NCBI RefSeq assembly: GCF_020169415.1
Contig: NZ_JAIULG010000006.1
Location: forward strand, 1-64,000
DNA length: 64,000 bases
Reading direction: 5' to 3'
DNA from: Tsukamurella sp. M9C
Lineage (GTDB): Bacteria; Actinomycetota; Actinomycetes; Mycobacteriales; Mycobacteriaceae
Both the position numbers and the translations under genes were made by a program. Numbering within the stretch: the first letter of the stretch is position 1; the number at the start of each line of letters is the position of its first letter. The notes beneath the pieces were generated by a model, which ran no database searches, was not told the origin of the DNA, and worked only from the letters and a program-made list of their open reading frames with translations. This document shows, piece after piece, positions 1 to 64,000 of the stretch.

Positions 1-252
1 GCTTAGGGGTTGGGGTGGGCACGGCAGTCTCCTAGAACCGCCGGTGGCACCCCCTGCAGCCCCATCCACGGCGGGGGTCAGGCGGACCGGCGTTGGGAGC
101 CCGCACGAGCCGATACGCGGCGGCGAGGCCGCCTCGTACGCCGCGCGTGGATCGCGGCATGTCCACATTCTGCCAGGCGTGGCCAACAGCGGCCTAGATT
201 GCCTGCCGAGGATTGTGCGCACTTCGTGCGCGAACCGCTCCAGAAACGAAGA
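1..252. other. Leading region with no recognisable gene
   Basis: I see no convincing coding sequence here. The open frames on both strands have biased, low-complexity translations and run into the tRNA behind them. The stretch lies downstream of the minus-strand tRNA-Val and its terminator. Confidence 0.6.
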
Positions 253-275
253 AAACCGCCTGTCACCAGGCGGTT
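253..275 (-). terminator. Terminator of tRNA-Val(CAC)
   Basis: An inverted repeat with AAACCGCC and GGCGGTTT arms around an 8-nt loop lies 6 nt beyond the 3' end of the minus-strand tRNA. On the minus strand it is followed by a T-rich run (TTTTCTTC), the form of an intrinsic terminator. Confidence 0.75.
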
Positions 276-281
276 TCTCGG

Positions 282-353
282 TGGTCCTAGCTGGGATCGA
301 ACCAGCGACCTTCCCCGTGTGAAGGGGACGCTCTCCCACTGAGCCATAGGACC
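282..353 (-). tRNA. tRNA-Val(CAC)
   Basis: On the minus strand the sequence folds as a 72-nt cloverleaf. It has a 7-bp acceptor stem (GGTCCTA), a D-arm GCTC/GAGC, anticodon loop TTCACAC with anticodon CAC, and a T-arm with GGTTCGATCC. The discriminator is A, and CCA is not encoded. It is divergent from the plus-strand tRNA cluster. Confidence 0.97.
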
Positions 354-390
354 GAACTCGTGCGCGTCTCCGTGTTACCAGGGAGGCGAA

Positions 391-430
391 CGAGAGAGAA
401 CACTAACACGACGGGTGAGCGAAAGGGTAA
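391..430 (-). promoter_or_regulatory. Promoter of tRNA-Val(CAC)
   Basis: Read on the minus strand, TAGTGTTCTCTCTCG (405 down to 391) supplies a TAGTGT -10 box and the start region, about 38 nt before the tRNA. A weak -35 (TTACCC, 430-425) lies 19 nt upstream. The 15-mer is an exact copy of the one in front of the plus-strand tRNA cluster. Confidence 0.6.
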
Positions 431-535
431 TCGGGTATCCCACCTGCGACTACTGTCCGAACGCGTAAGTCGACGCTGTTCCAGGGTGCGCCCCACCACG
501 CCGACTGCGCACGAAACACAGGGTGACCAGGCGAT

Positions 536-574
536 TTGGCAGAGCGCGCGATGTTCACGTAGTGTTCTCTCTCG
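536..574 (+). promoter_or_regulatory. Promoter of the tRNA Gly-Cys-Val cluster
   Basis: TTGGCA (536-541), an 18-nt spacer and TAGTGT (560-565) form a sigma-70-type promoter. The expected transcription start is near 572, about 40 nt before tRNA-Gly. The segment 560-574 is the exact reverse complement of 391-405 on the other side of the divergent region. Confidence 0.65.
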
Positions 575-612
575 CACCGGAAAGGCGCTTTCGAGCGCCG
601 GTCCGGACGAAT

Positions 613-685
613 GCGGATGTAGCGCAGTTGGTAGCGCATCACCTTGCCAAGGTGAGGGTCGCGGGTTCGAATCCCGTCATCCGCT
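613..685 (+). tRNA. tRNA-Gly(GCC)
   Basis: A 73-nt cloverleaf with acceptor GCGGATG/CATCCGC, anticodon loop TTGCCAA (anticodon GCC), T-loop GGTTCGAATCC and discriminator T. CCA is not encoded. It is identical to the tRNA at 4263-4334 except for one extra T in the D-loop. Confidence 0.98.
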
Positions 686-702
686 CGAAGTGGGCTTACC
701 GT

Positions 703-776
703 GGCGGTGTGGCCGAGTGGTGAGGCAACGGCCTGCAAAGCCGTGCACACGGGTTCGATTCCCGTCGCCGCCTCCA
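703..776 (+). tRNA. tRNA-Cys(GCA)
   Basis: Acceptor GGCGGTG pairs with CGCCGCC (one G-T pair). The anticodon stem is ACGGC/GCCGT with loop CTGCAAA (anticodon GCA), and the T-arm is GGGTTCGATTCCC. The discriminator is T at 773 and CCA is encoded at 774-776. It lies 17 nt after tRNA-Gly and is probably on the same transcript. Confidence 0.98.
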
Positions 777-780
777 ACAC

Positions 781-811
781 GCTCAGCCACTCCGCAACGG
801 AGCGGCTGAGC
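781..811 (+). terminator. Strong hairpin between tRNA-Cys and tRNA-Val
   Basis: Two 14-nt arms with a single mismatch enclose a CAA loop, four bases after tRNA-Cys. The downstream sequence is not T-rich. It may act as a processing hairpin or partial terminator rather than a full stop, since tRNA-Val(GAC) follows within 15 nt. Confidence 0.45.
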
Positions 812-825
812 GCCACTTCATGTAA

Positions 826-900
826 GCGCGATTAGCTCAGTGGGAGAGCGCTTCCCTGACACGGAAGAGGTCACTGGTTCAATCCCAGTATCGCGCACCA
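826..900 (+). tRNA. tRNA-Val(GAC)
   Basis: Acceptor GCGCGAT/ATCGCGC, D-arm GCTC/GAGC, anticodon stem CTTCC/GGAAG with loop CTGACAC (anticodon GAC), T-arm with GGTTCAATCC. The discriminator is A at 897 and CCA is encoded at 898-900. With the divergent Val(CAC) it covers the GTC/GTT and GTG codons. Confidence 0.98.
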
Positions 901-901
901 T

Positions 902-933
902 CAAGAAACCCCCTGTTCGCAGGGGGTTTCTTG
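902..933 (+). terminator. Terminator of the tRNA cluster
   Basis: A perfect 14-bp stem (CAAGAAACCCCCTG and its complement) with a TTCG tetraloop starts 2 nt after the CCA of tRNA-Val. The descending arm ends GGGTTTCTTG, so it is intrinsic-terminator-like. Confidence 0.85.
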
Positions 934-969
934 CGTTATCCGGACCTCTCGCCACCACCTGACACCGAG

Positions 970-1473
<504 letters not shown>

Positions 1474-1867
1474 CGGTCACTCAGTGCACGACGGGCCGAG
1501 CTGCTGCAGCCCCTGGAACGACGTTCGATCTGATCGACACCATCTCCAGCCGGACATGATGCGCACCGCCATCCTAGCCGGTCAGCCCCACCATGACACC
1601 CGAGCTTGCACCCCCTGAGCGCGAACCAGCCTGCGCCGCAGCACTATCGATGGTTCCGCCACCGGACCGGGCGCAGCATACATTTGCGATCACACGATCA
1701 TCGCCACGAAACGCCTTGCGCCGCAACCTCACGTGACCACCGCACGACGCGCTGCTCTACTGCGGGATGCAACCCCGCGCAACCCCGGGAAAACGGCCTG
1801 CCACCCCTCGCGCGAGTGGATATTCAGCAGCGGCGGCCCGTCAGGTCGCGAAAGAGGTTGAGGGAGA
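1474..1867. other. Gene-poor intergenic region
   Basis: About 390 bp. I see no supported gene, tRNA or strong hairpin. Open frames here translate to Arg/Pro/His-rich strings typical of out-of-frame GC-rich DNA. It should hold the promoter of the minus-strand membrane protein gene. Confidence 0.55.
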
Positions 1868-2179
1868 ATGCAAATGCGAACACCGGACCAAAGCGACGAA
1901 ACACCCCGACGCCCCCGCAATCCCCGCCGCGCGCGCACGGGCGCCGTGGCGGCACCCAAGTGGGATACGTGGGCCCGCCCCGCCGGCTTCCCGAGCATCC
2001 AGGCGGCACTGATCTGGGCGGCCCGCCAGTCGGTCGGCGGATCCGACCCGATCCGGCTCCTCGCCACCCGACTCGGGGTGCCGTACCGAGTCCTGCTGTC
2101 CGCCGACGTCGTCCAGCGGTTCCTCCATTCGAGCGCCCTCGCCGACGCCCGACGCAATCTCGGACACCCCAGGAAGTAG
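1868..2179 (+). CDS. Small hypothetical protein
   Basis: I do not recognise this 103-residue product. The first 27 residues are basic and polar. The rest (about residues 28-100) has the helical, aliphatic/aromatic pattern of a folded domain, including WDTWARPAGFP and a segment (GSDPIRLLATRLGVPYRVLL) that could be a helix-turn-helix. A purine-rich stretch (AAAGAGG and AGGGAG) precedes the ATG. It ends just before the promoter of the acetoacetate-decarboxylase-like gene, so a regulatory role there is conceivable. Overlapping minus-strand frames are less protein-like. Confidence 0.45.
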   Translation: MQMRTPDQSDETPRRPRNPRRARTGAVAAPKWDTWARPAGFPSIQAALIWAARQSVGGSDPIRLLATRLGVPYRVLLSADVVQRFLHSSALADARRNLGHPRK

Positions 2180-2197
2180 CCGGACCCACCCGCCTTG

Positions 2198-2238
2198 TTG
2201 ACACTGCTTACATCGCGTCATACCCTCGCATGTAAGCA
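2198..2238 (+). promoter_or_regulatory. Promoter with overlapping 9-bp palindrome
   Basis: TTGACA (2198-2203), a 17-nt spacer and TACCCT (2221-2226) form a near-ideal housekeeping promoter. Perfect 9-bp arms TGCTTACAT (2205-2213) and ATGTAAGCA (2230-2238), 16 nt apart, bracket the -10 box and the expected start. This is the arrangement expected for repressor control of the gene at 2271. Confidence 0.8.
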
Positions 2239-2270
2239 CCGCACACATCAACGAGGCGAGGATCGCTCAC

Positions 2271-3176
2271 ATGACCGCAGCAACCGACGGCGTCCAGGTC
2301 GACCTGGGCGGGCGTACCGTCACCGTCCCCAAGGACGGCCTCTACGACCGGTATCGGATGGACACCCCGCTCGACGAGGTCGCCGCCGACCCGCGCGTCC
2401 CCGGCGTCGACTTCTTCCGCACGCTCCCCAAGGCGCGGGTCGACTCCCCCATCGGCGCCACCCGCACGCCGAACTTCTACTACGCGATGTCCTCCGCGCG
2501 ACTCACCATGCTCGCCCCCACCCGCGCGATCCGCCGGCGCCTCCCCGAGGAACTCTCCCCGCTGGAGGTCGCACCAGGACTGGGCCTCGCCTCGGTCATG
2601 TTCTTCGGTTACGACGTCTGCGACATCGACTTCTACACCGAGGCCGCCGTCGGGGTCGCGGTCCGCCCGGCACGCCACGGCGGCCCGGGCGTCGCGGACC
2701 TCACCTCCGCGCTCGGCGGCGACCATCTGCACTCCTACGTCCTCTCGCTCCCCGTCAACACCGAGATCGCGCAGGTCCGCGGGCACGACGGCTACGGCTT
2801 CCCCAAATGGGTCACCGAGCTCGACGTCGACATCACCGCCCAGGGCACCTCGGCCCGGGTCGCCAACGCCGACGGCGGCGTCGACGTCGCCTTCGCGGCC
2901 CGCACCCCGCGACAGAAGCGGCACCCGAGCGGCGCGAAGGTCTCGACCCTCACGTCCTACACGCGGCGAGAGGGGGCCTGGTTCTCGACGCTGAACCAGA
3001 CGAACCTGCTCGCGAGCGGGACCTCGCTGCTCCCGCGCGGTTTCGACCTCACGCTCGGCGAGGGCCGCATGTCCGACGACCTGCGTTCGCTCAAGCCGGT
3101 CCGCGCCATCGCGCTGGACGTGAACACTGGAGCACAGGCGGCCCTGCACATGCCCGTCCCGTTCTCCGTCCGCTGA
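2271..3176 (+). CDS. Acetoacetate decarboxylase family protein
   Basis: The 301-residue product matches the acetoacetate decarboxylase (ADC) family, which decarboxylates or otherwise processes beta-keto acids through a Schiff-base lysine. The family core is clear. YGFPKW at residues 175-180 corresponds to the YPKK region of classical ADC, so K179 is the likely Schiff-base lysine, while the second lysine is replaced by tryptophan. Many ADC-fold proteins in actinobacteria are not true acetoacetate decarboxylases, so the substrate is open. The ATG follows a GAGGCGAGG purine run. It has its own regulated promoter and leads a two-gene unit with the quinone oxidoreductase 29 nt downstream. Confidence 0.8.
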   Translation: MTAATDGVQVDLGGRTVTVPKDGLYDRYRMDTPLDEVAADPRVPGVDFFRTLPKARVDSPIGATRTPNFYYAMSSARLTMLAPTRAIRRRLPEELSPLEVAPGLGLASVMFFGYDVCDIDFYTEAAVGVAVRPARHGGPGVADLTSALGGDHLHSYVLSLPVNTEIAQVRGHDGYGFPKWVTELDVDITAQGTSARVANADGGVDVAFAARTPRQKRHPSGAKVSTLTSYTRREGAWFSTLNQTNLLASGTSLLPRGFDLTLGEGRMSDDLRSLKPVRAIALDVNTGAQAALHMPVPFSVR

Positions 3177-3205
3177 CCGTCGCACCCGATCGAAAGGCTC
3201 CCGCC

Positions 3206-4198
3206 ATGACCTCCACCCCCACGACCATGCGCGCGATCGTCGTCGACGACGAGAAGAACCTCGTCGTCGACGAGATCCCCACCCCTGTCCCGGCCGCCGG
3301 AGAGGTCCTGGTCCGTGTCGAGGCGGCCGGGATCAACCGCGCCGACCTGATGCAGCGCCAGGGCCTCTACCCGCCGCCGCCCGGCATCACCGACGTCATG
3401 GGCATGGAGATCTCGGGCACCGTCGTCGCGCTGGGCTCGGAAGTCGGCGGCCCGGCAGTGGGCGACGAGGTGTGCGCACTGATGGCGGGCGGCGGCTACG
3501 CCGAGTACGCCGTGGTCCCGGCCGCGCAGCTGCTGCCCGTCCCCGCCGGGATCTCGCTGATCGACGCGGCCGCACTGCCGGAGGTCGCGAGCACCGTCTG
3601 GTCCACGATCGTCATGGACGCCGGCCTCAAGGAGGGCGACCTCCTGCTCGTGCACGGCGGCGGCAGCGGCATCGGGACCCACGCGATCCAGGTGGCGAAG
3701 GCGCTCGGCGCACGGGTGGCCGTCACCGTCGGGTCGGAGGGCAAGGCGCAGCGGTGCCGTGAGCTCGGCGCCGACATCGTGATCAACTACCGCGAACAGG
3801 ACTTCGCGGCCGAGCTCGCCGGCCAGGTCGATGTGATCCTCGACATCATGGGCGGCAGCTACCTCCCGCGGAACATCGACGCGCTGGGCGTCGGCGGTCG
3901 CCTCGTCATCATCGGAATGCAGGGCGGGTTCACCGGGGAGGTGAACGTCGGCGCGCTCATCGGCAAGCGGGCCCGCGTCATCGGCCTCAATGTGCGGAAC
4001 CGGCCCTTGACCGGGCCCGGATCGAAGGCCGAGATCGTCGCCGCGGTCGCGGCGGACGAGTGGCCGCTCGTCGAGCGCGGCCTCATCGCGCCGGTGATCT
4101 CCGCGCGCCTTCCCCTCGCCGATGCCGAGCAGGGACAGGCCCTCCTCGAGTCGAAGGACTCCGTCGGCAAGGTCCTGCTCCTTCCGCGGGAAGCCTGA
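3206..4198 (+). CDS. NAD(P)H-quinone oxidoreductase, zinc-independent MDR family
   Basis: A 330-residue medium-chain dehydrogenase/reductase of the quinone-oxidoreductase (QOR/PIG3) group, which reduces quinones or activated C=C/C=O bonds with NAD(P)H. The GroES-like N-terminal half includes GINRADLMQRQGLYPPPPG. The Rossmann half has HGGGSGIG at residues 150-157, and no catalytic-zinc cysteine cluster is present. An in-frame open frame extends upstream, but the start is placed at ATG 3206 after GAAAGG because the upstream part overlaps the ADC-like gene. It is probably co-transcribed with that gene. Confidence 0.85.
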   Translation: MTSTPTTMRAIVVDDEKNLVVDEIPTPVPAAGEVLVRVEAAGINRADLMQRQGLYPPPPGITDVMGMEISGTVVALGSEVGGPAVGDEVCALMAGGGYAEYAVVPAAQLLPVPAGISLIDAAALPEVASTVWSTIVMDAGLKEGDLLLVHGGGSGIGTHAIQVAKALGARVAVTVGSEGKAQRCRELGADIVINYREQDFAAELAGQVDVILDIMGGSYLPRNIDALGVGGRLVIIGMQGGFTGEVNVGALIGKRARVIGLNVRNRPLTGPGSKAEIVAAVAADEWPLVERGLIAPVISARLPLADAEQGQALLESKDSVGKVLLLPREA

Positions 4199-4262
4199 CG
4201 CCACCAGCCGATTCGCGCCCGGGCGCAACCTTCGTGTAACTTGTTGCTCGCCCGATGGGCAC

Positions 4263-4334
4263 GCGGATGTAGCGCAGTGGTAGCGCATCACCTTGCCAAG
4301 GTGAGGGTCGCGGGTTCGAATCCCGTCATCCGCT
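4263..4334 (+). tRNA. tRNA-Gly(GCC), second copy
   Basis: A 72-nt cloverleaf with anticodon loop TTGCCAA (GCC), acceptor GCGGATG/CATCCGC and discriminator T. It lacks one D-loop T relative to the copy at 613-685 and is otherwise identical. A possible -10 (TAACTT, 4237-4242) lies 20 nt upstream. Confidence 0.98.
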
Positions 4335-4337
4335 CAA

Positions 4338-4369
4338 GAAGCCCCGGCCGCGTACGCGGCCGGGGCTTC
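4338..4369 (+). terminator. Terminator of tRNA-Gly
   Basis: A perfect 14-bp stem (GAAGCCCCGGCCGC and its complement) with a GTAC loop begins 3 nt after the tRNA. Confidence 0.85.
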
Positions 4370-4383
4370 AGCCATTTCTCCCG

Positions 4384-4389
4384 TACTGT
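4384..4389 (+). promoter_or_regulatory. -10 box for a near-leaderless transcript
   Basis: TACTGT ends 7 nt before the ATG of the DUF6412-like gene, so transcription should start at or one base before the start codon. No -35 is evident. Confidence 0.5.
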
Positions 4390-4396
4390 GGCTGGC

Positions 4397-4714
4397 ATGA
4401 CCGCCGACCTGCTCCGGAGACTCCCCCGCTGGGGCGACCTCTCCGCGCCGTGGATCGCGGTGGTCGCGCTGTTCGTCGCCGGCGTCGCCCTGTCCGACGG
4501 TGCCGCCGCCCTCGTCGGCATCGCTCTCGCCATCGCCGTCGCCGCGCTGTGTCGTGCGGCCACGGACCGGGACGAGCACGCCCCGTCGGGCCCGAGGACC
4601 GGGCGCGAACCGGACCAACGACTCCGCGGCGCCTATCGCCGCAGCTCCATGCCCAACGGGGCCGGGCGGCCCCGTCGACCTCGAGCACCCGGCTTCGTCG
4701 CCTCCGCGGCGTAG
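4397..4714 (+). CDS. Small membrane protein, DUF6412-like
   Basis: The 105-residue product has one hydrophobic region (about residues 16-53, probably two short helices) and a basic, Pro/Arg-rich tail. Small proteins of this shape next to a second YidC-type insertase in Actinobacteria are assigned to DUF6412, and I place it there on context and size. Function is unknown; a link to the insertase is suggested only by position. The start at 4397 is chosen because TACTGT lies 7 nt upstream. Longer frames run back through the tRNA-Gly. Confidence 0.65.
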   Translation: MTADLLRRLPRWGDLSAPWIAVVALFVAGVALSDGAAALVGIALAIAVAALCRAATDRDEHAPSGPRTGREPDQRLRGAYRRSSMPNGAGRPRRPRAPGFVASAA

Positions 4715-4808
4715 CCCTTCCCTCCCGGCACACGCCGCACACGCAGATCCCCTTTCCCTGCGCGTCGCGGCCACTCGCGCGCGCACCTGCCTGTGAGGTG
4801 CTTCGTTC

Positions 4809-5669
4809 ATGCTCGATGTCGTCTACTACCCGATCTCCGCCGTCCTCTGGGCCTGGCACCGCGTCTTCGGCGCGGTCCTCGGCGCCGACAACGGCGTCGC
4901 CTGGGCCCTGTCCGTGATCTTCCTGGTCTTCACCGTCCGCGCGCTGCTGCTATGGCCCGGCATCGTCTCCGCGCGGACCGGTCGCCGCCTGCAGAAGTTG
5001 CGACCGCAGCTCGATGCGCTACGGCGCAAGCACGGGAAGGACACCCGGAAGCTGGCGGTGGAGACGCAGAAGCTCCAGCGCGATCACGGGGTGCGCCCGC
5101 TGCTCGGCTGCCTGCCCGCGCTGGTGCAGATCCCCGTCTTCTTCGGCCTGTACCACGTGCTCCGCTCGTTCAACCGCACCGGAACCGGGCTCGGTCAGCT
5201 CGGTCTCACGCCCGAGCAGAACGCGAACACAGCGAACTACGTCTTCTCCGCACACGACGTCCAGTCGTTCCTCAGCGCCCGCCTGTTCGGGGCACCCATC
5301 TCGGTGTCCATGTCGAGCTCGGACACCGTGCTCGCGTCGTTCGCGCAGTTCGGCGGCGTGCCGAGCGTCTCCACGATCGCTGCCGTCGCCATCCCCCTGA
5401 TGCTCATCGCGTGCCTCGCGACGCACATCAACGCACGCTTCTCGCTGAGTCACCAGATCGCCGACCCGACCAACACGCAGCAGGCCGACGTGATGCGCAA
5501 GCTCATGCTGTGGGTGATGCCGGTGGGCAGCATCGTCGCCGGGCCGGTGCTGCCGGTCGCGATCCTGTTGTACTGGGTGGCCAACAACCTGTGGACGTAC
5601 GGCCAGCAGCATCTGACGCATCGCGTGTTGGAAAGGGACGAGGCGCGCGCGGCGCGCGCAGTAGCGTGA
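4809..5669 (+). CDS. YidC/Oxa1-family membrane insertase (paralogue)
   Basis: A 286-residue polytopic protein of the YidC/Oxa1/Alb3 family, which inserts and folds proteins in the cytoplasmic membrane. It has an N-terminal helix, the conserved arginine of the hydrophilic groove (FTVRALLLWP, R44), a charged coiled hairpin (about 58-95), the signature GCLPALVQIPVFFGLYHVL (99-117), and two C-terminal helices ending ILLYWVANNLWTYGQQ. It lacks the large periplasmic domain of proteobacterial YidC. The housekeeping yidC normally lies beside rnpA/rpmH, so this is most likely a second copy. Confidence 0.9.
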   Translation: MLDVVYYPISAVLWAWHRVFGAVLGADNGVAWALSVIFLVFTVRALLLWPGIVSARTGRRLQKLRPQLDALRRKHGKDTRKLAVETQKLQRDHGVRPLLGCLPALVQIPVFFGLYHVLRSFNRTGTGLGQLGLTPEQNANTANYVFSAHDVQSFLSARLFGAPISVSMSSSDTVLASFAQFGGVPSVSTIAAVAIPLMLIACLATHINARFSLSHQIADPTNTQQADVMRKLMLWVMPVGSIVAGPVLPVAILLYWVANNLWTYGQQHLTHRVLERDEARAARAVA

Positions 5670-5702
5670 GGGCGGGGGTATCCGACCAGCGCAGGAGCGA
5701 CC

Positions 5703-6041
5703 GTGGGCACGACGGTGACGGACGAACAGATTCAGGACCTGATGAGGACCGCGCAGCCGTTCAGCCTGCTGATCCTCCGCTGGGGTCCGCGGCGCGAGCA
5801 GGCCGGCGCCGCCGCGATCGAGCTCGAACACCAGCGGCGCATGGTGTCGCTGCGGGCCGACGGCGTGATCGCGATCCTCTGCCCGATCCTCGACGACGCC
5901 ATGGCCGGTATGGCGGTCATGACCGTGTCCACCGATCGGGCCGAGGAGATCATCGCCGAGGATCCGTGCGTGCAGGCGGAGATGATGGTCAGCGAGGTGT
6001 ACCCGTGCATGAGCTTCCCCGGGGACTCCCTGCCGGGTTGA
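5703..6041 (+). CDS. YciI-like protein
   Basis: The 112-residue product fits the YciI-like superfamily: a small ferredoxin-like alpha/beta fold with an invariant His and an acidic partner in most members. The pattern LLILRWGP..........HQRRMVSLRADG and the later D..(M/A)GMAVMTVSTDRAEEIIAEDPCV is typical. YciI proteins form dimers and some have hydrolase- or lyase-like activity; no specific reaction can be given here. The GTG start follows GCAGGAG. It sits alone between the insertase and carboxylase genes. Confidence 0.75.
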   Translation: MGTTVTDEQIQDLMRTAQPFSLLILRWGPRREQAGAAAIELEHQRRMVSLRADGVIAILCPILDDAMAGMAVMTVSTDRAEEIIAEDPCVQAEMMVSEVYPCMSFPGDSLPG

Positions 6042-6112
6042 CGATCGCGACTCCCGGACCGGCGGGAATGGACGGAATACGGCCAGCTGTCCACCGGTCC
6101 CTGGGCACCTGC

Positions 6113-6118
6113 TAGCTT
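6113..6118 (+). promoter_or_regulatory. -10 box for a leaderless transcript
   Basis: TAGCTT ends so that the predicted +1 (7 nt on) falls on the GTG start codon at 6125. Confidence 0.5.
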
Positions 6119-6124
6119 CCGACT

Positions 6125-7687
6125 GTGAGTGAACCCACGCCGGAACAGGCCCTGAACGACCGCGTGCGCGCCGCCTACCGGGCGGTCTCCGACGAGGCAC
6201 GCGCCGAGAAGGTCGCCAAGCAGCACGCCCGCGGCAAGATGACCGCCCGCGAGCGGGTGGCACTGCTCGCGAACGGCGGATTCCACGAGTTCGGCGCGCT
6301 GGCCGGCCCTGGCCCCGCGCAGCAGGGCGCCGCTCCCCTCGTCGCGCCGGGCGACGGCGTCGTGACCGGCGTCGGGTACATCGACGGCCGGCCGGCGGCG
6401 ATCGCGGCGTTCGACTTCACCGTGCTCGGCGGTAGCAACGGCGCCACCGGCATGGCGAAGCTCGACCGCTGCGCCGAGCGCGCGCTGCTCGACGGGATCC
6501 CGCTGATCATGCTCATGGACGGCGGCGGCCACCGGATGCAGGAGGCGCTGGACTCCCGCCTCGCCGCCCCGGGATCGCGGCTGCTGCTGCGCCTGGCCGA
6601 CCTGTCCGGCCACGTGCCGCTGGTGGCAGCGATGATGGGCCCCGGATTCGGTGCGCCGGCGAACATCTCGGCGTGCTGCGACTTCGTCACGATCGTCCGG
6701 GGCATGGGCACCATCGGCATCTCCTCCGCGCCGCTCGTGCAGGCGGCGACGGGAGAGAACCTCACCAACGACGAGATCGGCGGCGCCGATCTGCAGGCCG
6801 AGCGCGGCGTCGTCGACGTGGTCACCGACACCGAACAGGAGTCGGTCGACGCGATCCGCGCCTTCCTCAGCTACCTACCCGCGTCCGCGGCCGACGAGCC
6901 ACTGGTCGCGCCCGGCCCGTACGAGCCCGGCGACACGGCCGACGGACTGGACACGCTTGTCCCGTCGTCGATGCGCCAGGCCTACGACGTGGTGGACGTG
7001 ATCGAGGCGATCGCCGACATCGACACCGTCTTCGAGCTCAAGCGGCTGCACGCCCCGAACATCGTGACCGCCTTCGCGCGGATCGACGGCCGCCCGGTGG
7101 GCGTGGTCGCGAACCAGCCGCGCTTCCACGCGGGCGCGCTCGACGCCAACGCCTGCGAGAAGGCGGCGCACTTCATCGCGGTGTGCGACACCTTCGGGCT
7201 GCCGCTGCTGATCCTGATCGACCTGCCCGGCTTCCTCGTCGGCGCGGGCGCCGAGGAGACGAACCTGGTGCGGCGCAGCGCGCGGCTCGGCTACGAGCTG
7301 TCCGCGGCGACGGTGCCGCGCTTCGTGATCGTGACCCGCAAGGCCTACGGCGCCGCGTACATCGCGATGGGCGGCGGGCGCAGCATCGAGGCCGATCTCT
7401 CGCTCGCGTGGCCCACCGCGGAGATCTGCGCGATCCCCATCGAGAGCGCCGTCGACCTCGCCTTCCGCTCGCAGTACGAGGCGGCGCCGGACCCGGCGAA
7501 GGCGCGCGGCGACCTCATCACCCTGTTCCAGGCGAACGTCGACCCGCTGCTCGCGGCCGACGGCTTCGGCATCGACGACGTGGTGCTCCCGTCGGCCACG
7601 CGGCCGATGCTCGCGGAGGCGCTGGGGCGGGTGCGGCGCCGGCCGCCGAGGGTGCCGCAGAAGCGGCGGTCGATCTCGCCGATCTAG
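6125..7687 (+). CDS. Acyl-CoA carboxylase carboxyltransferase (AccD-type)
   Basis: A 520-residue protein with both halves of the biotin-dependent carboxyltransferase (crotonase-like) fold. The N-half contains KMTARERVALLANGGF, FDFTVLGGSNG and LMDGGGHRMQEAL. The C-half contains IPVFI-equivalent PLLILIDLPGFLVGAG and the RKAYGAAYIAMGG signature. It moves carboxyl from biotin on an alpha subunit to acetyl-, propionyl- or longer acyl-CoA. No biotin carboxylase gene is adjacent, so the partner must be encoded elsewhere. The GTG at 6125 coincides with a predicted transcription start. Substrate cannot be set from sequence alone. Confidence 0.88.
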   Translation: MSEPTPEQALNDRVRAAYRAVSDEARAEKVAKQHARGKMTARERVALLANGGFHEFGALAGPGPAQQGAAPLVAPGDGVVTGVGYIDGRPAAIAAFDFTVLGGSNGATGMAKLDRCAERALLDGIPLIMLMDGGGHRMQEALDSRLAAPGSRLLLRLADLSGHVPLVAAMMGPGFGAPANISACCDFVTIVRGMGTIGISSAPLVQAATGENLTNDEIGGADLQAERGVVDVVTDTEQESVDAIRAFLSYLPASAADEPLVAPGPYEPGDTADGLDTLVPSSMRQAYDVVDVIEAIADIDTVFELKRLHAPNIVTAFARIDGRPVGVVANQPRFHAGALDANACEKAAHFIAVCDTFGLPLLILIDLPGFLVGAGAEETNLVRRSARLGYELSAATVPRFVIVTRKAYGAAYIAMGGGRSIEADLSLAWPTAEICAIPIESAVDLAFRSQYEAAPDPAKARGDLITLFQANVDPLLAADGFGIDDVVLPSATRPMLAEALGRVRRRPPRVPQKRRSISPI

Positions 7688-7705
7688 TGCCCGGTCCGGC
7701 CTCGG

Positions 7706-8224
7706 TCAGGCCCGACGATGCCTGCGCACGGCGTCGGTGTTGGCGCAGCGCGGCGAGCAGTACGACTGCCGACCGCCACGGCTGGTGTCGGCGAACACCT
7801 TCGGGCAGCCCTCGCGGGCGCAGGCGCCCAGCCGCGCCCCCTCGGCCTCGGTGGTGAAGACGGCGAGCCCGCCCGCGGTGACCGCCTTGACCCGGCTCAG
7901 CAGGGACTCGGTCTCCGGGGTGAAGTGCAGGTGCGGCCGCCAGTCGTCGTGCGCGGTGAGGTAGATGCCCGCGGTCCCGTCCGCGAGGAGCCGGTTCACC
8001 GCGGCGCACCGGTCGTCGACGTTCGTCGTGAGGAAGGGCGGGCGCAGCAACTCGGCCCAGTCATGGAGGCCGCTCACCGCGCCGTCGTCCAGCTCGATCC
8101 GGCGGATCTCGTGGTCGCGCAGCACGGCGGCGACAGCGTCCTGGGTCCACTCGCCGTCGGCCCGAAGATTCACCAGGTCGACGGAGAGCCGTACTCCGGT
8201 CATGTTGTCGTGGTCGAACTGCAC
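7706..8224 (-). CDS. ABATE-domain / CGNR-type zinc-finger regulator (CANT variant)
   Basis: A 172-residue protein with the layout of ABATE/CGNR proteins, a group of putative stress regulators: an alpha-helical N-terminal domain and a C-terminal Zn-ribbon-like motif. The C-terminal 40 residues read CAREGCPKVF...YCSPRCANTDAVRRHRR. This matches the CGNR finger, with the name-giving Cys-Gly-Asn-Arg replaced by Cys-Ala-Asn-Thr. All four cysteines remain. The GTG at 8224 is chosen; ATG 8203 would give a 7-residue shorter protein. It is probably co-transcribed with the 57-residue gene just upstream. Confidence 0.75.
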   Translation of the reverse strand: MQFDHDNMTGVRLSVDLVNLRADGEWTQDAVAAVLRDHEIRRIELDDGAVSGLHDWAELLRPPFLTTNVDDRCAAVNRLLADGTAGIYLTAHDDWRPHLHFTPETESLLSRVKAVTAGGLAVFTTEAEGARLGACAREGCPKVFADTSRGGRQSYCSPRCANTDAVRRHRRA

Positions 8225-8231
8225 GCGTCGA

Positions 8232-8405
8232 TCATCCCGCTCGGGCGGTGATCTCGGGCTGCGACACGGGCACCTCGGCGGTTCGGCCGACGAGTTTGAT
8301 CCGCCACGCGCCGCAGGCACAGCGCTGGTACATCACGACCCCCTCGCTGGTCGGGTGGTGGGATTCGGTCTCCCAGGCGTGGATCTGCGTCTCGTTCTCG
8401 TTCAT
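8232..8405 (-). CDS. 57-residue conserved-looking small protein (CACG motif)
   Basis: A short frame begins at ATG 8405 with a natural protein composition: an acidic/His N-terminal part (MNENETQIHAWETESHH), then TSEGVVMYQRCACGAWRIKLVG, then a Pro/Ala tail. The R-C-x-C-G-x-W-R-(I/V) segment resembles a half zinc ribbon or beta-hairpin. It reminds me of short unannotated proteins of actinomycetes, but I cannot name a family. The stop is 7 nt before the start of the CGNR-like gene, so the two probably form an operon. It is short enough that automated annotation could miss it. Confidence 0.6.
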   Translation of the reverse strand: MNENETQIHAWETESHHPTSEGVVMYQRCACGAWRIKLVGRTAEVPVSQPEITARAG

Positions 8406-8480
8406 GCCGTTCAGCGTGCGACCGGCTCATTCGACGTTTCAACCATTACATCGCGGGCGTCCGCGCGACCACGTCGCTCG

Positions 8481-8499
8481 TACCCTAGGGGGGTATAGT
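8481..8499 (+). promoter_or_regulatory. Copper (CsoR/RicR-type) operator with -10 box
   Basis: TACCC (8481-8485), 5 nt, GGGTA (8491-8495) is the inverted repeat typical of CsoR-family copper repressor sites. It overlaps TATAGT (8494-8499), a good -10. A second GGGTGTA follows at 8501. Bound CsoR would block RNA polymerase; Cu(I) releases it. Confidence 0.75.
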
Positions 8500-8531
8500 A
8501 GGGTGTACTGATGCGAAAGGCGGGCGAGGCG

Positions 8532-8690
8532 ATGAATCCCCTGGTGACGATAGGCGCATACGCGGCCGGCCTGGCCGTCGTCTTCGCCGCCGCGTTCGCC
8601 GTGGGAGCCGCCGTCGGGCCGCCGGCCGAGGGGCCCGGGCCGCACGCCGGCGCACCGTCGACGGCGGAGGGAGGCCACGGTGGCCACTGA
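8532..8690 (+). CDS. Small one-TM membrane peptide with Gly/His tail, copper operon
   Basis: The 52-residue product starts [13 protein letters not shown], has one hydrophobic helix (about residues 4-28) and ends in a Gly/His-rich tail (GGHGGH). The ATG at 8532 follows AAAGGCGGGCGAGG. An upstream in-frame ATG at 8511 would add 7 residues but would lie only about 5 nt from the predicted transcription start. The gene lies directly behind the CsoR-type operator and its last 11 nt overlap the copA start. I infer a membrane-anchored metal-binding accessory. It resembles only the N-terminal anchor of larger actinobacterial copper-associated proteins, so it may be a shortened form. Confidence 0.6.
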
Positions 8691-10929
8691 GGCCCGGTCG
8701 TCCGAGACCGCGGTCGACCTCGCGATCGAGGGCATGACCTGCGCGTCGTGCGCGAACCGTATCGAGCGCAAGCTGAACAAGCTCGACGGGGTCACCGCCA
8801 CGGTCAACTTCGCCACGGAGAAGGCGCACGTGCTCGCCCCGGCGGGCACCGATGCCGCCGTCCTCATCGACACCGTCGAGCAGGCGGGGTACGCCGCACA
8901 CGTGCCCGCGCCGCCGGGCGGCGGCGCCGAGGACGAGCCCGCCGGACGCACCCATGAGCCAACCGACGCACTGCGCCGCCGCCTGCTGATCAGCGCCGCG
9001 CTCACCGTCCCCGTGATCGCCATGGCGATGATCCCCGCGCTGCAGTTCGACTACTGGCAGTGGCTCTCGCTGACATTGGCCTCGCCGGTGGTGGTGTGGG
9101 GCGCGCTCCCCTTCCACCGGGCCGCGTGGGCCAACCTCAAGCACGGCACCGCCACCATGGACACCCTCGTGTCGATCGGCGTCCTGGCCGCGTTCGGGTG
9201 GTCGGTCTACGCGCTGTTCTGGGGCGCCGCCGGCGTCACCGGCATGACGCACCCCTTCACGTTCACTATCGAGCGGATGGACGGCACCGCGAACATCTAC
9301 CTGGAGGCGGCAGCCGGCGTCACCACGTTCATCCTGGCCGGACGCTACTTCGAGGCGAGGAGCAAGCGGCAGGCCGGGGCGGCGCTGCGCGCCCTGCTGG
9401 AGCTCGGCGCCAAGGACGCGACGGTGCTCCGGGACGGCGTCGAGACTCTCGTCCCCATCGGCGCGCTCGCGGTGGGCGACGAGTTCGTCGTGCGGCCGGG
9501 CGAGAAGGTCGCGACCGACGGGGTCGTCGTCGCCGGCCGGTCCGCCGTCGACGCCTCGATGCTCACGGGTGAGGCGACGCCCGTCGAGGTGCGCGCCGGC
9601 GATCCGGTGACCGGCGCGACGGTCAACGCCGGCGGCCGCCTCGTGGTGCGCGCCACCCGCGTCGGCGCCGATACCCAGCTCGCGCAGATGGGCCGCCTCG
9701 TCGAGGACGCGCAGGCGGGGAAGGCCAAGGCGCAGCGGCTCGCCGACCGGATCTCCGGTGTCTTCGTGCCGATCGTCCTCGCGATAGCCGTCGGCTCCCT
9801 GGGCTTCTGGCTCGGCACCGGGCAGCCCGCGTCGATGGCGCTCACGGCCGCCGTCTCGGTGCTCATCATCGCGTGCCCCTGCGCCCTCGGCCTGGCCACT
9901 CCGACGGCCCTGCTCGTCGGCACGGGCCGCGGCGCCCAGCTCGGCATCCTCATCAAGGGCCCCGAGGCGCTGGAGCACACCCGCGCCGTCGATACCGTCG
10001 TGCTCGACAAGACCGGGACCGTCACCACCGGCGTCATGACCCTGCAGGCCGTGCACGTCTCCCCCGGCGAGACCGACGACGACGTGCTCGCCGTCGCCGC
10101 CGCGCTCGAGGCGGCCTCCGAACACCCGATCGCCCGCGCCGTCGTCGGGGCCGCCCCCGCACCCGTCGGCGCCGTGGACGACTTCGTCGCCGTGCCCGGG
10201 CTCGGCGTGCGCGGGGTCGTCGGCGGGCGCGCCGTCACGGTCGGGCGCCCGAGCCTGCTCGACGAGGCAGCGATGCCCCTGCCCGACGACCTGCGCGCCG
10301 CGTTCGACGAGGCCCAGCTCCGGGGACAGACCCCGATCGCCGTCGGCTGGGACGGCGCCGCCCGCGGCGTGCTCGTGGTCTCCGACGAGGTCAAGGCCAC
10401 CTCGCGCGAGGCGATCGCGCGGCTCCGCGGCCTGGGGCTGCGCCCGATCATGCTCACCGGCGACAACGAGCCCGCGGCGCGGTTCGTCGCGGCGCAGGTC
10501 GGGGTCGACGAGGTGATCGCCGACGTGCTGCCGGCGCAGAAGGTGGACGCGGTGCGTCGGCTCCAGGCACAGGGCCGGGCCGTGGCGATGGTCGGCGACG
10601 GCGTCAACGACGCTGCGGCCCTCGCGACCGCCGACCTGGGCATCGCCATGGGCACGGGCACCGACGCCGCGATCGAGGCGGCCGACCTCACCCTGGTCAG
10701 CGGCGACCTGAGCACCGTCGTCGACGCGATCCGGCTCTCGCGCCGCACGCTGAGCACGATCAAGGCCAACCTGTTCTGGGCCTTCGCCTACAACGTGGCG
10801 GCGCTACCCCTGGCCGCGGCCGGGTTGCTCAACCCCATGCTCGCCGGCGCCGCAATGGCCCTGTCCTCCGTCTTCGTGGTCAGCAACAGCCTGCGGCTGC
10901 GGAGTTTCCGACCCCAGAAGGGATACTGA
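8680..10929 (+). CDS. copA: Copper-exporting P1B-type ATPase
   Basis: A 749-residue heavy-metal ATPase that pumps Cu(I) out of the cytoplasm. It has one N-terminal metal-binding domain with GMTCASC (18-24), then the transmembrane segments. TGEATP marks the actuator domain. The ion-binding C-P-C is at residues 399-401 and the phosphorylated aspartate in DKTGT at D443. H482-P is in the nucleotide-binding domain and GDGVND is at 639-644. The CPC plus GMTCASC combination indicates Cu(I) or Ag(I). The GTG start overlaps the preceding small gene by 11 nt, and csoR follows after 5 nt. One operon under the upstream operator is likely. Confidence 0.95.
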
Positions 10930-10934
10930 TCCCC

Positions 10935-11240
10935 ATGACCACCGACGCCGGCCACGCGCACCACGGCTACATGTCCGACAAGGACGAGTACCTCAAGCGG
11001 CTGCGCCGCATCGAGGGACAGGCCCGGGGCCTGCAACGGATGGTCGAGGAGGAGAAGTACTGCATCGACATCCTCACGCAGGTCTCCGCCATGACCAAGG
11101 CGCTCCAGGCCGTCGGGCTCGGCCTCCTGGAGGACCACATGAGCCACTGCGTCGTCGACGCGGCCCGCTCGGGCGACGAGGCGGAGACCGCGGCCAAGCT
11201 CAAGGAGGCGACGGACGCGATCGCCCGGTTCACGCGCTGA
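10935..11240 (+). CDS. csoR: Copper-sensing transcriptional repressor
   Basis: A 101-residue all-helical CsoR-family repressor. The Cu(I) ligand set Cys-x24-His-x3-Cys is present as C43, H68 and C72, the same spacing as C36/H61/C65 of M. tuberculosis CsoR. This distinguishes it from formaldehyde- or nickel-sensing relatives (FrmR, RcnR). The N-terminus is His-rich (GHAHHGY). It lies 5 nt after copA and should autoregulate the operon through the TACCC-N5-GGGTA site at 8481-8495. Confidence 0.94.
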   Translation: MTTDAGHAHHGYMSDKDEYLKRLRRIEGQARGLQRMVEEEKYCIDILTQVSAMTKALQAVGLGLLEDHMSHCVVDAARSGDEAETAAKLKEATDAIARFTR

Positions 11241-11319
11241 ACCACTCGCGCACGTTGCGGAGTCACAGTTCCGCCCGTCGGAATGCGCGAACCTTCTTCC
11301 CCGCAGCAAAGCGTTCCCG

Positions 11320-11357
11320 TACAGTGACTGTTGTCAGCGAAGTGAGACGCGTCTCAC
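11320..11357. promoter_or_regulatory. Possible -10 box and a perfect 16-bp palindrome between convergent genes
   Basis: GTGAGACG/CGTCTCAC (11342-11357) is a perfect palindrome without a spacer. TACAGT (11320-11325) upstream looks like a plus-strand -10 box. No gene starts nearby, because csoR ends at 11240 and zapE is convergent. It could serve an unannotated small RNA that ends at the hairpin 11379-11411. Confidence 0.45.
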
Positions 11358-11378
11358 ACTCCGACACCCTCACCCATG

Positions 11379-11411
11379 CACCCGCCCGGCCCACACATCA
11401 CCGGGCGGGTG
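11379..11411. terminator. Hairpin between csoR and zapE
   Basis: Perfect 11-bp arms CACCCGCCCGG and CCGGGCGGGTG enclose an 11-nt loop. On the plus strand TTGGTGTG follows. It is placed to serve both convergent units or the putative transcript starting near 11330. Confidence 0.6.
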
Positions 11412-11423
11412 TTGGTGTGTTCG

Positions 11424-11480
11424 GGGCTATAGCCCGTCGCTTCGGGCTGGAGCCCGTCTGCTTGGGGCTATCGCGCGTCG
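11424..11480. repeat. Short imperfect tandem repeat of about 20 bp
   Basis: Two adjacent 20-bp units (GGGCTATAGCCCGTCGCTTC and GGGCTGGAGCCCGTCTGCTT) plus a partial third. Unit 1 contains a palindrome GGGCTATAGCCC. The third copy runs over the zapE stop codon. Confidence 0.7.
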
Positions 11481-12493
11481 GCGGAGGCGAAGCGCGACAG
11501 CGCGAGCAGGCGCGACGTCGCGCGCAGGTACTTCTTCCGGTAACCGCCGGCGAGCATCTCCGGGGTGAAGATCTCGTCGAGCTTCGCGCCCGAAACGAGC
11601 ACCGGGATCCCGGCGTCGTAGAGCCGGTCCGCGAGCACCACGATGCGCAGCGCGACGGTCTGGTTGTCGGCCGGATGCACCCCGCGGATGCAGACCTTGG
11701 AGATCCCCTCCACCAGCTGCTTGTACCGCGACGGGTGCAGCTTGGACAGGTGGTCCGACAGCGCGTCGAAGTCGTCGAGCGTGGCGGTCGGATCGGCCTC
11801 GGCGACCGCGACGAGCTCCTCGTCGGTGAGCGGGTCGGGCGCGGGCGGCAGGTCGCGGTGCCGGTAGTCGGGACCGTCGACACGCACCGACTGGAACACC
11901 GAGCTGAGCTTGTTGATCTCGCGGAGGAAGTCCTGCGCGGCGAACCGGCCCTCGCCCAGCTGCCCCGGCAGGGTGTTCGACGTGGCGACGATCGACACGC
12001 CGCGCGCGGCCAGCTCGGTCAGCAGCCGCGACATCACCATCGTGTCGCCCGGATCGTCGAGCTCGAACTCGTCGATGCAGATGACGCTGTGGTTCGCCAA
12101 GTACTCGACGCACTGGTTGAAGCCGAGCGCGCCGACCAGGTGGGTGTACTCGACGAAGGTGCCGAAGGACTTCGGCGACGGGACGCTGTGGAAGATCGAC
12201 GCCAGGAGGTGGGTCTTGCCGACGCCGAACCCGCCGTCGAGATAGAGGCCCACGCCGTGCGGCGGCGTGCTCTTGCGCCCGAACAGGCCCTTCTTGTTCC
12301 GCTGCTTGGAGAGCTTGACCACGTCCGCGACGAAGGCCCGGCCCGTCTGGACCGCGGCGGCCTGGGTGGGCTCGTTCGGGTCCGGGATGTAGCTGTCGAA
12401 GCTGACCTCGCTGAACATCTCCGGCGGAACGAGCTGCTCCACCATCTGCTCCGGCGTCACCGTCGGGTTGCGATCCACGAGATGCAGCGTCAT
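11468..12493 (-). CDS. zapE: ZapE / AFG1-like cell division ATPase
   Basis: A 341-residue AFG1-type P-loop ATPase. Walker A is GGFGVGKT (87-94) and Walker B ICIDEF (138-143). ZapE proteins associate with FtsZ at division; AFG1 relatives help membrane protein turnover. It corresponds to Rv2670c in the conserved order. The start is set at ATG 12493 (MTLHLVDRNP). An upstream in-frame extension to 12565 would overlap the divergent RibD-like start region. TATCAT lies 8 nt before the ATG on the minus strand. Confidence 0.9.
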   Translation of the reverse strand: MTLHLVDRNPTVTPEQMVEQLVPPEMFSEVSFDSYIPDPNEPTQAAAVQTGRAFVADVVKLSKQRNKKGLFGRKSTPPHGVGLYLDGGFGVGKTHLLASIFHSVPSPKSFGTFVEYTHLVGALGFNQCVEYLANHSVICIDEFELDDPGDTMVMSRLLTELAARGVSIVATSNTLPGQLGEGRFAAQDFLREINKLSSVFQSVRVDGPDYRHRDLPPAPDPLTDEELVAVAEADPTATLDDFDALSDHLSKLHPSRYKQLVEGISKVCIRGVHPADNQTVALRIVVLADRLYDAGIPVLVSGAKLDEIFTPEMLAGGYRKKYLRATSRLLALSRFASADAR

Positions 12494-12540
12494 GAGTCGT
12501 GATGATATCCGCTGGTCGTCGCGGTCGAAAAATCCCGCGC

Positions 12541-12546
12541 TACGGT
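12541..12546 (+). promoter_or_regulatory. -10 box for a leaderless transcript
   Basis: TACGGT places the predicted +1 exactly on the GTG at 12553. Confidence 0.5.
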
Positions 12547-12552
12547 CGTGAC

Positions 12553-13164
12553 GTGATCGACTCACTGCCCGCGGACGACGCCGCCCTCGCCCTGGCCTAC
12601 GCGCACCCGCTCGCGGAGGGCCGACCGTACGTGCGCGCCAACATGATCTGCTCGCTCGACGGATCGTCCACCGCGGCGGGCCGGTCGGGCGGACTGGGCG
12701 GCGACGGCGACCGTCGGGTGTTCGGGGCCCTCCGCGCCGCCGCCGACGTGGTCCTCGTGGGCGCGGCGACGGTGCGCGACGAGGACTACGGCACGCCCGC
12801 GCACCCCGCGCTGGCGGTCGTGACGCGCGGGAGCATCCCGCGCACCGACCGCCTGTACCCGGCGGGCGGCGCGGAACCGATCGTCTACTCGGGCCACGGC
12901 GGATCCGTCGACCTGCGCGCGGTGCTCGACGATCTGTACGCCCGCGGCCACCGCCGGATCCTCGCGGAAGGCGGCCCGGGCGTCCTCGGCGCGCTCCTCG
13001 CCGCGGGCCTCGTCGACGAGCTGTGCCTGACCGTCGCGCCCGTGCTCGTGGGCGGCGACGGCGCGCGGATCGTCCGCGGACCCGACCTGCCGCTCGACCA
13101 CTGGCGACGCGGCCCGGTCCTCGGCGACGACGAGGGCTTCCTCTACACGCGGTGGGCGCGCTGA
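12553..13164 (+). CDS. Pyrimidine reductase family protein (RibD C-terminal-like)
   Basis: A 203-residue protein of the RibD_C / dihydrofolate-reductase-like fold, which reduces 5-amino-6-ribosylamino-pyrimidinedione in riboflavin synthesis. Typical elements are VRANMICSLDGSSTAAGRSGGL, VLVGAATVRDEDYG (NADPH-side loop) and ILAEGGPGVLGALLAAGLVDELCLTVAPVLVGG. It lacks the deaminase domain of bifunctional RibD. It occupies the position of Rv2671, described as a RibD-like enzyme able to act as a dihydrofolate reductase. Its physiological substrate cannot be settled from sequence. Confidence 0.87.
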   Translation: MIDSLPADDAALALAYAHPLAEGRPYVRANMICSLDGSSTAAGRSGGLGGDGDRRVFGALRAAADVVLVGAATVRDEDYGTPAHPALAVVTRGSIPRTDRLYPAGGAEPIVYSGHGGSVDLRAVLDDLYARGHRRILAEGGPGVLGALLAAGLVDELCLTVAPVLVGGDGARIVRGPDLPLDHWRRGPVLGDDEGFLYTRWAR

Positions 13165-13187
13165 CGGCCCGCGCCCCGTGATCTGGT

Positions 13188-13193
13188 TACTGT
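13188..13193 (+). promoter_or_regulatory. -10 box of the lipoprotein hydrolase gene
   Basis: TACTGT ends 7 nt before ATG 13201, suggesting a leaderless or near-leaderless transcript. It favours this ATG over the upstream GTG at 13192. Confidence 0.45.
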
Positions 13194-13200
13194 GAACGGC

Positions 13201-14754
13201 ATGCCCTCCGCGCGCACCCGAGCCCTCGCCGCCGCCGGGATCGCCGTCGGCGCGATCGTCGCCGTGTCCGCCTGCGCCCCGGTCCCGGCGCCCACCCCGG
13301 ACTACGTCACCGACTTCGGGAAGGGCGGCGGCGCACCGTCGGCCTCGGCGAACACCACGCCCCAGGGCCCGGAGTGGAAGGCCTCCGCGAAGGATCCGCT
13401 CGCCTGGCAGGACTGCACGAGCCGGCTCGCCACGCGGTACGGCACCCCGCCGGCGGCGAACGCCACCCTGGAGTGCGCGACGCTCACCGTCGGCGTCGGC
13501 CAGGCGGAGGCGCCCCTCAAGCTCTCGGTGACGCGGGCCAGCGTGCCCGGCACCCCCGACACCGCGGCCCCGCTCGTCCTGGTGGGCGGGACCGAGTTCA
13601 CCGGACAGCGCGCCCTGGCGACCCTCGCCTCCGGCGACAGCCCCGTGCTGGCGAACCGCCCGGTGGTCGCCGTCGAACGCCGCGGCATCGGGACGTCGGG
13701 GGCGCTCACCTGCCGTACCGCCGGCGATCAGTCCGTGCTCCGTACCGGCGGCACCGCGGGCCAGAGCCTCGAGGCACGGGTGGCGGAGATCGGTGAGTCC
13801 GCGCAGAAGGCGTCGACGACGTGCGGCGATGCGTACGCCGACACGATCTCCGACTTCACCGCGCCCGCCGCGGCGGAGGACCTCGAGAAGCTGCGCACCG
13901 CGTGGAACGTCCCGGCGCTCGGGCTGCTCGCCGTCGGCGACGGCTCCACCACCGCCCTCGCCTACGCGGCCGAGCACCCGAAGCAGGTCGCGCGCCTGAT
14001 CCTCGACTCCCCCGTCCGGTACGGCGGCACCGAGCTGCAGCGCGCCGAGGACGCCGCGCGGGGAACCTCCGCCACGGTCGACGCCTTCGCCGAGCAGTGC
14101 GGACCGGCGTGCGCCCTCGGCGCGGATCCGGCCGGCGCCGTGCGCGGGATCATCGACGACGCGGCCGCGGGCCGGTTGGGTTCCTTCACCGACTCCGACG
14201 TCCGACGGGCCGTGGTGGTCACCCTCGGGATCGGCCCGGGCGACCGCGACGCGCGCATCACCCGCCTCGCGACGGCGCTGCAAGGCGCCCGCTCCGGCGA
14301 CGCCGCGCCGCTGCGGGCCCTGCTCCGCACCGCCGACGAGGCCCTCGGCACCGACGGCCAGTTCGTCGGACGGTGCTCGGACGCCGTGACCAAGGCCTCC
14401 CCCGACCAGGTCATCGCGTCCGCGCGGAAGTGGGGGCCCGAGTTCCGGCTCGGTGCCGCCACCGCGCTCGACCTCGGCACCTGCGCGGCCTGGCCGACGA
14501 TGACCGCGCCGCCGAAGCTCACCGACCTCGGGGTCAAGGCGGCGGTCGCCACCTCCGCCGCCGACCCGCTCACCGCGCGCACCGCGCTCGACACCCTGAC
14601 GGGCCAGCTCACCGTCGTCGGCGCGCAGCCCTCGGCCGTCACCTGGGCCGGGATCGGCGACGGTGCCGTGATCCGGTCGTCGTGCGTGCAGAAGTCGCTG
14701 ATCGGGTACCTGGACCGCCTCGACGCCCCGTCGACGCGCGCTTGTCCCGCGTGA
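13201..14754 (+). CDS. Secreted lipoprotein, alpha/beta-hydrolase (tripeptidyl-aminopeptidase-like)
   Basis: A 517-residue protein with a lipoprotein signal peptide (lipobox VSAC, Cys25), so it should be anchored outside the membrane. The rest follows the layout of Hip1/CaeA- and SlpD-type alpha/beta-hydrolases: ERRGIGTSGALTC (oxyanion/C-strand region), a nucleophile-elbow candidate VGDGSTTALAYAAEHP, and a late WAGIGDGAVIRSSC. The GxSxG elbow is not canonical (G-D-G-S-T), so catalysis may be altered. It corresponds to Rv2672, a putative secreted protease beside aftC. Confidence 0.78.
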   Translation: MPSARTRALAAAGIAVGAIVAVSACAPVPAPTPDYVTDFGKGGGAPSASANTTPQGPEWKASAKDPLAWQDCTSRLATRYGTPPAANATLECATLTVGVGQAEAPLKLSVTRASVPGTPDTAAPLVLVGGTEFTGQRALATLASGDSPVLANRPVVAVERRGIGTSGALTCRTAGDQSVLRTGGTAGQSLEARVAEIGESAQKASTTCGDAYADTISDFTAPAAAEDLEKLRTAWNVPALGLLAVGDGSTTALAYAAEHPKQVARLILDSPVRYGGTELQRAEDAARGTSATVDAFAEQCGPACALGADPAGAVRGIIDDAAAGRLGSFTDSDVRRAVVVTLGIGPGDRDARITRLATALQGARSGDAAPLRALLRTADEALGTDGQFVGRCSDAVTKASPDQVIASARKWGPEFRLGAATALDLGTCAAWPTMTAPPKLTDLGVKAAVATSAADPLTARTALDTLTGQLTVVGAQPSAVTWAGIGDGAVIRSSCVQKSLIGYLDRLDAPSTRACPA

Positions 14755-14815
14755 TCTGCGCCCCCGCGCGCCGCGTGAGGCGGGCGGGCCTCCCGGCGGC
14801 CGCCGCGGCGTTGGG

Positions 14816-14821
14816 TACGGT
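14816..14821 (+). promoter_or_regulatory. -10 box for a leaderless transcript (aftC)
   Basis: TACGGT puts the predicted +1 exactly on GTG 14828. Confidence 0.5.
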
Positions 14822-14827
14822 TTAGCG

Positions 14828-16087
14828 GTGTCGTCAGTCGCCCTCGCCCGGATGAAGTCCGATCCCGGCCTCGTGGTCAAGGCCATCCTGTGGCCGCTCG
14901 CCCTGCTCACGCTGCTGCAGCGGCTGATCGTCCTGGTCCCGAACGGGAACAAGACCGACGATTTCACCACGGTCTACGCGGCCGCGGTGCGCTTCCTGCG
15001 CCACGAGGCGGTGTACACCGAGAACTACGACACGGTCGATCCGCACTACCTGTACCCGCCGTCGGGCACGCTGCTCATGGCGCCGTTCGGATACTTCGAC
15101 CCGGAGACCGCGCGCTACATCTTCGTGGGACTGAGCGCCGTCGCGCTGCTGCTCGCCCTGTACATCCTGCTGCGGATGTTCGGCTACGGCCTGAACTCCG
15201 TGGTCGCGCCGGTGGTGCTGTTCTTCGCGGTGACCACCGAGGCCGTGACCAGCACGCTGGTCTACACGAACTTCAACTGCTTCGTCCTGCTCGCCGAGGT
15301 GGCCGCGATGGCGCTGCTGCTCAAGCGGAAGGACCTCTGGGCCGGCGTCCCGCTCGGGCTGTCCTTCGCGGTGAAGCCGCTGCTCGCCGTGATGCTCGTC
15401 CTGATCATCGTCAACCGGCAGTGGAAGACGCTGATCACGGCGATCGGCATCCCCGTCGTCCTGATGGGCGCGGGCATGGCGCTCTCCGCGGACCGCACGG
15501 AGTTCTTCCACAAGACGCTGCCGTACCTCAGCGGTGCACGCGACTACTACAACAGCTCGATCGCCGGGAACGCGCAGTACTTCGGGCTGCCCCCGTGGCT
15601 GGACTACTTCCTCCGCGCGGCCGTGGTCGTGATGGCCCTGGTCACGCTGTGGCTGCTCTGGAAGTACTACCGCAAGAGCAACGAGCTGCTGTGGCTGGCG
15701 ACCTCCACCGGCACTCTGCTGACTATGTCGTGGCTCGTCGGCTCGCTGGGACAGGGCTACTACTCGATGCTGCTGTTCCCGATGCTGATGACGGTGGTCT
15801 ACCGCAGCTCGGTGATGGGCAACTGGGTGTCCTGGGTCGCGGTCTACGGCTTCCTCAGTTACGACAACTGGCTCTCCGGCAAATGGCCCGCGTTCGGGCG
15901 CTCGCTGGCGTATCTCAAGTGCACCCTCGGCTGGTCGCTGCTCATCATCGTGCCGTTCTGCGTGCTGCTCTTCCGCTACCTCGACGCGAAGGCGGAGAAC
16001 CGCCTCGACGAGGGCATCGACCGGCCGCTCCCGCCCGACGAGGAGCCCGGCAAGCACGAGCTGGCACCATCCGCCGCGCGCGGTTAG
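14828..16087 (+). CDS. aftC: Alpha-(1->3)-arabinofuranosyltransferase
   Basis: A 419-residue polytopic membrane protein of the GT-C type (GT87). It has the acidic motif of this family in the first extracytoplasmic loop (KTDDFTTVYAAAVRFLRHEAVYTEN, where the DD and E are candidates), the PHYLYPPSG segment, and about 9-10 predicted helices. AftC uses decaprenyl-phosphoryl-arabinose to put alpha-1,3 branches on arabinogalactan and lipoarabinomannan in mycolic-acid bacteria. Order and size match Rv2673. Its presence is the clearest sign of a mycolata-type wall. Confidence 0.88.
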   Translation: MSSVALARMKSDPGLVVKAILWPLALLTLLQRLIVLVPNGNKTDDFTTVYAAAVRFLRHEAVYTENYDTVDPHYLYPPSGTLLMAPFGYFDPETARYIFVGLSAVALLLALYILLRMFGYGLNSVVAPVVLFFAVTTEAVTSTLVYTNFNCFVLLAEVAAMALLLKRKDLWAGVPLGLSFAVKPLLAVMLVLIIVNRQWKTLITAIGIPVVLMGAGMALSADRTEFFHKTLPYLSGARDYYNSSIAGNAQYFGLPPWLDYFLRAAVVVMALVTLWLLWKYYRKSNELLWLATSTGTLLTMSWLVGSLGQGYYSMLLFPMLMTVVYRSSVMGNWVSWVAVYGFLSYDNWLSGKWPAFGRSLAYLKCTLGWSLLIIVPFCVLLFRYLDAKAENRLDEGIDRPLPPDEEPGKHELAPSAARG

Positions 16088-16090
16088 CGT
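16085..16090 (+). promoter_or_regulatory. -10 box for a leaderless transcript (msrB)
   Basis: TAGCGT, overlapping the aftC stop codon, puts the predicted +1 on ATG 16097. A GGAGG also lies between box and ATG, so read-through from aftC could be translated too. Confidence 0.45.
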
Positions 16091-16096
16091 GGAGGC

Positions 16097-16522
16097 ATGA
16101 GTGAGGCCAGTACTCCCAAGCCCAAACTGCAGCTGAGCGATTCGGAGTGGCGGCAGCGCCTCTCGGCGCCCGAGTTCCGCGTGTTGCGGCAGGCGGGCAC
16201 CGAAGCGCCGTTCACCGGCGAGTACACCGACACCAAGACGTCCGGCGTCTACCGCTGCCGCGCGTGCGGCGAGGAGCTGTTCCGCTCCGACGCGAAGTTC
16301 GAGTCGCACTGCGGCTGGCCGTCGTTCTTCTCGCCGCTCGCGGGCGACAAGATCATCGAGCGGGTGGACACCTCGCTCGGCATGCGGCGCGTCGAGGTGC
16401 TGTGCGCCAACTGCGGCAGCCACCTGGGCCACGTCTTCGAGGGCGAGGGCTACGACACCCCCACCGACCTCCGCTACTGCATCAACTCGATCTCCATGCG
16501 CCTGGAGCCGGACGAGGCGTGA
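16097..16522 (+). CDS. msrB: Peptide-methionine (R)-S-oxide reductase
   Basis: A 141-residue MsrB, which repairs R-methionine sulfoxide in proteins using thioredoxin. The zinc site is complete (C54, C57, C103, C106). The catalytic cysteine is C128 in RYCINS. The substrate-binding HCGWPSFF is present. It follows aftC after 9 nt, with GGAGG between, as Rv2674 follows Rv2673. Confidence 0.96.
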   Translation: MSEASTPKPKLQLSDSEWRQRLSAPEFRVLRQAGTEAPFTGEYTDTKTSGVYRCRACGEELFRSDAKFESHCGWPSFFSPLAGDKIIERVDTSLGMRRVEVLCANCGSHLGHVFEGEGYDTPTDLRYCINSISMRLEPDEA

Positions 16523-16540
16523 GCCCCGCCCGGCCCACCG

Positions 16541-17242
16541 TCACGGCAGAGCGGTGAGGAGCGCGCGGACGTCCGTTCGCGGCCCGGAGAAGAACGGCGT
16601 CTCCTCGCGGGTGTGCCGGCGCGCTTCGGTGGCGCGGAGGTCGCGCATCAGGTCGACGATGCGGTGCATCTCGGGGGCCTCGAAGGCGAGCAGCCACTCG
16701 TAGTCGCCGAGGGCGAACGCGGGCACGGTGTTCGCGCGCACGTCCGGGTAGCCGCGCGCGGCGCGGCCGTGATCGGCGAGCATCTTGCGGCGCTCCTCGT
16801 CGGGCAGCAGGTACCACTCGAGGCTGCGCACGAACGGGTAGACGCAGATGTACGCGCCGGGGTCCTCCCCCGCGAGGAACGCAGGAATGTGGCTCTTGTT
16901 GAACTCCGCGGGACGATGCAGCGCGGTGTTCGACCACACCGGGGCGCTCGCGCGTCCCAGCGCGGTGCTGCGCCGGAAGTCGTTGTACGCGGCCTGCAGG
17001 TCCTCGAGCTTCTCGGCGTGCCACCAGATCATGAAGTCGGCGTCGGCGCGCATCCCGGCGATGTTGTACACGCCGCGGACCACCAGGTCGCCCTCCTGGA
17101 TCTTCGCGAGGAAGGCCTCGGCCTCGGTGGCCGCCGCGGCCCGCTGCTCGTCGTCGCCCAACTCCCCCGGCGAGATCGAGAACACCGAGAACATGAGGTA
17201 TCGGACGGTCGAATTGAGCTCCGCGTAATCCAGTTTGGCCAT
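16541..17242 (-). CDS. hemQ: Coproheme decarboxylase
   Basis: A 233-residue chlorite-dismutase-fold protein that converts coproheme to heme b with peroxide, the last step of the coproporphyrin-dependent route of Gram-positive bacteria. H118 (KSHIP), Y135 (CVYPF) and H158 (ADHGR) fall at the positions I recall for the actinobacterial distal His, the radical Tyr and the proximal His (C. diphtheriae numbering). It is convergent with msrB and upstream-linked to hemY and hemE on the same strand. A TACGAT box lies 7 nt before the ATG. Confidence 0.94.
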
Positions 17243-17275
17243 GCCGTCGATCGTAGTCCCGCGCGCGGGACCGAC

Positions 17276-18541
17276 TCAGGACAGGTCGGCCAGCACCCGC
17301 TGGGCCGCGGCCTCCGCGCGGGCGATGCACGCGGGCACCCCGACACCGTCGAAGTACGCGCCCGCGAGGGCGAGTCCCTTCGGCGTGGCCGCCTCGATCG
17401 CCGCGAGGGTATCGCGGTGGCCGGGAAGGTAGACGGGGATGCCCTCGTACCAGCGCTGCACGTGCGTGGCGGTCGGCTCTGCGGCGATCCCCAGCACGTT
17501 CGCGAGGTCGTCCCGCGCCGCGGCCACCAGTCCCGCGTCGACGTCGTCGACGATCCGGCTGACGCCGAGCCGCCCGAAGGACAGCCGCACCGTGCCGCCG
17601 GGGAGGTGATCCCACTTGCGGCCCGACAGCGTCAGCGCCTTGGCGCTGACCTGCTCGCGGCTCGCCACCAGCACGCCGGAGAGGTCCGGCAGCTCGACGT
17701 CCTCGGGCAGCCGCATCGTCACCAGCGCCGAGCTGGCCGCCGGGATGGCCCCCACGGCCGCGCCGAGCTCCGGCAGGCTCAGCCCGACGAGGCGACCCAC
17801 CTGCGGCGCGGGCACCGCGAGCACGACCGCGTCGAACATCGAGCCGCGCAGGCTCCAGCCGGGCCGCACCTCGGGCACGGGCGCGCCGAGCATGATCCGG
17901 TCGCCGAGCCGCTCGGCGAGCGCATCCAGCAGCTGCTGATAACCGCCGCGGAAGGCGCCGAAGACGGGGCTGTCGTCGGGCTCGCCGAGGACGTCGCGCA
18001 CGGCCTCGCCGAGCGATGCGGCGCCCTCGTCGAGGCGGGCGGCCAGCGCGGGCAGCGCGGCGCGCACCGAGACATCGTCGGCGTGGGCGGCGAAGACGCC
18101 CGCCACCATCGGGTCGACGCTGCGCTCGACGACCTCGTCGCCGAGCCGGGAGCGGACCAGCGCGCCGATCGACGCGTCGGCGCCGGGGTTCCAGCGCAAC
18201 GGGATCCGCACTTCGTCGGCGTCGCCCGGGATGCCCATCACCGTGCGGCCGAAGCCTCCCCGGAGGGCACCGTCGGCGAACAGGGCCGGGCGGCGCCCGG
18301 CGGGCTCGACGAGCTGGTCGGCGAGACCGAGCTCGGTCGCGAGGTCGATCACCTCGGGGCGGCGGCGCACGAAGGCCTCGGCGCCCACGTCGAGGCGCTC
18401 CCCGCCGATGGTCTCCGAGCGCAGCTTGCCGCCCACGCGGTTGCCCGATTCGAAGACGGTGACGCGCGCGCCCGCCTCCTGCAGGCGCAGGGCCGCGACC
18501 AGTCCCGAGATGCCCGCCCCGACGACGGCGACATTGCTCAT
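17276..18541 (-). CDS. hemY: Coproporphyrinogen III / protoporphyrinogen oxidase
   Basis: A 421-residue FAD-dependent oxidase. The N-terminal dinucleotide motif is GAGISGL (8-14), followed by [13 protein letters not shown]. The C-terminal FAD motif is [24 protein letters not shown]. In organisms with HemQ this enzyme oxidises coproporphyrinogen III to coproporphyrin III (also named HemY/CgoX). Its first codon overlaps the hemE stop by 4 nt, indicating translational coupling. It is slightly shorter than many homologues (about 450) but shows no obvious gap. Confidence 0.93.
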
Positions 18542-19611
18542 AGCGCGTGCACCAGCTCGACGACGCGGGTGAGCGCGTCGGGGTCGGTCGACGGGAGCAC
18601 TCCGTGACCGAGGTTAAAGACGTGCCCGGTGGCGCCCGCAGCGAGGGCCGCGTCGGCGTCGGCGACCACGCGCCGGACCTGCGCGTCGATGGTGTCGCGG
18701 TCGGCCATCAGGGTGGCGGGGTCCAGGTTGCCCTGCAACGCCTTCCCGGGGCCGACGCGGCCGGCGGCCACGTCGAGCGGGACCCGCCAGTCGACGCCCA
18801 CGACGTCGGCGCCGGCCTCGCCCATGGCGCCGAGCAGCTCGCCCGTGCCGACCCCGAAGTGGAAGGCGGGCAGCGTCGGAGCGCTCTCGCGGAGCGCCGC
18901 GAAGACGCGGGCGGAGTGCGGCTGGACGTACTGCCGGTAGTCGGCGAGTGAGAGCGCGCCGGCCCAGGAGTCGAAGAGCTGGAAGGCCTGCGCGCCGGCG
19001 TCGGCCTGGACCCGCAGGAAGGTGATCGCGATGTCGGCGAGCGCGTCGAGCAACGCGTGCCACGTCTCAGGCTGGGTGTACATCAGCGACTTGGTGCGCT
19101 CGTGGTTGCGGCTGGGCCCGCCCTCCACGAGGTACGAGGCCAGCGTGAACGGCGCGCCCGAGAAGCCGATGAGCGCGACGCCTGCGGGCAGCTCGCCGCG
19201 CAGCATCCGCACGGCCTCGGCGATCGGCTCGACCTGCGCCGCGTCGAGCTTCGGCATGGCCGCGACGGCCGCGGCGTCCCGGATCGGCTGCTCGATGACG
19301 GGGCCGATCCCGCTCACGATGTCGAGATCGATGCCGGCCGCCTTGAGCGGGACCACGATGTCGGAGAACAGGATCGCCGCATCGGTGCGGTGCCGGCGCA
19401 CCGGCTGCAGCGTGATCTCGCACACCAGGTCGGGGCGGAAGCACGACTCGAGCATGCCGACCCCCTCGCGCACCTTCCGGTACTCGGGCAGCGAGCGCCC
19501 GGCCTGCCGCATGAACCACACCGGGCGGTGCTCCGGAGTGCGCCCCGCCGCCGCGTCGAGCAGCGGGTACGCCGTCGCCGCGGCCGTCGTCGATCGATCC
19601 TCGTTACTCAT
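18538..19611 (-). CDS. hemE: Uroporphyrinogen decarboxylase
   Basis: A 357-residue HemE, which removes four carboxyl groups from uroporphyrinogen III to give coproporphyrinogen III. The signature [13 protein letters not shown] (33-45), the ILFSDIVVP region with the catalytic Asp, and [17 protein letters not shown] are all present. The ATG at 19611 is preferred over the in-frame TTG at 19617. It heads the hemE-hemY pair, and hemQ lies 33 nt beyond hemY. No hemH is in this window. Confidence 0.95.
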
Positions 19612-19706
19612 CGTCAACGATCATGTCATGACCTCCGCGCCCGCAGGCCGAGGCCCGCGGCGCGCCTCCGCCTGTGAGGCCTTCCGAGCGGCTACGGTCA
19701 CGGTTT

Positions 19707-20324
19707 GTGAGCCAACCAGGAACGGGTGACGAAGCGGCGGGCGGTACGGGAACGCGCGGCGCCGAGCCGGAGTCGTTCCGCGTCGCCGTCGAGTCCCTGC
19801 ACACGGCGACGATCCGCCCCGAGATCGAGATCGGCAGCATCCGGCCCCCGCAGAGACTCGCCCCGTACAGCTACGCGCTCGGCGCCGAGGTCCGCGCGCC
19901 CGAGACCGATGTGGTGCCCGAGCACTCCGACGGCGAGACCTTCGGGCGCCTGATCCTGCTCCACGACCCGCACGGCCACGAGGCGTGGAACGGCCTGATG
20001 CGGCTGGTCGCGTACGTGCAGTCCGAGGTCGACGAGTCCCTGGCGTCGGATCCGCTGCTCCCCGAGGTCGCCTGGAGCTGGCTGACCGACGCGCTCGCCG
20101 AGCGCGGCCAGGAGGTGACCGCGCTCGGCGGCACGGTCACCGCGACCGCATCCGTGCGCTACGGCGACATCGCCGGCCCCCCGCGCGCCCACCAGCTCGA
20201 GCTGCGGGCCTCGTGGACGCCGCTGGGCGACGACCTGTCGGGCCACGTCGAGGCCTTCTGCGCGGTGCTCGAGACCGCCGCCGGGCTCCCCCCGGCCGGT
20301 ATCACCCGGCTCGGCTCGGCGTAG
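19707..20324 (+). CDS. DUF3000 family protein
   Basis: A 205-residue soluble protein matching the actinobacterial DUF3000 family (position of Rv2680). Conserved-looking parts are SLHTATIRPEIEIGSIRPPQRLAPYSYALGAEV, GRLILLHDPHGHEAWNGLMRLVAYVQSEVD and AWSWLTDALAERG. Function is unknown. It precedes the RNase D gene by 8 nt, so it may serve RNA metabolism. The GTG at 19707 is chosen; TACGGT lies 8 nt upstream. A longer frame from 19674 covers the promoter. Confidence 0.82.
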   Translation: MSQPGTGDEAAGGTGTRGAEPESFRVAVESLHTATIRPEIEIGSIRPPQRLAPYSYALGAEVRAPETDVVPEHSDGETFGRLILLHDPHGHEAWNGLMRLVAYVQSEVDESLASDPLLPEVAWSWLTDALAERGQEVTALGGTVTATASVRYGDIAGPPRAHQLELRASWTPLGDDLSGHVEAFCAVLETAAGLPPAGITRLGSA

Positions 20325-20332
20325 GCGCCGCC

Positions 20333-21553
20333 GTGGGCAAGGCCTCGTCGGAACCGGTCCCCGGGATTCCGCTCACCGAACCCGCCGAGGGCGTCCCCGA
20401 GCCCCTCACCACCGTCGAGGAGTTCGCGGCGTGCGCGGCCGCGCTGCGCCGGGGCACGGGCCCCGTCGCCGTCGACACCGAGCGCGCATCGGGCTTCACC
20501 TACTCCTCGCGCGCCTACCTGATCCAGATCAAGCGGTCCGGCTCCGGGCTGTTCCTGCTCGACCCGATCCACGAGCCCGAGGGCCTCGCGCCGGTGATCG
20601 AGGCGATGCGCGGTGTCGAGTGGGTGCTGCACGCCGCCGACCAGGACCTGCCGTGCCTGCGGGACGACGGCTTCGAGTGCGACGAGCTGTTCGACACGGA
20701 GCTCGCCGGCCGCCTGCTGGGCGCGCCGCGGGTGAACCTCGCGGCGATGACCTCCGAGTACACCGGCTACGCGCTGGCGAAGGGGCACGGCGCCGCCGAC
20801 TGGAGCACCCGTCCGCTGCCGCACGACTGGCTCAACTACGCGGCGCTCGACGTCGAGGTGCTGGTCGACCTGCGCGACGAGGCCTACGAGCGGCTCGAGG
20901 ACGCCGGGAAGCTGGAGTGGGCGCTCGAGGAGTTCGAGTACGAGCGCACCCGCCCGGACCCGGCGCCCAAGCCCGATCCGTGGCGCCGCCTCTCGGGCCT
21001 GAGCACGCTGCGCAACCGGCGTCAGCTGGCCCGCGCGCGGGAGCTCTGGATGGCCCGCGACGAGATGGCCGAGCAGCGCAACGTCGCTCCGGGGCGCACC
21101 CTCCCGGACGCCGCGATCGTCAACGCCGCGGGCAAGAATCCCACCACCGAGGCGGAGCTGACGGCGCTGCCGGTCTTCGGCGGACCGCGGATGCGACGGT
21201 CGGCGAAGCGTTGGCTCGCGGCGATCCACCGGGCCAACGCCCTCCCCGATGCCTCGCTCCCCCCGCTGCACGGCCCCCGCAACGGAGTGCCCGCGAACAA
21301 CCGGTGGGCGAAGTCGAACCCCGAGGCCGCCGAGCGCCTCGCCAAGGTCCGCGCCGCGTTGGCCGAGATCTCCGACGAGGTGGCGGTGCCGGTGGAGAAC
21401 CTGCTTCCGACCGACGCCGTCCGTCAGTTGTGCTGGGACGGCACTGCTCGCGGCTCCGACGCCGTCGAGGACGCCCTCGCCGCCTCGGGCGCGCGGAACT
21501 GGCAGCGGCGGCTGACGGTCGCCGCCGTCGCGGCCGCGCTCGCCTCCGCCTGA
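20333..21553 (+). CDS. Ribonuclease D-type 3'-5' exonuclease with HRDC domain
   Basis: A 406-residue DEDD-superfamily exonuclease. ExoI is [11 protein letters not shown], ExoII is [12 protein letters not shown] and ExoIII is [14 protein letters not shown] (Y-x3-D), so it is of the DEDDy type. An HRDC helical domain follows (about residues 218-295: [20 protein letters not shown]). It trims the 3' ends of structured RNAs such as tRNA precursors. GTG 20333 is the likely start, 8 nt after the DUF3000 gene, matching the Rv2680-Rv2681 pair. Confidence 0.9.
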
Positions 21554-21569
21554 CCGATCCGGACCCGCG

Positions 21570-23504
21570 TCAGCGGACCTGTTCCGGCGTTGCCTGCGCC
21601 TTCTCGGCGGGCACCGTCACGTGGGCGCACGCGGTGGCCCAGCCGGTGATCCGGAAGGCGATCTCCGACGGGGTGAGCCCCAGGTCGGTGAGGATCTCGC
21701 CGCGGGAGGCGTGATCGAGGAAGCTCTGCTCGATGCCGAGGACGCGCGTCGGCACGTCGACCTCGGCGCGCTGCAGCGCGGCGGTCACGGACGCACCGAT
21801 GCCGCCCGCGACGCCGTTGTCCTCGAGCGTGACGACCAGCTGGTGCGCACGGGCCAGGTCGACGATCGACCCCGGCACCGGCAGCACCCACCGCGGATCG
21901 ACGACGGTCGCCGAGATGCCCTGATCGCGCAGGCGCGTCGCCACGTCGACCGCGACGTGGGCGAAGGCACCGACCGCCACGATCAGCACGTCCGCGGCGC
22001 CGTCGCCGTCCTCGACGAGCACATCGGCACCGTCGGGCAGGCGGCGCACGGCCTCCAGGTCGGCGGGCACCGCACCCTTGCCGTAGCGGATCAGGGTCGG
22101 AGCATCGTCGACGGCGAGGGCCTCGGCGAACTCCTCGCGGAGACGGGCCGCGTCGCGGGGCACCGCGGCGCGCAGGCCCGGGACGATCGCGGCGAGCGAG
22201 AGGTCCCACATGCCGTGGTGGCTCGCGCCGTCCGGCCCGGTGACACCGGAGCGGTCCAGGACGACGGTGACGCCCTGGCCGAGCAGCGCGACGTCCATGA
22301 GCAGCTGGTCGAACGCACGGTTGAGGAACGTGGCGTACAGGGCGACCACGGGGTGCATGCCGCCCAGCGCGAGACCGGCGGCGGAGGTCAGGGCGTGCTG
22401 CTCGGCGATGCCCACGTCGTACATGCGGTCGGGGAACTTGCGGCCGAAGTCCGCGACGCCCGTCGGCTCCGCCATGGCGCCGGTGATGGCGACCACGTCG
22501 TCTCGGCGCTCGCCGTGCGCGACCAGCTCCTCCGCGAAGACCGAGGTCCAGTCGCGGGCGCCGGCGGCACCCCCGACCGGCAGGCCGGTGGCGGGGTCGA
22601 TCACGCCGATACCGTGCATCTGGTCGGCCTCGTGGTTCTCGGCGTGCTCGTAGCCGTTCCCCTTGCGGGTGAGCGCGTGCACGACGACGGGGCCGCCGAA
22701 ATCCTTGGCGCGGCGCAGGGCCGCCTCGAGGGCCAGCTCGTCGTGCCCGTCGATGGGGCCGACGTACTTGAGGCCCAGGTCCGCGAACAGCGCCTGCGGG
22801 CTCACCATGTCCTTGATGCCGGCCTTCATGCCGTGCAGGAACGAGTACGCGGGCTCGCCGACCACGGGCATCTTCCGCAGTCGCGCCCGCGCCTCGCCGA
22901 GCAGTCGCTCGTACTCCGGCTGCGTGCGCAGGCCCGACAGGTGCGTCGCGAGGCCGCCGATCGTGGGCGCGTAGGAGCGGCCGTTGTCGTTGACCACGAT
23001 GACGACGGGGCGGTCCGACGCCGCGATGTTGTTGAGCGCCTCCCAGCACATACCGCCGGTCAGAGCGCCGTCGCCGACCACGGCCACGACGGTGCGCTGC
23101 TCGCCCTTGAGAGCGAAGGCCTTCGCCAGGCCGTCGGCGTAGCTCAGGGCCGCCGACGCGTGCGAGGACTCGACCCAGTCGTGCTCGGACTCCGCGCGAC
23201 ACGGGTACCCGGACAGGCCGCCGGCCTGACGCAGGGTGTCGAAACCGTCGCGCCTGCCCGTGAGGATCTTGTGCACGTACGCCTGATGGCCCGTGTCGAA
23301 GAGCACCGGGTCGGTCGGCGAATCGAACACGCGGTGGATCGCCATCGTCAGCTCGACGACGCCCAGGTTCGGGCCGAGGTGCCCACCGGTCGCCGAGACC
23401 TTCTCCACGAGGAAGTCACGGATCTCCCCGGCCAGCTCGGTGAGCTGATCCTGGTCCAGCCGACGCAGGTCGCGTGGGGACTCGATGGTGCGCAGCAGGT
23501 TCAT
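21570..23504 (-). CDS. dxs: 1-deoxy-D-xylulose-5-phosphate synthase
   Basis: A 644-residue thiamine-diphosphate enzyme that joins pyruvate and glyceraldehyde-3-phosphate, the first step of the MEP isoprenoid pathway. [17 protein letters not shown], the ThDP-binding [16 protein letters not shown] and the transketolase-type pyrimidine domain are present. ATG 23504 ([10 protein letters not shown]) is chosen, and a longer frame to 23543 is less likely. It lies 40 nt after the TrmA-like gene on the same strand, so read-through is possible, and is convergent with the RNase D gene (16 nt gap). It corresponds to Rv2682c. Confidence 0.95.
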
Positions 23505-23544
23505 ATCCCTCGTGTCTACTCCCGTGAGAGGTGCCTTTGCCACT

Positions 23545-24753
23545 TTACCGGCCGCGACGGTTTTCGCGCCCCGGCACCAGCACCGCGAACGCCTCGAGGT
23601 GATGCGTTCCCGGGAAGGCGTCGTATGCGTCCAGCTCAGCGACGCGATAGCCGTTCTCGCACGCGGCGCCGACGTCGCGTGCGAACGCCGCCGGATCGCA
23701 ACCGACGTGCACGATCGCCCGCGGACCGGCCGCCGCGATCGCCGTCATGACCGTTGCGCCGGCGCCTGCGCGGGGCGGGTCGAGGACCACGACGGAGGGC
23801 GACGGGAGGCCCTTGAGGCGGGACGAGACGTCGCCGCGGTGGAACGCCACGGGCTCGTCCGCGAGGGACTGCCTGCCGGCCGCGATCGCACCGCCGGAGG
23901 TCTCGACCACGTCGACCGCGAAACCCTCGTCGACCAGCGCGCCGGCGAGGACGCCCGCGCCGCCGTACAGGTCCCAGGCGCGGCCGGGCTCTCCCCCGTA
24001 CCGTCCCGTGTAGGCGGCGACCCATTGGGCGTACCGGGACGCCGCATCGCGGTGCGCCTGCCAGAAGCCCCCGACGGGGATCCGCCAGGACCGCGCGCCC
24101 ACCCGGTACTCGGCCAAGGGCGCGCCGGCGAGGACCTTCGCGGAGCGGCCGCGGCGCGCGGGCACCGCGGCGTGCGCGGCGCCCGCGTCGTCGAGGACGA
24201 GGGCGACCTCGGTTCCGGGCTCGGCGCGCAGCCCGGCCGCGAGGTCGGAGAGCGCGTCGGGCAGCTGCGCACACGGCGCGACGATCACCGCGGTGCTGCG
24301 GTGGGCGTGCTGCCCGAGGCGGCCGTCGGCGTCCGCGACGAGGCGGGCGCGGTGCCGCCAGCCGGTGACGAGCCCGTCGGACAGGGGCTCGACGGTCGGC
24401 TCGAGCGCATCGGGCTCGAAGCCTCCGAAGCGCACGAGGAGGTCCTGCAACACGGCCGCCGTGAGCTCGCGCTGGTAGGCCGGGGCGGCGAAAGTCAGGT
24501 CGCAGCAGCCGGCGCCGGCGGCCGCCGCGGCGCACGCCTCGGGTACGCGGTGCGGCGAGGCCTCGAGCACATCGACGGTGCTCGCGCGGGCGTAGGACTT
24601 CTTGACCTCGGTGACCCGGGCGCGCACGGACTCCCCGGGGAGCGCTCCGCGCACGAAGACGGCGCGGCCGTCGTACCGCGCGACGACGAAGCCGCCGTGC
24701 CCCGGTGCGCCGCAGGTCAGCTCGAGCAGATCCCCGATCGCGAGCCCGCTCAC
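23545..24753 (-). CDS. TrmA/RumA-like class I SAM-dependent RNA methyltransferase
   Basis: A 402-residue RNA (uracil-5-)methyltransferase family protein. An N-terminal TRAM-like domain (about 1-60: [23 protein letters not shown]) precedes a cysteine patch ([15 protein letters not shown]) that may hold an Fe-S cluster. The SAM fold has [23 protein letters not shown] and the catalytic cysteine in HVGCDP. It should methylate a uridine of tRNA or 23S rRNA. The GTG start overlaps the DUF3159 stop by 4 nt (GTGA), so the two are translationally coupled. It corresponds to Rv2689c. Confidence 0.9.
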
Positions 24754-25481
24754 GCCCCGCCCGCCTTCTCGTCGTCGCCTCGAGACGCCGTGACGCCGGT
24801 GTCGGCGGCGGCCGGAGGAGCGGACTCCGGGGACGACGCCTCGACGCGGCGCACGCCCAGGAAGGTGATGAGGAGCACCGCGGCGAACATCGGCCACCCC
24901 ATCGCGATGGTGGCGACGCCCAGCCAGTTGACGTCGTCCTTGAGGAACAGCAATCCCTTGATCACGAACCGGGTGAGGAACAGGAGCATCCACAGGACAG
25001 TCAGCCACGTGAACATGCGCTTCTCGGCCGGGTTCCGCCGCCAATCGGTCGCCGGCCCCTCGCCGCCACGGAAGAAATGCCACAGCACGCCGACGAGTGG
25101 TCGCCCGAGGGCGATCGAGACGGCGAAGGCGAGCGCGAACACTGCCTGGCTGACGATGCCGTAGAGGAAGTACCAGCGACCGCCGAGGAGGAGGGCGATG
25201 AGCACGCACGCCGCGACGCCGAAGAAGCCCGAGATCGCGGGTTGCACGCTGGTCCGGGTGACGAGGCGGATCACGAGGATCAGCAGCGCGGCACCGAGCG
25301 CCGCGGCGGACGCCCAGCCGAGCCCCCACAGTGCGTTGACCGGCACGAAGACGACCACGGGCAGGGTGGAGTACACCATGCCCTGCCAGCCGCCCATCTG
25401 GTCGAGCACCTGATCCTTGATCGAGGGCTCGGGGGCGTCGTCCGCCGCCGTGTCCGGCTCCTGCTCTGCACCATCTTTCAC
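24750..25481 (-). CDS. DUF3159 membrane protein
   Basis: A 243-residue protein with an acidic cytoplasmic N-terminus and six or so hydrophobic helices. The family pattern (QMGGWQGMVYSTLPVVVFV near the start, and EKRMFTWLTVLWMLLFLTRF in the second half) fits DUF3159 of mycolic-acid bacteria. The C-terminal tail is polar. Function is unknown. It leads the unit DUF3159 - TrmA-like - (dxs), and its start is divergent from the hydrolase at 25569. Confidence 0.82.
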   Translation of the reverse strand: MKDGAEQEPDTAADDAPEPSIKDQVLDQMGGWQGMVYSTLPVVVFVPVNALWGLGWASAAALGAALLILVIRLVTRTSVQPAISGFFGVAACVLIALLLGGRWYFLYGIVSQAVFALAFAVSIALGRPLVGVLWHFFRGGEGPATDWRRNPAEKRMFTWLTVLWMLLFLTRFVIKGLLFLKDDVNWLGVATIAMGWPMFAAVLLITFLGVRRVEASSPESAPPAAADTGVTASRGDDEKAGGA

Positions 25482-25568
25482 ACGATCACACTACGCGGCG
25501 AGGCCGCGGCGGCCGTCCGCCGTCGGTGCCCCCGCCGCGGCGCGGCGACATCCTGGCATGCTCGGCCC

Positions 25569-26267
25569 ATGCAGTTCCCCCCGCACACCACCGCCGTCCT
25601 GTTGCCGGGCTCGGGCTCGGACGCCGACTTCGCGCTCCGCGCGTTCGCGCCGCTCACCGCGCTGTGCGCGCGCACCATGGCGGTCGACGCGACGCCGCCG
25701 TCAGTGGTGGCCGGATACCGCGCGGCGCTGGACGCGGCCGCCGCCGACGGACCGCTGCTGGTCTGCGGGGTCTCCCTGGGCTCGGCCGTCGCCGCGGGCT
25801 GGGCGCTCGAGCACCCCGACGCCGATGCGACGCTCGTCCTCACCCTGCCGCCGTGGTGCGGCGCGGCCGGGCCGGAGGTACCCGCGGCGATGTCGGCGCG
25901 GGTGACCGCGGACGTCGTCGACGAGGTGGGCGCGGCCGAGGCGATCGCCCGGATGCGGGCGGGCAGCCCGCCGTGGCTGGCGCGGGAGCTGAGCCGCTCG
26001 TGGGCCGCGCACGGCGACTTCCTCGCGCCCGCCCTGCGGGAGGCGGCGGGGTTCGCCGCGCCGACGGAGTCCGCGCTCGGCGGACTGGTCGCGCGCACCG
26101 TCGTGGTCGGCGCGGAGGGCGACCTGATCCACCCCGTCGCCACGGCGCGCACGTGGGCGGCGGCGATCCCCAACGCCTCCGCGGTCGTGGTCGACCTCGC
26201 GGACCTCGGCCCCGACCCGGCCGTCCTGGGCCGGGCGGGGCTCGACGGCCTTACTGCTGGTTGTTGA
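25569..26267 (+). CDS. Alpha/beta-hydrolase fold protein (Ala-rich)
   Basis: A 232-residue, alanine-rich protein with a complete small alpha/beta-hydrolase pattern: an oxyanion-side LLPGSGSDADFA, the nucleophile elbow GVSLGS (Ser69), and an acid-loop candidate VVVGAEGDLIHPV. No substrate can be named. The ATG at 25569 is chosen, and a longer in-frame stretch back to 24705 lies opposite the DUF3159 gene. The last 17 nt overlap the convergent DUF3710 gene. It corresponds in place and character to Rv2695. Confidence 0.72.
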   Translation: MQFPPHTTAVLLPGSGSDADFALRAFAPLTALCARTMAVDATPPSVVAGYRAALDAAAADGPLLVCGVSLGSAVAAGWALEHPDADATLVLTLPPWCGAAGPEVPAAMSARVTADVVDEVGAAEAIARMRAGSPPWLARELSRSWAAHGDFLAPALREAAGFAAPTESALGGLVARTVVVGAEGDLIHPVATARTWAAAIPNASAVVVDLADLGPDPAVLGRAGLDGLTAGC

Positions 26268-27072
26268 GCCGGGTCAGCGCGGATCCCTGGGTGAGCCGGT
26301 CCTGATTGCTCTGCCGCAGGGCTGCGGGGCCCTCGGCGGCGGCGCGCTGCGCGACCTGCGCGGCGATCGCCGCAGCGGCCTGCTCCTGCTGCGCCTGCTG
26401 GGCCGCCATGGCCTCCTGCAGCTGCTGCACCAGCTCGGCGGGGAGCTCGATCTCCAGGTGGTCGCGGGCGGGGCGCGGGTCGATGCCGCGGCGGATCACC
26501 GTCTCCGCGAGCATGGCGCGCGCGAGCTGAGCGGCCTGATCGGCGTTCTCGAGCGGCGCGGCGACGACGATGCGGACCATCCACCGCGGGCCGTCGACGC
26601 CGATGAAGCGGAGCACGCCGTCGGGCTGGGTGCCGACGACCTCGCGGCCCCAGTGGCCGTCCTCGATCGCGACCTGGGCGCCGTTCTCGCGGAGTGAATC
26701 GGCCAGCTCGGTGACCACCTCGCGCCACTGCCCGCCCGACTTGGGCGCCGCGAAGACGCCCGGCGTGATCCGGCCGACGGGGGTGTCGAGGTGCACGCCG
26801 ACGGGAACGCCCTCGGGGCTCATCTCGACCTGCAGCTGCGACTCCGGCGGCATGGCGAGGATGATCGAGCCGAGATCGAGCCGGCCGTCGTCGAGGCCCT
26901 CGGTGCTCTCCAGGGAGTTGAGGTCGTACGGGCCGGCGCCGGTGCCGAGCTCCTGCGCCTCGTCGTCGTCCGCGGGGACCGGCGCCGTGTGGTGCTCGGG
27001 CTGCCCGATCGTGGCGTACGGGTCGACACTCGCGGTGCTGCGCTGCTTGGACTTGCGGCGGCCGAGGGCCAT
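26251..27072 (-). CDS. DUF3710 family protein
   Basis: A 273-residue protein of the actinobacterial DUF3710 family (position of Rv2696c). It has a Lys/Arg-rich start (ALGRRKSKQR), an acidic linker to about residue 65, and a folded core (LDLGSIILAMP ... QLQVEM ... GHWGREVVGTQPDGVLRFIGVDGPRWMVRIVV). A Gln/Ala-rich helical tail (about 220-262) probably forms a coiled coil. Function is unknown. It is separated by 40 nt from dut, upstream on the same strand. Confidence 0.85.
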   Translation of the reverse strand: MALGRRKSKQRSTASVDPYATIGQPEHHTAPVPADDDEAQELGTGAGPYDLNSLESTEGLDDGRLDLGSIILAMPPESQLQVEMSPEGVPVGVHLDTPVGRITPGVFAAPKSGGQWREVVTELADSLRENGAQVAIEDGHWGREVVGTQPDGVLRFIGVDGPRWMVRIVVAAPLENADQAAQLARAMLAETVIRRGIDPRPARDHLEIELPAELVQQLQEAMAAQQAQQEQAAAAIAAQVAQRAAAEGPAALRQSNQDRLTQGSALTRLNNQQ

Positions 27073-27112
27073 GAACGGTGCTCCTTGGGTCTTCGAGGGT
27101 TCGGTGGTGACG

Positions 27113-27574
27113 TTAGTGGGAGGACTCGAGGCTGGCGTGGCCGCCCGACGAGCCGTAGCCGCCGGCGCCGCGGACCGTCTCGTCGAGGAACGAGACCTCC
27201 TTGAAGTCGGGCAGCTCCACGCGCTGCACGAGCAGCTGGGCGATGCGGTCGCCGCGCTTGATGTCGACGGCCGTCTCGCGGTCGGTGTTGAGCAGGCACA
27301 CCTTGATCTCGCCGCGGTAGCCGGCGTCGATGGTGCCGGGCGTATTGACCACGGTGAGACCGTGTTTCGCGGCGAGACCGGATCGGGGGTGGATCAGGCC
27401 GACGGTGCCGTGCGGCAGCGCGATCGCCACGCCGGTGGCGACGAGCGTGCGGGCGCCGGGTTCGATCCGCACGTCGGTCGTCGAGTACAGGTCCACGCCC
27501 GCGTCGCCGGGATGTGCGCGCTTGGGGAGTGGGAGGCCCTCGTCGAGCCGCAGTAGGGGTATCTGGCTCACCAT
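27113..27574 (-). CDS. dut: dUTP diphosphatase
   Basis: A 153-residue homotrimeric dUTPase that hydrolyses dUTP to dUMP. All five motifs are present: DAGVDLYS (motif 1), [11 protein letters not shown] (2), [20 protein letters not shown] (3), [11 protein letters not shown] (4) and [10 protein letters not shown] (5, the C-terminal arm). ATG 27574 is divergent from the DUF3093 start at 27598, and the 23-nt gap contains the promoter elements of both. Confidence 0.97.
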
Positions 27575-27585
27575 GGGATGCAGAC

Positions 27586-27591
27586 TACGCT
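27586..27591 (+). promoter_or_regulatory. -10 box for a leaderless transcript (DUF3093)
   Basis: TACGCT places +1 exactly on GTG 27598, only 12 nt from the divergent dut start codon. Confidence 0.5.
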
Positions 27592-27597
27592 GAAGCC

Positions 27598-28089
27598 GTG
27601 TCGGAAGATCGAACAGTGAAGACCTCGAAGCCGGAGAACGGCTACACCGAGAGGCTGACGGTGCCGTGGTACTGGTGGCTCGCGGGAGCGGTCGTGGCGG
27701 GTCTGCTGTGTTTCGAGGTGACCCTCGCTGCGAAGTGGGGGGACTGGATGATCGGCGCGTTCGTGCTGATCGTCGCCGTGATCTCGGTGCTGCTCTGGTC
27801 GATGGGCCGCGGCAGCGTCGGCGTGCGCGGCGGTGAGCTGTGGGCGGGCAACGCCCACCTCCCGCTGGAGCTGATCTCCCGTGCCGCGGCCGTGCCGGCG
27901 GAGGCGAAGAGCGCGGCGCTCGGCCGCCAGCTCGATCCCGCGGCGTTCGTGTACCACCGCGGCTGGATCAAGACCATGATCGTCGTGGTCCTCGACGACC
28001 CCGACGATCCGACGCCGTACTGGATGGTCTCCACCCGGCATCCGGAGAAGATGCTCGCGCTCATCCCCGCCGCGACCACGCTCGGATAG
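27598..28089 (+). CDS. DUF3093 membrane protein
   Basis: A 163-residue protein with two membrane helices (about 26-45 and 50-70) after a short polar N-terminus ([15 protein letters not shown]). A soluble domain follows, ending in [26 protein letters not shown]. This is the DUF3093 pattern of Actinobacteria (position of Rv2698). Function is unknown. It is probably transcribed leaderless from the dut/DUF3093 divergent region, and it is convergent with the DUF4193 gene (29 nt gap). Confidence 0.85.
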
Positions 28090-28118
28090 CGAGCGGGCCG
28101 CCGCGGAGAAAGTAGCCG

Positions 28119-28418
28119 TCAGGCGCAGTCGATGCAGATCAGCTCGGTGCCGTCCGGATCGGCGAGCCGGCTGCGGTGGTACACCAGGAAGCAGCTGGTA
28201 CAGGTGAACTCGTCAGCCTGCTTCGGCACCACCCGGACGCTCAGCTCCTCGCCCGACAGGTCGGCACCGGGGAGCTCGAAGGACTCGGCGGTCTCGCCTT
28301 CGTCCACGTCCACCGTGCCGGACTGGCCCTCGTTGCGACGGGCCTTCAACTCCTCGAGCGAATCCTCCGAGATCTCATCCGCCTCGGACCGCCGTGGAGC
28401 ATCGTAATCAGTTGCCAT
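28119..28418 (-). CDS. DUF4193 small zinc-ribbon-like protein
   Basis: A 99-residue acidic protein of the DUF4193 family (position of Rv2699c). The N-terminal half is charged and probably disordered (SEDSLEELKARRNEGQS). The C-terminal half has paired cysteines, CTSC and CIDC, separated by about 20 residues, a likely zinc site, with the conserved FLVYHRSRLAD between them. Function is unknown, though the family is highly conserved in Actinobacteria. It has a strong promoter with an overlapping palindrome about 85-115 nt upstream. Confidence 0.88.
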   Translation of the reverse strand: MATDYDAPRRSEADEISEDSLEELKARRNEGQSGTVDVDEGETAESFELPGADLSGEELSVRVVPKQADEFTCTSCFLVYHRSRLADPDGTELICIDCA

Positions 28419-28505
28419 GCCGTGTCATCCCCATCCTTGCTCGTACCCCTGGGCCTCAGGGTTTCCGAGACCGCCGGGCGCGTTGTTTCCCGCGCGAGCG
28501 GCCAG

Positions 28506-28548
28506 AGTGTAGCGCACTCGAAATCGGATGTCACGGACTTTCCGTGAC
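28506..28548 (-). promoter_or_regulatory. DUF4193 promoter with palindromic operator candidate
   Basis: On the minus strand GTGACA (28534-28529), a 17-nt spacer and TACACT (28511-28506) form a near-consensus promoter, giving an about 80-nt leader. An 8-bp inverted repeat GTCACGGA-CTT-TCCGTGAC (28530-28548) overlaps the -35 box. Confidence 0.65.
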
Positions 28549-28650
28549 GGTCCGGATTCCACCGCTCGTTGCCCCTCCAACGCACGATGGGCCCGGATGA
28601 TTCCCGCGCGACTCCCGCGCCGCCTCCCCTGCCCGGGCGACGCCCTCCCG

Positions 28651-28656
28651 TACAGT
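28651..28656 (+). promoter_or_regulatory. -10 box of cei
   Basis: TACAGT ends 7 nt before GTG 28664, predicting a transcript that starts one base before the start codon. Confidence 0.45.
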
Positions 28657-28663
28657 CGGGGCC

Positions 28664-29395
28664 GTGGTTTCCCAGCTCACCGGCACGGGCCGGCGATTCG
28701 ACCGGAACGGTGAACCGTTCCGGCGGCGCAACACGCTCCCGATCCTCATCGTGATCGCCGTCCTCGCCGTCGTGGCCATCGCGACCTGGGCCCGCGCCAT
28801 GTCCTCCCAGGAGGAGACCGCAGCGCCCGTGTCCTGCCCGCCGCCGCCGGCCCCGTCGGCCTCGGCGGCGCCGACGACGGGCGCCGCGGCGCGCGCGGGG
28901 GCCACCGCGCCGGCGCCCGCGCCCGCGTCGGGGAAGTTCGACGTCGTCTCCCCCGATGACCTGGTCTCGGTCCGGCCCGCACCGCTCGCCGCGTCGACGG
29001 TGCGCGTGCTCAACGCCTCGGGCCAGGCGGGCCGCGCGGAGACCACCCTGAACAAACTCGCCGACTACGGGTTCGGCGCACCCACCACCGGCGCCTACGG
29101 CAACGACCCGGTCTACCCCGAGATGGCCTGCCAGGCGCAGCTGCGGTTCGGCGACTCGGGCCGGGCAGCGGCCGCAGCGGCCTGGATCATCGCCCCGTGC
29201 GCGGAGCTGGTGGACGACGGGCGGCGCGACAACTCGGTCGACCTGGTCCTGGGCACGTTCTTCACCGATCTCGAGCCCAGCACCGATGCGCAGGAGATCC
29301 TGCGGATCCTGCGGGCGGCTCCCGCGGGTGCGGCCGACGGCGGGGCGAACCCCGCCCTCGTCTCGGCCGTGCACAGCCAGTCCTGCAACCGCTGA
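28664..29395 (+). CDS. cei: Cell envelope integrity protein with LytR C-terminal domain
   Basis: A 243-residue protein with a basic cytoplasmic start, one signal-anchor helix (about 27-45, LPILIVIAVLAVVAIATW), an Ala/Pro/Thr-rich linker, and an extracellular LytR_C-type domain starting at VRVLNASGQAGRAETTLNKLADYGF. The domain contains paired cysteines. The family member Rv2700 (Cei) supports envelope integrity and virulence in M. tuberculosis. Here the gene sits at the same place, divergent from DUF4193 and convergent with suhB. Confidence 0.88.
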   Translation: MVSQLTGTGRRFDRNGEPFRRRNTLPILIVIAVLAVVAIATWARAMSSQEETAAPVSCPPPPAPSASAAPTTGAAARAGATAPAPAPASGKFDVVSPDDLVSVRPAPLAASTVRVLNASGQAGRAETTLNKLADYGFGAPTTGAYGNDPVYPEMACQAQLRFGDSGRAAAAAAWIIAPCAELVDDGRRDNSVDLVLGTFFTDLEPSTDAQEILRILRAAPAGAADGGANPALVSAVHSQSCNR

Positions 29396-29442
29396 GCCGC
29401 TCCGCTCACCACTGATCCGCCCCGCGGCCGGGTGCCGCCGCC

Positions 29443-30315
29443 TTAGAGGGCCTCGAGCCCTCCGGCCTCGCGCAGGAGTGCGATCAGCCCGTCGGCGATG
29501 CCCGGCGCGGCCGCGAGGGTCAGGGCGCCGTCATCGCTCGTGGAGTCCGCGGCGGGCACGATCACAACCGCACCGGCCTCCTGCGCGACGAGGGCGCCTG
29601 CGGCCCAGTCCCACGGGCTGAGGCCGTGCTCGAAATGCGCGTCGGCGCGGCCGGCGGCCACCATGCACAGGTCGAGGGCGGCGGAGCCGATGCGTCGCAC
29701 ATCGCGGACCGCGGGCAACAGCTGCGCGAGAACCCGGCCCTGCTTCTCGCGGCGCTCGCGGGAGTACCCGAAGCCGGTCGCGACCAGGGCCAGCGCGGGG
29801 TCGGTGATCGGGTTCGCCCGGAGCCCGCGGACCGTGCCGTCGGGGGCGATCTCGCGCGCACCCTCGCCCAGGGCGGCGGCGTAGACGGTGCCGTGCACCA
29901 CGTCGGCGACCGCGCCCGCCACGGACACGCCGTCGACCTGGGCGCCGAGGGAGACGGCGTAGGCGGGCACCCCGTAGAGGAAGTTGACGGTGCCGTCGAT
30001 GGGGTCGACGATCCAGCGGACCGCGCCGGGCTCCCCCTGCTCGCCACCGAACTCCTCGCCGAGGACGGCGTCGTCGGGCCGCAGCTCCGCGAGCCGCTCC
30101 CGCACGAAGCGCTCGGTCTCGGTATCGACGACGGTGACCGGGTCGGTGGGCGTCGACTTGGTGGTCACACCCTCCGGACGCGTCCCGTCGGCGCCATCGA
30201 ATGCATTGGCGCCGAAGACCTCCGCCCGGCGGGCCGCGACGCGTTGCGCGGCCTCCGTGACGACGGCGACGGCGATCTCGGACAACTCCCACCGGTTAAG
30301 TTGCACGCCCACCAC
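29443..30315 (-). CDS. suhB: Inositol monophosphatase family protein
   Basis: A 290-residue Mg/Li-sensitive phosphatase. Metal ligands lie in GEEFGGE, DPIDGTVNF (motif A) and SPWDWAAGALVAQEAGA (motif B). It should dephosphorylate inositol-1-phosphate (feeding phosphatidylinositol mannosides and mycothiol) or a related sugar phosphate. It corresponds to Rv2701c. The GTG start at 30315 is used; a second GTG follows directly. It is divergent from ppgK with an 88-nt gap. Confidence 0.92.
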   Translation of the reverse strand: MVGVQLNRWELSEIAVAVVTEAAQRVAARRAEVFGANAFDGADGTRPEGVTTKSTPTDPVTVVDTETERFVRERLAELRPDDAVLGEEFGGEQGEPGAVRWIVDPIDGTVNFLYGVPAYAVSLGAQVDGVSVAGAVADVVHGTVYAAALGEGAREIAPDGTVRGLRANPITDPALALVATGFGYSRERREKQGRVLAQLLPAVRDVRRIGSAALDLCMVAAGRADAHFEHGLSPWDWAAGALVAQEAGAVVIVPAADSTSDDGALTLAAAPGIADGLIALLREAGGLEAL

Positions 30316-30403
30316 AGAACCACAATCCGCGGTACTTTGTCAGCGCCGGGGGCACCCGGGCGGAGGACTGCGGTCCGGCACCTCAAGGAATGCGGAGTAG
30401 GCA

Positions 30404-31147
30404 ATGGCGGAGAATCTGGGGTTCGGCGTCGACATCGGCGGCAGCGGCATCAAGGGCGGCATCGTAGATATGGACACGGGCGACTTGGTCGGCGAGCGCT
30501 TCAAGGTGCCCACGCCGCAGCCGTCCACGCCGGGCGCGTGCGCCGGCGCGGTCCGCGAGGTCATCGAGCACTTCGACTGGGCCGGCCCCGTCGGGATCAC
30601 CGTCCCCGCGGTCGTGACGAACGGCACGGTCCGCAGCGCGGCGAACATCGACCCGGGCTGGATCGGCGCCGACGCGAGCGAGCTCTTCACGTCCACTCTC
30701 GATCGTCCGGTCACTGTGCTCAACGACGCGGACGCGGCGGGGCTGGCGGAGGACCGGTACGGCGCCGGCCGCGACTTCGACGGGGTGATCCTGCTCCTGA
30801 CCCTGGGCACCGGCATCGGCTCGGCGCTGATCTATCGCGGGACCCTGGTGCCCAACACCGAGTTCGGCCACATCGAGGTCGAGGGCAAGGAGGCCGAGCA
30901 CCGGGCGGCCAGCTCGATCAAGGACCGCCGCGGATGGAGCTACGAGAAGTGGGCGGGCCAGGTCAGCCGCGTCTTCCGCGAGTACGAGAAGCTGCTCTGG
31001 CCGGACCTGATCATCGTCGGCGGAGGCATCAGCCGCAAGGCCGACAAGTGGGTCCCGCTGCTCGAGGTGAAGACTCCGGTGATCCCCGCGAAGCTGCTGA
31101 ACACCGCCGGGATCGTGGGCGCGGCGATGGCGTCGCAGCGCGGCTGA
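30404..31147 (+). CDS. ppgK: Polyphosphate glucokinase
   Basis: A 247-residue ROK-type kinase that phosphorylates glucose with polyphosphate or ATP. The phosphate-1 motif is GVDIGGSGIKGG near the N-terminus. VLNDADAAGLAEDRYGAG and LLLTLGTGIGSALIY follow, then the short RRGWSYEKWA segment that is characteristic of actinobacterial PpgK. It sits directly before sigA, as Rv2702 before Rv2703. Confidence 0.94.
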   Translation: MAENLGFGVDIGGSGIKGGIVDMDTGDLVGERFKVPTPQPSTPGACAGAVREVIEHFDWAGPVGITVPAVVTNGTVRSAANIDPGWIGADASELFTSTLDRPVTVLNDADAAGLAEDRYGAGRDFDGVILLLTLGTGIGSALIYRGTLVPNTEFGHIEVEGKEAEHRAASSIKDRRGWSYEKWAGQVSRVFREYEKLLWPDLIIVGGGISRKADKWVPLLEVKTPVIPAKLLNTAGIVGAAMASQRG

Positions 31148-31204
31148 TCCGTCCGGTTCGGGCGCTTTGACCGCAGGTGAATGCGGGCGGAGCGACCGGA
31201 TCGT

Positions 31205-31234
31205 TACAATGGGGTGCCGGCGTCGAAACGCCGG
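31205..31234 (+). promoter_or_regulatory. sigA -10 box and 5' leader hairpin
   Basis: TACAAT (31205-31210) is the best -10 box upstream of sigA and predicts an about 150-nt leader. A perfect 7-bp hairpin CCGGCGT-CGAA-ACGCCGG (31217-31234) then forms right at the 5' end of that transcript. No convincing -35 hexamer is visible. Confidence 0.5.
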
Positions 31235-31365
31235 AACAGACGCCGGTCTCCCTCGCCTCCGGTCGCCTCAGCCACCACCGACGCCGCGCACGGCTCGGAA
31301 CAGGTGTTGTTGTCGCGCCCGGGAAGCGGTTCCGGCGCATGCAGGCACAGTAGGAAAGGGCGTAC

Positions 31366-32817
<1,452 letters not shown>

Positions 32818-32828
32818 ACGTCTCCCAC

Positions 32829-32861
32829 CGAACGGCCCGGCGGTCTCCGCCGGGCCGTTCG
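32829..32861. terminator. Bidirectional terminator after sigA
   Basis: A perfect 15-bp stem (CGAACGGCCCGGCGG and complement) with a TCT loop lies between the sigA stop and the stop of the convergent epoxide hydrolase gene. Confidence 0.85.
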
Positions 32862-32866
32862 GCGTT

Positions 32867-33952
32867 CTAGCCGAGTTCCTCGACGAACGCGAGGAGGTCG
32901 CCGGCGTAGTCCTGCGGCACCTCGAGGGCCGCGAAGTGCCCGCCGCGCGGCATCGTCGTGTACCGGACCACGTTCGCCGCGCGCTCGCACCAGCTGCGGG
33001 GCGACTGGGCCTCGCGCGGGTAGATGGCCATCGCGGTCGGCACGGTGATCCTGGTGGCCTCGCCGCCCCACCCGTCCGCGGCGTAGCTGTCCGCGGCGGT
33101 GGCGGCGGTCTGCGTGAACCAATAGATGCTGAGATTGGTGAGGAGCTCGTCGCGCCCGCCGAAGGCACCGTCGACGTCATGATCCTGGGACCCGGTGTCG
33201 ATCAGCCCGATCATCCAGGCGGCGAGCCCGGCGGGACTGTCGTTGAGCGCGGGGCCGACGATCTGCGGCTTCGTGGACTGGACGGCCGCGTAGCCGCCCT
33301 GGGTGGCCCACCAGTACTGGATGAACTCGGCGTAGGCGCGCTCCTCCTCGTCCAGATCCGTCTCCGCGCCGGTCGGGTACTCCGCGTTCGTCAGGTGCAG
33401 GCCGGCGACCCGGTCCGGGTGCCGCCGCGCGAGCTGCGAGCCGACGACGGTGCCGACGTCGCCGCCCGCCACCACGAACTTCTCGTAGCCGAGTACCTCG
33501 GTCATGAGACGCTGGAACAGGTCCGCGGTCGCGGTGCTCGAGAGCGCGTGCCCGCCGGTGAACGCGAAGCCCGGCAGCGAGGGCACGACGCAGTCGAAGC
33601 CGCGGGCGGTGAGGTCGTCGAGCACGCGCCGGTACCGGAAGGGCGTATCCGGCCATCCGTGCAACAGCAGGATCGCGCCGCGGGAGTCGGCGGCGACGCG
33701 ATGCAGGAAGTGGAGCGGGCGACCGTCCACCTCGGCCCGGAACTGCGGTACGGCGTTGAGCCCCGCTTCGGCGCCGCGCCAGTCGAACCCGTCGGCCCAG
33801 TACGCGACGAGATCGCGCAGGTACTCGCCGGACGTACCGCGGGCGAAGTCGGTGTTGGGGGCGACGTCCGGGAAGCGGGTCGCGCGCAGCCGTTCCTGCA
33901 GCTGGGCGATCTCCGCGTCGGGGACGTCGATGGTGAAGGCGGACACGGTCAT
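32867..33952 (-). CDS. Epoxide hydrolase (alpha/beta-hydrolase with EHN domain)
   Basis: A 361-residue microsomal-type epoxide hydrolase. The N-terminal EHN domain (residues 1-90; FTIDVPDAEIAQLQERLRATRFP) leads into the oxyanion motif HGWP (98-101). The nucleophile elbow is GGDVG (163-167, Asp165), and the catalytic His is near the C-terminus (GGHFAALEVP). It opens epoxides to diols via an Asp ester. The start ATG follows GGAG. It stands apart from the conserved sigA block, and no partner gene is adjacent. Confidence 0.87.
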   Translation of the reverse strand: MTVSAFTIDVPDAEIAQLQERLRATRFPDVAPNTDFARGTSGEYLRDLVAYWADGFDWRGAEAGLNAVPQFRAEVDGRPLHFLHRVAADSRGAILLLHGWPDTPFRYRRVLDDLTARGFDCVVPSLPGFAFTGGHALSSTATADLFQRLMTEVLGYEKFVVAGGDVGTVVGSQLARRHPDRVAGLHLTNAEYPTGAETDLDEEERAYAEFIQYWWATQGGYAAVQSTKPQIVGPALNDSPAGLAAWMIGLIDTGSQDHDVDGAFGGRDELLTNLSIYWFTQTAATAADSYAADGWGGEATRITVPTAMAIYPREAQSPRSWCERAANVVRYTTMPRGGHFAALEVPQDYAGDLLAFVEELG

Positions 33953-34053
33953 GGCATCTCCGATCAGAGGGTGATCCGAATCACCTGGGAGTATTCGCCG
34001 CTTACGTCCGCTTCGCATCCTGAAAGGCGCCTGCCCGCGATCCGCCCGCGTGA

Positions 34054-34611
34054 TCACCGCTCGGCGGTCTCGCCGCGGCCCGTCACCCACAGCGGTCCGG
34101 TGACCAACCAGATGACGGTGATCACGCCGAGGGTCCCGAAGACGCCCATCAGCGCCTCGCGCTGGGTGTCGTCGGCGACGGTGTAGCCCAGCCCCAGCGA
34201 GACGGCGCCGGCGATGGCGACGGCCCCGAGCCACCGGTAGAAGTCCGACCACTCCTTGCGGGTCCGCTCGGGCCCGAGCTTGGGCACCTTCCGCGGCGCG
34301 GGCCCACCGGCGAAGCGGTGGGCGAAGCGTTCGTCCGCCCAGGCGATCATGCGGTGCCCGAACATCACGGTGCATCCGAGGTAGATGCCCGCGAGCCGGT
34401 GCGCGAAGCCCACCTCGCCGCCGCGGTACAGGTCGATCGCGACGGCCGCGATCAGCACCACGTCGAGCAGCGGCACCAGCGCCAGCGCGATCATCCCCGG
34501 GCGGCGCCAGCGCAGGATGTACCGCATCGCGAGGCCACCGACCACGAGGACCCAGAAGCCGATCTCGCACGCGGCGATCGTCCACAGCACCGGATTGTTC
34601 AGCTCTCCCAT
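34054..34611 (-). CDS. Five-TM membrane protein of unknown function
   Basis: I do not recognise this 185-residue protein. Hydrophobic segments lie at about 8-28, 38-58, 66-86, 121-142 and 153-175, with a charged loop (RKVPKLGPERTRKEWSDFYRW) before the fourth. The ATG at 34611 is 108 nt from the divergent histidine kinase start. A long upstream open frame on this strand is the shadow of that kinase gene. It could share regulation with the two-component system. Confidence 0.7.
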   Translation of the reverse strand: MGELNNPVLWTIAACEIGFWVLVVGGLAMRYILRWRRPGMIALALVPLLDVVLIAAVAIDLYRGGEVGFAHRLAGIYLGCTVMFGHRMIAWADERFAHRFAGGPAPRKVPKLGPERTRKEWSDFYRWLGAVAIAGAVSLGLGYTVADDTQREALMGVFGTLGVITVIWLVTGPLWVTGRGETAER

Positions 34612-34707
34612 GCCGCCCACTGTGCCGCGCCCGCGCGCCGTCGTCGTCCCCCCGGTGGCCCGTGGGCCCTCCCCCTTTCGGTGGACCCGCCGGCCGCGGC
34701 GATGTGC

Positions 34708-34713
34708 TGCAAT
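34708..34713 (+). promoter_or_regulatory. -10 box for a leaderless transcript (histidine kinase)
   Basis: TGCAAT puts the predicted +1 exactly on ATG 34720. Confidence 0.4.
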
Positions 34714-34719
34714 GGGCGC

Positions 34720-35832
34720 ATGAGGTCGGTGCTGAGCGGGTGGTCGTCGGAGTACGCCGCCGTGCCGGCCTTCGGCATCTGCCTGGTGGGCGCGGTGCTC
34801 TGGGGCGCCGGCGGGTGGTCCGTCAACTCGCGGACCGAGGACTTCTACCCGTGGCAGGTCAAGCTCGGGCTGCTGGGCGGCGCACTGGCGATCCAGCTGC
34901 TCGCCCGGCGCCGCCCGGCCGCGGCCTTCGGCCTCATGCTGGCCCTGGTCGCCTGGGACTTCACCTTCGGGCCGTCCGTGGTGCTGTGGATCGCCCTGTC
35001 GGACGTGATCTACCTCGCGGTGGCGACGGGGTCCGAACGGCTGCGGGACGTCGTCTCGGTGACGGTGCTGGTGCTCACGGTCGTGCTCGGCGTCGGCGCG
35101 ACCGCCTTCGTCGGGGTGAAGGCCGGCATGTACGCCGTGCTGATCCTCATCGCCGTGATCTGGTCGCCGATCGGCTACGGCCGGGCGGTGCTCGCCTACC
35201 GCCGGCTCGCGGAGCTCGAGCGCGAGGAGGGTGAGTCCCGGCGCGCCACGGCGCTCGCGGACGAGCGGCGGCGCCTCGCACGGGAGCTGCACGACACCGT
35301 CGCCGGACACCTCTCCGCGGTCGCGATCCTCGCCGACGCCGCGCAGCGCACGCCCGAGAATCCGGCGGTGCTGCAGTCGATCCGGTCCGGCAGCCTCGCC
35401 GCGCTCGAGGAGATGCGGGCCACGATCAACCTGCTCACCTCGCCCGACGACGCCGCCGTCCGCACCACCCTCGAATCCCTCGAGCCGCTCATCGAGACGG
35501 CGGGGGCCGCGGGCGTGTCCGTCCGGCTCCGGCTGCCCGACGGTCCGCTGCCCACCGCCGTCGAGGCCACCCTCACGCGAATCCTCGGTGAGGTCATCAC
35601 GAACGCCACCAAACACGCCCCCGGCGCCGCGCTGGAGGTCGACGTCGACGTCACCGAGGAGCACCTGACCATGACCGCCGCGAACGCCCTGCTACCCGGC
35701 CCGACCGGCTCCGGAGACGGCCTGCGCAACATCGCCTTCCGCGCGGAGTCCATCGGCGGGTCGGCGACCGCGGGACCCGACGACGGGGCGTGGGTGGTCC
35801 GGGCGACGATCCCGATGGAGGTGGCGCGGTGA
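34720..35832 (+). CDS. Sensor histidine kinase, NarL/DesK type
   Basis: A 370-residue membrane kinase. Five or so N-terminal helices (residues 10-160) act as the sensor. A short coiled region precedes the HisKA_3 dimerisation box RELHDTVAGHLSAV with the phosphorylated H191. The HATPase domain has the N-box EVITNATKHA and a GDGLRNIAFRAESIGG G-box. The signal is unknown. Its stop overlaps the GTG start of the response regulator (GTGA), so the two form a coupled pair. Confidence 0.92.
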   Translation: MRSVLSGWSSEYAAVPAFGICLVGAVLWGAGGWSVNSRTEDFYPWQVKLGLLGGALAIQLLARRRPAAAFGLMLALVAWDFTFGPSVVLWIALSDVIYLAVATGSERLRDVVSVTVLVLTVVLGVGATAFVGVKAGMYAVLILIAVIWSPIGYGRAVLAYRRLAELEREEGESRRATALADERRRLARELHDTVAGHLSAVAILADAAQRTPENPAVLQSIRSGSLAALEEMRATINLLTSPDDAAVRTTLESLEPLIETAGAAGVSVRLRLPDGPLPTAVEATLTRILGEVITNATKHAPGAALEVDVDVTEEHLTMTAANALLPGPTGSGDGLRNIAFRAESIGGSATAGPDDGAWVVRATIPMEVAR

Positions 35833-36467
35833 CGGCCACCGTCGTCCTGGCGGACGATCACGCGGCGATCCGGGCGGGCCTGCGCCTGCTCCTGGAATCG
35901 ACCGGGGAGGTGCGGGTGATCGGCGAGGCGGCCGACGGTGCCGCCGCCCTGCGGCAGGCGCGGGCCCTCAAGCCGGACGTGGTCGTGATGGACGTCCGCA
36001 TGCCGCGGGTCGACGGGCTCGCAGCGACGGCCTCCGTCGTGGCCGAGACCGACAGCGCCGTGCTGGTGCTGACGACCTTCGACCTCGACGAGTACGTCCT
36101 CGGCGCGCTGAGCGCCGGGGCGAGCGGCTTCCTGCTCAAGTCGGCGGGCGGCGACGAGCTGATCCGCGCGGTCCTGGCCGTCGCGGCCGGCGACGCCGTA
36201 CTCGACCCCAAGGTCACCCGGGCGGTGATCGCGGCGATCCCCCGTCCCGGCGCCGAGCCCGCGGCCGTCGACCTCAGCGCGCTCACCGACCGCGAGCGCG
36301 ACGTCCTCGCCGGGCTCGGCGAGGGCCTGTCGAACCAGCAGATCGCGCGGCGTCTCGACATCGGCGAAGCCACCGTGAAGACGCACGTCTCGCGGGTGCT
36401 GATGAAGCTCGGCGTGCAGTCACGGGTGCAGGCAGCAGTCGTCGCCGCACAATCCGGTTTGAATTAG
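35829..36467 (+). CDS. LuxR-family response regulator
   Basis: A 212-residue NarL-type regulator. The receiver domain (1-120) has the acidic pair in LADDH, the phospho-acceptor D55 (VVMDVRMP), and the conserved T and K (VLTTFD; FLLKSAG). The C-terminal LuxR helix-turn-helix reads LTDRERDVLAGLGEGLSNQQIARRL. It is paired with the kinase upstream. The nearest likely target is the DUF6069 gene, whose promoter starts right after this stop codon. Confidence 0.93.
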   Translation: MTATVVLADDHAAIRAGLRLLLESTGEVRVIGEAADGAAALRQARALKPDVVVMDVRMPRVDGLAATASVVAETDSAVLVLTTFDLDEYVLGALSAGASGFLLKSAGGDELIRAVLAVAAGDAVLDPKVTRAVIAAIPRPGAEPAAVDLSALTDRERDVLAGLGEGLSNQQIARRLDIGEATVKTHVSRVLMKLGVQSRVQAAVVAAQSGLN

Positions 36468-36470
36468 GGC

Positions 36471-36499
36471 TTGACCTCAACAATGCTTCGGGTTATTTG
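36471..36499 (+). promoter_or_regulatory. Promoter of the DUF6069-like gene
   Basis: TTGACC (36471-36476), a 17-nt spacer and TATTTG (36494-36499). An imperfect dyad ACCTCAA...TTCGGGT lies inside the spacer and could bind a regulator. The ATG follows about 37 nt later with a GAGGAG Shine-Dalgarno. Confidence 0.6.
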
Positions 36500-36535
36500 A
36501 TGGACTCGTTCCGGAAAACGACCCGAGGAGACATC

Positions 36536-36964
36536 ATGACCGCCATCGACACCGCAGCCCCGTCGACCTTCCGCCCGACCCGCACGACCGCCGTGCTGGG
36601 CGCCGTCGGCCTGTCCCTACTCACGAACCTCGCCCTGTGGCTGATCGGCCTCGTCGCGGGCGGCGACTTCACCATGACCGACGAGGCCGGGGTCCGCGCC
36701 TCGGTCGCCCCCGGCGGCGTCGTCCTCATGACGGTGGTACCGCTGGCCGTCGGCATGACCGTGGCCGTGCTGCTCTCGAAGCTGTGGGCCCCGATCCTGC
36801 GGGTCGCCGCCGTGGTCGGCGCCGCGGCATCGCTCGGCACCATCGCGGGCACCCTGGCCGCGGACTTCGACGGACCGTCCACGGTGATGCTCTCGCTGAT
36901 GCACGTGGTGATCGCCGCGGTGCTGGTCATCGCCCTGGAGGCGCTGTTCCGCCGCGTGCGCTGA
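36536..36964 (+). CDS. Four-TM membrane protein, DUF6069-like
   Basis: A 142-residue protein with four hydrophobic helices (about 20-42, 60-80, 88-108, 117-137) and a short polar N-terminus. Size and layout fit the DUF6069 family of Actinobacteria. I assign it with moderate confidence, and the function is unknown. ATG 36536 follows a clear GAGGAG. The longer frame from 36497 would put the Shine-Dalgarno inside the gene. Its own promoter directly follows the two-component system. Confidence 0.68.
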   Translation: MTAIDTAAPSTFRPTRTTAVLGAVGLSLLTNLALWLIGLVAGGDFTMTDEAGVRASVAPGGVVLMTVVPLAVGMTVAVLLSKLWAPILRVAAVVGAAASLGTIAGTLAADFDGPSTVMLSLMHVVIAAVLVIALEALFRRVR

Positions 36965-36976
36965 TCACCGCGGGAC

Positions 36977-37051
36977 CCGCGGTCGCCGGCGCGGCCGGCG
37001 ACCGCGGAGGATCCGTACCCTCACTCCCTCACCGGGTGAGGGTACGGATCC
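36977..37051. terminator. Twin hairpins between convergent genes
   Basis: Hairpin 1 has perfect 14-bp arms 36977-36990 / 36994-37007 with a GCG loop. Hairpin 2 has perfect 16-bp arms 37009-37024 / 37036-37051 with an 11-nt loop, and its right arm covers the stop codon and last codons of the minus-strand carboxylase. Together they should stop transcription from both sides. Confidence 0.75.
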
Positions 37052-40000
37052 AGTTCCGGGTGGCGGCGGGGTCGATCACGTCGTCCAGCTCGAAGGTGGT
37101 GGCGGCGTGCAGCGCCCGGCCGCGTTGGTACGCGAGTGCCAGCAGCTGGTCGAAGAGCTCGGCGCGGGCGGCCTCGTCGGGCGCGGCGGCGAGTTCCTTA
37201 CTGAAGCCCAGCCGCACCGCGCCCTCGAGGCCCATCCCGCCGATCTCGCCCGTGGGCCAGGCGACGGTGAACTGCGGGGCGTGGAAGCTGCCGCCGGTCA
37301 TGGCCATCGCGCCGAGGCCGTAGCCCTTGCGCAGCACGATCACGCCGAGCGGCACCGTGAGCCGCGCACCGAGCACGAACAGCCGGGAGAACCGCCGGAC
37401 GGTGGCGTGCTCCTCAGCCTCGGGCCCGACCATGAACCCGGGGGTGTCGCACAGCGAGATCACCGGGAGCCCGTGCGCCTGGGCCAGTTCCAGGAAGTCC
37501 GCGAGCTTGTCCGCCGCCTCGCCGTCGATCGCGCCGCCCAGATGGCGGGTGCTGTTCGCGATGAGCGCGTACGGCTTCCCCTCCACCCGGACCAGCGCGG
37601 TGATGATGCCGACGCCGTAGTCGCGGCGCAGCTCGAGCGTCGAGTCCTCGTCGACGATGGCGGCGATCGCGGCGCGGACGTCGTAGGCGCGCAGCCGGTT
37701 CTCCGGGACCACGTGGCGCGCGGCGCGCGGATCGGGCGCGGTCCAGGCGTCGACGGGCCCGGCGAAGTAGCCCAGGTATCGGCGCGCGCGATCGACCGCG
37801 TCGGCCTCGTCGTCGGCGACGACGTGCACGACGCCGTTGCGGCGCTGCACGTCGATGGGGCCGATGGCCTCGGGCGGGAACTCGCCGAGCCCACCACCCG
37901 AGATCATCGCCGGCCCGCCCATGCCGAGGTTGGCGTCCGGCGTGGCGATCACGACGTCGCAGATGCCCGCGAGCGCCGCGTTCCCGGCGAAGCAGCGGCC
38001 GGAGACGACGGCGATCAGCGGCACCCGCCCGCGCAGCGCGCCGAGCGACCGGAACGTGGGGACGTCGAGGCCCGCCACGATGTCGAGATCGGTGTCGCCG
38101 GGGCGGCCGCCGCCGCCCTCCGCGAACAGCACGATGGGCACGTTCCGGCGGTCCGCGACGTCGATGAGCCGGTCGGTCTTGGCGTGGTTGCGCCAGCCCT
38201 GCGTGCCCGCGAGCACGGTGTAGTCGTACGAGATCACCATCGCCTCGGCACCGCCGATCGTCGCGAGGCCGCCGATGAGCCCATCCGCGGCGCCGGTCGC
38301 GATGAGCTCCTCCTCGGAGCGGCGGGCCCGCTGCGCCGGCAGGAGCAGCGCGCCGTACTCGGTGAAGCTGTCCGCGTCGACGAGGTCCTCGATGTTCTCG
38401 CGCGCGGTGCGCCGGCCGATCCGCCGCCGCTTGGCCACAGCCTCCGGGCGGCCCTCGTCGAGCGTGACGCGGTGCCGCTCGCGCACCTCGTCGAGGTCCG
38501 CGCGGGGCCGGTCGAGATCGAGCGCGTCGGCCGCGTCGTCGGCGGCCGCCGCGCCGTCGGCGGGGGCGTACGTCAGGAGCGGGGTACCCGCGGTCACCGT
38601 CTCCCCCGGCCGCACCAGCACGTCGCCGACGGTGACCGACACGGGCAGCGTCTGCTCGTGCTCCATCTTCATGGCCTCGAGCACGACCAGGGCGGTACCG
38701 GGTTCGGCGGCCGATCCGGCCTCGGCGACGGCGACGACGGTGCCGGTCAGCGTCGCGGTGAGTACGTCCCCGTCGAGCTCGACTGCGGGCGTCGATGCGG
38801 GGGCGGCGGTCTCGGGCACGAGGTCACCGATCCGGCGCGCGAGGTAGCCGGTGTCGACGGGGCCCGAACGGAATTCGGGATCGGCGAGGACGGCGCGCAG
38901 CAGGGCGACGTTGGTACCGGGGCCGTCGATCACGAACTCCCCCAGCGCCGCGTCGGCCTTGGCGTAGGCGCGCGCCGGCGTGGCGGCCCGCACGATCACC
39001 TTGGCGAGCAGGGAGTCGTACCGGGCGGAGGTGGCCAGGCCCGGCCGACCGTAGCCGTCGACGCGCACGCCGGGACCGGTCGGCGGCGTGTAGCCGGCGA
39101 GGACGCCCGCCGAGGGGAGCACGGTGCCGTCGCGCTGCGGCACCTCCAGGTTCACGCGCGCCTGCACGGCGGTGCCGTGGGCGCCGGCGGGCGTTCCGCT
39201 GACGGCGCCGTCGCGGCATCCGATCGCGGGCGGCAGGCCGAGATCGCCGAGCGGTGCGCCCTCGGCGAGGGCGAGCTGTGCGGCCACCAGGTCGACTCCG
39301 GTCACCTCCTCGGTCACGGTGTGCTCCACCTGGATCCGGGGGTTCACCTCGAGGAAGACCGCCCGGCCGTCGCGGACCAGGAACTCGACGGTCGCGAGGC
39401 CGCGGTAGCCGGCGGCGGCGCAGAGCCGGGCGGCGTGGCCGTGCAGCGCGGAGCGCAGGCCGACGTCCAGCGCCGGCGCGGGCGCGACCTCGACGAGCTT
39501 CTGGTTGCGGCGCTGCACGCTGCAGTCGCGGTCGCCGAGCGCGACGGCGGTGGTTCCGTCGCCGATGACCTGGACCTCGATGTGCCGGGCGCCGGTCTGC
39601 AGTTCCTCGGCGAAGACACGGCCGCCGCCGAAGCCGAGCTCGGCCTCGGAGACGCAGGCGCGGTAGGCGGATTCGAGGTCCTCGTCGTACCGGGGGCCGG
39701 GCAGTACGGCGCGCATGCCGCGGCCTCCGCCGCCCGCGACGGCCTTGATCATGACGCCGGCCGCGCGGCCGGCGGCGAAGGCGCGCACCGCCTCGAGGTC
39801 GGCCCCGCCGTCGGTGGCGGCGGGCACCGGGACCCCCGCGGCGACGGCGGCCGAGCGCGCCGCGGCCTTGTCGCCGAAGGTGCGGAGTACGTCGGGGTCG
39901 GGGCCCACGAAGGTCAGGCCGGCGACGGCGCAGGCCGCAGCGAAATCGGCGTTCTCCGCGAGGAAGCCGTAGCCGGGGTGCACCGCGTCGGCGCCGGTGC

Positions 40001-40205
40001 TCGCGGCGGCCGTGACGATCGCGTCGCGGTCCAGGTAGGCAGCGGGGCCGGAGCCCGCGAGTGCGACGGCGTCGTCGGCGGCGGCGACGTGCGGGGTGTC
40101 GGCGTCGTCCGCGGCGTAGACCGCCACGGTCGGGATGCCGAGTTCCCGTGCGGTGCGGATGATCCGCAGCGCGATCTCCCCGCGGTTGGCGATGAGCAGC
40201 TTCAC
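37029..40205 (-). CDS. Single-chain multidomain acyl-CoA carboxylase (LCC-like)
   Basis: A 1058-residue protein carrying a whole biotin carboxylase system. Residues 1-450 are biotin carboxylase (LIANRGEIALRI at the start, KAVAGGGGRGMR ATP-grasp loop, EVNPRIQVEHTVTE). A linker leads to the biotinyl domain with EAMKMEH (K513). From about 560 on lie the two carboxyltransferase halves (SYDYTVLAGTQG; ISLCDTPGFMVGPEAEEHATVR). This domain order matches the single-chain long-chain acyl-CoA carboxylase known from mycobacteria. The GTG start overlaps the stop of the CoA ligase upstream (GTGA), so the ligase probably feeds it acyl-CoA. Confidence 0.9.
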   Translation of the reverse strand: MKLLIANRGEIALRIIRTARELGIPTVAVYAADDADTPHVAAADDAVALAGSGPAAYLDRDAIVTAAASTGADAVHPGYGFLAENADFAAACAVAGLTFVGPDPDVLRTFGDKAAARSAAVAAGVPVPAATDGGADLEAVRAFAAGRAAGVMIKAVAGGGGRGMRAVLPGPRYDEDLESAYRACVSEAELGFGGGRVFAEELQTGARHIEVQVIGDGTTAVALGDRDCSVQRRNQKLVEVAPAPALDVGLRSALHGHAARLCAAAGYRGLATVEFLVRDGRAVFLEVNPRIQVEHTVTEEVTGVDLVAAQLALAEGAPLGDLGLPPAIGCRDGAVSGTPAGAHGTAVQARVNLEVPQRDGTVLPSAGVLAGYTPPTGPGVRVDGYGRPGLATSARYDSLLAKVIVRAATPARAYAKADAALGEFVIDGPGTNVALLRAVLADPEFRSGPVDTGYLARRIGDLVPETAAPASTPAVELDGDVLTATLTGTVVAVAEAGSAAEPGTALVVLEAMKMEHEQTLPVSVTVGDVLVRPGETVTAGTPLLTYAPADGAAAADDAADALDLDRPRADLDEVRERHRVTLDEGRPEAVAKRRRIGRRTARENIEDLVDADSFTEYGALLLPAQRARRSEEELIATGAADGLIGGLATIGGAEAMVISYDYTVLAGTQGWRNHAKTDRLIDVADRRNVPIVLFAEGGGGRPGDTDLDIVAGLDVPTFRSLGALRGRVPLIAVVSGRCFAGNAALAGICDVVIATPDANLGMGGPAMISGGGLGEFPPEAIGPIDVQRRNGVVHVVADDEADAVDRARRYLGYFAGPVDAWTAPDPRAARHVVPENRLRAYDVRAAIAAIVDEDSTLELRRDYGVGIITALVRVEGKPYALIANSTRHLGGAIDGEAADKLADFLELAQAHGLPVISLCDTPGFMVGPEAEEHATVRRFSRLFVLGARLTVPLGVIVLRKGYGLGAMAMTGGSFHAPQFTVAWPTGEIGGMGLEGAVRLGFSKELAAAPDEAARAELFDQLLALAYQRGRALHAATTFELDDVIDPAATRNWIRTLTR

Positions 40206-41992
40206 TTCGACTCCCCCTGGTGGATCGCGGCCGCCACGTTCTCCGCGGCCACCGCAGGACTTCCTTCTGATGCCGCGCCTGCGATCTGCGCCGCCCTCTC
40301 GAACAGCACGCCCTTGCGCACCTTGCCCGTCGCCGTCATCGGCAGCGCGTCGACGACCACGAAATCGGGCACCTTGTAGCCCGCCATGTTCTCCCGCGCC
40401 CACGCGGTGAGCTCGGCGACGTCCACGGGCCCCGCCGAGACGACGAAGGCGAGCGGCACCTGCCCCTTGCGCGCATCGGGCCGCGGGACGACCGAGACCG
40501 AGCCGATCGACGGGTGATCCTTGAGCAGCGCCTCCACTTCCGACGGGAAGACCGACATGCCGTTGACCTTGATCATCTCCTTCGTCCGCGCGAGGTAGTG
40601 CACCGCGCCCCAGTCGTCGATCCTCCCCACGTCGCCGGTGTGCAGCCAGCCGTCGCGGATCGCCTCGGCGGTCGCGTCGGGCCGGCGGTGGTAGGCGGTG
40701 AGGATCGACTCGCTGCGTACCACGATCTCGCCGGTCTCGCCGAGCGGGACGGGCGCACCGTCGGGGTCGACGACGAGGATGTCGGTGCCGGGCACGGGAA
40801 GCCCGCAGAAGACGGGGTCGGCGGTGAGGTCCCGGTCGCCGTCCTGGAAGCCGAGCGTGAACGTGTCAGCGGTGTGCGTCTCGGTCATGCCGTAGGAGGC
40901 CTCGCGTAGGACTCCGCCGGTCAGGGCGCGCCAGCGGGCCCGCAGCTCCGGGGTCAGCTTGAGCACGAAGGAGACGGCCAGCGGGTTGACGACGGTGCGG
41001 AAGGCGGCACCGTCGAACCCGGGCAGGTCCATGAGCTCGACGTAGTTGTCCACCGTCGCAACGGTGTCCGTCACGCCGTACCGGGCGATGAGCGCGGCGG
41101 CGACGGCCGGGTCCCACCGGGTCATGAGCACGATCGTCTGGCCGTTGAGCAGCGGCTTGAGGATGCCGAAATCCTCACCGGCGATCCAGAACACGGGCAG
41201 GAAGTTCAGCCCGACGGGGGCGCTCTCCCCCACCGCGGTGCCGCCCGCCACGGTGGCGGTGGCCGCCGTGTAGGCCATGTGCCGCTGGGTGTGCTCGCAG
41301 CCCTTGGGCAGGCCGGTGGTGCCGCCGGTGTAGTTGAGCGCGGCGAGCGCATCCGGGTCGGAGTCCCGGACCGGCGCGGGCGCTGCGACGACCACACGGT
41401 GCCAGTCGCTGCGCGGGTCCGGCGCGATGTCGAAGGGCGCCGGGGCGTCCGGGAGCGGCGCGGTGTCCGCGAGGAGATCGCCCAGGGCCGTGGCGAAGAC
41501 GGTGCGCACCGGAGTCTGCGCGCGCACCGTCTCCACCAGGTCCAGCAGGTCGGTCTGCGCCAGCAGCACGCCGACACCGGCGTCGTCCAGCTCGTGCTGC
41601 AGCTCGCGGCCCTTGAGCAGCGGGTTGACCGGAACCTGGACGGCGCCCAGCTTGAGGATGCCGAGCATGGCGATCGCGAACTGCGGGCAGTTGCCCAGGT
41701 AGACGCCGACCGCGTCGCCCGCGCGGACCCCCGCGTCGAGGAGCAGGCCCGCGAACCGGTCCGAGAGCTCGTCGTACTCGGCGTAGGTGACCTCGCGGCC
41801 GTAGAAGGCCATCGCGACGGTGTCGGGCCGGTGCCGCGCCCAGTACCGGAGGTGCTCCACCATTGCGGGCGTTTCCGCGGGGTACTCGACGGTGCGCGGC
41901 ACCTGCGCCGGCCAGTTCCGCAGGCGCAGTGCGCGGATCTCGTCGGCGGTGGCGTCGAGTGCGGCGGCGACGGCGGTGTTCCGGTCGGTCAT
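40202..41992 (-). CDS. AMP-dependent acyl-CoA ligase (FadD-like)
   Basis: A 596-residue ANL-superfamily adenylating enzyme that makes acyl-CoA from a carboxylic acid, ATP and CoA. The phosphate loop is YTGGTTGLPKGC, A5 is SYGMTETH, A7 is WLHTGDVGRID, and A10 has MTATGKVRKG with the catalytic Lys. A C-terminal extension of about 40 residues is Ala-rich. The ATG follows AAGGAG. It lies between the TetR gene (26 nt upstream) and the carboxylase (4-nt overlap): a regulator-ligase-carboxylase operon. Confidence 0.9.
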   Translation of the reverse strand: MTDRNTAVAAALDATADEIRALRLRNWPAQVPRTVEYPAETPAMVEHLRYWARHRPDTVAMAFYGREVTYAEYDELSDRFAGLLLDAGVRAGDAVGVYLGNCPQFAIAMLGILKLGAVQVPVNPLLKGRELQHELDDAGVGVLLAQTDLLDLVETVRAQTPVRTVFATALGDLLADTAPLPDAPAPFDIAPDPRSDWHRVVVAAPAPVRDSDPDALAALNYTGGTTGLPKGCEHTQRHMAYTAATATVAGGTAVGESAPVGLNFLPVFWIAGEDFGILKPLLNGQTIVLMTRWDPAVAAALIARYGVTDTVATVDNYVELMDLPGFDGAAFRTVVNPLAVSFVLKLTPELRARWRALTGGVLREASYGMTETHTADTFTLGFQDGDRDLTADPVFCGLPVPGTDILVVDPDGAPVPLGETGEIVVRSESILTAYHRRPDATAEAIRDGWLHTGDVGRIDDWGAVHYLARTKEMIKVNGMSVFPSEVEALLKDHPSIGSVSVVPRPDARKGQVPLAFVVSAGPVDVAELTAWARENMAGYKVPDFVVVDALPMTATGKVRKGVLFERAAQIAGAASEGSPAVAAENVAAAIHQGESK

Positions 41993-42018
41993 GGGGCTCC
42001 TTCGGTGCGTCGGCTCCG

Positions 42019-42639
42019 TCAGAAGCCGATCAGTCGTTCGGCCACGCGGATCTGATCCGCGATGAAGCGCTCGCGCGCGGCGGGGCTGTCGCGCGCCACG
42101 CGCTTCGCGCCGTGGTGGATGGTGTCGTTGAGGATGGTGACCAGCGTCGCGGGCGGCAGGCACAGGTCGACGGTGGAGGGATCGAGGGATTCGAGGTAGG
42201 CGGTGTAGCGCCGGTGCGTGCGCCGGGTGGTGCGGTCCCAGATCGCGGCGACATCCTCCCGGACCGGGGCCATCGCGTCGAACAGGGCGACGAGCCCGCC
42301 GTTCGCGAAGACCGCGTCGGCGTAGGCCCGCATCGTGGCCGCGATGACCTCGCGCGGCACCTCGGTCTCGATGCCGTCGAGCATCTGCGTCGCCTCCAGC
42401 TCCGCGCCGATCCGGTCCACGAGGGCGAGGAGGATCTCGTCCTTCGACCGGAAGTACGCGTAGAAGGTGGGCCGGGAGGTCTGCGCGCGGGCGGCGATGA
42501 GCTCCACCGTGGTGGCCGCATAGCCGAGGTCGTCGAAGCAGTCGGCCGCCGCCCGGAGGAGTTCCTCCCGGCGGGCGCCACCGGCGTCCTTGCGGTTCGC
42601 GCGGGCCCGCTCCTGTGATTCGCTGATCGTCACGCTCAC
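42019..42639 (-). CDS. TetR-family transcriptional regulator
   Basis: A 206-residue TetR repressor. The DNA-binding part is ARREELLRAAADCFDDLGYAATTVELIAARAQTSRPTFYAYFRSKDEIL (residues about 18-66), followed by a ligand domain. It is transcribed with the ligase and carboxylase that follow, so it should control them, most likely sensing an acyl-CoA. GTG 42639 is taken as start, and an extra 10 residues upstream are possible. No obvious palindrome precedes the gene, so its operator is not identified here. Confidence 0.88.
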   Translation of the reverse strand: MSVTISESQERARANRKDAGGARREELLRAAADCFDDLGYAATTVELIAARAQTSRPTFYAYFRSKDEILLALVDRIGAELEATQMLDGIETEVPREVIAATMRAYADAVFANGGLVALFDAMAPVREDVAAIWDRTTRRTHRRYTAYLESLDPSTVDLCLPPATLVTILNDTIHHGAKRVARDSPAARERFIADQIRVAERLIGF

Positions 42640-42685
42640 GAGTCTGCTCGGCTCCGCTCGGACCTTCAAGGACGCCGGTGCCGGC

Positions 42686-44071
42686 TCACACCGACGCGGG
42701 GATCCCGGGCACCGCGTTCGGATCCTCGCGCACCGCCCGGCCGTTCGTCTCCTTGAGGAAGTAGGCGCTGGCGAGGGTCACCAGGCCCATGGCGGCGAGG
42801 TAGACCGAGACGAACGTGGAGGACTGCGTCTCGGCGATGATGGCGGTCATGATCAGCGGGGCGACGCCCGAGACGGCGACCGCTGCCAGCTGGTAGGCCA
42901 GCGAGGCACCCGAGTAGCGGATCCGGGGCTCGAAGAGCTCCGCCATGAACGCGGCGAGCGGGCCGTAGGTGAGCGCCTGCCCGAAGCTGGAGACGAACAT
43001 CGCGACCAGCAGCAGCCCGATGTTCGTGGTCTCCGCGAGCCAGAAGAACGGGAACGCCCAGGCGATGAGCACGGCGCCGCCGACCAGGATCAGCGGGCGG
43101 CGACCGACGCGGTCGGACACCGCACCCGCGGCCATGATCACGAGCGGCATGACGACCGAGGTGGCGAGCACGCACGCCAGGATCGAGTTGCTGCTCATGC
43201 CCAGGCCGCCCGCGGAGGGCTTCTTGCTGCCGTAGCTCACGAAACCGGCGATGGAGACGTAGAACGCGGAGTTGGTGCCGGCCAGCAGCCCGGCGCCGAG
43301 CAGGATCTTTCCCCAGTGCCCCCGGATCGCCTCGGACAGCGGCGCCGCGGCGACCGTCTCCTTGCCCGCGTTCTTGGCCGCGACCTCGCGCTGGAGGGCG
43401 AGGAACTCCGGCGAATCCTCGATCTTCTTGTGGATGTACATGACGACCGGCACCAGGATCGCGCTGGCCCAGAAGGGCACGCGCCAGCCCCAGCTGAGGA
43501 ACGCGGCGTCGTCGAGGACGCCGTTCATCAGGATCATCATCAGGTTGCCCAGCAGCAGGCCGAGCGGAACGCCCATCTGCCCGAAGGTCCCGGCGAATCC
43601 CCGCTTCTTCGGTCCTGCGGACTCGGTGAGCAGGAGCACCACACCGCCCCATTGGCCGCCGCATGCGAGGCCCTGGACGAAGCGCAGGGACACCAACAGG
43701 ATCGGGGCGAGCGAGCCGATCGCGCTCGCGGTGGGCAGGCAGCCGATGAGGAAGGTGGCCGCCCCCATCGCGGTCAGACACCAGATGAGCATCGGCTTGC
43801 GGCCGATCTTGTCGCCGAAGTGCCCGGCCAGGATCCCGCCCAGCGGCCGGGCGATGAAGCCCACCGAGAACGTCGCGAAGGCCATCAGCGTGCCCATCAG
43901 CGGCGAGAGGTCCGGGAAGAAGACCTTGTCGAACACCAGGGCTGCGGCGGTGCCGTAGACGAAGAAGTCGTACCACTCGATCGAACTGCTCACCAGTCCG
44001 GCGGTGAGCAGCTTGCCGTGCGACTTCTTCTTCACCGGCGCGACGGCACCGGGCTCGCTGGTCTGTGTCAT
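42686..44071 (-). CDS. MFS transporter, metabolite:H+ symporter (MHS) type
   Basis: A 461-residue protein with 12 membrane helices. The MHS family start SSSIEWYDFFVYGTAAAL, the loop motif GHFGDKIGRKPML and RFVQGLACGGQWGG identify the ShiA/ProP/KgtP branch. These are proton symporters for organic acids such as shikimate, citrate or dicarboxylates. ATG 44071 has GGGCC upstream. A promoter (TTGACT-17-CATTCT) lies at 44109-44137. Its neighbours are catabolic, so uptake of a carboxylic acid is likely. Confidence 0.9.
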   Translation of the reverse strand: MTQTSEPGAVAPVKKKSHGKLLTAGLVSSSIEWYDFFVYGTAAALVFDKVFFPDLSPLMGTLMAFATFSVGFIARPLGGILAGHFGDKIGRKPMLIWCLTAMGAATFLIGCLPTASAIGSLAPILLVSLRFVQGLACGGQWGGVVLLLTESAGPKKRGFAGTFGQMGVPLGLLLGNLMMILMNGVLDDAAFLSWGWRVPFWASAILVPVVMYIHKKIEDSPEFLALQREVAAKNAGKETVAAAPLSEAIRGHWGKILLGAGLLAGTNSAFYVSIAGFVSYGSKKPSAGGLGMSSNSILACVLATSVVMPLVIMAAGAVSDRVGRRPLILVGGAVLIAWAFPFFWLAETTNIGLLLVAMFVSSFGQALTYGPLAAFMAELFEPRIRYSGASLAYQLAAVAVSGVAPLIMTAIIAETQSSTFVSVYLAAMGLVTLASAYFLKETNGRAVREDPNAVPGIPASV

Positions 44072-44108
44072 GGATGGCCCTTCGTGAGAGTTGTGATCCC
44101 CGACACAG

Positions 44109-44138
44109 AGAATGCTTGACGTTGACGTTCGAGTCAAC
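44109..44138 (-). promoter_or_regulatory. Promoter of the MFS gene with inverted repeat
   Basis: On the minus strand TTGACT (44137-44132), a 17-nt spacer and CATTCT (44114-44109). An inverted repeat GTTGAC-6-GTCAAC (44121-44138) overlaps the -35 and spacer. Confidence 0.6.
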
Positions 44139-44154
44139 CGATTCCGAGAAATTG

Positions 44155-44170
44155 CTAAGCGTTTGCTTAC
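44155..44170. promoter_or_regulatory. Degenerate copy of the CTAAGCG palindrome
   Basis: CTAAGCGTTTGCTTAC matches the operator CTAAGCGCTCGCTTAG (62497-62512, 63926-63941) at 13 of 16 positions. It lies in the divergent region between the MFS and lipase-like genes. Confidence 0.5.
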
Positions 44171-44245
44171 GCAGCTGGGAGACCGTTTCCAGTGCTTCGG
44201 ACCCGTTCGGCACCGGCTCCGGCCCCGATCACGTACAAAGAGCAC

Positions 44246-45178
44246 ATGGCACTCCTCGAACCCGATTTCCCGTCCGCCAACGGCCGCGACACCGTCCACG
44301 CCTGGATCTACACGCCGGTCCGCGAGCCCCGCGCGATCGTGCAGGTGATCCACGGCCTCGGCGAGCACTCGCGCCGGTACCTGCGCCTGATCACGGCGCT
44401 GCTCGACGCCGGCTTCGTGGTGGCCGCCGAGGACCACGCGGGACACGGCGCGACGGCGATGGACTCGGGCGTGTGGGGCGACGCGGGCGAGGACGCGGCG
44501 CACGTCCTCGTCGCCGACGCCGCCGCGCTCCGCGCGAAGGTCCGGGAACTCCACCCGGGCCTGCCCTACGTCGCCTTCGGGCACTCGATGGGCTCGATGA
44601 TCGCCCGCGGGCTCGCCACCGCGCAGCCGGACGGGATCGACGGCCTGGTGCTGTGCGGGATCGCCGCGCAGATCGCCGGGATCGACGGTGTCGTCGACCG
44701 CGCGGCGCTCGCTGCTGAGCCCGATCAGGCCGGGCCCGCGCCCGCGCACTACGTCGGAGAGCTGTTCGACGGCTTCGTCTCCCGGTTCGGCGCGGGCGCG
44801 GGCCCCACCGACTGGGTCGCGCGGGACGCGGACGTCGTGCGGGACCACGCGGTCGACCCGTTCAACAACTTCGGCGCCCCGCTGTCGGCCCGGTTCCTGC
44901 GCGGCTTCATCGAGTTGTACGACGCCGCGAACGGCGACGCCTTCTACGCCGCACTCCGTCCCGAGACCCCCGTGCTGATCCTCGCCGGCGACCAGGATCC
45001 GGTCGCCAACTACGGCGAGGGCGCGTACCACGTGGCCAACGCCCTCGTCGCGTCCGGACACCCCGACGTGCGGACGCGCGTCTACCCCGGTGTGCGGCAC
45101 GAGGTGCACAACGAGCCCGAGACCCGCGACGACGTGACCGCCGAGCTCATCGCCTTCGTCGAGCGCGTGATCGCCTGA
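44246..45178 (+). CDS. Monoacylglycerol-lipase-like alpha/beta-hydrolase
   Basis: A 310-residue serine hydrolase of the Hydrolase_4 / lysophospholipase-monoacylglycerol lipase group. The oxyanion motif is VIHGLGEHSRRY, the nucleophile elbow GHSMGS (S114), the acid LAGDQDPV, and the histidine GVRHEVHN. It should cut acyl esters such as monoglycerides. ATG 44246 is chosen; TACAAA lies 6 nt upstream. The LysR gene starts 1 nt after its stop, so they are co-transcribed. Confidence 0.88.
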   Translation: MALLEPDFPSANGRDTVHAWIYTPVREPRAIVQVIHGLGEHSRRYLRLITALLDAGFVVAAEDHAGHGATAMDSGVWGDAGEDAAHVLVADAAALRAKVRELHPGLPYVAFGHSMGSMIARGLATAQPDGIDGLVLCGIAAQIAGIDGVVDRAALAAEPDQAGPAPAHYVGELFDGFVSRFGAGAGPTDWVARDADVVRDHAVDPFNNFGAPLSARFLRGFIELYDAANGDAFYAALRPETPVLILAGDQDPVANYGEGAYHVANALVASGHPDVRTRVYPGVRHEVHNEPETRDDVTAELIAFVERVIA

Positions 45179-45179
45179 C

Positions 45180-46109
45180 GTGACTTCCGGTGATCTCCAG
45201 CGGGTCGACCTGAACCTGCTCGTCGCGTTCGACGTCCTCATGGCCGAACGGAGCGTCACCCGCGCCGCGACTCGGATGCACCTCGGGCAACCCGCGATGA
45301 GCGCCTCGCTGGCGCGCCTACGACGACTCTTCGACGATCCGCTGCTCGTCCGCGAGGGCCGGACGCTGGTGCCGACGCCCGTCGCGGAGTCGCTCATCGC
45401 GCCCGTCCGGCAGTCCCTCGAGCTCATGGCGGGAGCGCTCCGCCAGAGCAGCGTCTTCGACCCGTCGACCGAGGAGCGGACCTTCACCATCCTCGCCACC
45501 GACTACTTCCTCGTAGTACTGCTGCGTCCGTTGCTCGCCGGCCTCCGGCGCGAGGCGCCGGGCGTGCGGATCCACGTGCGCCAGATCGGCGAGGACTACG
45601 CCGACGTGCTCCGGCGGGGCCTCTTCGACCTGTGCATCGTTCCCCGCGAGTCGCAGCGTTCCGACGTCCCGATGCACAGCGAGGACCTGTTCGGCGACCG
45701 TTTGGTCTGCGCTGTGGATTCCGAGAATCCCGAGGTGGGAGAACGGTTCTCCATGGAGCACTTCCGATCCCTGCCGTACGTCGCCTTCGCCGGCGGCGAG
45801 ACCCTGCAATCGACGGCACAGGGTCGGCTGCGATCGCTGGGGATCGACCGGCCCGTGGACGTCTCGGCCCACGGCTTCGTCGCCGCGCTGCTCATGCTGC
45901 GTGACACTCCCCTGTTCACGCTCGTCCACGAGCGCCTCGGACGGAGCCTCGCCGAGCCCGCCCGCCTCAAGCTGCTCGATCCCCCCGTGGATTTCGACCC
46001 GATCACCGCGGCGATGTACTGGCTGCCCCGACAGGACGACAGCCCCGCACACCAGTGGCTGCGCCTCCGGCTCCGCGAAGCCGCAGCCGCCTTGAACACA
46101 TCATTCTGA
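45180..46109 (+). CDS. LysR-family transcriptional regulator
   Basis: A 309-residue LysR regulator. The N-terminal winged helix contains DLNLLVAFDVLMAERSVTRAATRMHLGQPAMSASLARLR. The effector domain (about 90-300) follows the NodD/NahR-type layout (TILATDYFLVVLLRPLLAGL). It probably activates the fumarylacetoacetase-family operon starting 110 nt downstream when an aromatic or organic-acid inducer is bound. Unusually it is in the same direction as its presumed target and is translated from a GTG right after the hydrolase stop. Confidence 0.9.
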   Translation: MTSGDLQRVDLNLLVAFDVLMAERSVTRAATRMHLGQPAMSASLARLRRLFDDPLLVREGRTLVPTPVAESLIAPVRQSLELMAGALRQSSVFDPSTEERTFTILATDYFLVVLLRPLLAGLRREAPGVRIHVRQIGEDYADVLRRGLFDLCIVPRESQRSDVPMHSEDLFGDRLVCAVDSENPEVGERFSMEHFRSLPYVAFAGGETLQSTAQGRLRSLGIDRPVDVSAHGFVAALLMLRDTPLFTLVHERLGRSLAEPARLKLLDPPVDFDPITAAMYWLPRQDDSPAHQWLRLRLREAAAALNTSF

Positions 46110-46139
46110 TCGATACTTGACATCGATATTCATCGGTAA
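46109..46139 (+). promoter_or_regulatory. Repeated ATCGAT sites before the FAH operon
   Basis: ATCGAT at 46109-46114 and 46122-46127 and ATCG at 46132 surround a TTGACA (46117-46122). The spacing of about 10-13 nt suggests a protein-binding array on one DNA face, plausibly for the LysR regulator. A matching -10 box is not clear. Confidence 0.4.
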
Positions 46140-46219
46140 CCCCTGTGCCTCCGGCGGCGCTAGCGTCGAGGGAGATCGACCGCGAATCCGTCGAAATCCA
46201 CCGGAAAACAGGAGCTCTC

Positions 46220-47197
46220 ATGAAGTTCGTCACCTTCCACCGCCCGGGTGACCCCCGCCCGCGCCTGGGCCTCGACAACCGCGATGAGTACAGCTACACC
46301 GACCTCACCGGCCGCTTCCCCGACGATCCGGACTTCGCATCCATGCTCGCCCTGATCGACGGCGGGCAGCCCGCCCTGGACAAGGCCTGGGCCGCCTACC
46401 TCCGCCTCGACGCCGACTCGATCGTTCAGCGGGATGTGGTGACCCTGCTCGCGCCGTTCCGGCCCCGCCGCCTGCGTGACTGCTCGCTCATCGTCGCGCA
46501 CCTCCGCCCGAGCCTGGTCCGGACGGTGCAGTGGCTCGGCACGCACGGCGACGAGCGTCCGCTCCCGACCGCCATGGCTGCGACCGATCGCCTGATGTCG
46601 GCGCTCTACGACCCCGCCGCCTCGATCGGCTTCGCCGACCGCGACCCCGACACCGGCGCGGCGCCTGGTGGCGTTCTCACGTGGCCGAGCGCCAGTGAGA
46701 TCCTCGACTACGAGCTCGAACTGGCCGTCGTGATCGGCAAGTCCGGCCGGGACGTCACCGCGGAGGACGCCGAAGCCCACATCTTCGGCTACACCGTCTA
46801 CAACGACTGGTCCCTCCGCGACGTCCAGGCCCGCAACATCCTCGGCAGCGGCGATGTCCACGGCGACGCGAAGGACTTCCCGCACAGCAACGCGATCGGC
46901 CCCTGCGTCGTCACCAAGGACGAGGTCCCCGATCCGCGTGGTCTCGCGATGACGGTCCGCGTCAACGGACAGGTGTGGGGTCGCGGCTCGTCGTCGGAGA
47001 TGGTCCACGGCTTCGACGACGCCGTGGTCGAGCTCAGCCGAGGCGCCGATGTTCGGGCCGGCGAGGTCTGGGGTACCGGAACCGTTCCCGGCGGTTCGAG
47101 TTTCGAACTCGGCCGCCGCCTGCCCCGTCCGGCCCTCGTGGAGCTGGAGGTCGAGCGCATCGGCACGCTCGCCCACTACGTCGTCCCCGAATCCTGA
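46220..47197 (+). CDS. Fumarylacetoacetate hydrolase family protein
   Basis: A 325-residue FAH-superfamily enzyme, which cleaves or isomerises C-C bonds next to 1,3-diketo or oxalo groups in aromatic breakdown. Metal ligands are visible as DYELELAVVIG (two Glu) and NDWSLRDVQARN (Asp). The GTVPGGSSFELGR segment near the C-terminus is typical. ATG 46220 follows AGGAG. It heads the operon FAH - MBL - thiolase - ligase. The exact substrate cannot be read from the sequence. Confidence 0.88.
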   Translation: MKFVTFHRPGDPRPRLGLDNRDEYSYTDLTGRFPDDPDFASMLALIDGGQPALDKAWAAYLRLDADSIVQRDVVTLLAPFRPRRLRDCSLIVAHLRPSLVRTVQWLGTHGDERPLPTAMAATDRLMSALYDPAASIGFADRDPDTGAAPGGVLTWPSASEILDYELELAVVIGKSGRDVTAEDAEAHIFGYTVYNDWSLRDVQARNILGSGDVHGDAKDFPHSNAIGPCVVTKDEVPDPRGLAMTVRVNGQVWGRGSSSEMVHGFDDAVVELSRGADVRAGEVWGTGTVPGGSSFELGRRLPRPALVELEVERIGTLAHYVVPES

Positions 47198-47224
47198 TCT
47201 GTCCGCTACGGAGAAAGGTCCACC

Positions 47225-48157
47225 ATGACCACCCGTCCCGCCCTCCTCGATGATCCCCGGCTCATCCGGCTCACCGACGAGGTCTTCGTCTTCGGCACCT
47301 ACCCCTACAGCGGCCTCGTCGTGACAGACGAGGGATGCATCGCCGTCGACGGCCCGATGTCGCCGACCATCTGTGCGCCCTGGAAGGCATTCATCGACTC
47401 GAAAGGCCCGCTGCGGTATCAGGTGTACTGCGAGCACCACTCCGACCACACCATCTCGGCCCCCTACCTGCGACCCGAGGTCCTCGTGTCGTCCGAGACG
47501 ACACGCGGGGTGATGGACACCGATGAGATGGCCCAGGAGGCCATGCGCACCTGGGGTGCCTACCCGGACGTCGACGCCGCCGTCATCGACGCGTACACGA
47601 TGGCCTACCCGACGCTCACCTACCGCGGCCGGATGACGATCGAGCTGGGCGGCAAGCGGTTCGTACTGTTCGAGGCACCCGGGCACACCATGGGATCGAC
47701 GGTCGTGCACGCGATCGACGATCGGGTGGCCTTCATCGCGGACCTCGGCATGACCCCGGCGATCCAGTCGGGCGACCCCGTCGCATGGCTCACCACGATC
47801 GCACTGCTCGAGACGCTGGACGTCGACTGGTACGTGCAGGGCCATATGGACCCGATGCGTCGCGAGGACCTGCACACGTGGCGAACGGCCCTCCTCGAAG
47901 CACTGGACATCGCGCGCCGACGTGATCGCGCGGGCCTCACTGCGGATGAGATCGTCCAGCAGGGCGGCGTCTTCGATATCGCAAGCATTCTCGGGGGAAG
48001 GACCTTCCTGGGGCGTGGTGACATCCCGCCCGGCCTGCTCACCTTCGGTGCGAGCACGCTGCAGACCGTCGGGGCCGAGCGGATGGCCGAGGCCGTGCAC
48101 CGCCATCCCACCGATTCGCTCTCGGCCGCAGTCGGCCCCGTCAGCACGCAGGAGTGA
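47225..48157 (+). CDS. Metallo-beta-lactamase-fold hydrolase
   Basis: A 310-residue MBL-fold protein. The metal motif, usually HxHxDH, reads E70-H-H-S-D-H75, so the first histidine is replaced by glutamate. Further ligands are APGHTMGS, FIADLG and VQGHMDP. Enzymes of this fold hydrolyse lactones, thioesters or other esters. The ATG follows GGAGAAAGG, 27 nt after the FAH gene. The partnership suggests opening of a ring or CoA-thioester product in the same pathway. Confidence 0.82.
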   Translation: MTTRPALLDDPRLIRLTDEVFVFGTYPYSGLVVTDEGCIAVDGPMSPTICAPWKAFIDSKGPLRYQVYCEHHSDHTISAPYLRPEVLVSSETTRGVMDTDEMAQEAMRTWGAYPDVDAAVIDAYTMAYPTLTYRGRMTIELGGKRFVLFEAPGHTMGSTVVHAIDDRVAFIADLGMTPAIQSGDPVAWLTTIALLETLDVDWYVQGHMDPMRREDLHTWRTALLEALDIARRRDRAGLTADEIVQQGGVFDIASILGGRTFLGRGDIPPGLLTFGASTLQTVGAERMAEAVHRHPTDSLSAAVGPVSTQE

Positions 48158-48162
48158 GTTCG

Positions 48163-49397
48163 ATGAGCCAGGACGTCTTCATCATCGGTGTCGGCATGAC
48201 GCCCTTCGGTGTGCACGAGGCCGAGACCGTCCCGACGATGACGGCCCGCGCCGTACGGGAGGCCCTCGCCGATGCCGGCATCGCGCCGTCCGCGGTGGAC
48301 GGCGCCTTCTTCGCCAACACCACACAGGGCCCGTTGGAGGGGCAGGCGATGATCGCCGGTCAGATCGCGCTCCGCGGAATCGGTTTCGAGCGGCTCCCGA
48401 TCTTCAACGTCGAGAATGCCTGCGCCAGCGGATCATCAGCGCTGAATCTCGCGATCACCAGCGTGCGGGCCGGCGAGGCGTCCGTCGCCCTCGCGGTGGG
48501 CGCCGAGAAGATGAACACCGGCGACAAGGCGAAGACGATGGGCGTCTTCGACGGCGCCTACGACCTCTCGGACCCCGTTGCGCTGGAACGCACCCTCGCC
48601 GCGCTCGGCGGCGAGGTCGACACCAGCGGCGCCGGGCAGCGCAGCATCTTTATGGACATCTACGCCGCGATGGCGCGCAACCACATGGTGACCTTCGGCA
48701 CTACGCAGGCGCAGATCGCCGCTGTCTCGTCGAAGAATCACCGACACTCGGTGGACAACCCCCTCTCGCACTACCGCAAGACGATGAGTGTCGAGGAGAT
48801 CCTGGCGGCGCGGGCGCTCGCCCACCCGCTGACCGTCCCCATGTGCTCGCCGCTGACCGACGGCGCGGCTGCCGCGATCGTCTGCACCGCCGAGGTCGCC
48901 GCGCGGATCGCCGGGCGGCGGAACGTCCGGGTCCTCGCATCCGTCGCCGGGACGAGCGTCGAGCGCGAGACCGGCGACCACCTCAGGCACGTCACGCGGC
49001 TCGCGGGCGAACGTGCGTACGAGCGTGCCGGCATCGCGCCGAGCGACGTGGACGTCGCGGAGGTGCACGACGCCACGGCGTTCGGTGAGCTCGCGATCAG
49101 TGAGCACCTCGGCTTCGTCGAGCCCGGCGGAGGCGGCGCCGCCGCCGAGGCCGGGGAGACGACCATCGGCGGCCGTATCCCGATCAACACCTCCGGCGGG
49201 CTCGAGTCGAAGGGCCATCCCCTGGCCGCGACCGGGCTCGGACAGGTCTTCGAGCTCGTCACGCAGTTGCGCGGCGAGGCCGGGGCCCGGCAGGTCGACG
49301 GTGCGCGGCTCGCCCTCGCCGAGAACGGCGGAGGCTTCAGCCCGTTCGGCACCGGCGAGGAGGCCGTCGCCGTGGTCACGATCCTCGAGGCGCCCTG

Positions 49398-49398
<1 letters not shown>
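48163..49398 (+). CDS. Thiolase-family protein (SCP-x / lipid-transfer type)
   Basis: A 411-residue thiolase-fold protein. The nucleophile is C87 in NVENACASGSS, and the His is in SGGLESKGHPLAATG. The second catalytic Cys of classic thiolases (CxG) is missing; the segment reads LALAENGGGF. The tail QLRGEAGARQVDGARLAL is typical of SCP-x/Ltp-type members, some of which are aldolases that need a DUF35 partner. No DUF35 gene is nearby. ATG 48163 with AGGAG is preferred over GTG 48154. Confidence 0.85.
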
Positions 49399-50942
<1,544 letters not shown>

Positions 50943-50972
50943 GGACCCGGTACGACGAGATCCCGTTGTGCG

Positions 50973-52493
50973 TCAGCGCGAGCCCCGCAGCTCCCGCTTG
51001 AGGATCTTGCCGGTGCCGCCCTTGGGCAACTCGGCGAGCAGGTGGATCTCGCGCGGGTACTTGTACGCCGCCAGGCGCTCCCGGCTGAACGCGGTGAGGG
51101 CCGCGGCGTCGGCATTCGCGCCCGGGCGCAGGACGACGAAGGCGACGACCTCCTCCCCCAGCCTGTCGTCGGGGCGGCCCACGACGGCGGCCTCGACGAC
51201 CTCGGGGTGGGCGTAGAGCACCTCCTCGACCTCGCGGGGATACACGTTGTATCCGCCGCGGATCACCAGGTCCTTGAGCCGGTCGACGATGAAGAAGTAA
51301 CCGTCCTCATCGCGGTAGCCGAGGTCGCCCGTGTGCAGCCAGCCGTTGCGCAGCGCCTCCGCAGTCGCCTCGGGACGCTTGTAGTACCCCTTCATGACGT
51401 TGTGCCCGCGGACGACGATCTCGCCGATGTTGTCCTCCCCGGGCGGGAGCTCGGCACCGTCGAGGTCGACGGCCCGCATCTGGACGCCCCAGATGGGCTT
51501 GCCGATCGAGAGGACCTTGCGCTGTTCGGCGCTGATGTTGAAGGTCGCCGTCGAGGCGGTCTCCGAGAGGCCGTAGCCCTCGAGGATCGCCAGGCCCGGG
51601 AACTTCTCCTCGAAGGCGCTGATCACGCCGCCGGGGATCGACGCACCGCCGGAGACGGCGGCGCGCAGGCTGGAGACGTCGCGGCCGGCCGTGTCGACGC
51701 CGAGCAGCGCCACGTACATCGTGGGCACGCCGGAGAGCACCGTGACGCGGCGCCGCTCGATGACGTCGACCACCGCCTCCGCCTCGAACCTCGGCACCAG
51801 GGCCACCGAACCGCCGTATCGGACCGCCGCGTTGAGCACGCTGGACAGTCCGAAGACGTGGAACAGCGGCAGCGCTCCGAGCGCCACGTCGTCGTCCCGC
51901 ATCCCGAACAGCTGCGGCGCGATCGTGCAGTTCATGTAGAGCTCGAAATGCGTGAGCTCAGCGCCCTTCGGCCGGCCGGTGGTGCCTGAGGTGTAGAGCA
52001 GCACGGCGGTGTCGTCGGAGCTCGTGGGGTGGATCTCCCCGGAGTCCGGCTCCCCCAACAGGTCGGCGAACGGTGTCGCGCCCGACGGGGTCGGCGCGCC
52101 GAGCGAGACCACGACCACGTCGCCGACGCCCGCCTCCGCCGCGCCCGCGAGCGCGGCCTCGGCGGAGAAGTCGGACGCCACGAGCAGCTTCGCGTCGCTG
52201 TCACCGAGGTGGTAGCCGATCTCCGGCGCGGTGAACAGCGGGTTGAGCGGCACCATCGTCAGGCCCGCCTTGAGGATGCCGAAGTAGGCGACCACGAACT
52301 CCGGCAGGTTCGGCAGTTGGACGGCGACCTTGTCGCCGGGGACGAGGCCGCGGGCCAGCAGCGAGGCGGCGAGACGCCCCGACTGCTCGTCGAGCTGGGA
52401 GTAGCTGATCTCGCGATCACCGAAGAACAGCAGGGGCGCGTCGGGCGTCGACGATGCCGACTCGCGCAGCATCGTCGCCAGGTTGAAGGACAT
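50973..52493 (-). CDS. Long-chain-type acyl-CoA ligase (FadD)
   Basis: A 506-residue ligase: YTSGTTGRPKGAE phosphate loop, EGYGLSETAST, WLHTGDLGYRDEDGYFFIVDRLKDLVI and PKGGTGKILKREL. It is the last gene of the 12-gene minus-strand operon. It begins one base after the stop of the lactonase-like gene, with GGAGAGG inside that gene. Its likely role is to activate the (4-hydroxy) acid that the lactonase releases; this is an inference from context. Confidence 0.9.
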   Translation of the reverse strand: MSFNLATMLRESASSTPDAPLLFFGDREISYSQLDEQSGRLAASLLARGLVPGDKVAVQLPNLPEFVVAYFGILKAGLTMVPLNPLFTAPEIGYHLGDSDAKLLVASDFSAEAALAGAAEAGVGDVVVVSLGAPTPSGATPFADLLGEPDSGEIHPTSSDDTAVLLYTSGTTGRPKGAELTHFELYMNCTIAPQLFGMRDDDVALGALPLFHVFGLSSVLNAAVRYGGSVALVPRFEAEAVVDVIERRRVTVLSGVPTMYVALLGVDTAGRDVSSLRAAVSGGASIPGGVISAFEEKFPGLAILEGYGLSETASTATFNISAEQRKVLSIGKPIWGVQMRAVDLDGAELPPGEDNIGEIVVRGHNVMKGYYKRPEATAEALRNGWLHTGDLGYRDEDGYFFIVDRLKDLVIRGGYNVYPREVEEVLYAHPEVVEAAVVGRPDDRLGEEVVAFVVLRPGANADAAALTAFSRERLAAYKYPREIHLLAELPKGGTGKILKRELRGSR

Positions 52494-53477
52494 CTACGCC
52501 TCTCCGGTCAGCACGCGGCGCGGGACGTCCACGAGCATGGTGTCGATCTGGTCCTGGCTCACGCCGCGCTCGAGGACGTACGGGAAGACGTCGTCGAAGA
52601 CGTGCGTGTAGTGCCACTGGAGCATGCCCGCCTTGACGTTCGGGTCGATCCAGTCGATGTAGCAGGAGGCGTCCTGGGACAACACGATCTTCTCGGTGTA
52701 GCCGCGGCGCACCATCTCGATGAGGGTGTCGTTGCGGGCCTCGAATGTGGTCTCCAGGTTGATGCCGAACCGGTCGAACCCCAGCGTGAAGCCGGCGTCG
52801 GCGAGCGCCGACAGGTGCTCGACGTCGGTGGAGTCGCCGCTGTGCCCCAGCACGATCCGGCTCGGGTCGACGCCCTCCTCGTCGCACATCACTCGTTTCA
52901 CCAGCAGACCGGTCTCCGAGCCCGGGTGCGTGTGCACGGTGATCGGCACGCCGGTGGCGGTGTGCGCCTTCGCGACCGCCCGCATCACCCGCTCGACGCC
53001 CTCGGTGAGGCCGTGGTGGTCGATCGCGCACTTGAGCATGCCGGCCTTGACCCCGGTCTCGCCGATGCCCTCCGTGATGTCGCGGACGAACATGTCCGCC
53101 ATCGGATCCGGGAAGTCGATCCCCGTCATGGCGGTCAGGGCGGGACCGCGGTACATGAAGTAGCGCGGCACGTCGCGGTAGGTGTAGACACCCGTCGCCG
53201 CAACGATCCGCACGGGCGTGCGCTCGGCGATCCGCTGGATCCGTGGGATGTACCGTCCGAGACCGACCACCGTCGGGTCGACGATCGTGCGCACCCCGGC
53301 GTCGTACGCCTTCTGCAATTGTGCGACGGCGTCGTCCACCCGGGCGTCCTCGTCGCCGAAGTCGTCCGGATAGTTCTGTTGGATGTCCGGGGTGAGCACG
53401 AAGACGTGCTCGTGCATGAGCGTGACGCCGAGGTCGGCGGCGTCGACGTCACCGGTGACGGTGTGGACGGCTCCCAT
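52494..53477 (-). CDS. Phosphotriesterase-like lactonase (PLL)
   Basis: A 327-residue amidohydrolase with a binuclear metal centre: MHEHVFV (first two His), the carboxylated Lys region GVKAGMLKCAID, VHTHPGSETG, LGHSGDS and the Asp in LSQDASCYIDW. The segment TGVYTYRDVPRYFMYRG and the overall pattern resemble archaeal and mycobacterial phosphotriesterase-like lactonases, which open gamma- and delta-lactones to hydroxy acids. It sits inside a beta-oxidation operon between a CoA ligase and acyl-CoA dehydrogenases. This favours lactone metabolism over organophosphate hydrolysis. Confidence 0.85.
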   Translation of the reverse strand: MGAVHTVTGDVDAADLGVTLMHEHVFVLTPDIQQNYPDDFGDEDARVDDAVAQLQKAYDAGVRTIVDPTVVGLGRYIPRIQRIAERTPVRIVAATGVYTYRDVPRYFMYRGPALTAMTGIDFPDPMADMFVRDITEGIGETGVKAGMLKCAIDHHGLTEGVERVMRAVAKAHTATGVPITVHTHPGSETGLLVKRVMCDEEGVDPSRIVLGHSGDSTDVEHLSALADAGFTLGFDRFGINLETTFEARNDTLIEMVRRGYTEKIVLSQDASCYIDWIDPNVKAGMLQWHYTHVFDDVFPYVLERGVSQDQIDTMLVDVPRRVLTGEA

Positions 53478-53506
53478 GGTTCCTACTTTCCGACGGTGTG
53501 TTCTTC

Positions 53507-54589
53507 TCAGGCGGGGAGGTCGATCAGGCCCGCGAGCGCGGCGCGGTGTCGCCCCGGAGTACCGAGGCCGATCTGGTCCGCCTTGGCGCGCTTGAGGTAC
53601 AGGTGCACCGGCGCCTCCCAGGTCATGCCGATGCCGCCGTGCAGCTGCACCGCCTCCCCCGCCGCCCGGACGGCCAGGTCCGAGCAGTACGCGGCCGCGA
53701 CGGCCACGGCGATCACGGCCTCCGGGTCCTCGGTCCCGAGCTCCGCCAGGGCGACCGTCGCCGACCGCGCCGCCGCGGCGGCGGATTCCGCATCGGCGTA
53801 GAGCTCCGCCAGGCGGTGCTTCACGGCCTGGAAGCCACCGACCACGCGCCCGAACTGCTTGCGCTGCTTCAGGTACTCGACGGTCGTGGCGACGCACCAG
53901 CGCGCCACCCCGGCCTGTTCGGCGGCGAGCAGCGCCGCGCCGGTGATCAGACCCGCGCGCACGGCGGCGGCACCGTCGGCCGTGAGGACCGTGCCCCGGG
54001 CGCCGTCGAAGGTCACGTCCGCCACCTGCCGCGTCATGTCGAGCGACGACACGGGTTCGATCCGCGCGTCGGCCGCCGGAACCGCCTGCAGGGCACCGTC
54101 GGAGTCGAGCACGAGCAGGATCTCGGCGCCGAGCGCGCCGGCCACCGATCGGACGGTGCCGGAGAGGGCGCCGTCGGCGACGGGGACGGCCGGGGCGTTG
54201 CCGTGCGGGTCCACCGAGAACGGCACGACCAACGCGGCCACGCGCGCGCCCTCGGCCAGCTGCCCGGCCAGGACCGGGGCGCCCGCCGCGACCGCGACCG
54301 ACGCCGCGATCGCCGACGTGAGGAAATCACCCGCCGCGCAGGCGGAGCCGAGCTCCTCGGCGACCACGCCCGCGACGGCGGCGCCCGCCCCGGCGCCGCC
54401 CAGCTCCTCCGGAACGAGGAGGCCGGTGACGCCCATCTCCGCGAGCTCGGCCTGCAGGCCAGGGGCGGCGGCACCGTCGTAGGCGGCGATCAGGTCCGCC
54501 GGCGCGACCCGCCGATCGAGCAGGTCGCGGACGGCGGCGCGAAGATCGTCCTCGATGTCGCTGCTGAGCAGCTGCGGTGTGTAGCTCAC
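53507..54589 (-). CDS. Acyl-CoA dehydrogenase, small-subunit type
   Basis: A 360-residue acyl-CoA dehydrogenase family protein. The N-terminal domain is shortened and variable. The C-terminal FAD side has QRKQFGRVVGGFQAVKHRLAELY and AVQLHGGIGMTWEAPVHLYLKRA. The usual late catalytic Glu loop (EG-T) is absent. This and the next gene look like the two halves of a heteromeric (alpha2-beta2) dehydrogenase, as in mycobacterial steroid FadE pairs. GTG 54589 overlaps the stop of the partner gene (GTGA). Confidence 0.85.
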   Translation of the reverse strand: MSYTPQLLSSDIEDDLRAAVRDLLDRRVAPADLIAAYDGAAAPGLQAELAEMGVTGLLVPEELGGAGAGAAVAGVVAEELGSACAAGDFLTSAIAASVAVAAGAPVLAGQLAEGARVAALVVPFSVDPHGNAPAVPVADGALSGTVRSVAGALGAEILLVLDSDGALQAVPAADARIEPVSSLDMTRQVADVTFDGARGTVLTADGAAAVRAGLITGAALLAAEQAGVARWCVATTVEYLKQRKQFGRVVGGFQAVKHRLAELYADAESAAAAARSATVALAELGTEDPEAVIAVAVAAAYCSDLAVRAAGEAVQLHGGIGMTWEAPVHLYLKRAKADQIGLGTPGRHRAALAGLIDLPA

Positions 54590-55773
54590 TTGGGGACGTC
54601 CTTCCAGGGCAGGTCCTTGTCGACCCGGTGCTCCGGCGGCAGGCCGAGCACCCGTTCCGCCACGATGTTCTTGAGGATCTCCGACGTGCCGCCCTCGATG
54701 GAGTTTCCCTTGGCGCGCAGGTAGCGGTACCCGGCATCGCGGCCGTAGAAGTCCACCCGGTCGGGGCGGACCATGGTCCAGTCGCCGTACCGCAGGCCGT
54801 CCTCGCCGAGCAGCTCCAGCTCGAGGCCGGAGAGCTTCTGATTGAGCCGGGCGAAGGAGAGTTTCATCGCCGCGCCCTCGGGGCCGGGCTGGCCCGAGGC
54901 GAGCTTCTGGCCGAGGCGCAGCGCGGTGACCCGGGCGACCTCGCTGTCCACCCACAGGCGGAGCAGGTCGTCGTGCAGGTCGGGCGTGCGAAGCTCGGGC
55001 CGCTCGCGCCAGGTGGCGGCGACCACGCCGATCATGCCGTCCTCGCGCTGCGACGCCCGGCCGCCGATGGCGACCCGCTCGTTGTTGAGCGTGGCGTTCG
55101 CGACCTGCCAGCCCTGCCCCACCGCGCCCAGGCGGTGCGCGTCCGGGATGCGGACGCCCTCGAGGAAGACCTCGTTGAACTCCGCCTCGCCGGTGATCTG
55201 CCGCAGGGGCCGCACGTCGATGCCCGGGTCGGACATGTCGCACAGGAAGTAGGTGAGCCCCTTGTGTTTCGGCTGGTCCGGGTCGGTGCGGGCGACGAGG
55301 ATCGCCCACTGCGCGTTGTGCGCGCCGGAGGTCCACACCTTCTGCCCGGTGACGATCCAGTCGTCGCCGTCGCGGACCGCACGAGTCGCGAGGCCCGCGA
55401 GGTCGGAGCCCGCGCCGGGCTCACTGAACAGCTGGCACCAGATCTCCTCGCCGGTCCACAGCGGCCGCAGGAAGCGGTCGATCTGGTCCTGCGTGCCGAA
55501 GGCCAGGATCGTCGGCGCGGCCATCCCGAGGCCGATCCCGTTGACATGACTGCGGTTGTCGGGTGCGCCGGCCGCCGCGAAGCGGGCGTCCACGGCCTGC
55601 TGCAGCGATCGCGAGAGCCCCAGGCCGCCGCGCCCCTCGGGGTAGGCGACCCACGCCAGACCCGCGTCGTACCGGGCGCGGACGAACTCGAGCGGATCCG
55701 TCGTGGCCGGCGGGTGCGCGGCGAGGAAGTCGTCGACCTTCCGGGCGAGGTCCTCCGGGCCCGGCGCCGTCAC
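54586..55773 (-). CDS. Acyl-CoA dehydrogenase, catalytic-subunit type
   Basis: A 395-residue dehydrogenase. [17 protein letters not shown] and [21 protein letters not shown] form the central beta domain. The C-terminal domain has [25 protein letters not shown], with the Glu position expected for catalysis in this subfamily. It is sandwiched between two other dehydrogenases with 4-nt overlaps on both sides. It probably forms a complex with the product of 53507-54589. Confidence 0.88.
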
Positions 55774-56999
55774 TGCGCCTTCTTGGCGGCGACGCGCTTG
55801 AGCTCCGCTCGGGCCAGCGAGTTCTTGTGCACCTCGTCGGGGCCGTCGGCGAACCGCAGGGTGCGAATGCCGGCGTAGTACTCGGCGAGCGGGAAGTCCT
55901 GCGACAGTCCACCGGCGCCGTGCGCCTGGATGGCCTTGTCGAGGATCCACTGCACCGTCTGCGGGGTGGCGATCTTGATCGCCTGGATCTCGGTGTGGGC
56001 GCCGCGGTTGCCCACGGTGTCCATCAGCCACGCGGTCTTGAGCACGAGCAGGCGCAGCTGCTCGATCCGCACGCGCGACTCGGCGATCCAGTCGCGGATC
56101 ACGCCCTGCTCCGACAGCGGCTTGCCGAACGCGGTCCGGCCCGCCACGCGATCGCACATCAGCTCGACGGCCCGCTCCGCCACGCCGATCGAGCGCATGC
56201 AGTGGTGGATGCGGCCGGGCCCGAGGCGGGCCTGCGCGATGGCGAAACCGTCGCCCTCCTCGCCGATCAAGTTGGCGGCGGGGACACGGACGTCGGTGAA
56301 CCGCATCTCGGCGTGGCCGCCGTGGCTGTGGTCGTCGTACCCGAAGACCTCCATGCCGCGCAGCACCTCCAGGCCCGGGGTGTCCCGCGGCACGAGGATC
56401 TGCGACTGCTGGCGGTGGCGCTCGGCGTCGGGCGCCGTCTTGCCCATGACTATGAAGATCTTGCAGTTCGGGTTCATGGCGCCCGTGATCCACCACTTGC
56501 GGCCGTTGATCACGTAGTCGTCGCCGTCGCGGACGATCGACAGGCCGATGTTGGTGGCGTCGGAGCTGGCGACGTCGGGCTCCGTCATCGCGAAGGCGGA
56601 ACGGATCTCGCCGTTCAGGAGCGGGGTGAGCCACTGCTCCTTCTGCGCGGCGGTACCGAACTCGTTGAGCACCTCCATGTTCCCCGTGTCCGGGGCGGCA
56701 CAGTTGAACACGGCGGGCGCGAGGTGCAGGCTGCGGCCGGAGATCTCGGCGAGGGGCGCGTACTGCAGGTTGGTCAGGCCCGCGCCGTTCTCGCCGGGAA
56801 GGAAGAAGTTCCAGAAGCCGCGGCTGCGGGCCTCGGCGCGCAGCTCGTGCAGGACCGGGGCGCTGTCCCAGGCCCAACGGTTCTCCAGCGCGCCGAGTTG
56901 CTGGTGGAAGGTCTCCTCCGCCGGGTAGACGTGGCTGTCCATGAAGTCGTTGACCTGTCCGATCAACTCCGTGGTCTTGGCGTCGTACGCGAAATCCAT
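55770..56999 (-). CDS. Acyl-CoA dehydrogenase of the ACAD10/ACAD11 type
   Basis: A 409-residue dehydrogenase whose C-terminal half follows the ACAD10/11 pattern: [44 protein letters not shown], then [14 protein letters not shown] and [13 protein letters not shown] (384-391). The usual YEGT glutamate loop is replaced by ADGPDEVH. Mammalian ACAD10/11 and bacterial relatives turn 4-phospho-acyl-CoA into enoyl-CoA by losing phosphate. Directly upstream (1-nt gap) lies the matching kinase, supporting that role here. Confidence 0.88.
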
Positions 57000-57000
57000 G

Positions 57001-58017
57001 TCAGTTCTCCTTCAGTGCGTCGAGTCCGGCGTCGAGCAGCGGGTTCACTGCCTCCCCGGCCTCGGCAAAGCCCTCGCCCACGGTCTGGCCGTTGACGTAG
57101 CGGTAGTGGATGCCCTCGACGATGCCTGCGAGCTTGAAGCAGGAGAGGGCGATGTAGAAGCCGAAATCCCCAAGTTCCCGGGAGGATCCGGCGGCGTAGC
57201 GGTCGATGATCTGCTGCTCGTCGAGGAAGCCGGGCGCCTCGCTCACGTCGCTGACGGTGCCGGCGGAGATCTTCGCCAGCCGCCCGTAGACCACCATGAG
57301 CGCGAGGTCGGTGAGCGAGTCGCCGATGGTCGCGAGCTCCCAGTCGACGACGGCGGCGGGCTCGTCCTGCGGCGAGACCAGCACGTTGTCGAGGCGGTAG
57401 TCGCCGTGCACGATGCCCGGCACCGCATCGGCGGGCACCCGTCCCTCGAGAGCGGTGAACAGCTCGTCGACCTTGGGCAGGTCGCGGGTGTGCGCCGCGG
57501 CGAACTGCTTGCGCCAGCGCTGTACCTGCCGGCCCAGGAAGCCCTCGGGGCGGCCGTAGTCGCCGAGCCCGACGCTCGCGGGATCGACGTGGTGCAGCTC
57601 GACGAGGGTGTCGACCAGCCGCTCGGAGATGGCGCGGGTGCGGTCGACGCCGAGCGCCTCCAGCTCCGTCGCCCGGCGGTAGGGGACGCCGTCGATCTCG
57701 CTCATCACGTAGAACGGCGCACCGAGCACTTCGGGGTCGTCGCAGTAGGCGTACATCACCGGGACCGGCACGGCGGTTCCGCCGAGCGCGGACATCATCC
57801 GGTACTCGCGGCCCATGTCGTGCGCCGACGGCAGGAGCTTGCCGACCGGCGGGCGGCGCAGGATCCAGGACGAGGCACCGTCGGAGATGCGGTACGTGAG
57901 GTTGGACTTGCCGCCCGCGATGAGGACGGCCTCGAGCTGCGATCCCGCGCCCTGCACGTGCTGCGGGAGCCACGTGCCGAGGACGTCGAGATCGAGGCCC
58001 GGGTGCTGCTCGGCCAT
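57001..58017 (-). CDS. Phosphotransferase (APH family), ACAD10/11-kinase-like
   Basis: A 338-residue kinase of the aminoglycoside-phosphotransferase fold. The nucleotide loop lies near [11 protein letters not shown], the catalytic loop is VHGDYRLDN (H204-G-D206) and the metal-binding DWE is at 225-227. It matches the kinase domain that in mammals is fused to ACAD11 and ACAD10 and corresponds in role to LvaA of levulinate catabolism. It should phosphorylate the 4-hydroxy group of a hydroxyacyl-CoA. Antibiotic resistance is unlikely given the operon. ATG 58017 overlaps the MaoC stop by one base. Confidence 0.88.
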
Positions 58018-58469
58018 CAGAAGACCACCACGGAGACGGTCTCGGCGACGCACGCGGGACGGTCGCCGCCCTCGCGCTCGATGGTCACGCGCGCGACGAC
58101 CTGCTGGCCGCCGCCGCCCGGGGTGACCGAGACGAGCTCGACCCCGGCCCGCACGCGCGAGCCGACCGGCACCGGCGCGGGGAAGCGGACCTTGTTGCTG
58201 CCGTAGTTGACGCCCATCTTCGTGCCCTCGACGGTGTAGATCTGCCACACCAGCATCGGGATGAGGGACAGGGTCAGGTAGCCGTGGGCGATGGTCGAGC
58301 CGAACGGCCCGGCCTTCGCCTTCTCCGGGTCGACGTGGATCCACTGGTGGTCCCCGGTGGCGTCGGCGAACAGGTCGATCCGCTTCTGGTCGATCTCGAC
58401 CCAGTCGCTGTAGCCGAGGTGCTCCCCCACGGCCGCCTGCAGTTCCTCGAGTCCGTTGAGTACCCGCAT
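58017..58469 (-). CDS. MaoC-like (R)-enoyl-CoA hydratase
   Basis: A 150-residue single hot-dog protein. The hydratase motif DLFADATGDHQWIHVDPEKA holds the catalytic D40 and H45, followed by GPFGSTIAHGYLTLSL. It adds water to 2-enoyl-CoA, giving (R)-3-hydroxyacyl-CoA. It fits directly after the dehydrogenase/kinase step, whose product is an enoyl-CoA, and before the SDR upstream in the operon. It lies 28 nt after the FabG-like gene. Confidence 0.9.
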   Translation of the reverse strand: MRVLNGLEELQAAVGEHLGYSDWVEIDQKRIDLFADATGDHQWIHVDPEKAKAGPFGSTIAHGYLTLSLIPMLVWQIYTVEGTKMGVNYGSNKVRFPAPVPVGSRVRAGVELVSVTPGGGGQQVVARVTIEREGGDRPACVAETVSVVVF

Positions 58470-58497
58470 GTTTCTCGTCTCCTCGTCCTGTCCGGAC

Positions 58498-59250
58498 CTA
58501 GTCCTTGGGCCCGCCGGCCACGTACAGCACCTGGCCCGAGACGAAGCCCGCGCCCTCGCTGGCGAAGAAGCTGGCGGCGTGCGCGATGTCCGCGGGCTCG
58601 CCGACGCGCTGCACCGGGATCTCCTTGGCGGAGAAGGCCTTGAAGTCCTCGAAGGGCACGCCGATGCGCTCGGCGGTGGCGGCGGTCATGTCGGTCGCGA
58701 TGAAGCCGGGGGCGATCGCGTTCGCGGTCACGCCGAACTTGCCGAGCTCGATGGCGAGGGTCTTGGTGAGGCCCTGCATGCCGGCCTTCGCCGCGGAGTA
58801 GTTCGCCTGGCCGCGGTTGCCCAGCGCCGAGGTCGAGGACAGGTTGACGATGCGGCCCCAGCCCTCCTTGGTCTGGTACTTCTGCACCTCGCGCGACATC
58901 AGGAAGGCGCCGCGCAGGTGGACGGCCATGACCTGATCCCAGTCCGAGACGGACATCTTGAACAGCAGGTTGTCGCGCAGGATGCCCGCGTTGTTGATCA
59001 GGATCGTGGGGGCGCCGAGCTCGTCGGCGACGCGGGTGACCGCGGCCGTGACCTTCTCCTCGTCGGAGACGTCGACGCCGACGCCGATGGCGCGGCCGCC
59101 GGCGGCGGTGATCTGATCGGCGACCGCCCGGCAGGCGGCGTCGTCGAGGTCGAGGACGGCGACGGCGTGCCCGTCGGAGGCGAGGCGGCGGGCCACCTCG
59201 GCGCCGATGCCGCGGGCGGCTCCGGTCACGATGGCGATGCGCTGGGTCAT
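58498..59250 (-). CDS. FabG-like 3-oxoacyl reductase / 3-hydroxyacyl-CoA dehydrogenase (SDR)
   Basis: A 250-residue short-chain dehydrogenase. The cofactor motif is TGAARGIG, NNAG follows, and the Ser-Tyr-Lys triad is in NLSSTSALGNRGQANYSAAK. The sequence is close to FabG4-like enzymes. A role in oxidising the (R)-3-hydroxyacyl-CoA made by the MaoC hydratase is likely. ATG 59250 follows AAGGAGA, 11 nt after the HAD gene. Confidence 0.9.
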   Translation of the reverse strand: MTQRIAIVTGAARGIGAEVARRLASDGHAVAVLDLDDAACRAVADQITAAGGRAIGVGVDVSDEEKVTAAVTRVADELGAPTILINNAGILRDNLLFKMSVSDWDQVMAVHLRGAFLMSREVQKYQTKEGWGRIVNLSSTSALGNRGQANYSAAKAGMQGLTKTLAIELGKFGVTANAIAPGFIATDMTAATAERIGVPFEDFKAFSAKEIPVQRVGEPADIAHAASFFASEGAGFVSGQVLYVAGGPKD

Positions 59251-59261
59251 GGGGTTCTCCT

Positions 59262-59924
59262 TCAGGGGTGGATGGATGTGCCGGCCAGTGCGGGAACGAG
59301 TTCCCGCAACGCCGTCCGGGTGGTGCCGGCATCGGTGTGGTGGATCGCGTGGATGCCCAGGGCGGCCGCGCCCGCGACGTTGGGAGTCGCGTCGTCGATG
59401 AAGGCGGCGCGCTCGGGCGGCACGCCGAGGCGCTCGAGGGCCAGCCGGAAGATCGCGGGATCGGGCTTGCGCAGCCCCACCTCCTCCGAGATGATCACCG
59501 GCGCGAAGAGCGCCGCGAGACGCTCCCGGGGATAGAGGTTCCCGCCGCCCCAGCTGTTGGAGACGATCGCCACCGGCACGCCCGCGGCGCGCAGGTCCTC
59601 GGCGAGCGCCCACATGGCCGGATCCTCCTGGATCCGAGCGAACATGCGGCGCAGGACGCCGTCGGGGTTCACGGGATCGCCCGAGACGGTGCGCAGCGCC
59701 GCGGCGAAGGCGGCGTCGAACTCGGGCTCGGGCAGCTCGCCGGTCTCGAGCCGGTGGATGGGGCTGCCGGCGTCGGCATCCCGGCCCAGCCAGGCCTTGA
59801 GGGTCGCCGTGAAGCTCGCCGGCTCGATCCCCTCGTCGGCGATCCACGCCTCGATGCTGTGCCGCATCGGCGCGGTGAGGACGCCGCCGTAGTCGAAGAG
59901 GACCGCGCCGATCTCGGCGGTCAC
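59262..59924 (-). CDS. HAD-superfamily hydrolase (ACAD10 N-domain-like)
   Basis: A 220-residue HAD phosphatase. Motif I is LFDYGGVLT (nucleophile D11; the second Asp of DxD is replaced by Gly, as in epoxide-hydrolase N-terminal and ACAD10 HAD domains). Motif II is VSNSWGG, III is GLRKPDPAIF and IV is FIDDATPNV. In mammalian ACAD10 a HAD domain precedes kinase and dehydrogenase, and here all three are genes of one operon. It could remove misplaced phosphate or act regulatorily. GTG 59924 overlaps the quinone oxidoreductase stop (GTGA). Confidence 0.86.
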   Translation of the reverse strand: MTAEIGAVLFDYGGVLTAPMRHSIEAWIADEGIEPASFTATLKAWLGRDADAGSPIHRLETGELPEPEFDAAFAAALRTVSGDPVNPDGVLRRMFARIQEDPAMWALAEDLRAAGVPVAIVSNSWGGGNLYPRERLAALFAPVIISEEVGLRKPDPAIFRLALERLGVPPERAAFIDDATPNVAGAAALGIHAIHHTDAGTTRTALRELVPALAGTSIHP

Positions 59925-60910
59925 TGGGCCGCCTGGTAGACCACGCGGCCCACCGTGGTGCCGTCGCCGAGGCGCTGCAGGCCGTCGGGGACGGCGTCGA
60001 AGGCGAGGCGCTCGCTCACGAGCGGGCTCACCAGGCCCTGGTCGGCGAGGGCGGTCAGCTCCGCGTGGCACTGCTGCACCGCGGCCGAGTCGTAGGCGTT
60101 GTACAGGCCCCAGTGCAGTCCGACGATCGAGTAGTTCTTGATCAGCGCGTGGTTCAGGGCGGCCTCCTGAATGGTGCCGCCGGCGAAGCCCACGACGAGG
60201 ATCCGGCCCTCGAAGGCGATGCACTTGGTGGAGCGCTTGTAGGTGTCGCCGCCGACCGGGTCGTAGATCACGTCGGCGCCGCGGCCACCGGTCTCGGCCT
60301 TGACCACCTCGACGAAGTCCTGGGTGCGCCGGTCGACGACCACGTCGGCGCCCAGCTCTCGGGCGACCTCCGCCTTCTCCGCTCCGCCGACGACGCCGAT
60401 GACCCTGGCGCCCGCGGCCTTGCCGAGTTGGATCGCGGCGCTGCCGACGCCGCCCGCCGCGGCGTGCACCAGGAGGGTCTCGCCCGCTTGCAGGTGCGCG
60501 CGGCGGTGCAGCCCGAACCAGCCGGTCTGGTAGCCGATGTACAGCGACGAGGCCTGCGCGTCGTCGAGTGAAGCGGGCGCCGGGAACGCCTGTGCCGCGT
60601 TCAGCACCGCGTACTCGGCGAACCCTCCGGACGGGAGCGCCGAGCCGCCGAGGACGCGCTGCCCCACGGTGAAGCCTTCGACGCCCTCGCCGACGGCGAC
60701 GACCTCGCCGCACAGCTCCACGCCGGGCGTGAAGGGCAGGTCCGGCTTGACCTGGTAGAGGCCGCGGCACATGAGCACGTCGGGGAAGTTCGCCGCCGTC
60801 GCGAGCGTGCGGACGGTGAGCTGCCCGGGACCCGGATCGGGCGTCGGGGCGTCGACCTCGCGGAGCACCGCGAGCGGCTCACCCAGTTCCTGTACCTGCC
60901 AGGCCCTCAT
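59921..60910 (-). CDS. NADPH:quinone oxidoreductase-family enzyme
   Basis: A 329-residue zinc-free MDR protein: AANFPDVLMCRGLYQVKPDLPFTPG in the GroES part, and LVHAAAGGVGSAAIQLGKA in the Rossmann part. It probably reduces an enone, enoyl-CoA or quinone linked to the pathway. ATG 60910 overlaps the stop of the SDR gene upstream by 4 nt, so translation is coupled. It differs clearly from the oxidoreductase at 3206-4198. Confidence 0.86.
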   Translation of the reverse strand: MRAWQVQELGEPLAVLREVDAPTPDPGPGQLTVRTLATAANFPDVLMCRGLYQVKPDLPFTPGVELCGEVVAVGEGVEGFTVGQRVLGGSALPSGGFAEYAVLNAAQAFPAPASLDDAQASSLYIGYQTGWFGLHRRAHLQAGETLLVHAAAGGVGSAAIQLGKAAGARVIGVVGGAEKAEVARELGADVVVDRRTQDFVEVVKAETGGRGADVIYDPVGGDTYKRSTKCIAFEGRILVVGFAGGTIQEAALNHALIKNYSIVGLHWGLYNAYDSAAVQQCHAELTALADQGLVSPLVSERLAFDAVPDGLQRLGDGTTVGRVVYQAAQ

Positions 60911-61713
60911 CGGCCGCTCTCCTTCGTCTCGAGTCGCTGCTGCAGTTTGTTCATGCCGTGCAGCCACTTGTCGGTCGCCGTCGCACGGACGGCGTAGTAG
61001 CCCGCCACCTCGGGGTGCGGGAGGATCAGGAACTCGTCGCCGGCGAGGGCGTCGACGGCGAGCGTCGCGACCTGCTCGGGCGTGAGGGCGGAGTCGCGGC
61101 TGAGCAGCTCCTCCAGTTCGCCGGAGCGCTCGAGCATGCCCGTCTTCACGCCCTGCGGGCAGATCGCCTGGACGACGACGCCGCGGTGGCGGTACGTCGC
61201 GGAGAGCCACTCGGCGAAGGCGACGGCGGCGTGCTTGGTCACGGAGTACGCGGGGGCGCCGAGCATGGTGAGCAGCCCCGCCGCGGACGCGGTGACCACG
61301 AACCGGCCGCCGCCACGCGCGGCCCACTCGGGCACGAGCAGCCGGGCGGCGCGCACGTGGGCCATCACGTTGACGTCCAGCGACAGCGCCCAGTCGGACT
61401 CCGGGGTCTCGAGGCCGCGCCCGCGGTCGATGCCGGCATTGGCGTACCAGGCGTCGACGGCGCCGAGCTCGCGGCGCGCGGTCTCGACGAGGGCGGCGAC
61501 GCCCTCCTCGGAAGCGGCGTCGCCGGGCGCGGCGTACGCGGTGCCGCCTGCGGCGGCGATCTCGGCGACGGTCCGCGCGGCACCGTCGGCGTCGAGGTCC
61601 GCGACCACGACGCGGGCGCCGCGCGCGGCGAGTTCGCGGGCGAGCGCCGCGCCGATGCCGTTGCCGGCGCCGGTGACGACGATGCCCTTGTCCTTCGGGT
61701 CGAAGGCGGCCAT
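60907..61713 (-). CDS. Short-chain dehydrogenase/reductase
   Basis: A 268-residue SDR. TGAGNGIGAAL is the cofactor site, NAG follows, and the active-site part is VTASAAGLLTMLGAPAYSVTKHA (Ser, Tyr, Lys). The C-terminal 60 residues extend the classical fold (ILPHPEVAGYYAVRATATDKWLHGMNKLQQRL). It may oxidise a hydroxyl of the substrate before or after CoA activation. The gap to the first operon gene is only 3 nt. Confidence 0.86.
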   Translation of the reverse strand: MAAFDPKDKGIVVTGAGNGIGAALARELAARGARVVVADLDADGAARTVAEIAAAGGTAYAAPGDAASEEGVAALVETARRELGAVDAWYANAGIDRGRGLETPESDWALSLDVNVMAHVRAARLLVPEWAARGGGRFVVTASAAGLLTMLGAPAYSVTKHAAVAFAEWLSATYRHRGVVVQAICPQGVKTGMLERSGELEELLSRDSALTPEQVATLAVDALAGDEFLILPHPEVAGYYAVRATATDKWLHGMNKLQQRLETKESGR

Positions 61714-61716
61714 CGG

Positions 61717-62469
61717 CTACACCCCGCCCGTGAGCAGGACGCCACCGTCGACGGTGAGCGTCTGCCCGGTCATCCAGGCGGCGTCGTCGGAGAGCAGGAA
61801 GGCGACGACCGAGCCGATGTCGTCGGGCACGCCGAGCCGCTTGAGCGGGTACGCGGCGGAGACCTGCTCCTCGCGGCCCTCGTACAGGGCGGTGGCGAAG
61901 CGGGTCTTGACGACGGCGGGCGCGACGGCGTTCACCCGGATGTCCGGGCCGAGCTCGACGGCGAGCTCCTCGGTGAGGTGGATGACCGCGGCCTTGGAGA
62001 CGCCGTAGAAGGCGATGCCGGGCGCGGGGCGCAGGCCGGCGACGGAGCCGACGTTGACGATGGCGCCGCCGTGCTCCTTCTGCCAGGCCGCATAGACCTT
62101 CTTCGTCCAGGACAGCGTGGAGAGCACGTTGACCTCGAAGATCTTGCGCGCGGCGGCCGTGTCGATCTCCATGAGCGGGCCGTAGACCGGGTTGATGCCG
62201 GTGTTGTTGACGAAGAAGTCGGCGCTGCCGAAGGTGTCGATCGCGGTGGCGATCACCTGGTCCTGATGCGCCTCGTCATCCCCCGAACCGGCCACGGCCA
62301 CAGCCACCTCGGGGCCGCCCAGCTCGGCGACGGCCGCGTCGAGCGCCTCCTGCTTACGTGCCGTGATGACGACCTTCGCGCCGTCGGCCACCAGCCGCTG
62401 CGCGATGGCCAGGCCGATGCCGCGGCTCGCTCCCGTGACGATCGCGGTCTTCCCGGCGAATCGGGTCAT
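61717..62469 (-). CDS. Short-chain dehydrogenase/reductase, first gene of the operon
   Basis: A 250-residue classical SDR: TGASRGIGLAIA, NNTG, NVGSVAGLRPAPGIAFYGVSK (active site) and a C-terminal WMTGQTLTVDGG. A 3-hydroxyacyl-CoA or other alcohol is a likely substrate. ATG 62469 is taken as start, with GGAAGG and GGAG upstream; a GTG at 62478 is possible. It directly follows the palindromic operator at 62497-62512 and opens the 12-gene operon. Confidence 0.87.
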   Translation of the reverse strand: MTRFAGKTAIVTGASRGIGLAIAQRLVADGAKVVITARKQEALDAAVAELGGPEVAVAVAGSGDDEAHQDQVIATAIDTFGSADFFVNNTGINPVYGPLMEIDTAAARKIFEVNVLSTLSWTKKVYAAWQKEHGGAIVNVGSVAGLRPAPGIAFYGVSKAAVIHLTEELAVELGPDIRVNAVAPAVVKTRFATALYEGREEQVSAAYPLKRLGVPDDIGSVVAFLLSDDAAWMTGQTLTVDGGVLLTGGV

Positions 62470-62496
62470 GCTCCACACACCTTCCGTTCAAACTGA

Positions 62497-62512
62497 CTAA
62501 GCGCTCGCTTAG
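62497..62512. promoter_or_regulatory. Palindromic operator of the 12-gene operon
   Basis: CTAAGCG-CT-CGCTTAG has perfect 7-bp arms, extended to 8 bp by flanking A/T. It lies 28 nt before the SDR start codon. The form is typical of TetR-family acyl-CoA-responsive repressors. An identical 16-mer precedes the thiolase gene. Confidence 0.8.
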
Positions 62513-62621
62513 TTTGTAGCCTACGACACACCGCGCCGTGTGACGACCCCCTTGGGCGCACGAACCCCTGTGACGCTCCTCACAGTACGGACCGTTGCGT
62601 GCGCACACCCCCGGAAACGAC

Positions 62622-62658
62622 GGAGCGGCCCGTACGTCGAGGACGTACGGGCCGCTCC
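62622..62658 (-). terminator. Terminator of the thiolase gene
   Basis: A perfect 17-bp stem (GGAGCGGCCCGTACGTC and complement) with a GAG loop starts 20 nt after the thiolase stop codon. It separates the thiolase from the operon downstream, so the two need separate promoters. The rest of 62470-62677 holds only the operator and promoter region. Confidence 0.85.
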
Positions 62659-62677
62659 GAGGGGCGTCAGACGCGGA

Positions 62678-63895
62678 TCAGCTGAGCCGCTCGATGATCA
62701 TCGCCATGCCCTGACCGCCGCCGACACACATGGTCTCGAGGCCGAACTGCTTGTCGTGCCACTGCAGCGAGTTGATGAGCGTGCTGGTGATGCGCGCGCC
62801 CGTCATGCCGAAGGGGTGACCCACGGCGATGGCGCCACCGTTGACGTTGACCTTGTCGGCGTCGATGCCCAGGTCGCGCACCGACGGGATCACCTGCGCC
62901 GCGAAGGCCTCGTTGACCTCCATGAGGTCGATGTCGCCGATCGACAGGCCGGCGCGCTGCAGCGCCTGCTTCGACGCCTCGACGGGGCCGAGGCCCATGA
63001 TCTCGGGCGACAGGCCCGTGACGCCGGTGGAGACGATGCGCGCGAGCGGCGTCAGGCCGAGCGCCTTGGCCTTCTCGTCGGACATGATCACCACGGCGGC
63101 CGCGCCGTCGTTGAGCGGACAGCAGTTGCCGGCCGTGACGGTGCCGTCCGGACGGAAGACCGGCTTGAGCCCGGCGATGCCCTCGTAGGTGACGCCGGCG
63201 CGCGGACCATCGTCCGTGGAGACGACGGTGCCGTCGGCGAGCGTGACCGGGGTGATGTCCTTGGCCCAGAAGCCCGAAGCGACGGCGGCCTCGGCGCGGT
63301 TCTGGCTGCGCACGCCCCACTCGTCCTGGTCCTGGCGGCTGACGTTCTTGAACTGCGCGACGTTCTCGGCGGTCTGCCCCATCGCGATGTAGACGTCCGG
63401 CAGGACGCCCGCCTCACGCGGGTCGACCCAGGTCTGGCCGCCGCCGGCGAAGGTCGCGGTGCGCGCCTCGGCGTCGGCGAAGAGGGCGTTCTTGGTGTCG
63501 GGCAGGCCGTCCGCGTTGCCCTTGATGTAGCGGCTCACGGTCTCGACGCCGCCGGAGATGAAGACGTCGCCCTCCCCCGCCTTGATCGCATGGAAGGCCA
63601 TGCGCGTGGTCTGCAGGCTCGAGCTGCAGTAGCGGTTGACGGTGACGCCGGGCAGGTGGTCGAGGCCGGCCTCGACGGCGACGACGCGGGCGATGTTGAA
63701 CCCCGACTCGCCCGCGGGCTGACCGCAGCCGAACATCAGGTCGTCGATCTCGCGGGGGTCGAGCCCGGGCACCTTGTCCAGGGCGGCGCGCACCATCTGG
63801 ACCGAGAGGTCGTCCGGACGGACGTCCTTGAGCGAGCCCTTCGCTGCACGCCCGATGGGCGACCGGGCGGTGGAGACGATGACGGCTTCGGGCAT
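62678..63895 (-). CDS. Acetyl-CoA C-acyltransferase (thiolase)
   Basis: A 405-residue classical thiolase with the full catalytic set: nucleophile C90 (NRYCSSS), the His in AVGHPFGMTGAR, and the second Cys in ETMCVGGGQG. NEAFAAQ is present. It would cleave 3-ketoacyl-CoA to acetyl-CoA or propionyl-CoA plus a shortened acyl-CoA. ATG 63895 follows a strong GGAGGT. It shares the CTAAGCG palindrome with the 12-gene operon, so it can supply that pathway's last step. Confidence 0.94.
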   Translation of the reverse strand: MPEAVIVSTARSPIGRAAKGSLKDVRPDDLSVQMVRAALDKVPGLDPREIDDLMFGCGQPAGESGFNIARVVAVEAGLDHLPGVTVNRYCSSSLQTTRMAFHAIKAGEGDVFISGGVETVSRYIKGNADGLPDTKNALFADAEARTATFAGGGQTWVDPREAGVLPDVYIAMGQTAENVAQFKNVSRQDQDEWGVRSQNRAEAAVASGFWAKDITPVTLADGTVVSTDDGPRAGVTYEGIAGLKPVFRPDGTVTAGNCCPLNDGAAAVVIMSDEKAKALGLTPLARIVSTGVTGLSPEIMGLGPVEASKQALQRAGLSIGDIDLMEVNEAFAAQVIPSVRDLGIDADKVNVNGGAIAVGHPFGMTGARITSTLINSLQWHDKQFGLETMCVGGGQGMAMIIERLS

Positions 63896-63925
63896 GGGAT
63901 GACCTCCGAGTTGAACCATTACTAA

Positions 63926-63983
63926 CTAAGCGCTCGCTTAGCGGTGTACCATCTACTCTGCACCACTGAGAGCCGGTCGTCAA
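63926..63983 (-). promoter_or_regulatory. Thiolase promoter with palindromic operator
   Basis: On the minus strand TTGACG (63983-63978), a 17-nt spacer and CAGAGT (63960-63955) give a plausible promoter. The perfect palindrome CTAAGCG-CT-CGCTTAG (63926-63941) follows just beyond the expected transcription start, where a bound repressor would block transcription. Confidence 0.7.
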
Positions 63984-64000
63984 CGGACCGATCCCTGTGG

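Follow-up and report, generated by a model that had tools for sequence, protein, structure and literature searches.

A Tsukamurella regulon probably dedicated to 4-hydroxy acids, with separate ACAD10-type proteins and gamma-lactones as a plausible feed

The 64-kb window from Tsukamurella sp. M9C (the whole stretch of DNA that was analysed) raises the question of what is degraded by a locus in which a lactonase-like gene is packed together with counterparts of the kinase and dehydrogenase domains of animal ACAD10. Twelve minus-strand genes, with inter-gene gaps of -4 to +29 bp, run from 62469 to 50973 as one apparent operon, and a classical thiolase gene lies next to it as a separate transcription unit. 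The sequence-only reading had located correctly every gene that it named (lactonase, CoA ligase, kinase, ACAD, HAD, MaoC, SDRs and thiolase), and its single minus-strand operon is confirmed, but its gene list was short, the PIG3-type protein and two further ACADs having been omitted, and it had overlooked the MFS transporter, the TetR regulator and the qsd precedent. The genes, three SDRs among them, are as follows.

62678..63895, minus strand: classical thiolase, separate unit with its own copy of the operator of the operon
61717..62469, minus strand: SDR1, operon gene 1, glucose-1-dehydrogenase-like (PRK07231 above cut-off), likely an acyl-CoA-level oxidoreductase
60907..61713, minus strand: SDR2, which in other genera recurrently adjoins ACAD10-type genes; candidate 4-oxo/4-hydroxy reductase with an LvaD-like role
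59921..60910, minus strand: quinone oxidoreductase/ADH-like protein, PIG3 group, below the PIG3 model cut-off
59262..59924, minus strand: HAD protein, motif I D-Y-G-G-V-L-T
58498..59250, minus strand: SDR3, FabG-like
58017..58469, minus strand: MaoC-type enoyl-CoA hydratase (PF01575, 104 bits)
57001..58017, minus strand: APH-fold kinase of the LvaA and ACAD10-11 kinase-domain class, HGD 204-206 and DWE 225-227, catalytic D206 and D225
55770..56999, minus strand: ACAD10/11-LvaC-type acyl-CoA dehydrogenase (phosphate-eliminating class), ADGPDEVH, with R258, H266, R269 and D385
54586..55773, minus strand: ACADb of a heteromeric FadE/ChsE-like pair, best PDB matches 6wy9_A and 6wy8_B, then 4x28_A
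53507..54589, minus strand: ACADa of the heteromeric pair, best PDB match 6wy8_A, 4x28_D sixth
52494..53477, minus strand: phosphotriesterase-like lactonase (PLL; PTE), closest solved relative 4if2
50973..52493, minus strand: acyl-CoA ligase (AMP-forming), last gene of the operon

The class of the kinase and of the adjoining dehydrogenase is the firmest guide to the chemistry. The dehydrogenase scores 467 bits against ACAD11 (8v3u) versus 148 bits against the best ordinary ACAD, and 2wbi (455 bits) and 4hr3 (451 bits) score like ACAD11. Furthermore, the residues reported as catalytic in ACAD11, R626, H634, R637 and D753 (PMC12440821; chain numbering one lower), correspond to R258, H266, R269 and D385, which do not vary among the 12 relatives aligned. 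The kinase reaches 189 bits against ACAD11, and its HGD catalytic Asp, D206, whose ACAD11 counterpart is reported as D220 (PMC12440821), is invariant in all 10 aligned relatives; its structure model matched both choline kinases and ACAD11, and such fold matches show no function. The bit scores and each catalytic residue checked agree with the ACAD10/11 type assigned earlier, and the description as "split ACAD10 parts" is apt for both proteins. Judged from these similarities, the pair is likely to perform the phosphorylation-elimination chemistry through 4-phosphoacyl-CoA that is reported for LvaA/LvaC and the B. pseudomallei orthologues (PMC11342911). An aminoglycoside resistance gene was rejected (40.7 bits for NCBIfam APH(3') against a cut-off of 205, compared with 189 bits for the ACAD11 kinase), and the kinase and the ACAD class together rule out an ordinary fatty-acid beta-oxidation operon.

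The operator CTAAGCGAGCGCTTAG is a 16-bp inverted repeat (CTAAGCG-AG-CGCTTAG), and the extent of the regulon can be followed from the features below.

62497..62512: exact operator, 27 bp before the SDR1 start codon
63926..63941: exact operator, 30 bp before the thiolase start codon, between the thiolase gene and the divergent TetR gene
contig 63997-64677: TetR gene, divergent from the thiolase gene, beginning at the window edge
44155..44170: operator-like sequence, 2 mismatches, in the intergenic region that separates the MFS and alpha/beta hydrolase genes
42686..44071, minus strand: MFS transporter, 61% identical to the MFS gene of the R. erythropolis qsd cluster
44192..45178, plus strand: alpha/beta hydrolase (Hydrolase_4), divergent from the MFS gene

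Exact copies before both units bear out the claim that the thiolase shares the operator of the operon; they are the only exact matches in the 4.73-Mb genome, and an exact copy also precedes the orthologous SDR1 in a locus of another genus (L050). Two-mismatch matches do not exceed chance (6 on one strand versus 20 for a backward control pattern), and their significance by themselves was accordingly rejected. Near-copies of the site at 44155..44170 occur in 7 of 8 same-genus loci, and the MFS transporter probably belongs to the same regulon; the alpha/beta hydrolase, matched in 6 of these 8 loci, in one at only 31%, is a possible extra esterase of the regulon. The TetR protein is KstR2-like, its best matches being 3him and KstR2, and the 60 listed matches, of 124 in all, do not include the QsdR structure 4za6.

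The locus is probably a regulon under TetR control that serves the catabolism of 4-hydroxy acids, and gamma-lactones are one plausible feed. From the gene content, packing, operator, family class, residues and recurrence that were observed, we infer the reactions, their order, the inducer and the role of the HAD protein. The compound would be imported by the MFS protein, the ring of a gamma-lactone would be opened by the PTE-like lactonase, and the acyl-CoA ligase would make 4-hydroxyacyl-CoA, whose 4-hydroxyl the APH kinase would phosphorylate. The ACAD10/11-type flavoenzyme would then remove the phosphate by an oxidation-elimination-reduction cycle yielding 2-enoyl-CoA, and hydration by MaoC, oxidation by an SDR and cleavage by the thiolase would complete one turn of beta-oxidation. 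SDR2 may allow the entry of 4-oxo acids, the heteromeric ACAD pair may serve further turns or branched chains, and the HAD protein may restrain the kinase or clear stray 4-phosphoacyl-CoA.

The role of the HAD protein admits two readings. In its motif I the second Asp is replaced by Gly, the other catalytic residues being kept. Of 27 relatives, not a random sample but one selected for membership of the genus or for neighbouring genes of the lactonase, kinase, ACAD10 or window-like kind, all have D11-x-G13 and retain the nucleophile Asp, the Lys and the Asp pair, and 26 retain the Ser. The motif I pattern was matched at 26 of 30 HAD loci (the others being L243, L252, L258 and L260), as D-x-G in each of the 26 and as D-x-D in none. 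The best NCBIfam match by score is TIGR02247, with 89 bits against a curated cut-off of 125.4; since the 7 proteins that do exceed this cut-off (L231-L237) all lack an APH hit within about 1.5 kb, the association of HAD with kinase belongs to the below-cut-off relatives. The closest folds are the phosphatase domain of soluble epoxide hydrolase and YihX, which also has D-x-G; no ACAD10 HAD occurs among the PDB matches of the protein. By the title of the paper devoted to it, YihX is a working phosphatase, and these folds together with the kept catalytic residues argue for an active housekeeping phosphatase that would clear dead-end 4-phospho acids and not act as a kinase brake. Against this, the HAD of mammalian ACAD10, in which the second Asp of DxD is likewise missing, is reported to dephosphorylate 4-phosphohexanoyl-CoA to a negligible extent, and mutating this HAD increased the output of the kinase (PMC11342911). 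We regard the housekeeping phosphatase, which is compatible with a 4-hydroxy-acid regulon, as a real possibility, if somewhat short of an even one.

The link with lactones is carried by the PTE. Its residues HEH, K147, H180, H209 and D266 (alignment numbering), which we take to be metal ligands, are invariant in 6 of 6 sequences, and it is 57% identical to the product of R. erythropolis qsdA. The earlier expectation that the lactonase-like gene is kept in orthologous operons failed: in other genera, all 6 orthologous loci (L046-L051) lack it, three of these genomes having a PTE elsewhere, and one of 10 same-genus genomes gave no PTE match at E 1e-90. The lactonase is therefore an add-on and not an obligatory part. 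These absences, as well as the more constant occurrence of SDR2 relatives beside ACAD10-type genes, favour a core (kinase, ACAD10-type ACAD, SDRs, MaoC and thiolase) that degrades 4-hydroxy or 4-oxo fatty acids generally, the PTE being incidental and acting, for example, in quorum-signal or ester hydrolysis. However, within the operon 29 bp separate the PTE gene from the ACADa gene and 0 bp from the ligase gene, and PTE genes recur close to ACAD10-type genes in loci of unrelated layout, which makes an incidental PTE unlikely in our view.

Indeed, a survey of neighbourhoods for lactonase, kinase and ACAD found an ACAD10-type gene near the PTE in 15 of 51 non-genus loci and in 19 of 80 named loci (at least 564 loci were matched, of which the best 80 were kept), two counts that share genomes and are not independent, versus none of 20 control stretches, whose positions were chosen and not random. 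No ACAD10-type gene lies within the examined stretch at the other 61 of these best 80 loci, which tells against the lactone reading. In one control stretch (L273), a 43% ACAD10-type relative adjoins a 38% APH relative. Nearness was judged within 3 to 21 kb of sequence, truncated in some cases at a contig end: L144-L146, with 10-kb flanks, miss the ACAD10-type gene visible in L100, L101 and L103 from the same genomes, stretches placed to include this already-seen gene about 11 kb or less from the PTE, and L095 was scored as near in the 51-locus count and as not near in the PTE tree. In that tree, obtained by a quick method with SH-aLRT support only, the PTEs near ACAD10-type genes span several clades, well-supported branches forcing at least 9 label changes, and the window PTE groups with L084-L096, outside the QsdA clade (L100, L101 and L103). 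The gamma-lactone link of the sequence-only reading receives indirect support from the recurrent neighbourhood and from the R. erythropolis qsd locus, and is weakened by the absences described above, by the place of the window PTE outside the QsdA clade and by the KstR2-like regulator.

The adjacent ACADa and ACADb genes match two different subunits of the same heteromeric ACAD structures (6wy8/6wy9 and 4x28), for which a steroid-type role is presumed. By this resemblance the pair speaks against a 4-hydroxy-acid regulon fed by gamma-lactones, as it would not be needed for plain gamma-lactones; it differs from the FadE-type systems in that no steroid ring or side-chain genes were seen alongside it. 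Nevertheless, a bulky hydroxy acid or lactone of terpenoid or steroid origin, from which kinase and elimination would strip a ring or side-chain hydroxyl, is very unlikely to be the substrate: the kinase scores 189 bits against ACAD11 but only 52 bits against the steroid kinase 9fsg, and no ring-degradation genes were seen in the operon.

The regulon that we favour has its closest parallel in Rhodococcus erythropolis NBRC 15567, where relatives of all 14 Tsukamurella protein families occur, rearranged, in about 19-20 kb from qsdA to a thiolase gene (68% for the quinone oxidoreductase-like protein, 78% for SDR3), and where the published gamma-lactone genes qsdR-qsdA-qsdC sit inside this cluster. 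The TetR protein encoded upstream of the R. erythropolis PTE gene matches the QsdR structure 4za6 over 186 residues, as the sole match at E 1e-10. The assimilation of gamma-caprolactone is reported to depend on the expression of qsdA and qsdC (PMC6476934), and the qsd reports, in their accessible parts, cover the three qsd genes and, next to them, one fadR-like gene, the published genes stopping at CoA activation and the later steps being left open. This suggests that the Tsukamurella locus supplies the missing middle of the published gamma-lactone route. In the literature searched, no paper treating ACAD10 and a lactonase together was found; a 2013 Agronomy review, the lva paper and a 2012 gamma-caprolactone proteome paper may already discuss the later genes. 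Both systems place a CoA ligase directly after a PTE-like lactonase. They differ in regulator (QsdR-type versus KstR2-like TetR), in PTE clade and in the arrangement of the 12 Tsukamurella genes in one apparent operon, and the other regulator and the position of the PTE outside the QsdA clade rule out strict qsd membership.

With the lva operon of Pseudomonas putida, the locus shares the kinase (LvaA), the phosphate-eliminating ACAD (LvaC), the CoA ligase (LvaE) and an SDR (LvaD), and it adds the lactonase, the HAD protein, MaoC, the thiolase, the heteromeric ACAD pair and the TetR protein with its operator. As no inter-gene gap exceeds 29 bp, there is no room in the operon for an LvaB-sized gene, and none is present; this bears out, within the 12 genes, the claimed absence of an LvaB-type small protein and rules out strict lva membership.

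The locus appears to be an actinobacterial variant of the phosphate chemistry of animal ACAD10, its parts being separate proteins and its lactones presumably flavour-like ring molecules. If true, this would join the degradation of gamma-lactones and quorum signals in Rhodococcus with the 4-phosphoacyl-CoA route of ACAD10/11, and the small separate HAD, kinase and ACAD proteins would offer a bacterial system for testing directly the role of the ACAD10 HAD domain. More tentatively, and with rather more doubt than confidence, animal ACAD10 may have arisen by fusion of a bacterial operon. Its HAD domain would descend from the stand-alone D-x-G HAD found in actinobacterial clusters for 4-hydroxy acids and lactones, a protein that would be dedicated to braking or proof-reading the kinase and would perhaps replace the LvaB of Pseudomonas, and the quorum-quenching route for gamma-lactones in Rhodococcus would proceed via 4-phosphoacyl-CoA. 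The kinase and ACAD domains of mammalian ACAD10 and ACAD11 are strongly similar to the Tsukamurella proteins, with conserved catalytic residues, the diagnostic residues of the ACAD being those of LvaC and ACAD10/11 (PMC12440821), and the Tsukamurella HAD protein shares with the reported ACAD10 HAD the retention of the first Asp of DxD and loss of the second. The domains are fused in mammalian ACAD10 and form separate proteins in Tsukamurella, where SDR3 and MaoC separate HAD and kinase; in two Actinopolyspora loci (L215 and L222) the order HAD, kinase, ACAD is that of the fused ACAD10.

The locus brings together parts that are ordinary one by one into a new combination on a 4-phosphoacyl-CoA route; to judge from the sequence, this chemistry likely takes place here, with lactones as a plausible feed. 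The window (GC 71.7%) belongs to a 4.73-Mb genome, and the ACAD10-type acyl-CoA dehydrogenase (ACAD10/11-LvaC class) is 97.6% identical to a protein on a Tsukamurella tyrosinosolvens plasmid record. At the window's start lie tRNA genes (280-900 and 4263-4335: Val, Gly, Cys, Val and a second tRNA-Gly(gcc)). The locus comprises the following features:

42686-44071, MFS transporter gene
45180-50942, plus strand, block of LysR, FAA hydrolase (FAH), MBL-fold, thiolase (Thiolase_C_1 type) and CoA ligase genes
62469 to 50973, minus strand, genes 1-6: SDR1, SDR2, PIG3-type oxidoreductase, HAD, SDR3, MaoC
same operon, minus strand, genes 7-12: APH-fold kinase (APH), ACAD10-type ACAD, ACADb, ACADa, phosphotriesterase-like lactonase (PTE), CoA ligase
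62678-63895, thiolase, apart from the 12-gene operon
C77:63997-64677 (contig), divergent TetR ORF from the window edge, past the thiolase site; TetR_N and PF17932 domains

The sequence-only reading of a single minus-strand operon holds, with 12 genes separated by gaps of -4 to +29 bp, and so does its claim that the adjoining thiolase shares the operator: an exact 16-bp inverted repeat lies 27 bp ahead of SDR1 and 30 bp ahead of the thiolase, the only two exact matches in the 4.73-Mb genome. An exact copy also precedes the orthologous SDR1 of another genus (L050), and a further such locus (L047) has a TetR relative (59%), a site with two mismatches and a thiolase in a like arrangement. Among the matches listed, the TetR protein is nearest in the PDB to 3him and, next among named regulators, to KstR2. 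The MFS gene, overlooked earlier, is probably a further member: it is 61% identical to the MFS of the Rhodococcus erythropolis cluster, an operator-like site with two mismatches lies beside it (44155-44170), and it is found past the operon end in all eight same-genus loci compared (L045, L084-L090), seven of which (all save L085) carry near-copies of that site. The plus-strand block separates the MFS and hydrolase genes from the operon in the window; since none of the eight same-genus loci has it at this place, it interrupts the locus and is probably an insertion.

The lactonase (nearest 4if2, 367 bits) had been expected to persist in orthologous operons. Against its link to the ACAD10-type genes, no PTE match occurs at the six orthologous loci of other genera (ACAD10-type identity 69-83%), three of whose genomes (G074, G057, G008) encode a PTE elsewhere; within the genus, nine of ten genomes have it. 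The proposed neighbourhood of PTE and ACAD10-type genes, missing at these six loci, nonetheless recurs more widely. At E <= 1e-90, 151 family genomes gave 60 PTE places, spread over 59 genomes. Of these places 51 are outside the genus, and an ACAD10-type gene is nearby (at least 48% identity within a stretch of at most 20 kb) at 15 of the 51, as it is at 19 of 80 named loci (the best 80 of at least 564, overlapping with the 51): Skermania, Rhodococcus, Mycolicibacillus, Gordonia (7), Streptomyces, Nocardia (2), Janibacter, Brevibacterium, Nesterenkonia, Nonomuraea and Actinopolyspora (2). By comparison, 20 control stretches, each 20 kb long and placed at chosen positions in the same kind of genomes, contain none at 48% or above. 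In one control stretch (L273, G123) an ACAD10-type relative at 43% sits next to an APH relative at 38%, possibly a further subfamily. On a quick tree of 120 PTEs, the ACAD10-near label needs 17 changes, at least nine forced by well-supported branches, against a shuffled-label mean of 31.7; the link is thus clustered yet spread over several clades. In Janibacter anophelis (L185:1397-8238), PTE, HAD, ACAD10-type and APH genes form a compact one-strand array, a small natural test system.

As to the HAD protein, motif I reads D-[YF]-G-G-V in all 27 chosen cluster HADs, where D11, N123, K153, D177 and D178 show no variation and 26 retain S122. Its predicted fold (pLDDT 89.1) is nearest to the phosphatase domain of soluble epoxide hydrolase and to YihX, so that the protein may be catalytic. 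Searched with TIGR02247 at E 1e-20, 119 genomes of the phylum yielded 35 places, spread over 30 genomes, and 30 of the places were taken as loci. The window aside, an APH gene lies no more than about 1.5 kb away at 7 of 29 loci, and an eighth has an ACAD10-type gene. Two Actinopolyspora loci (L215:1-2544, L222:44-2954) are transcribed in the order HAD, APH, ACAD10-type, just as the domains follow one another in the fused animal ACAD10; a PTE gene lies on the opposite strand, some 7 kb off. According to PMC11342911, the ACAD10 HAD domain retains the first Asp of DxD alone, shows negligible activity as a phosphatase and holds the kinase back; the window HAD likewise has the first Asp only.

The main parallel lies in R. 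erythropolis NBRC 15567 (G097, NZ_BCRM01000001.1). There the TetR upstream of the PTE gene aligns with the structure of QsdR, 4za6, along 186 residues (383 bits), which identifies this as the qsd locus. Relatives of all 14 families lie between qsdA and a thiolase, in about 19 kb: PTE (57% identity), two CoA ligases (37 and 44%), MFS, HAD (43%), MaoC (53%), SDR2 (49%), ACAD10-type ACAD (58%), SDR1 (49%), APH (37%), SDR3 (78%), ACADb (70%), ACADa (48%), oxidoreductase (68%) and thiolase (36%), with the ACAD and kinase motifs unbroken. At L224 and L225, the known three-gene qsd unit sits inside a cluster of about 20 kb containing HAD, ACAD10-type ACAD, APH, the heteromeric ACAD pair and a thiolase. 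PMC6476934 and PMC6262395 describe QsdR as responsive to gamma-lactones and gamma-caprolactone assimilation as requiring qsd operon expression, and give the later fate as oxidation or recycling; in PMC3689677 it is beta- or omega-oxidation, entering the beta-ketoadipate pathway and the Krebs cycle. The parallel suggests that the missing middle of the gamma-lactone route is the ACAD10-type step. Given the 14 shared families, the Tsukamurella operon is a compact relative of the qsd locus under different regulation.
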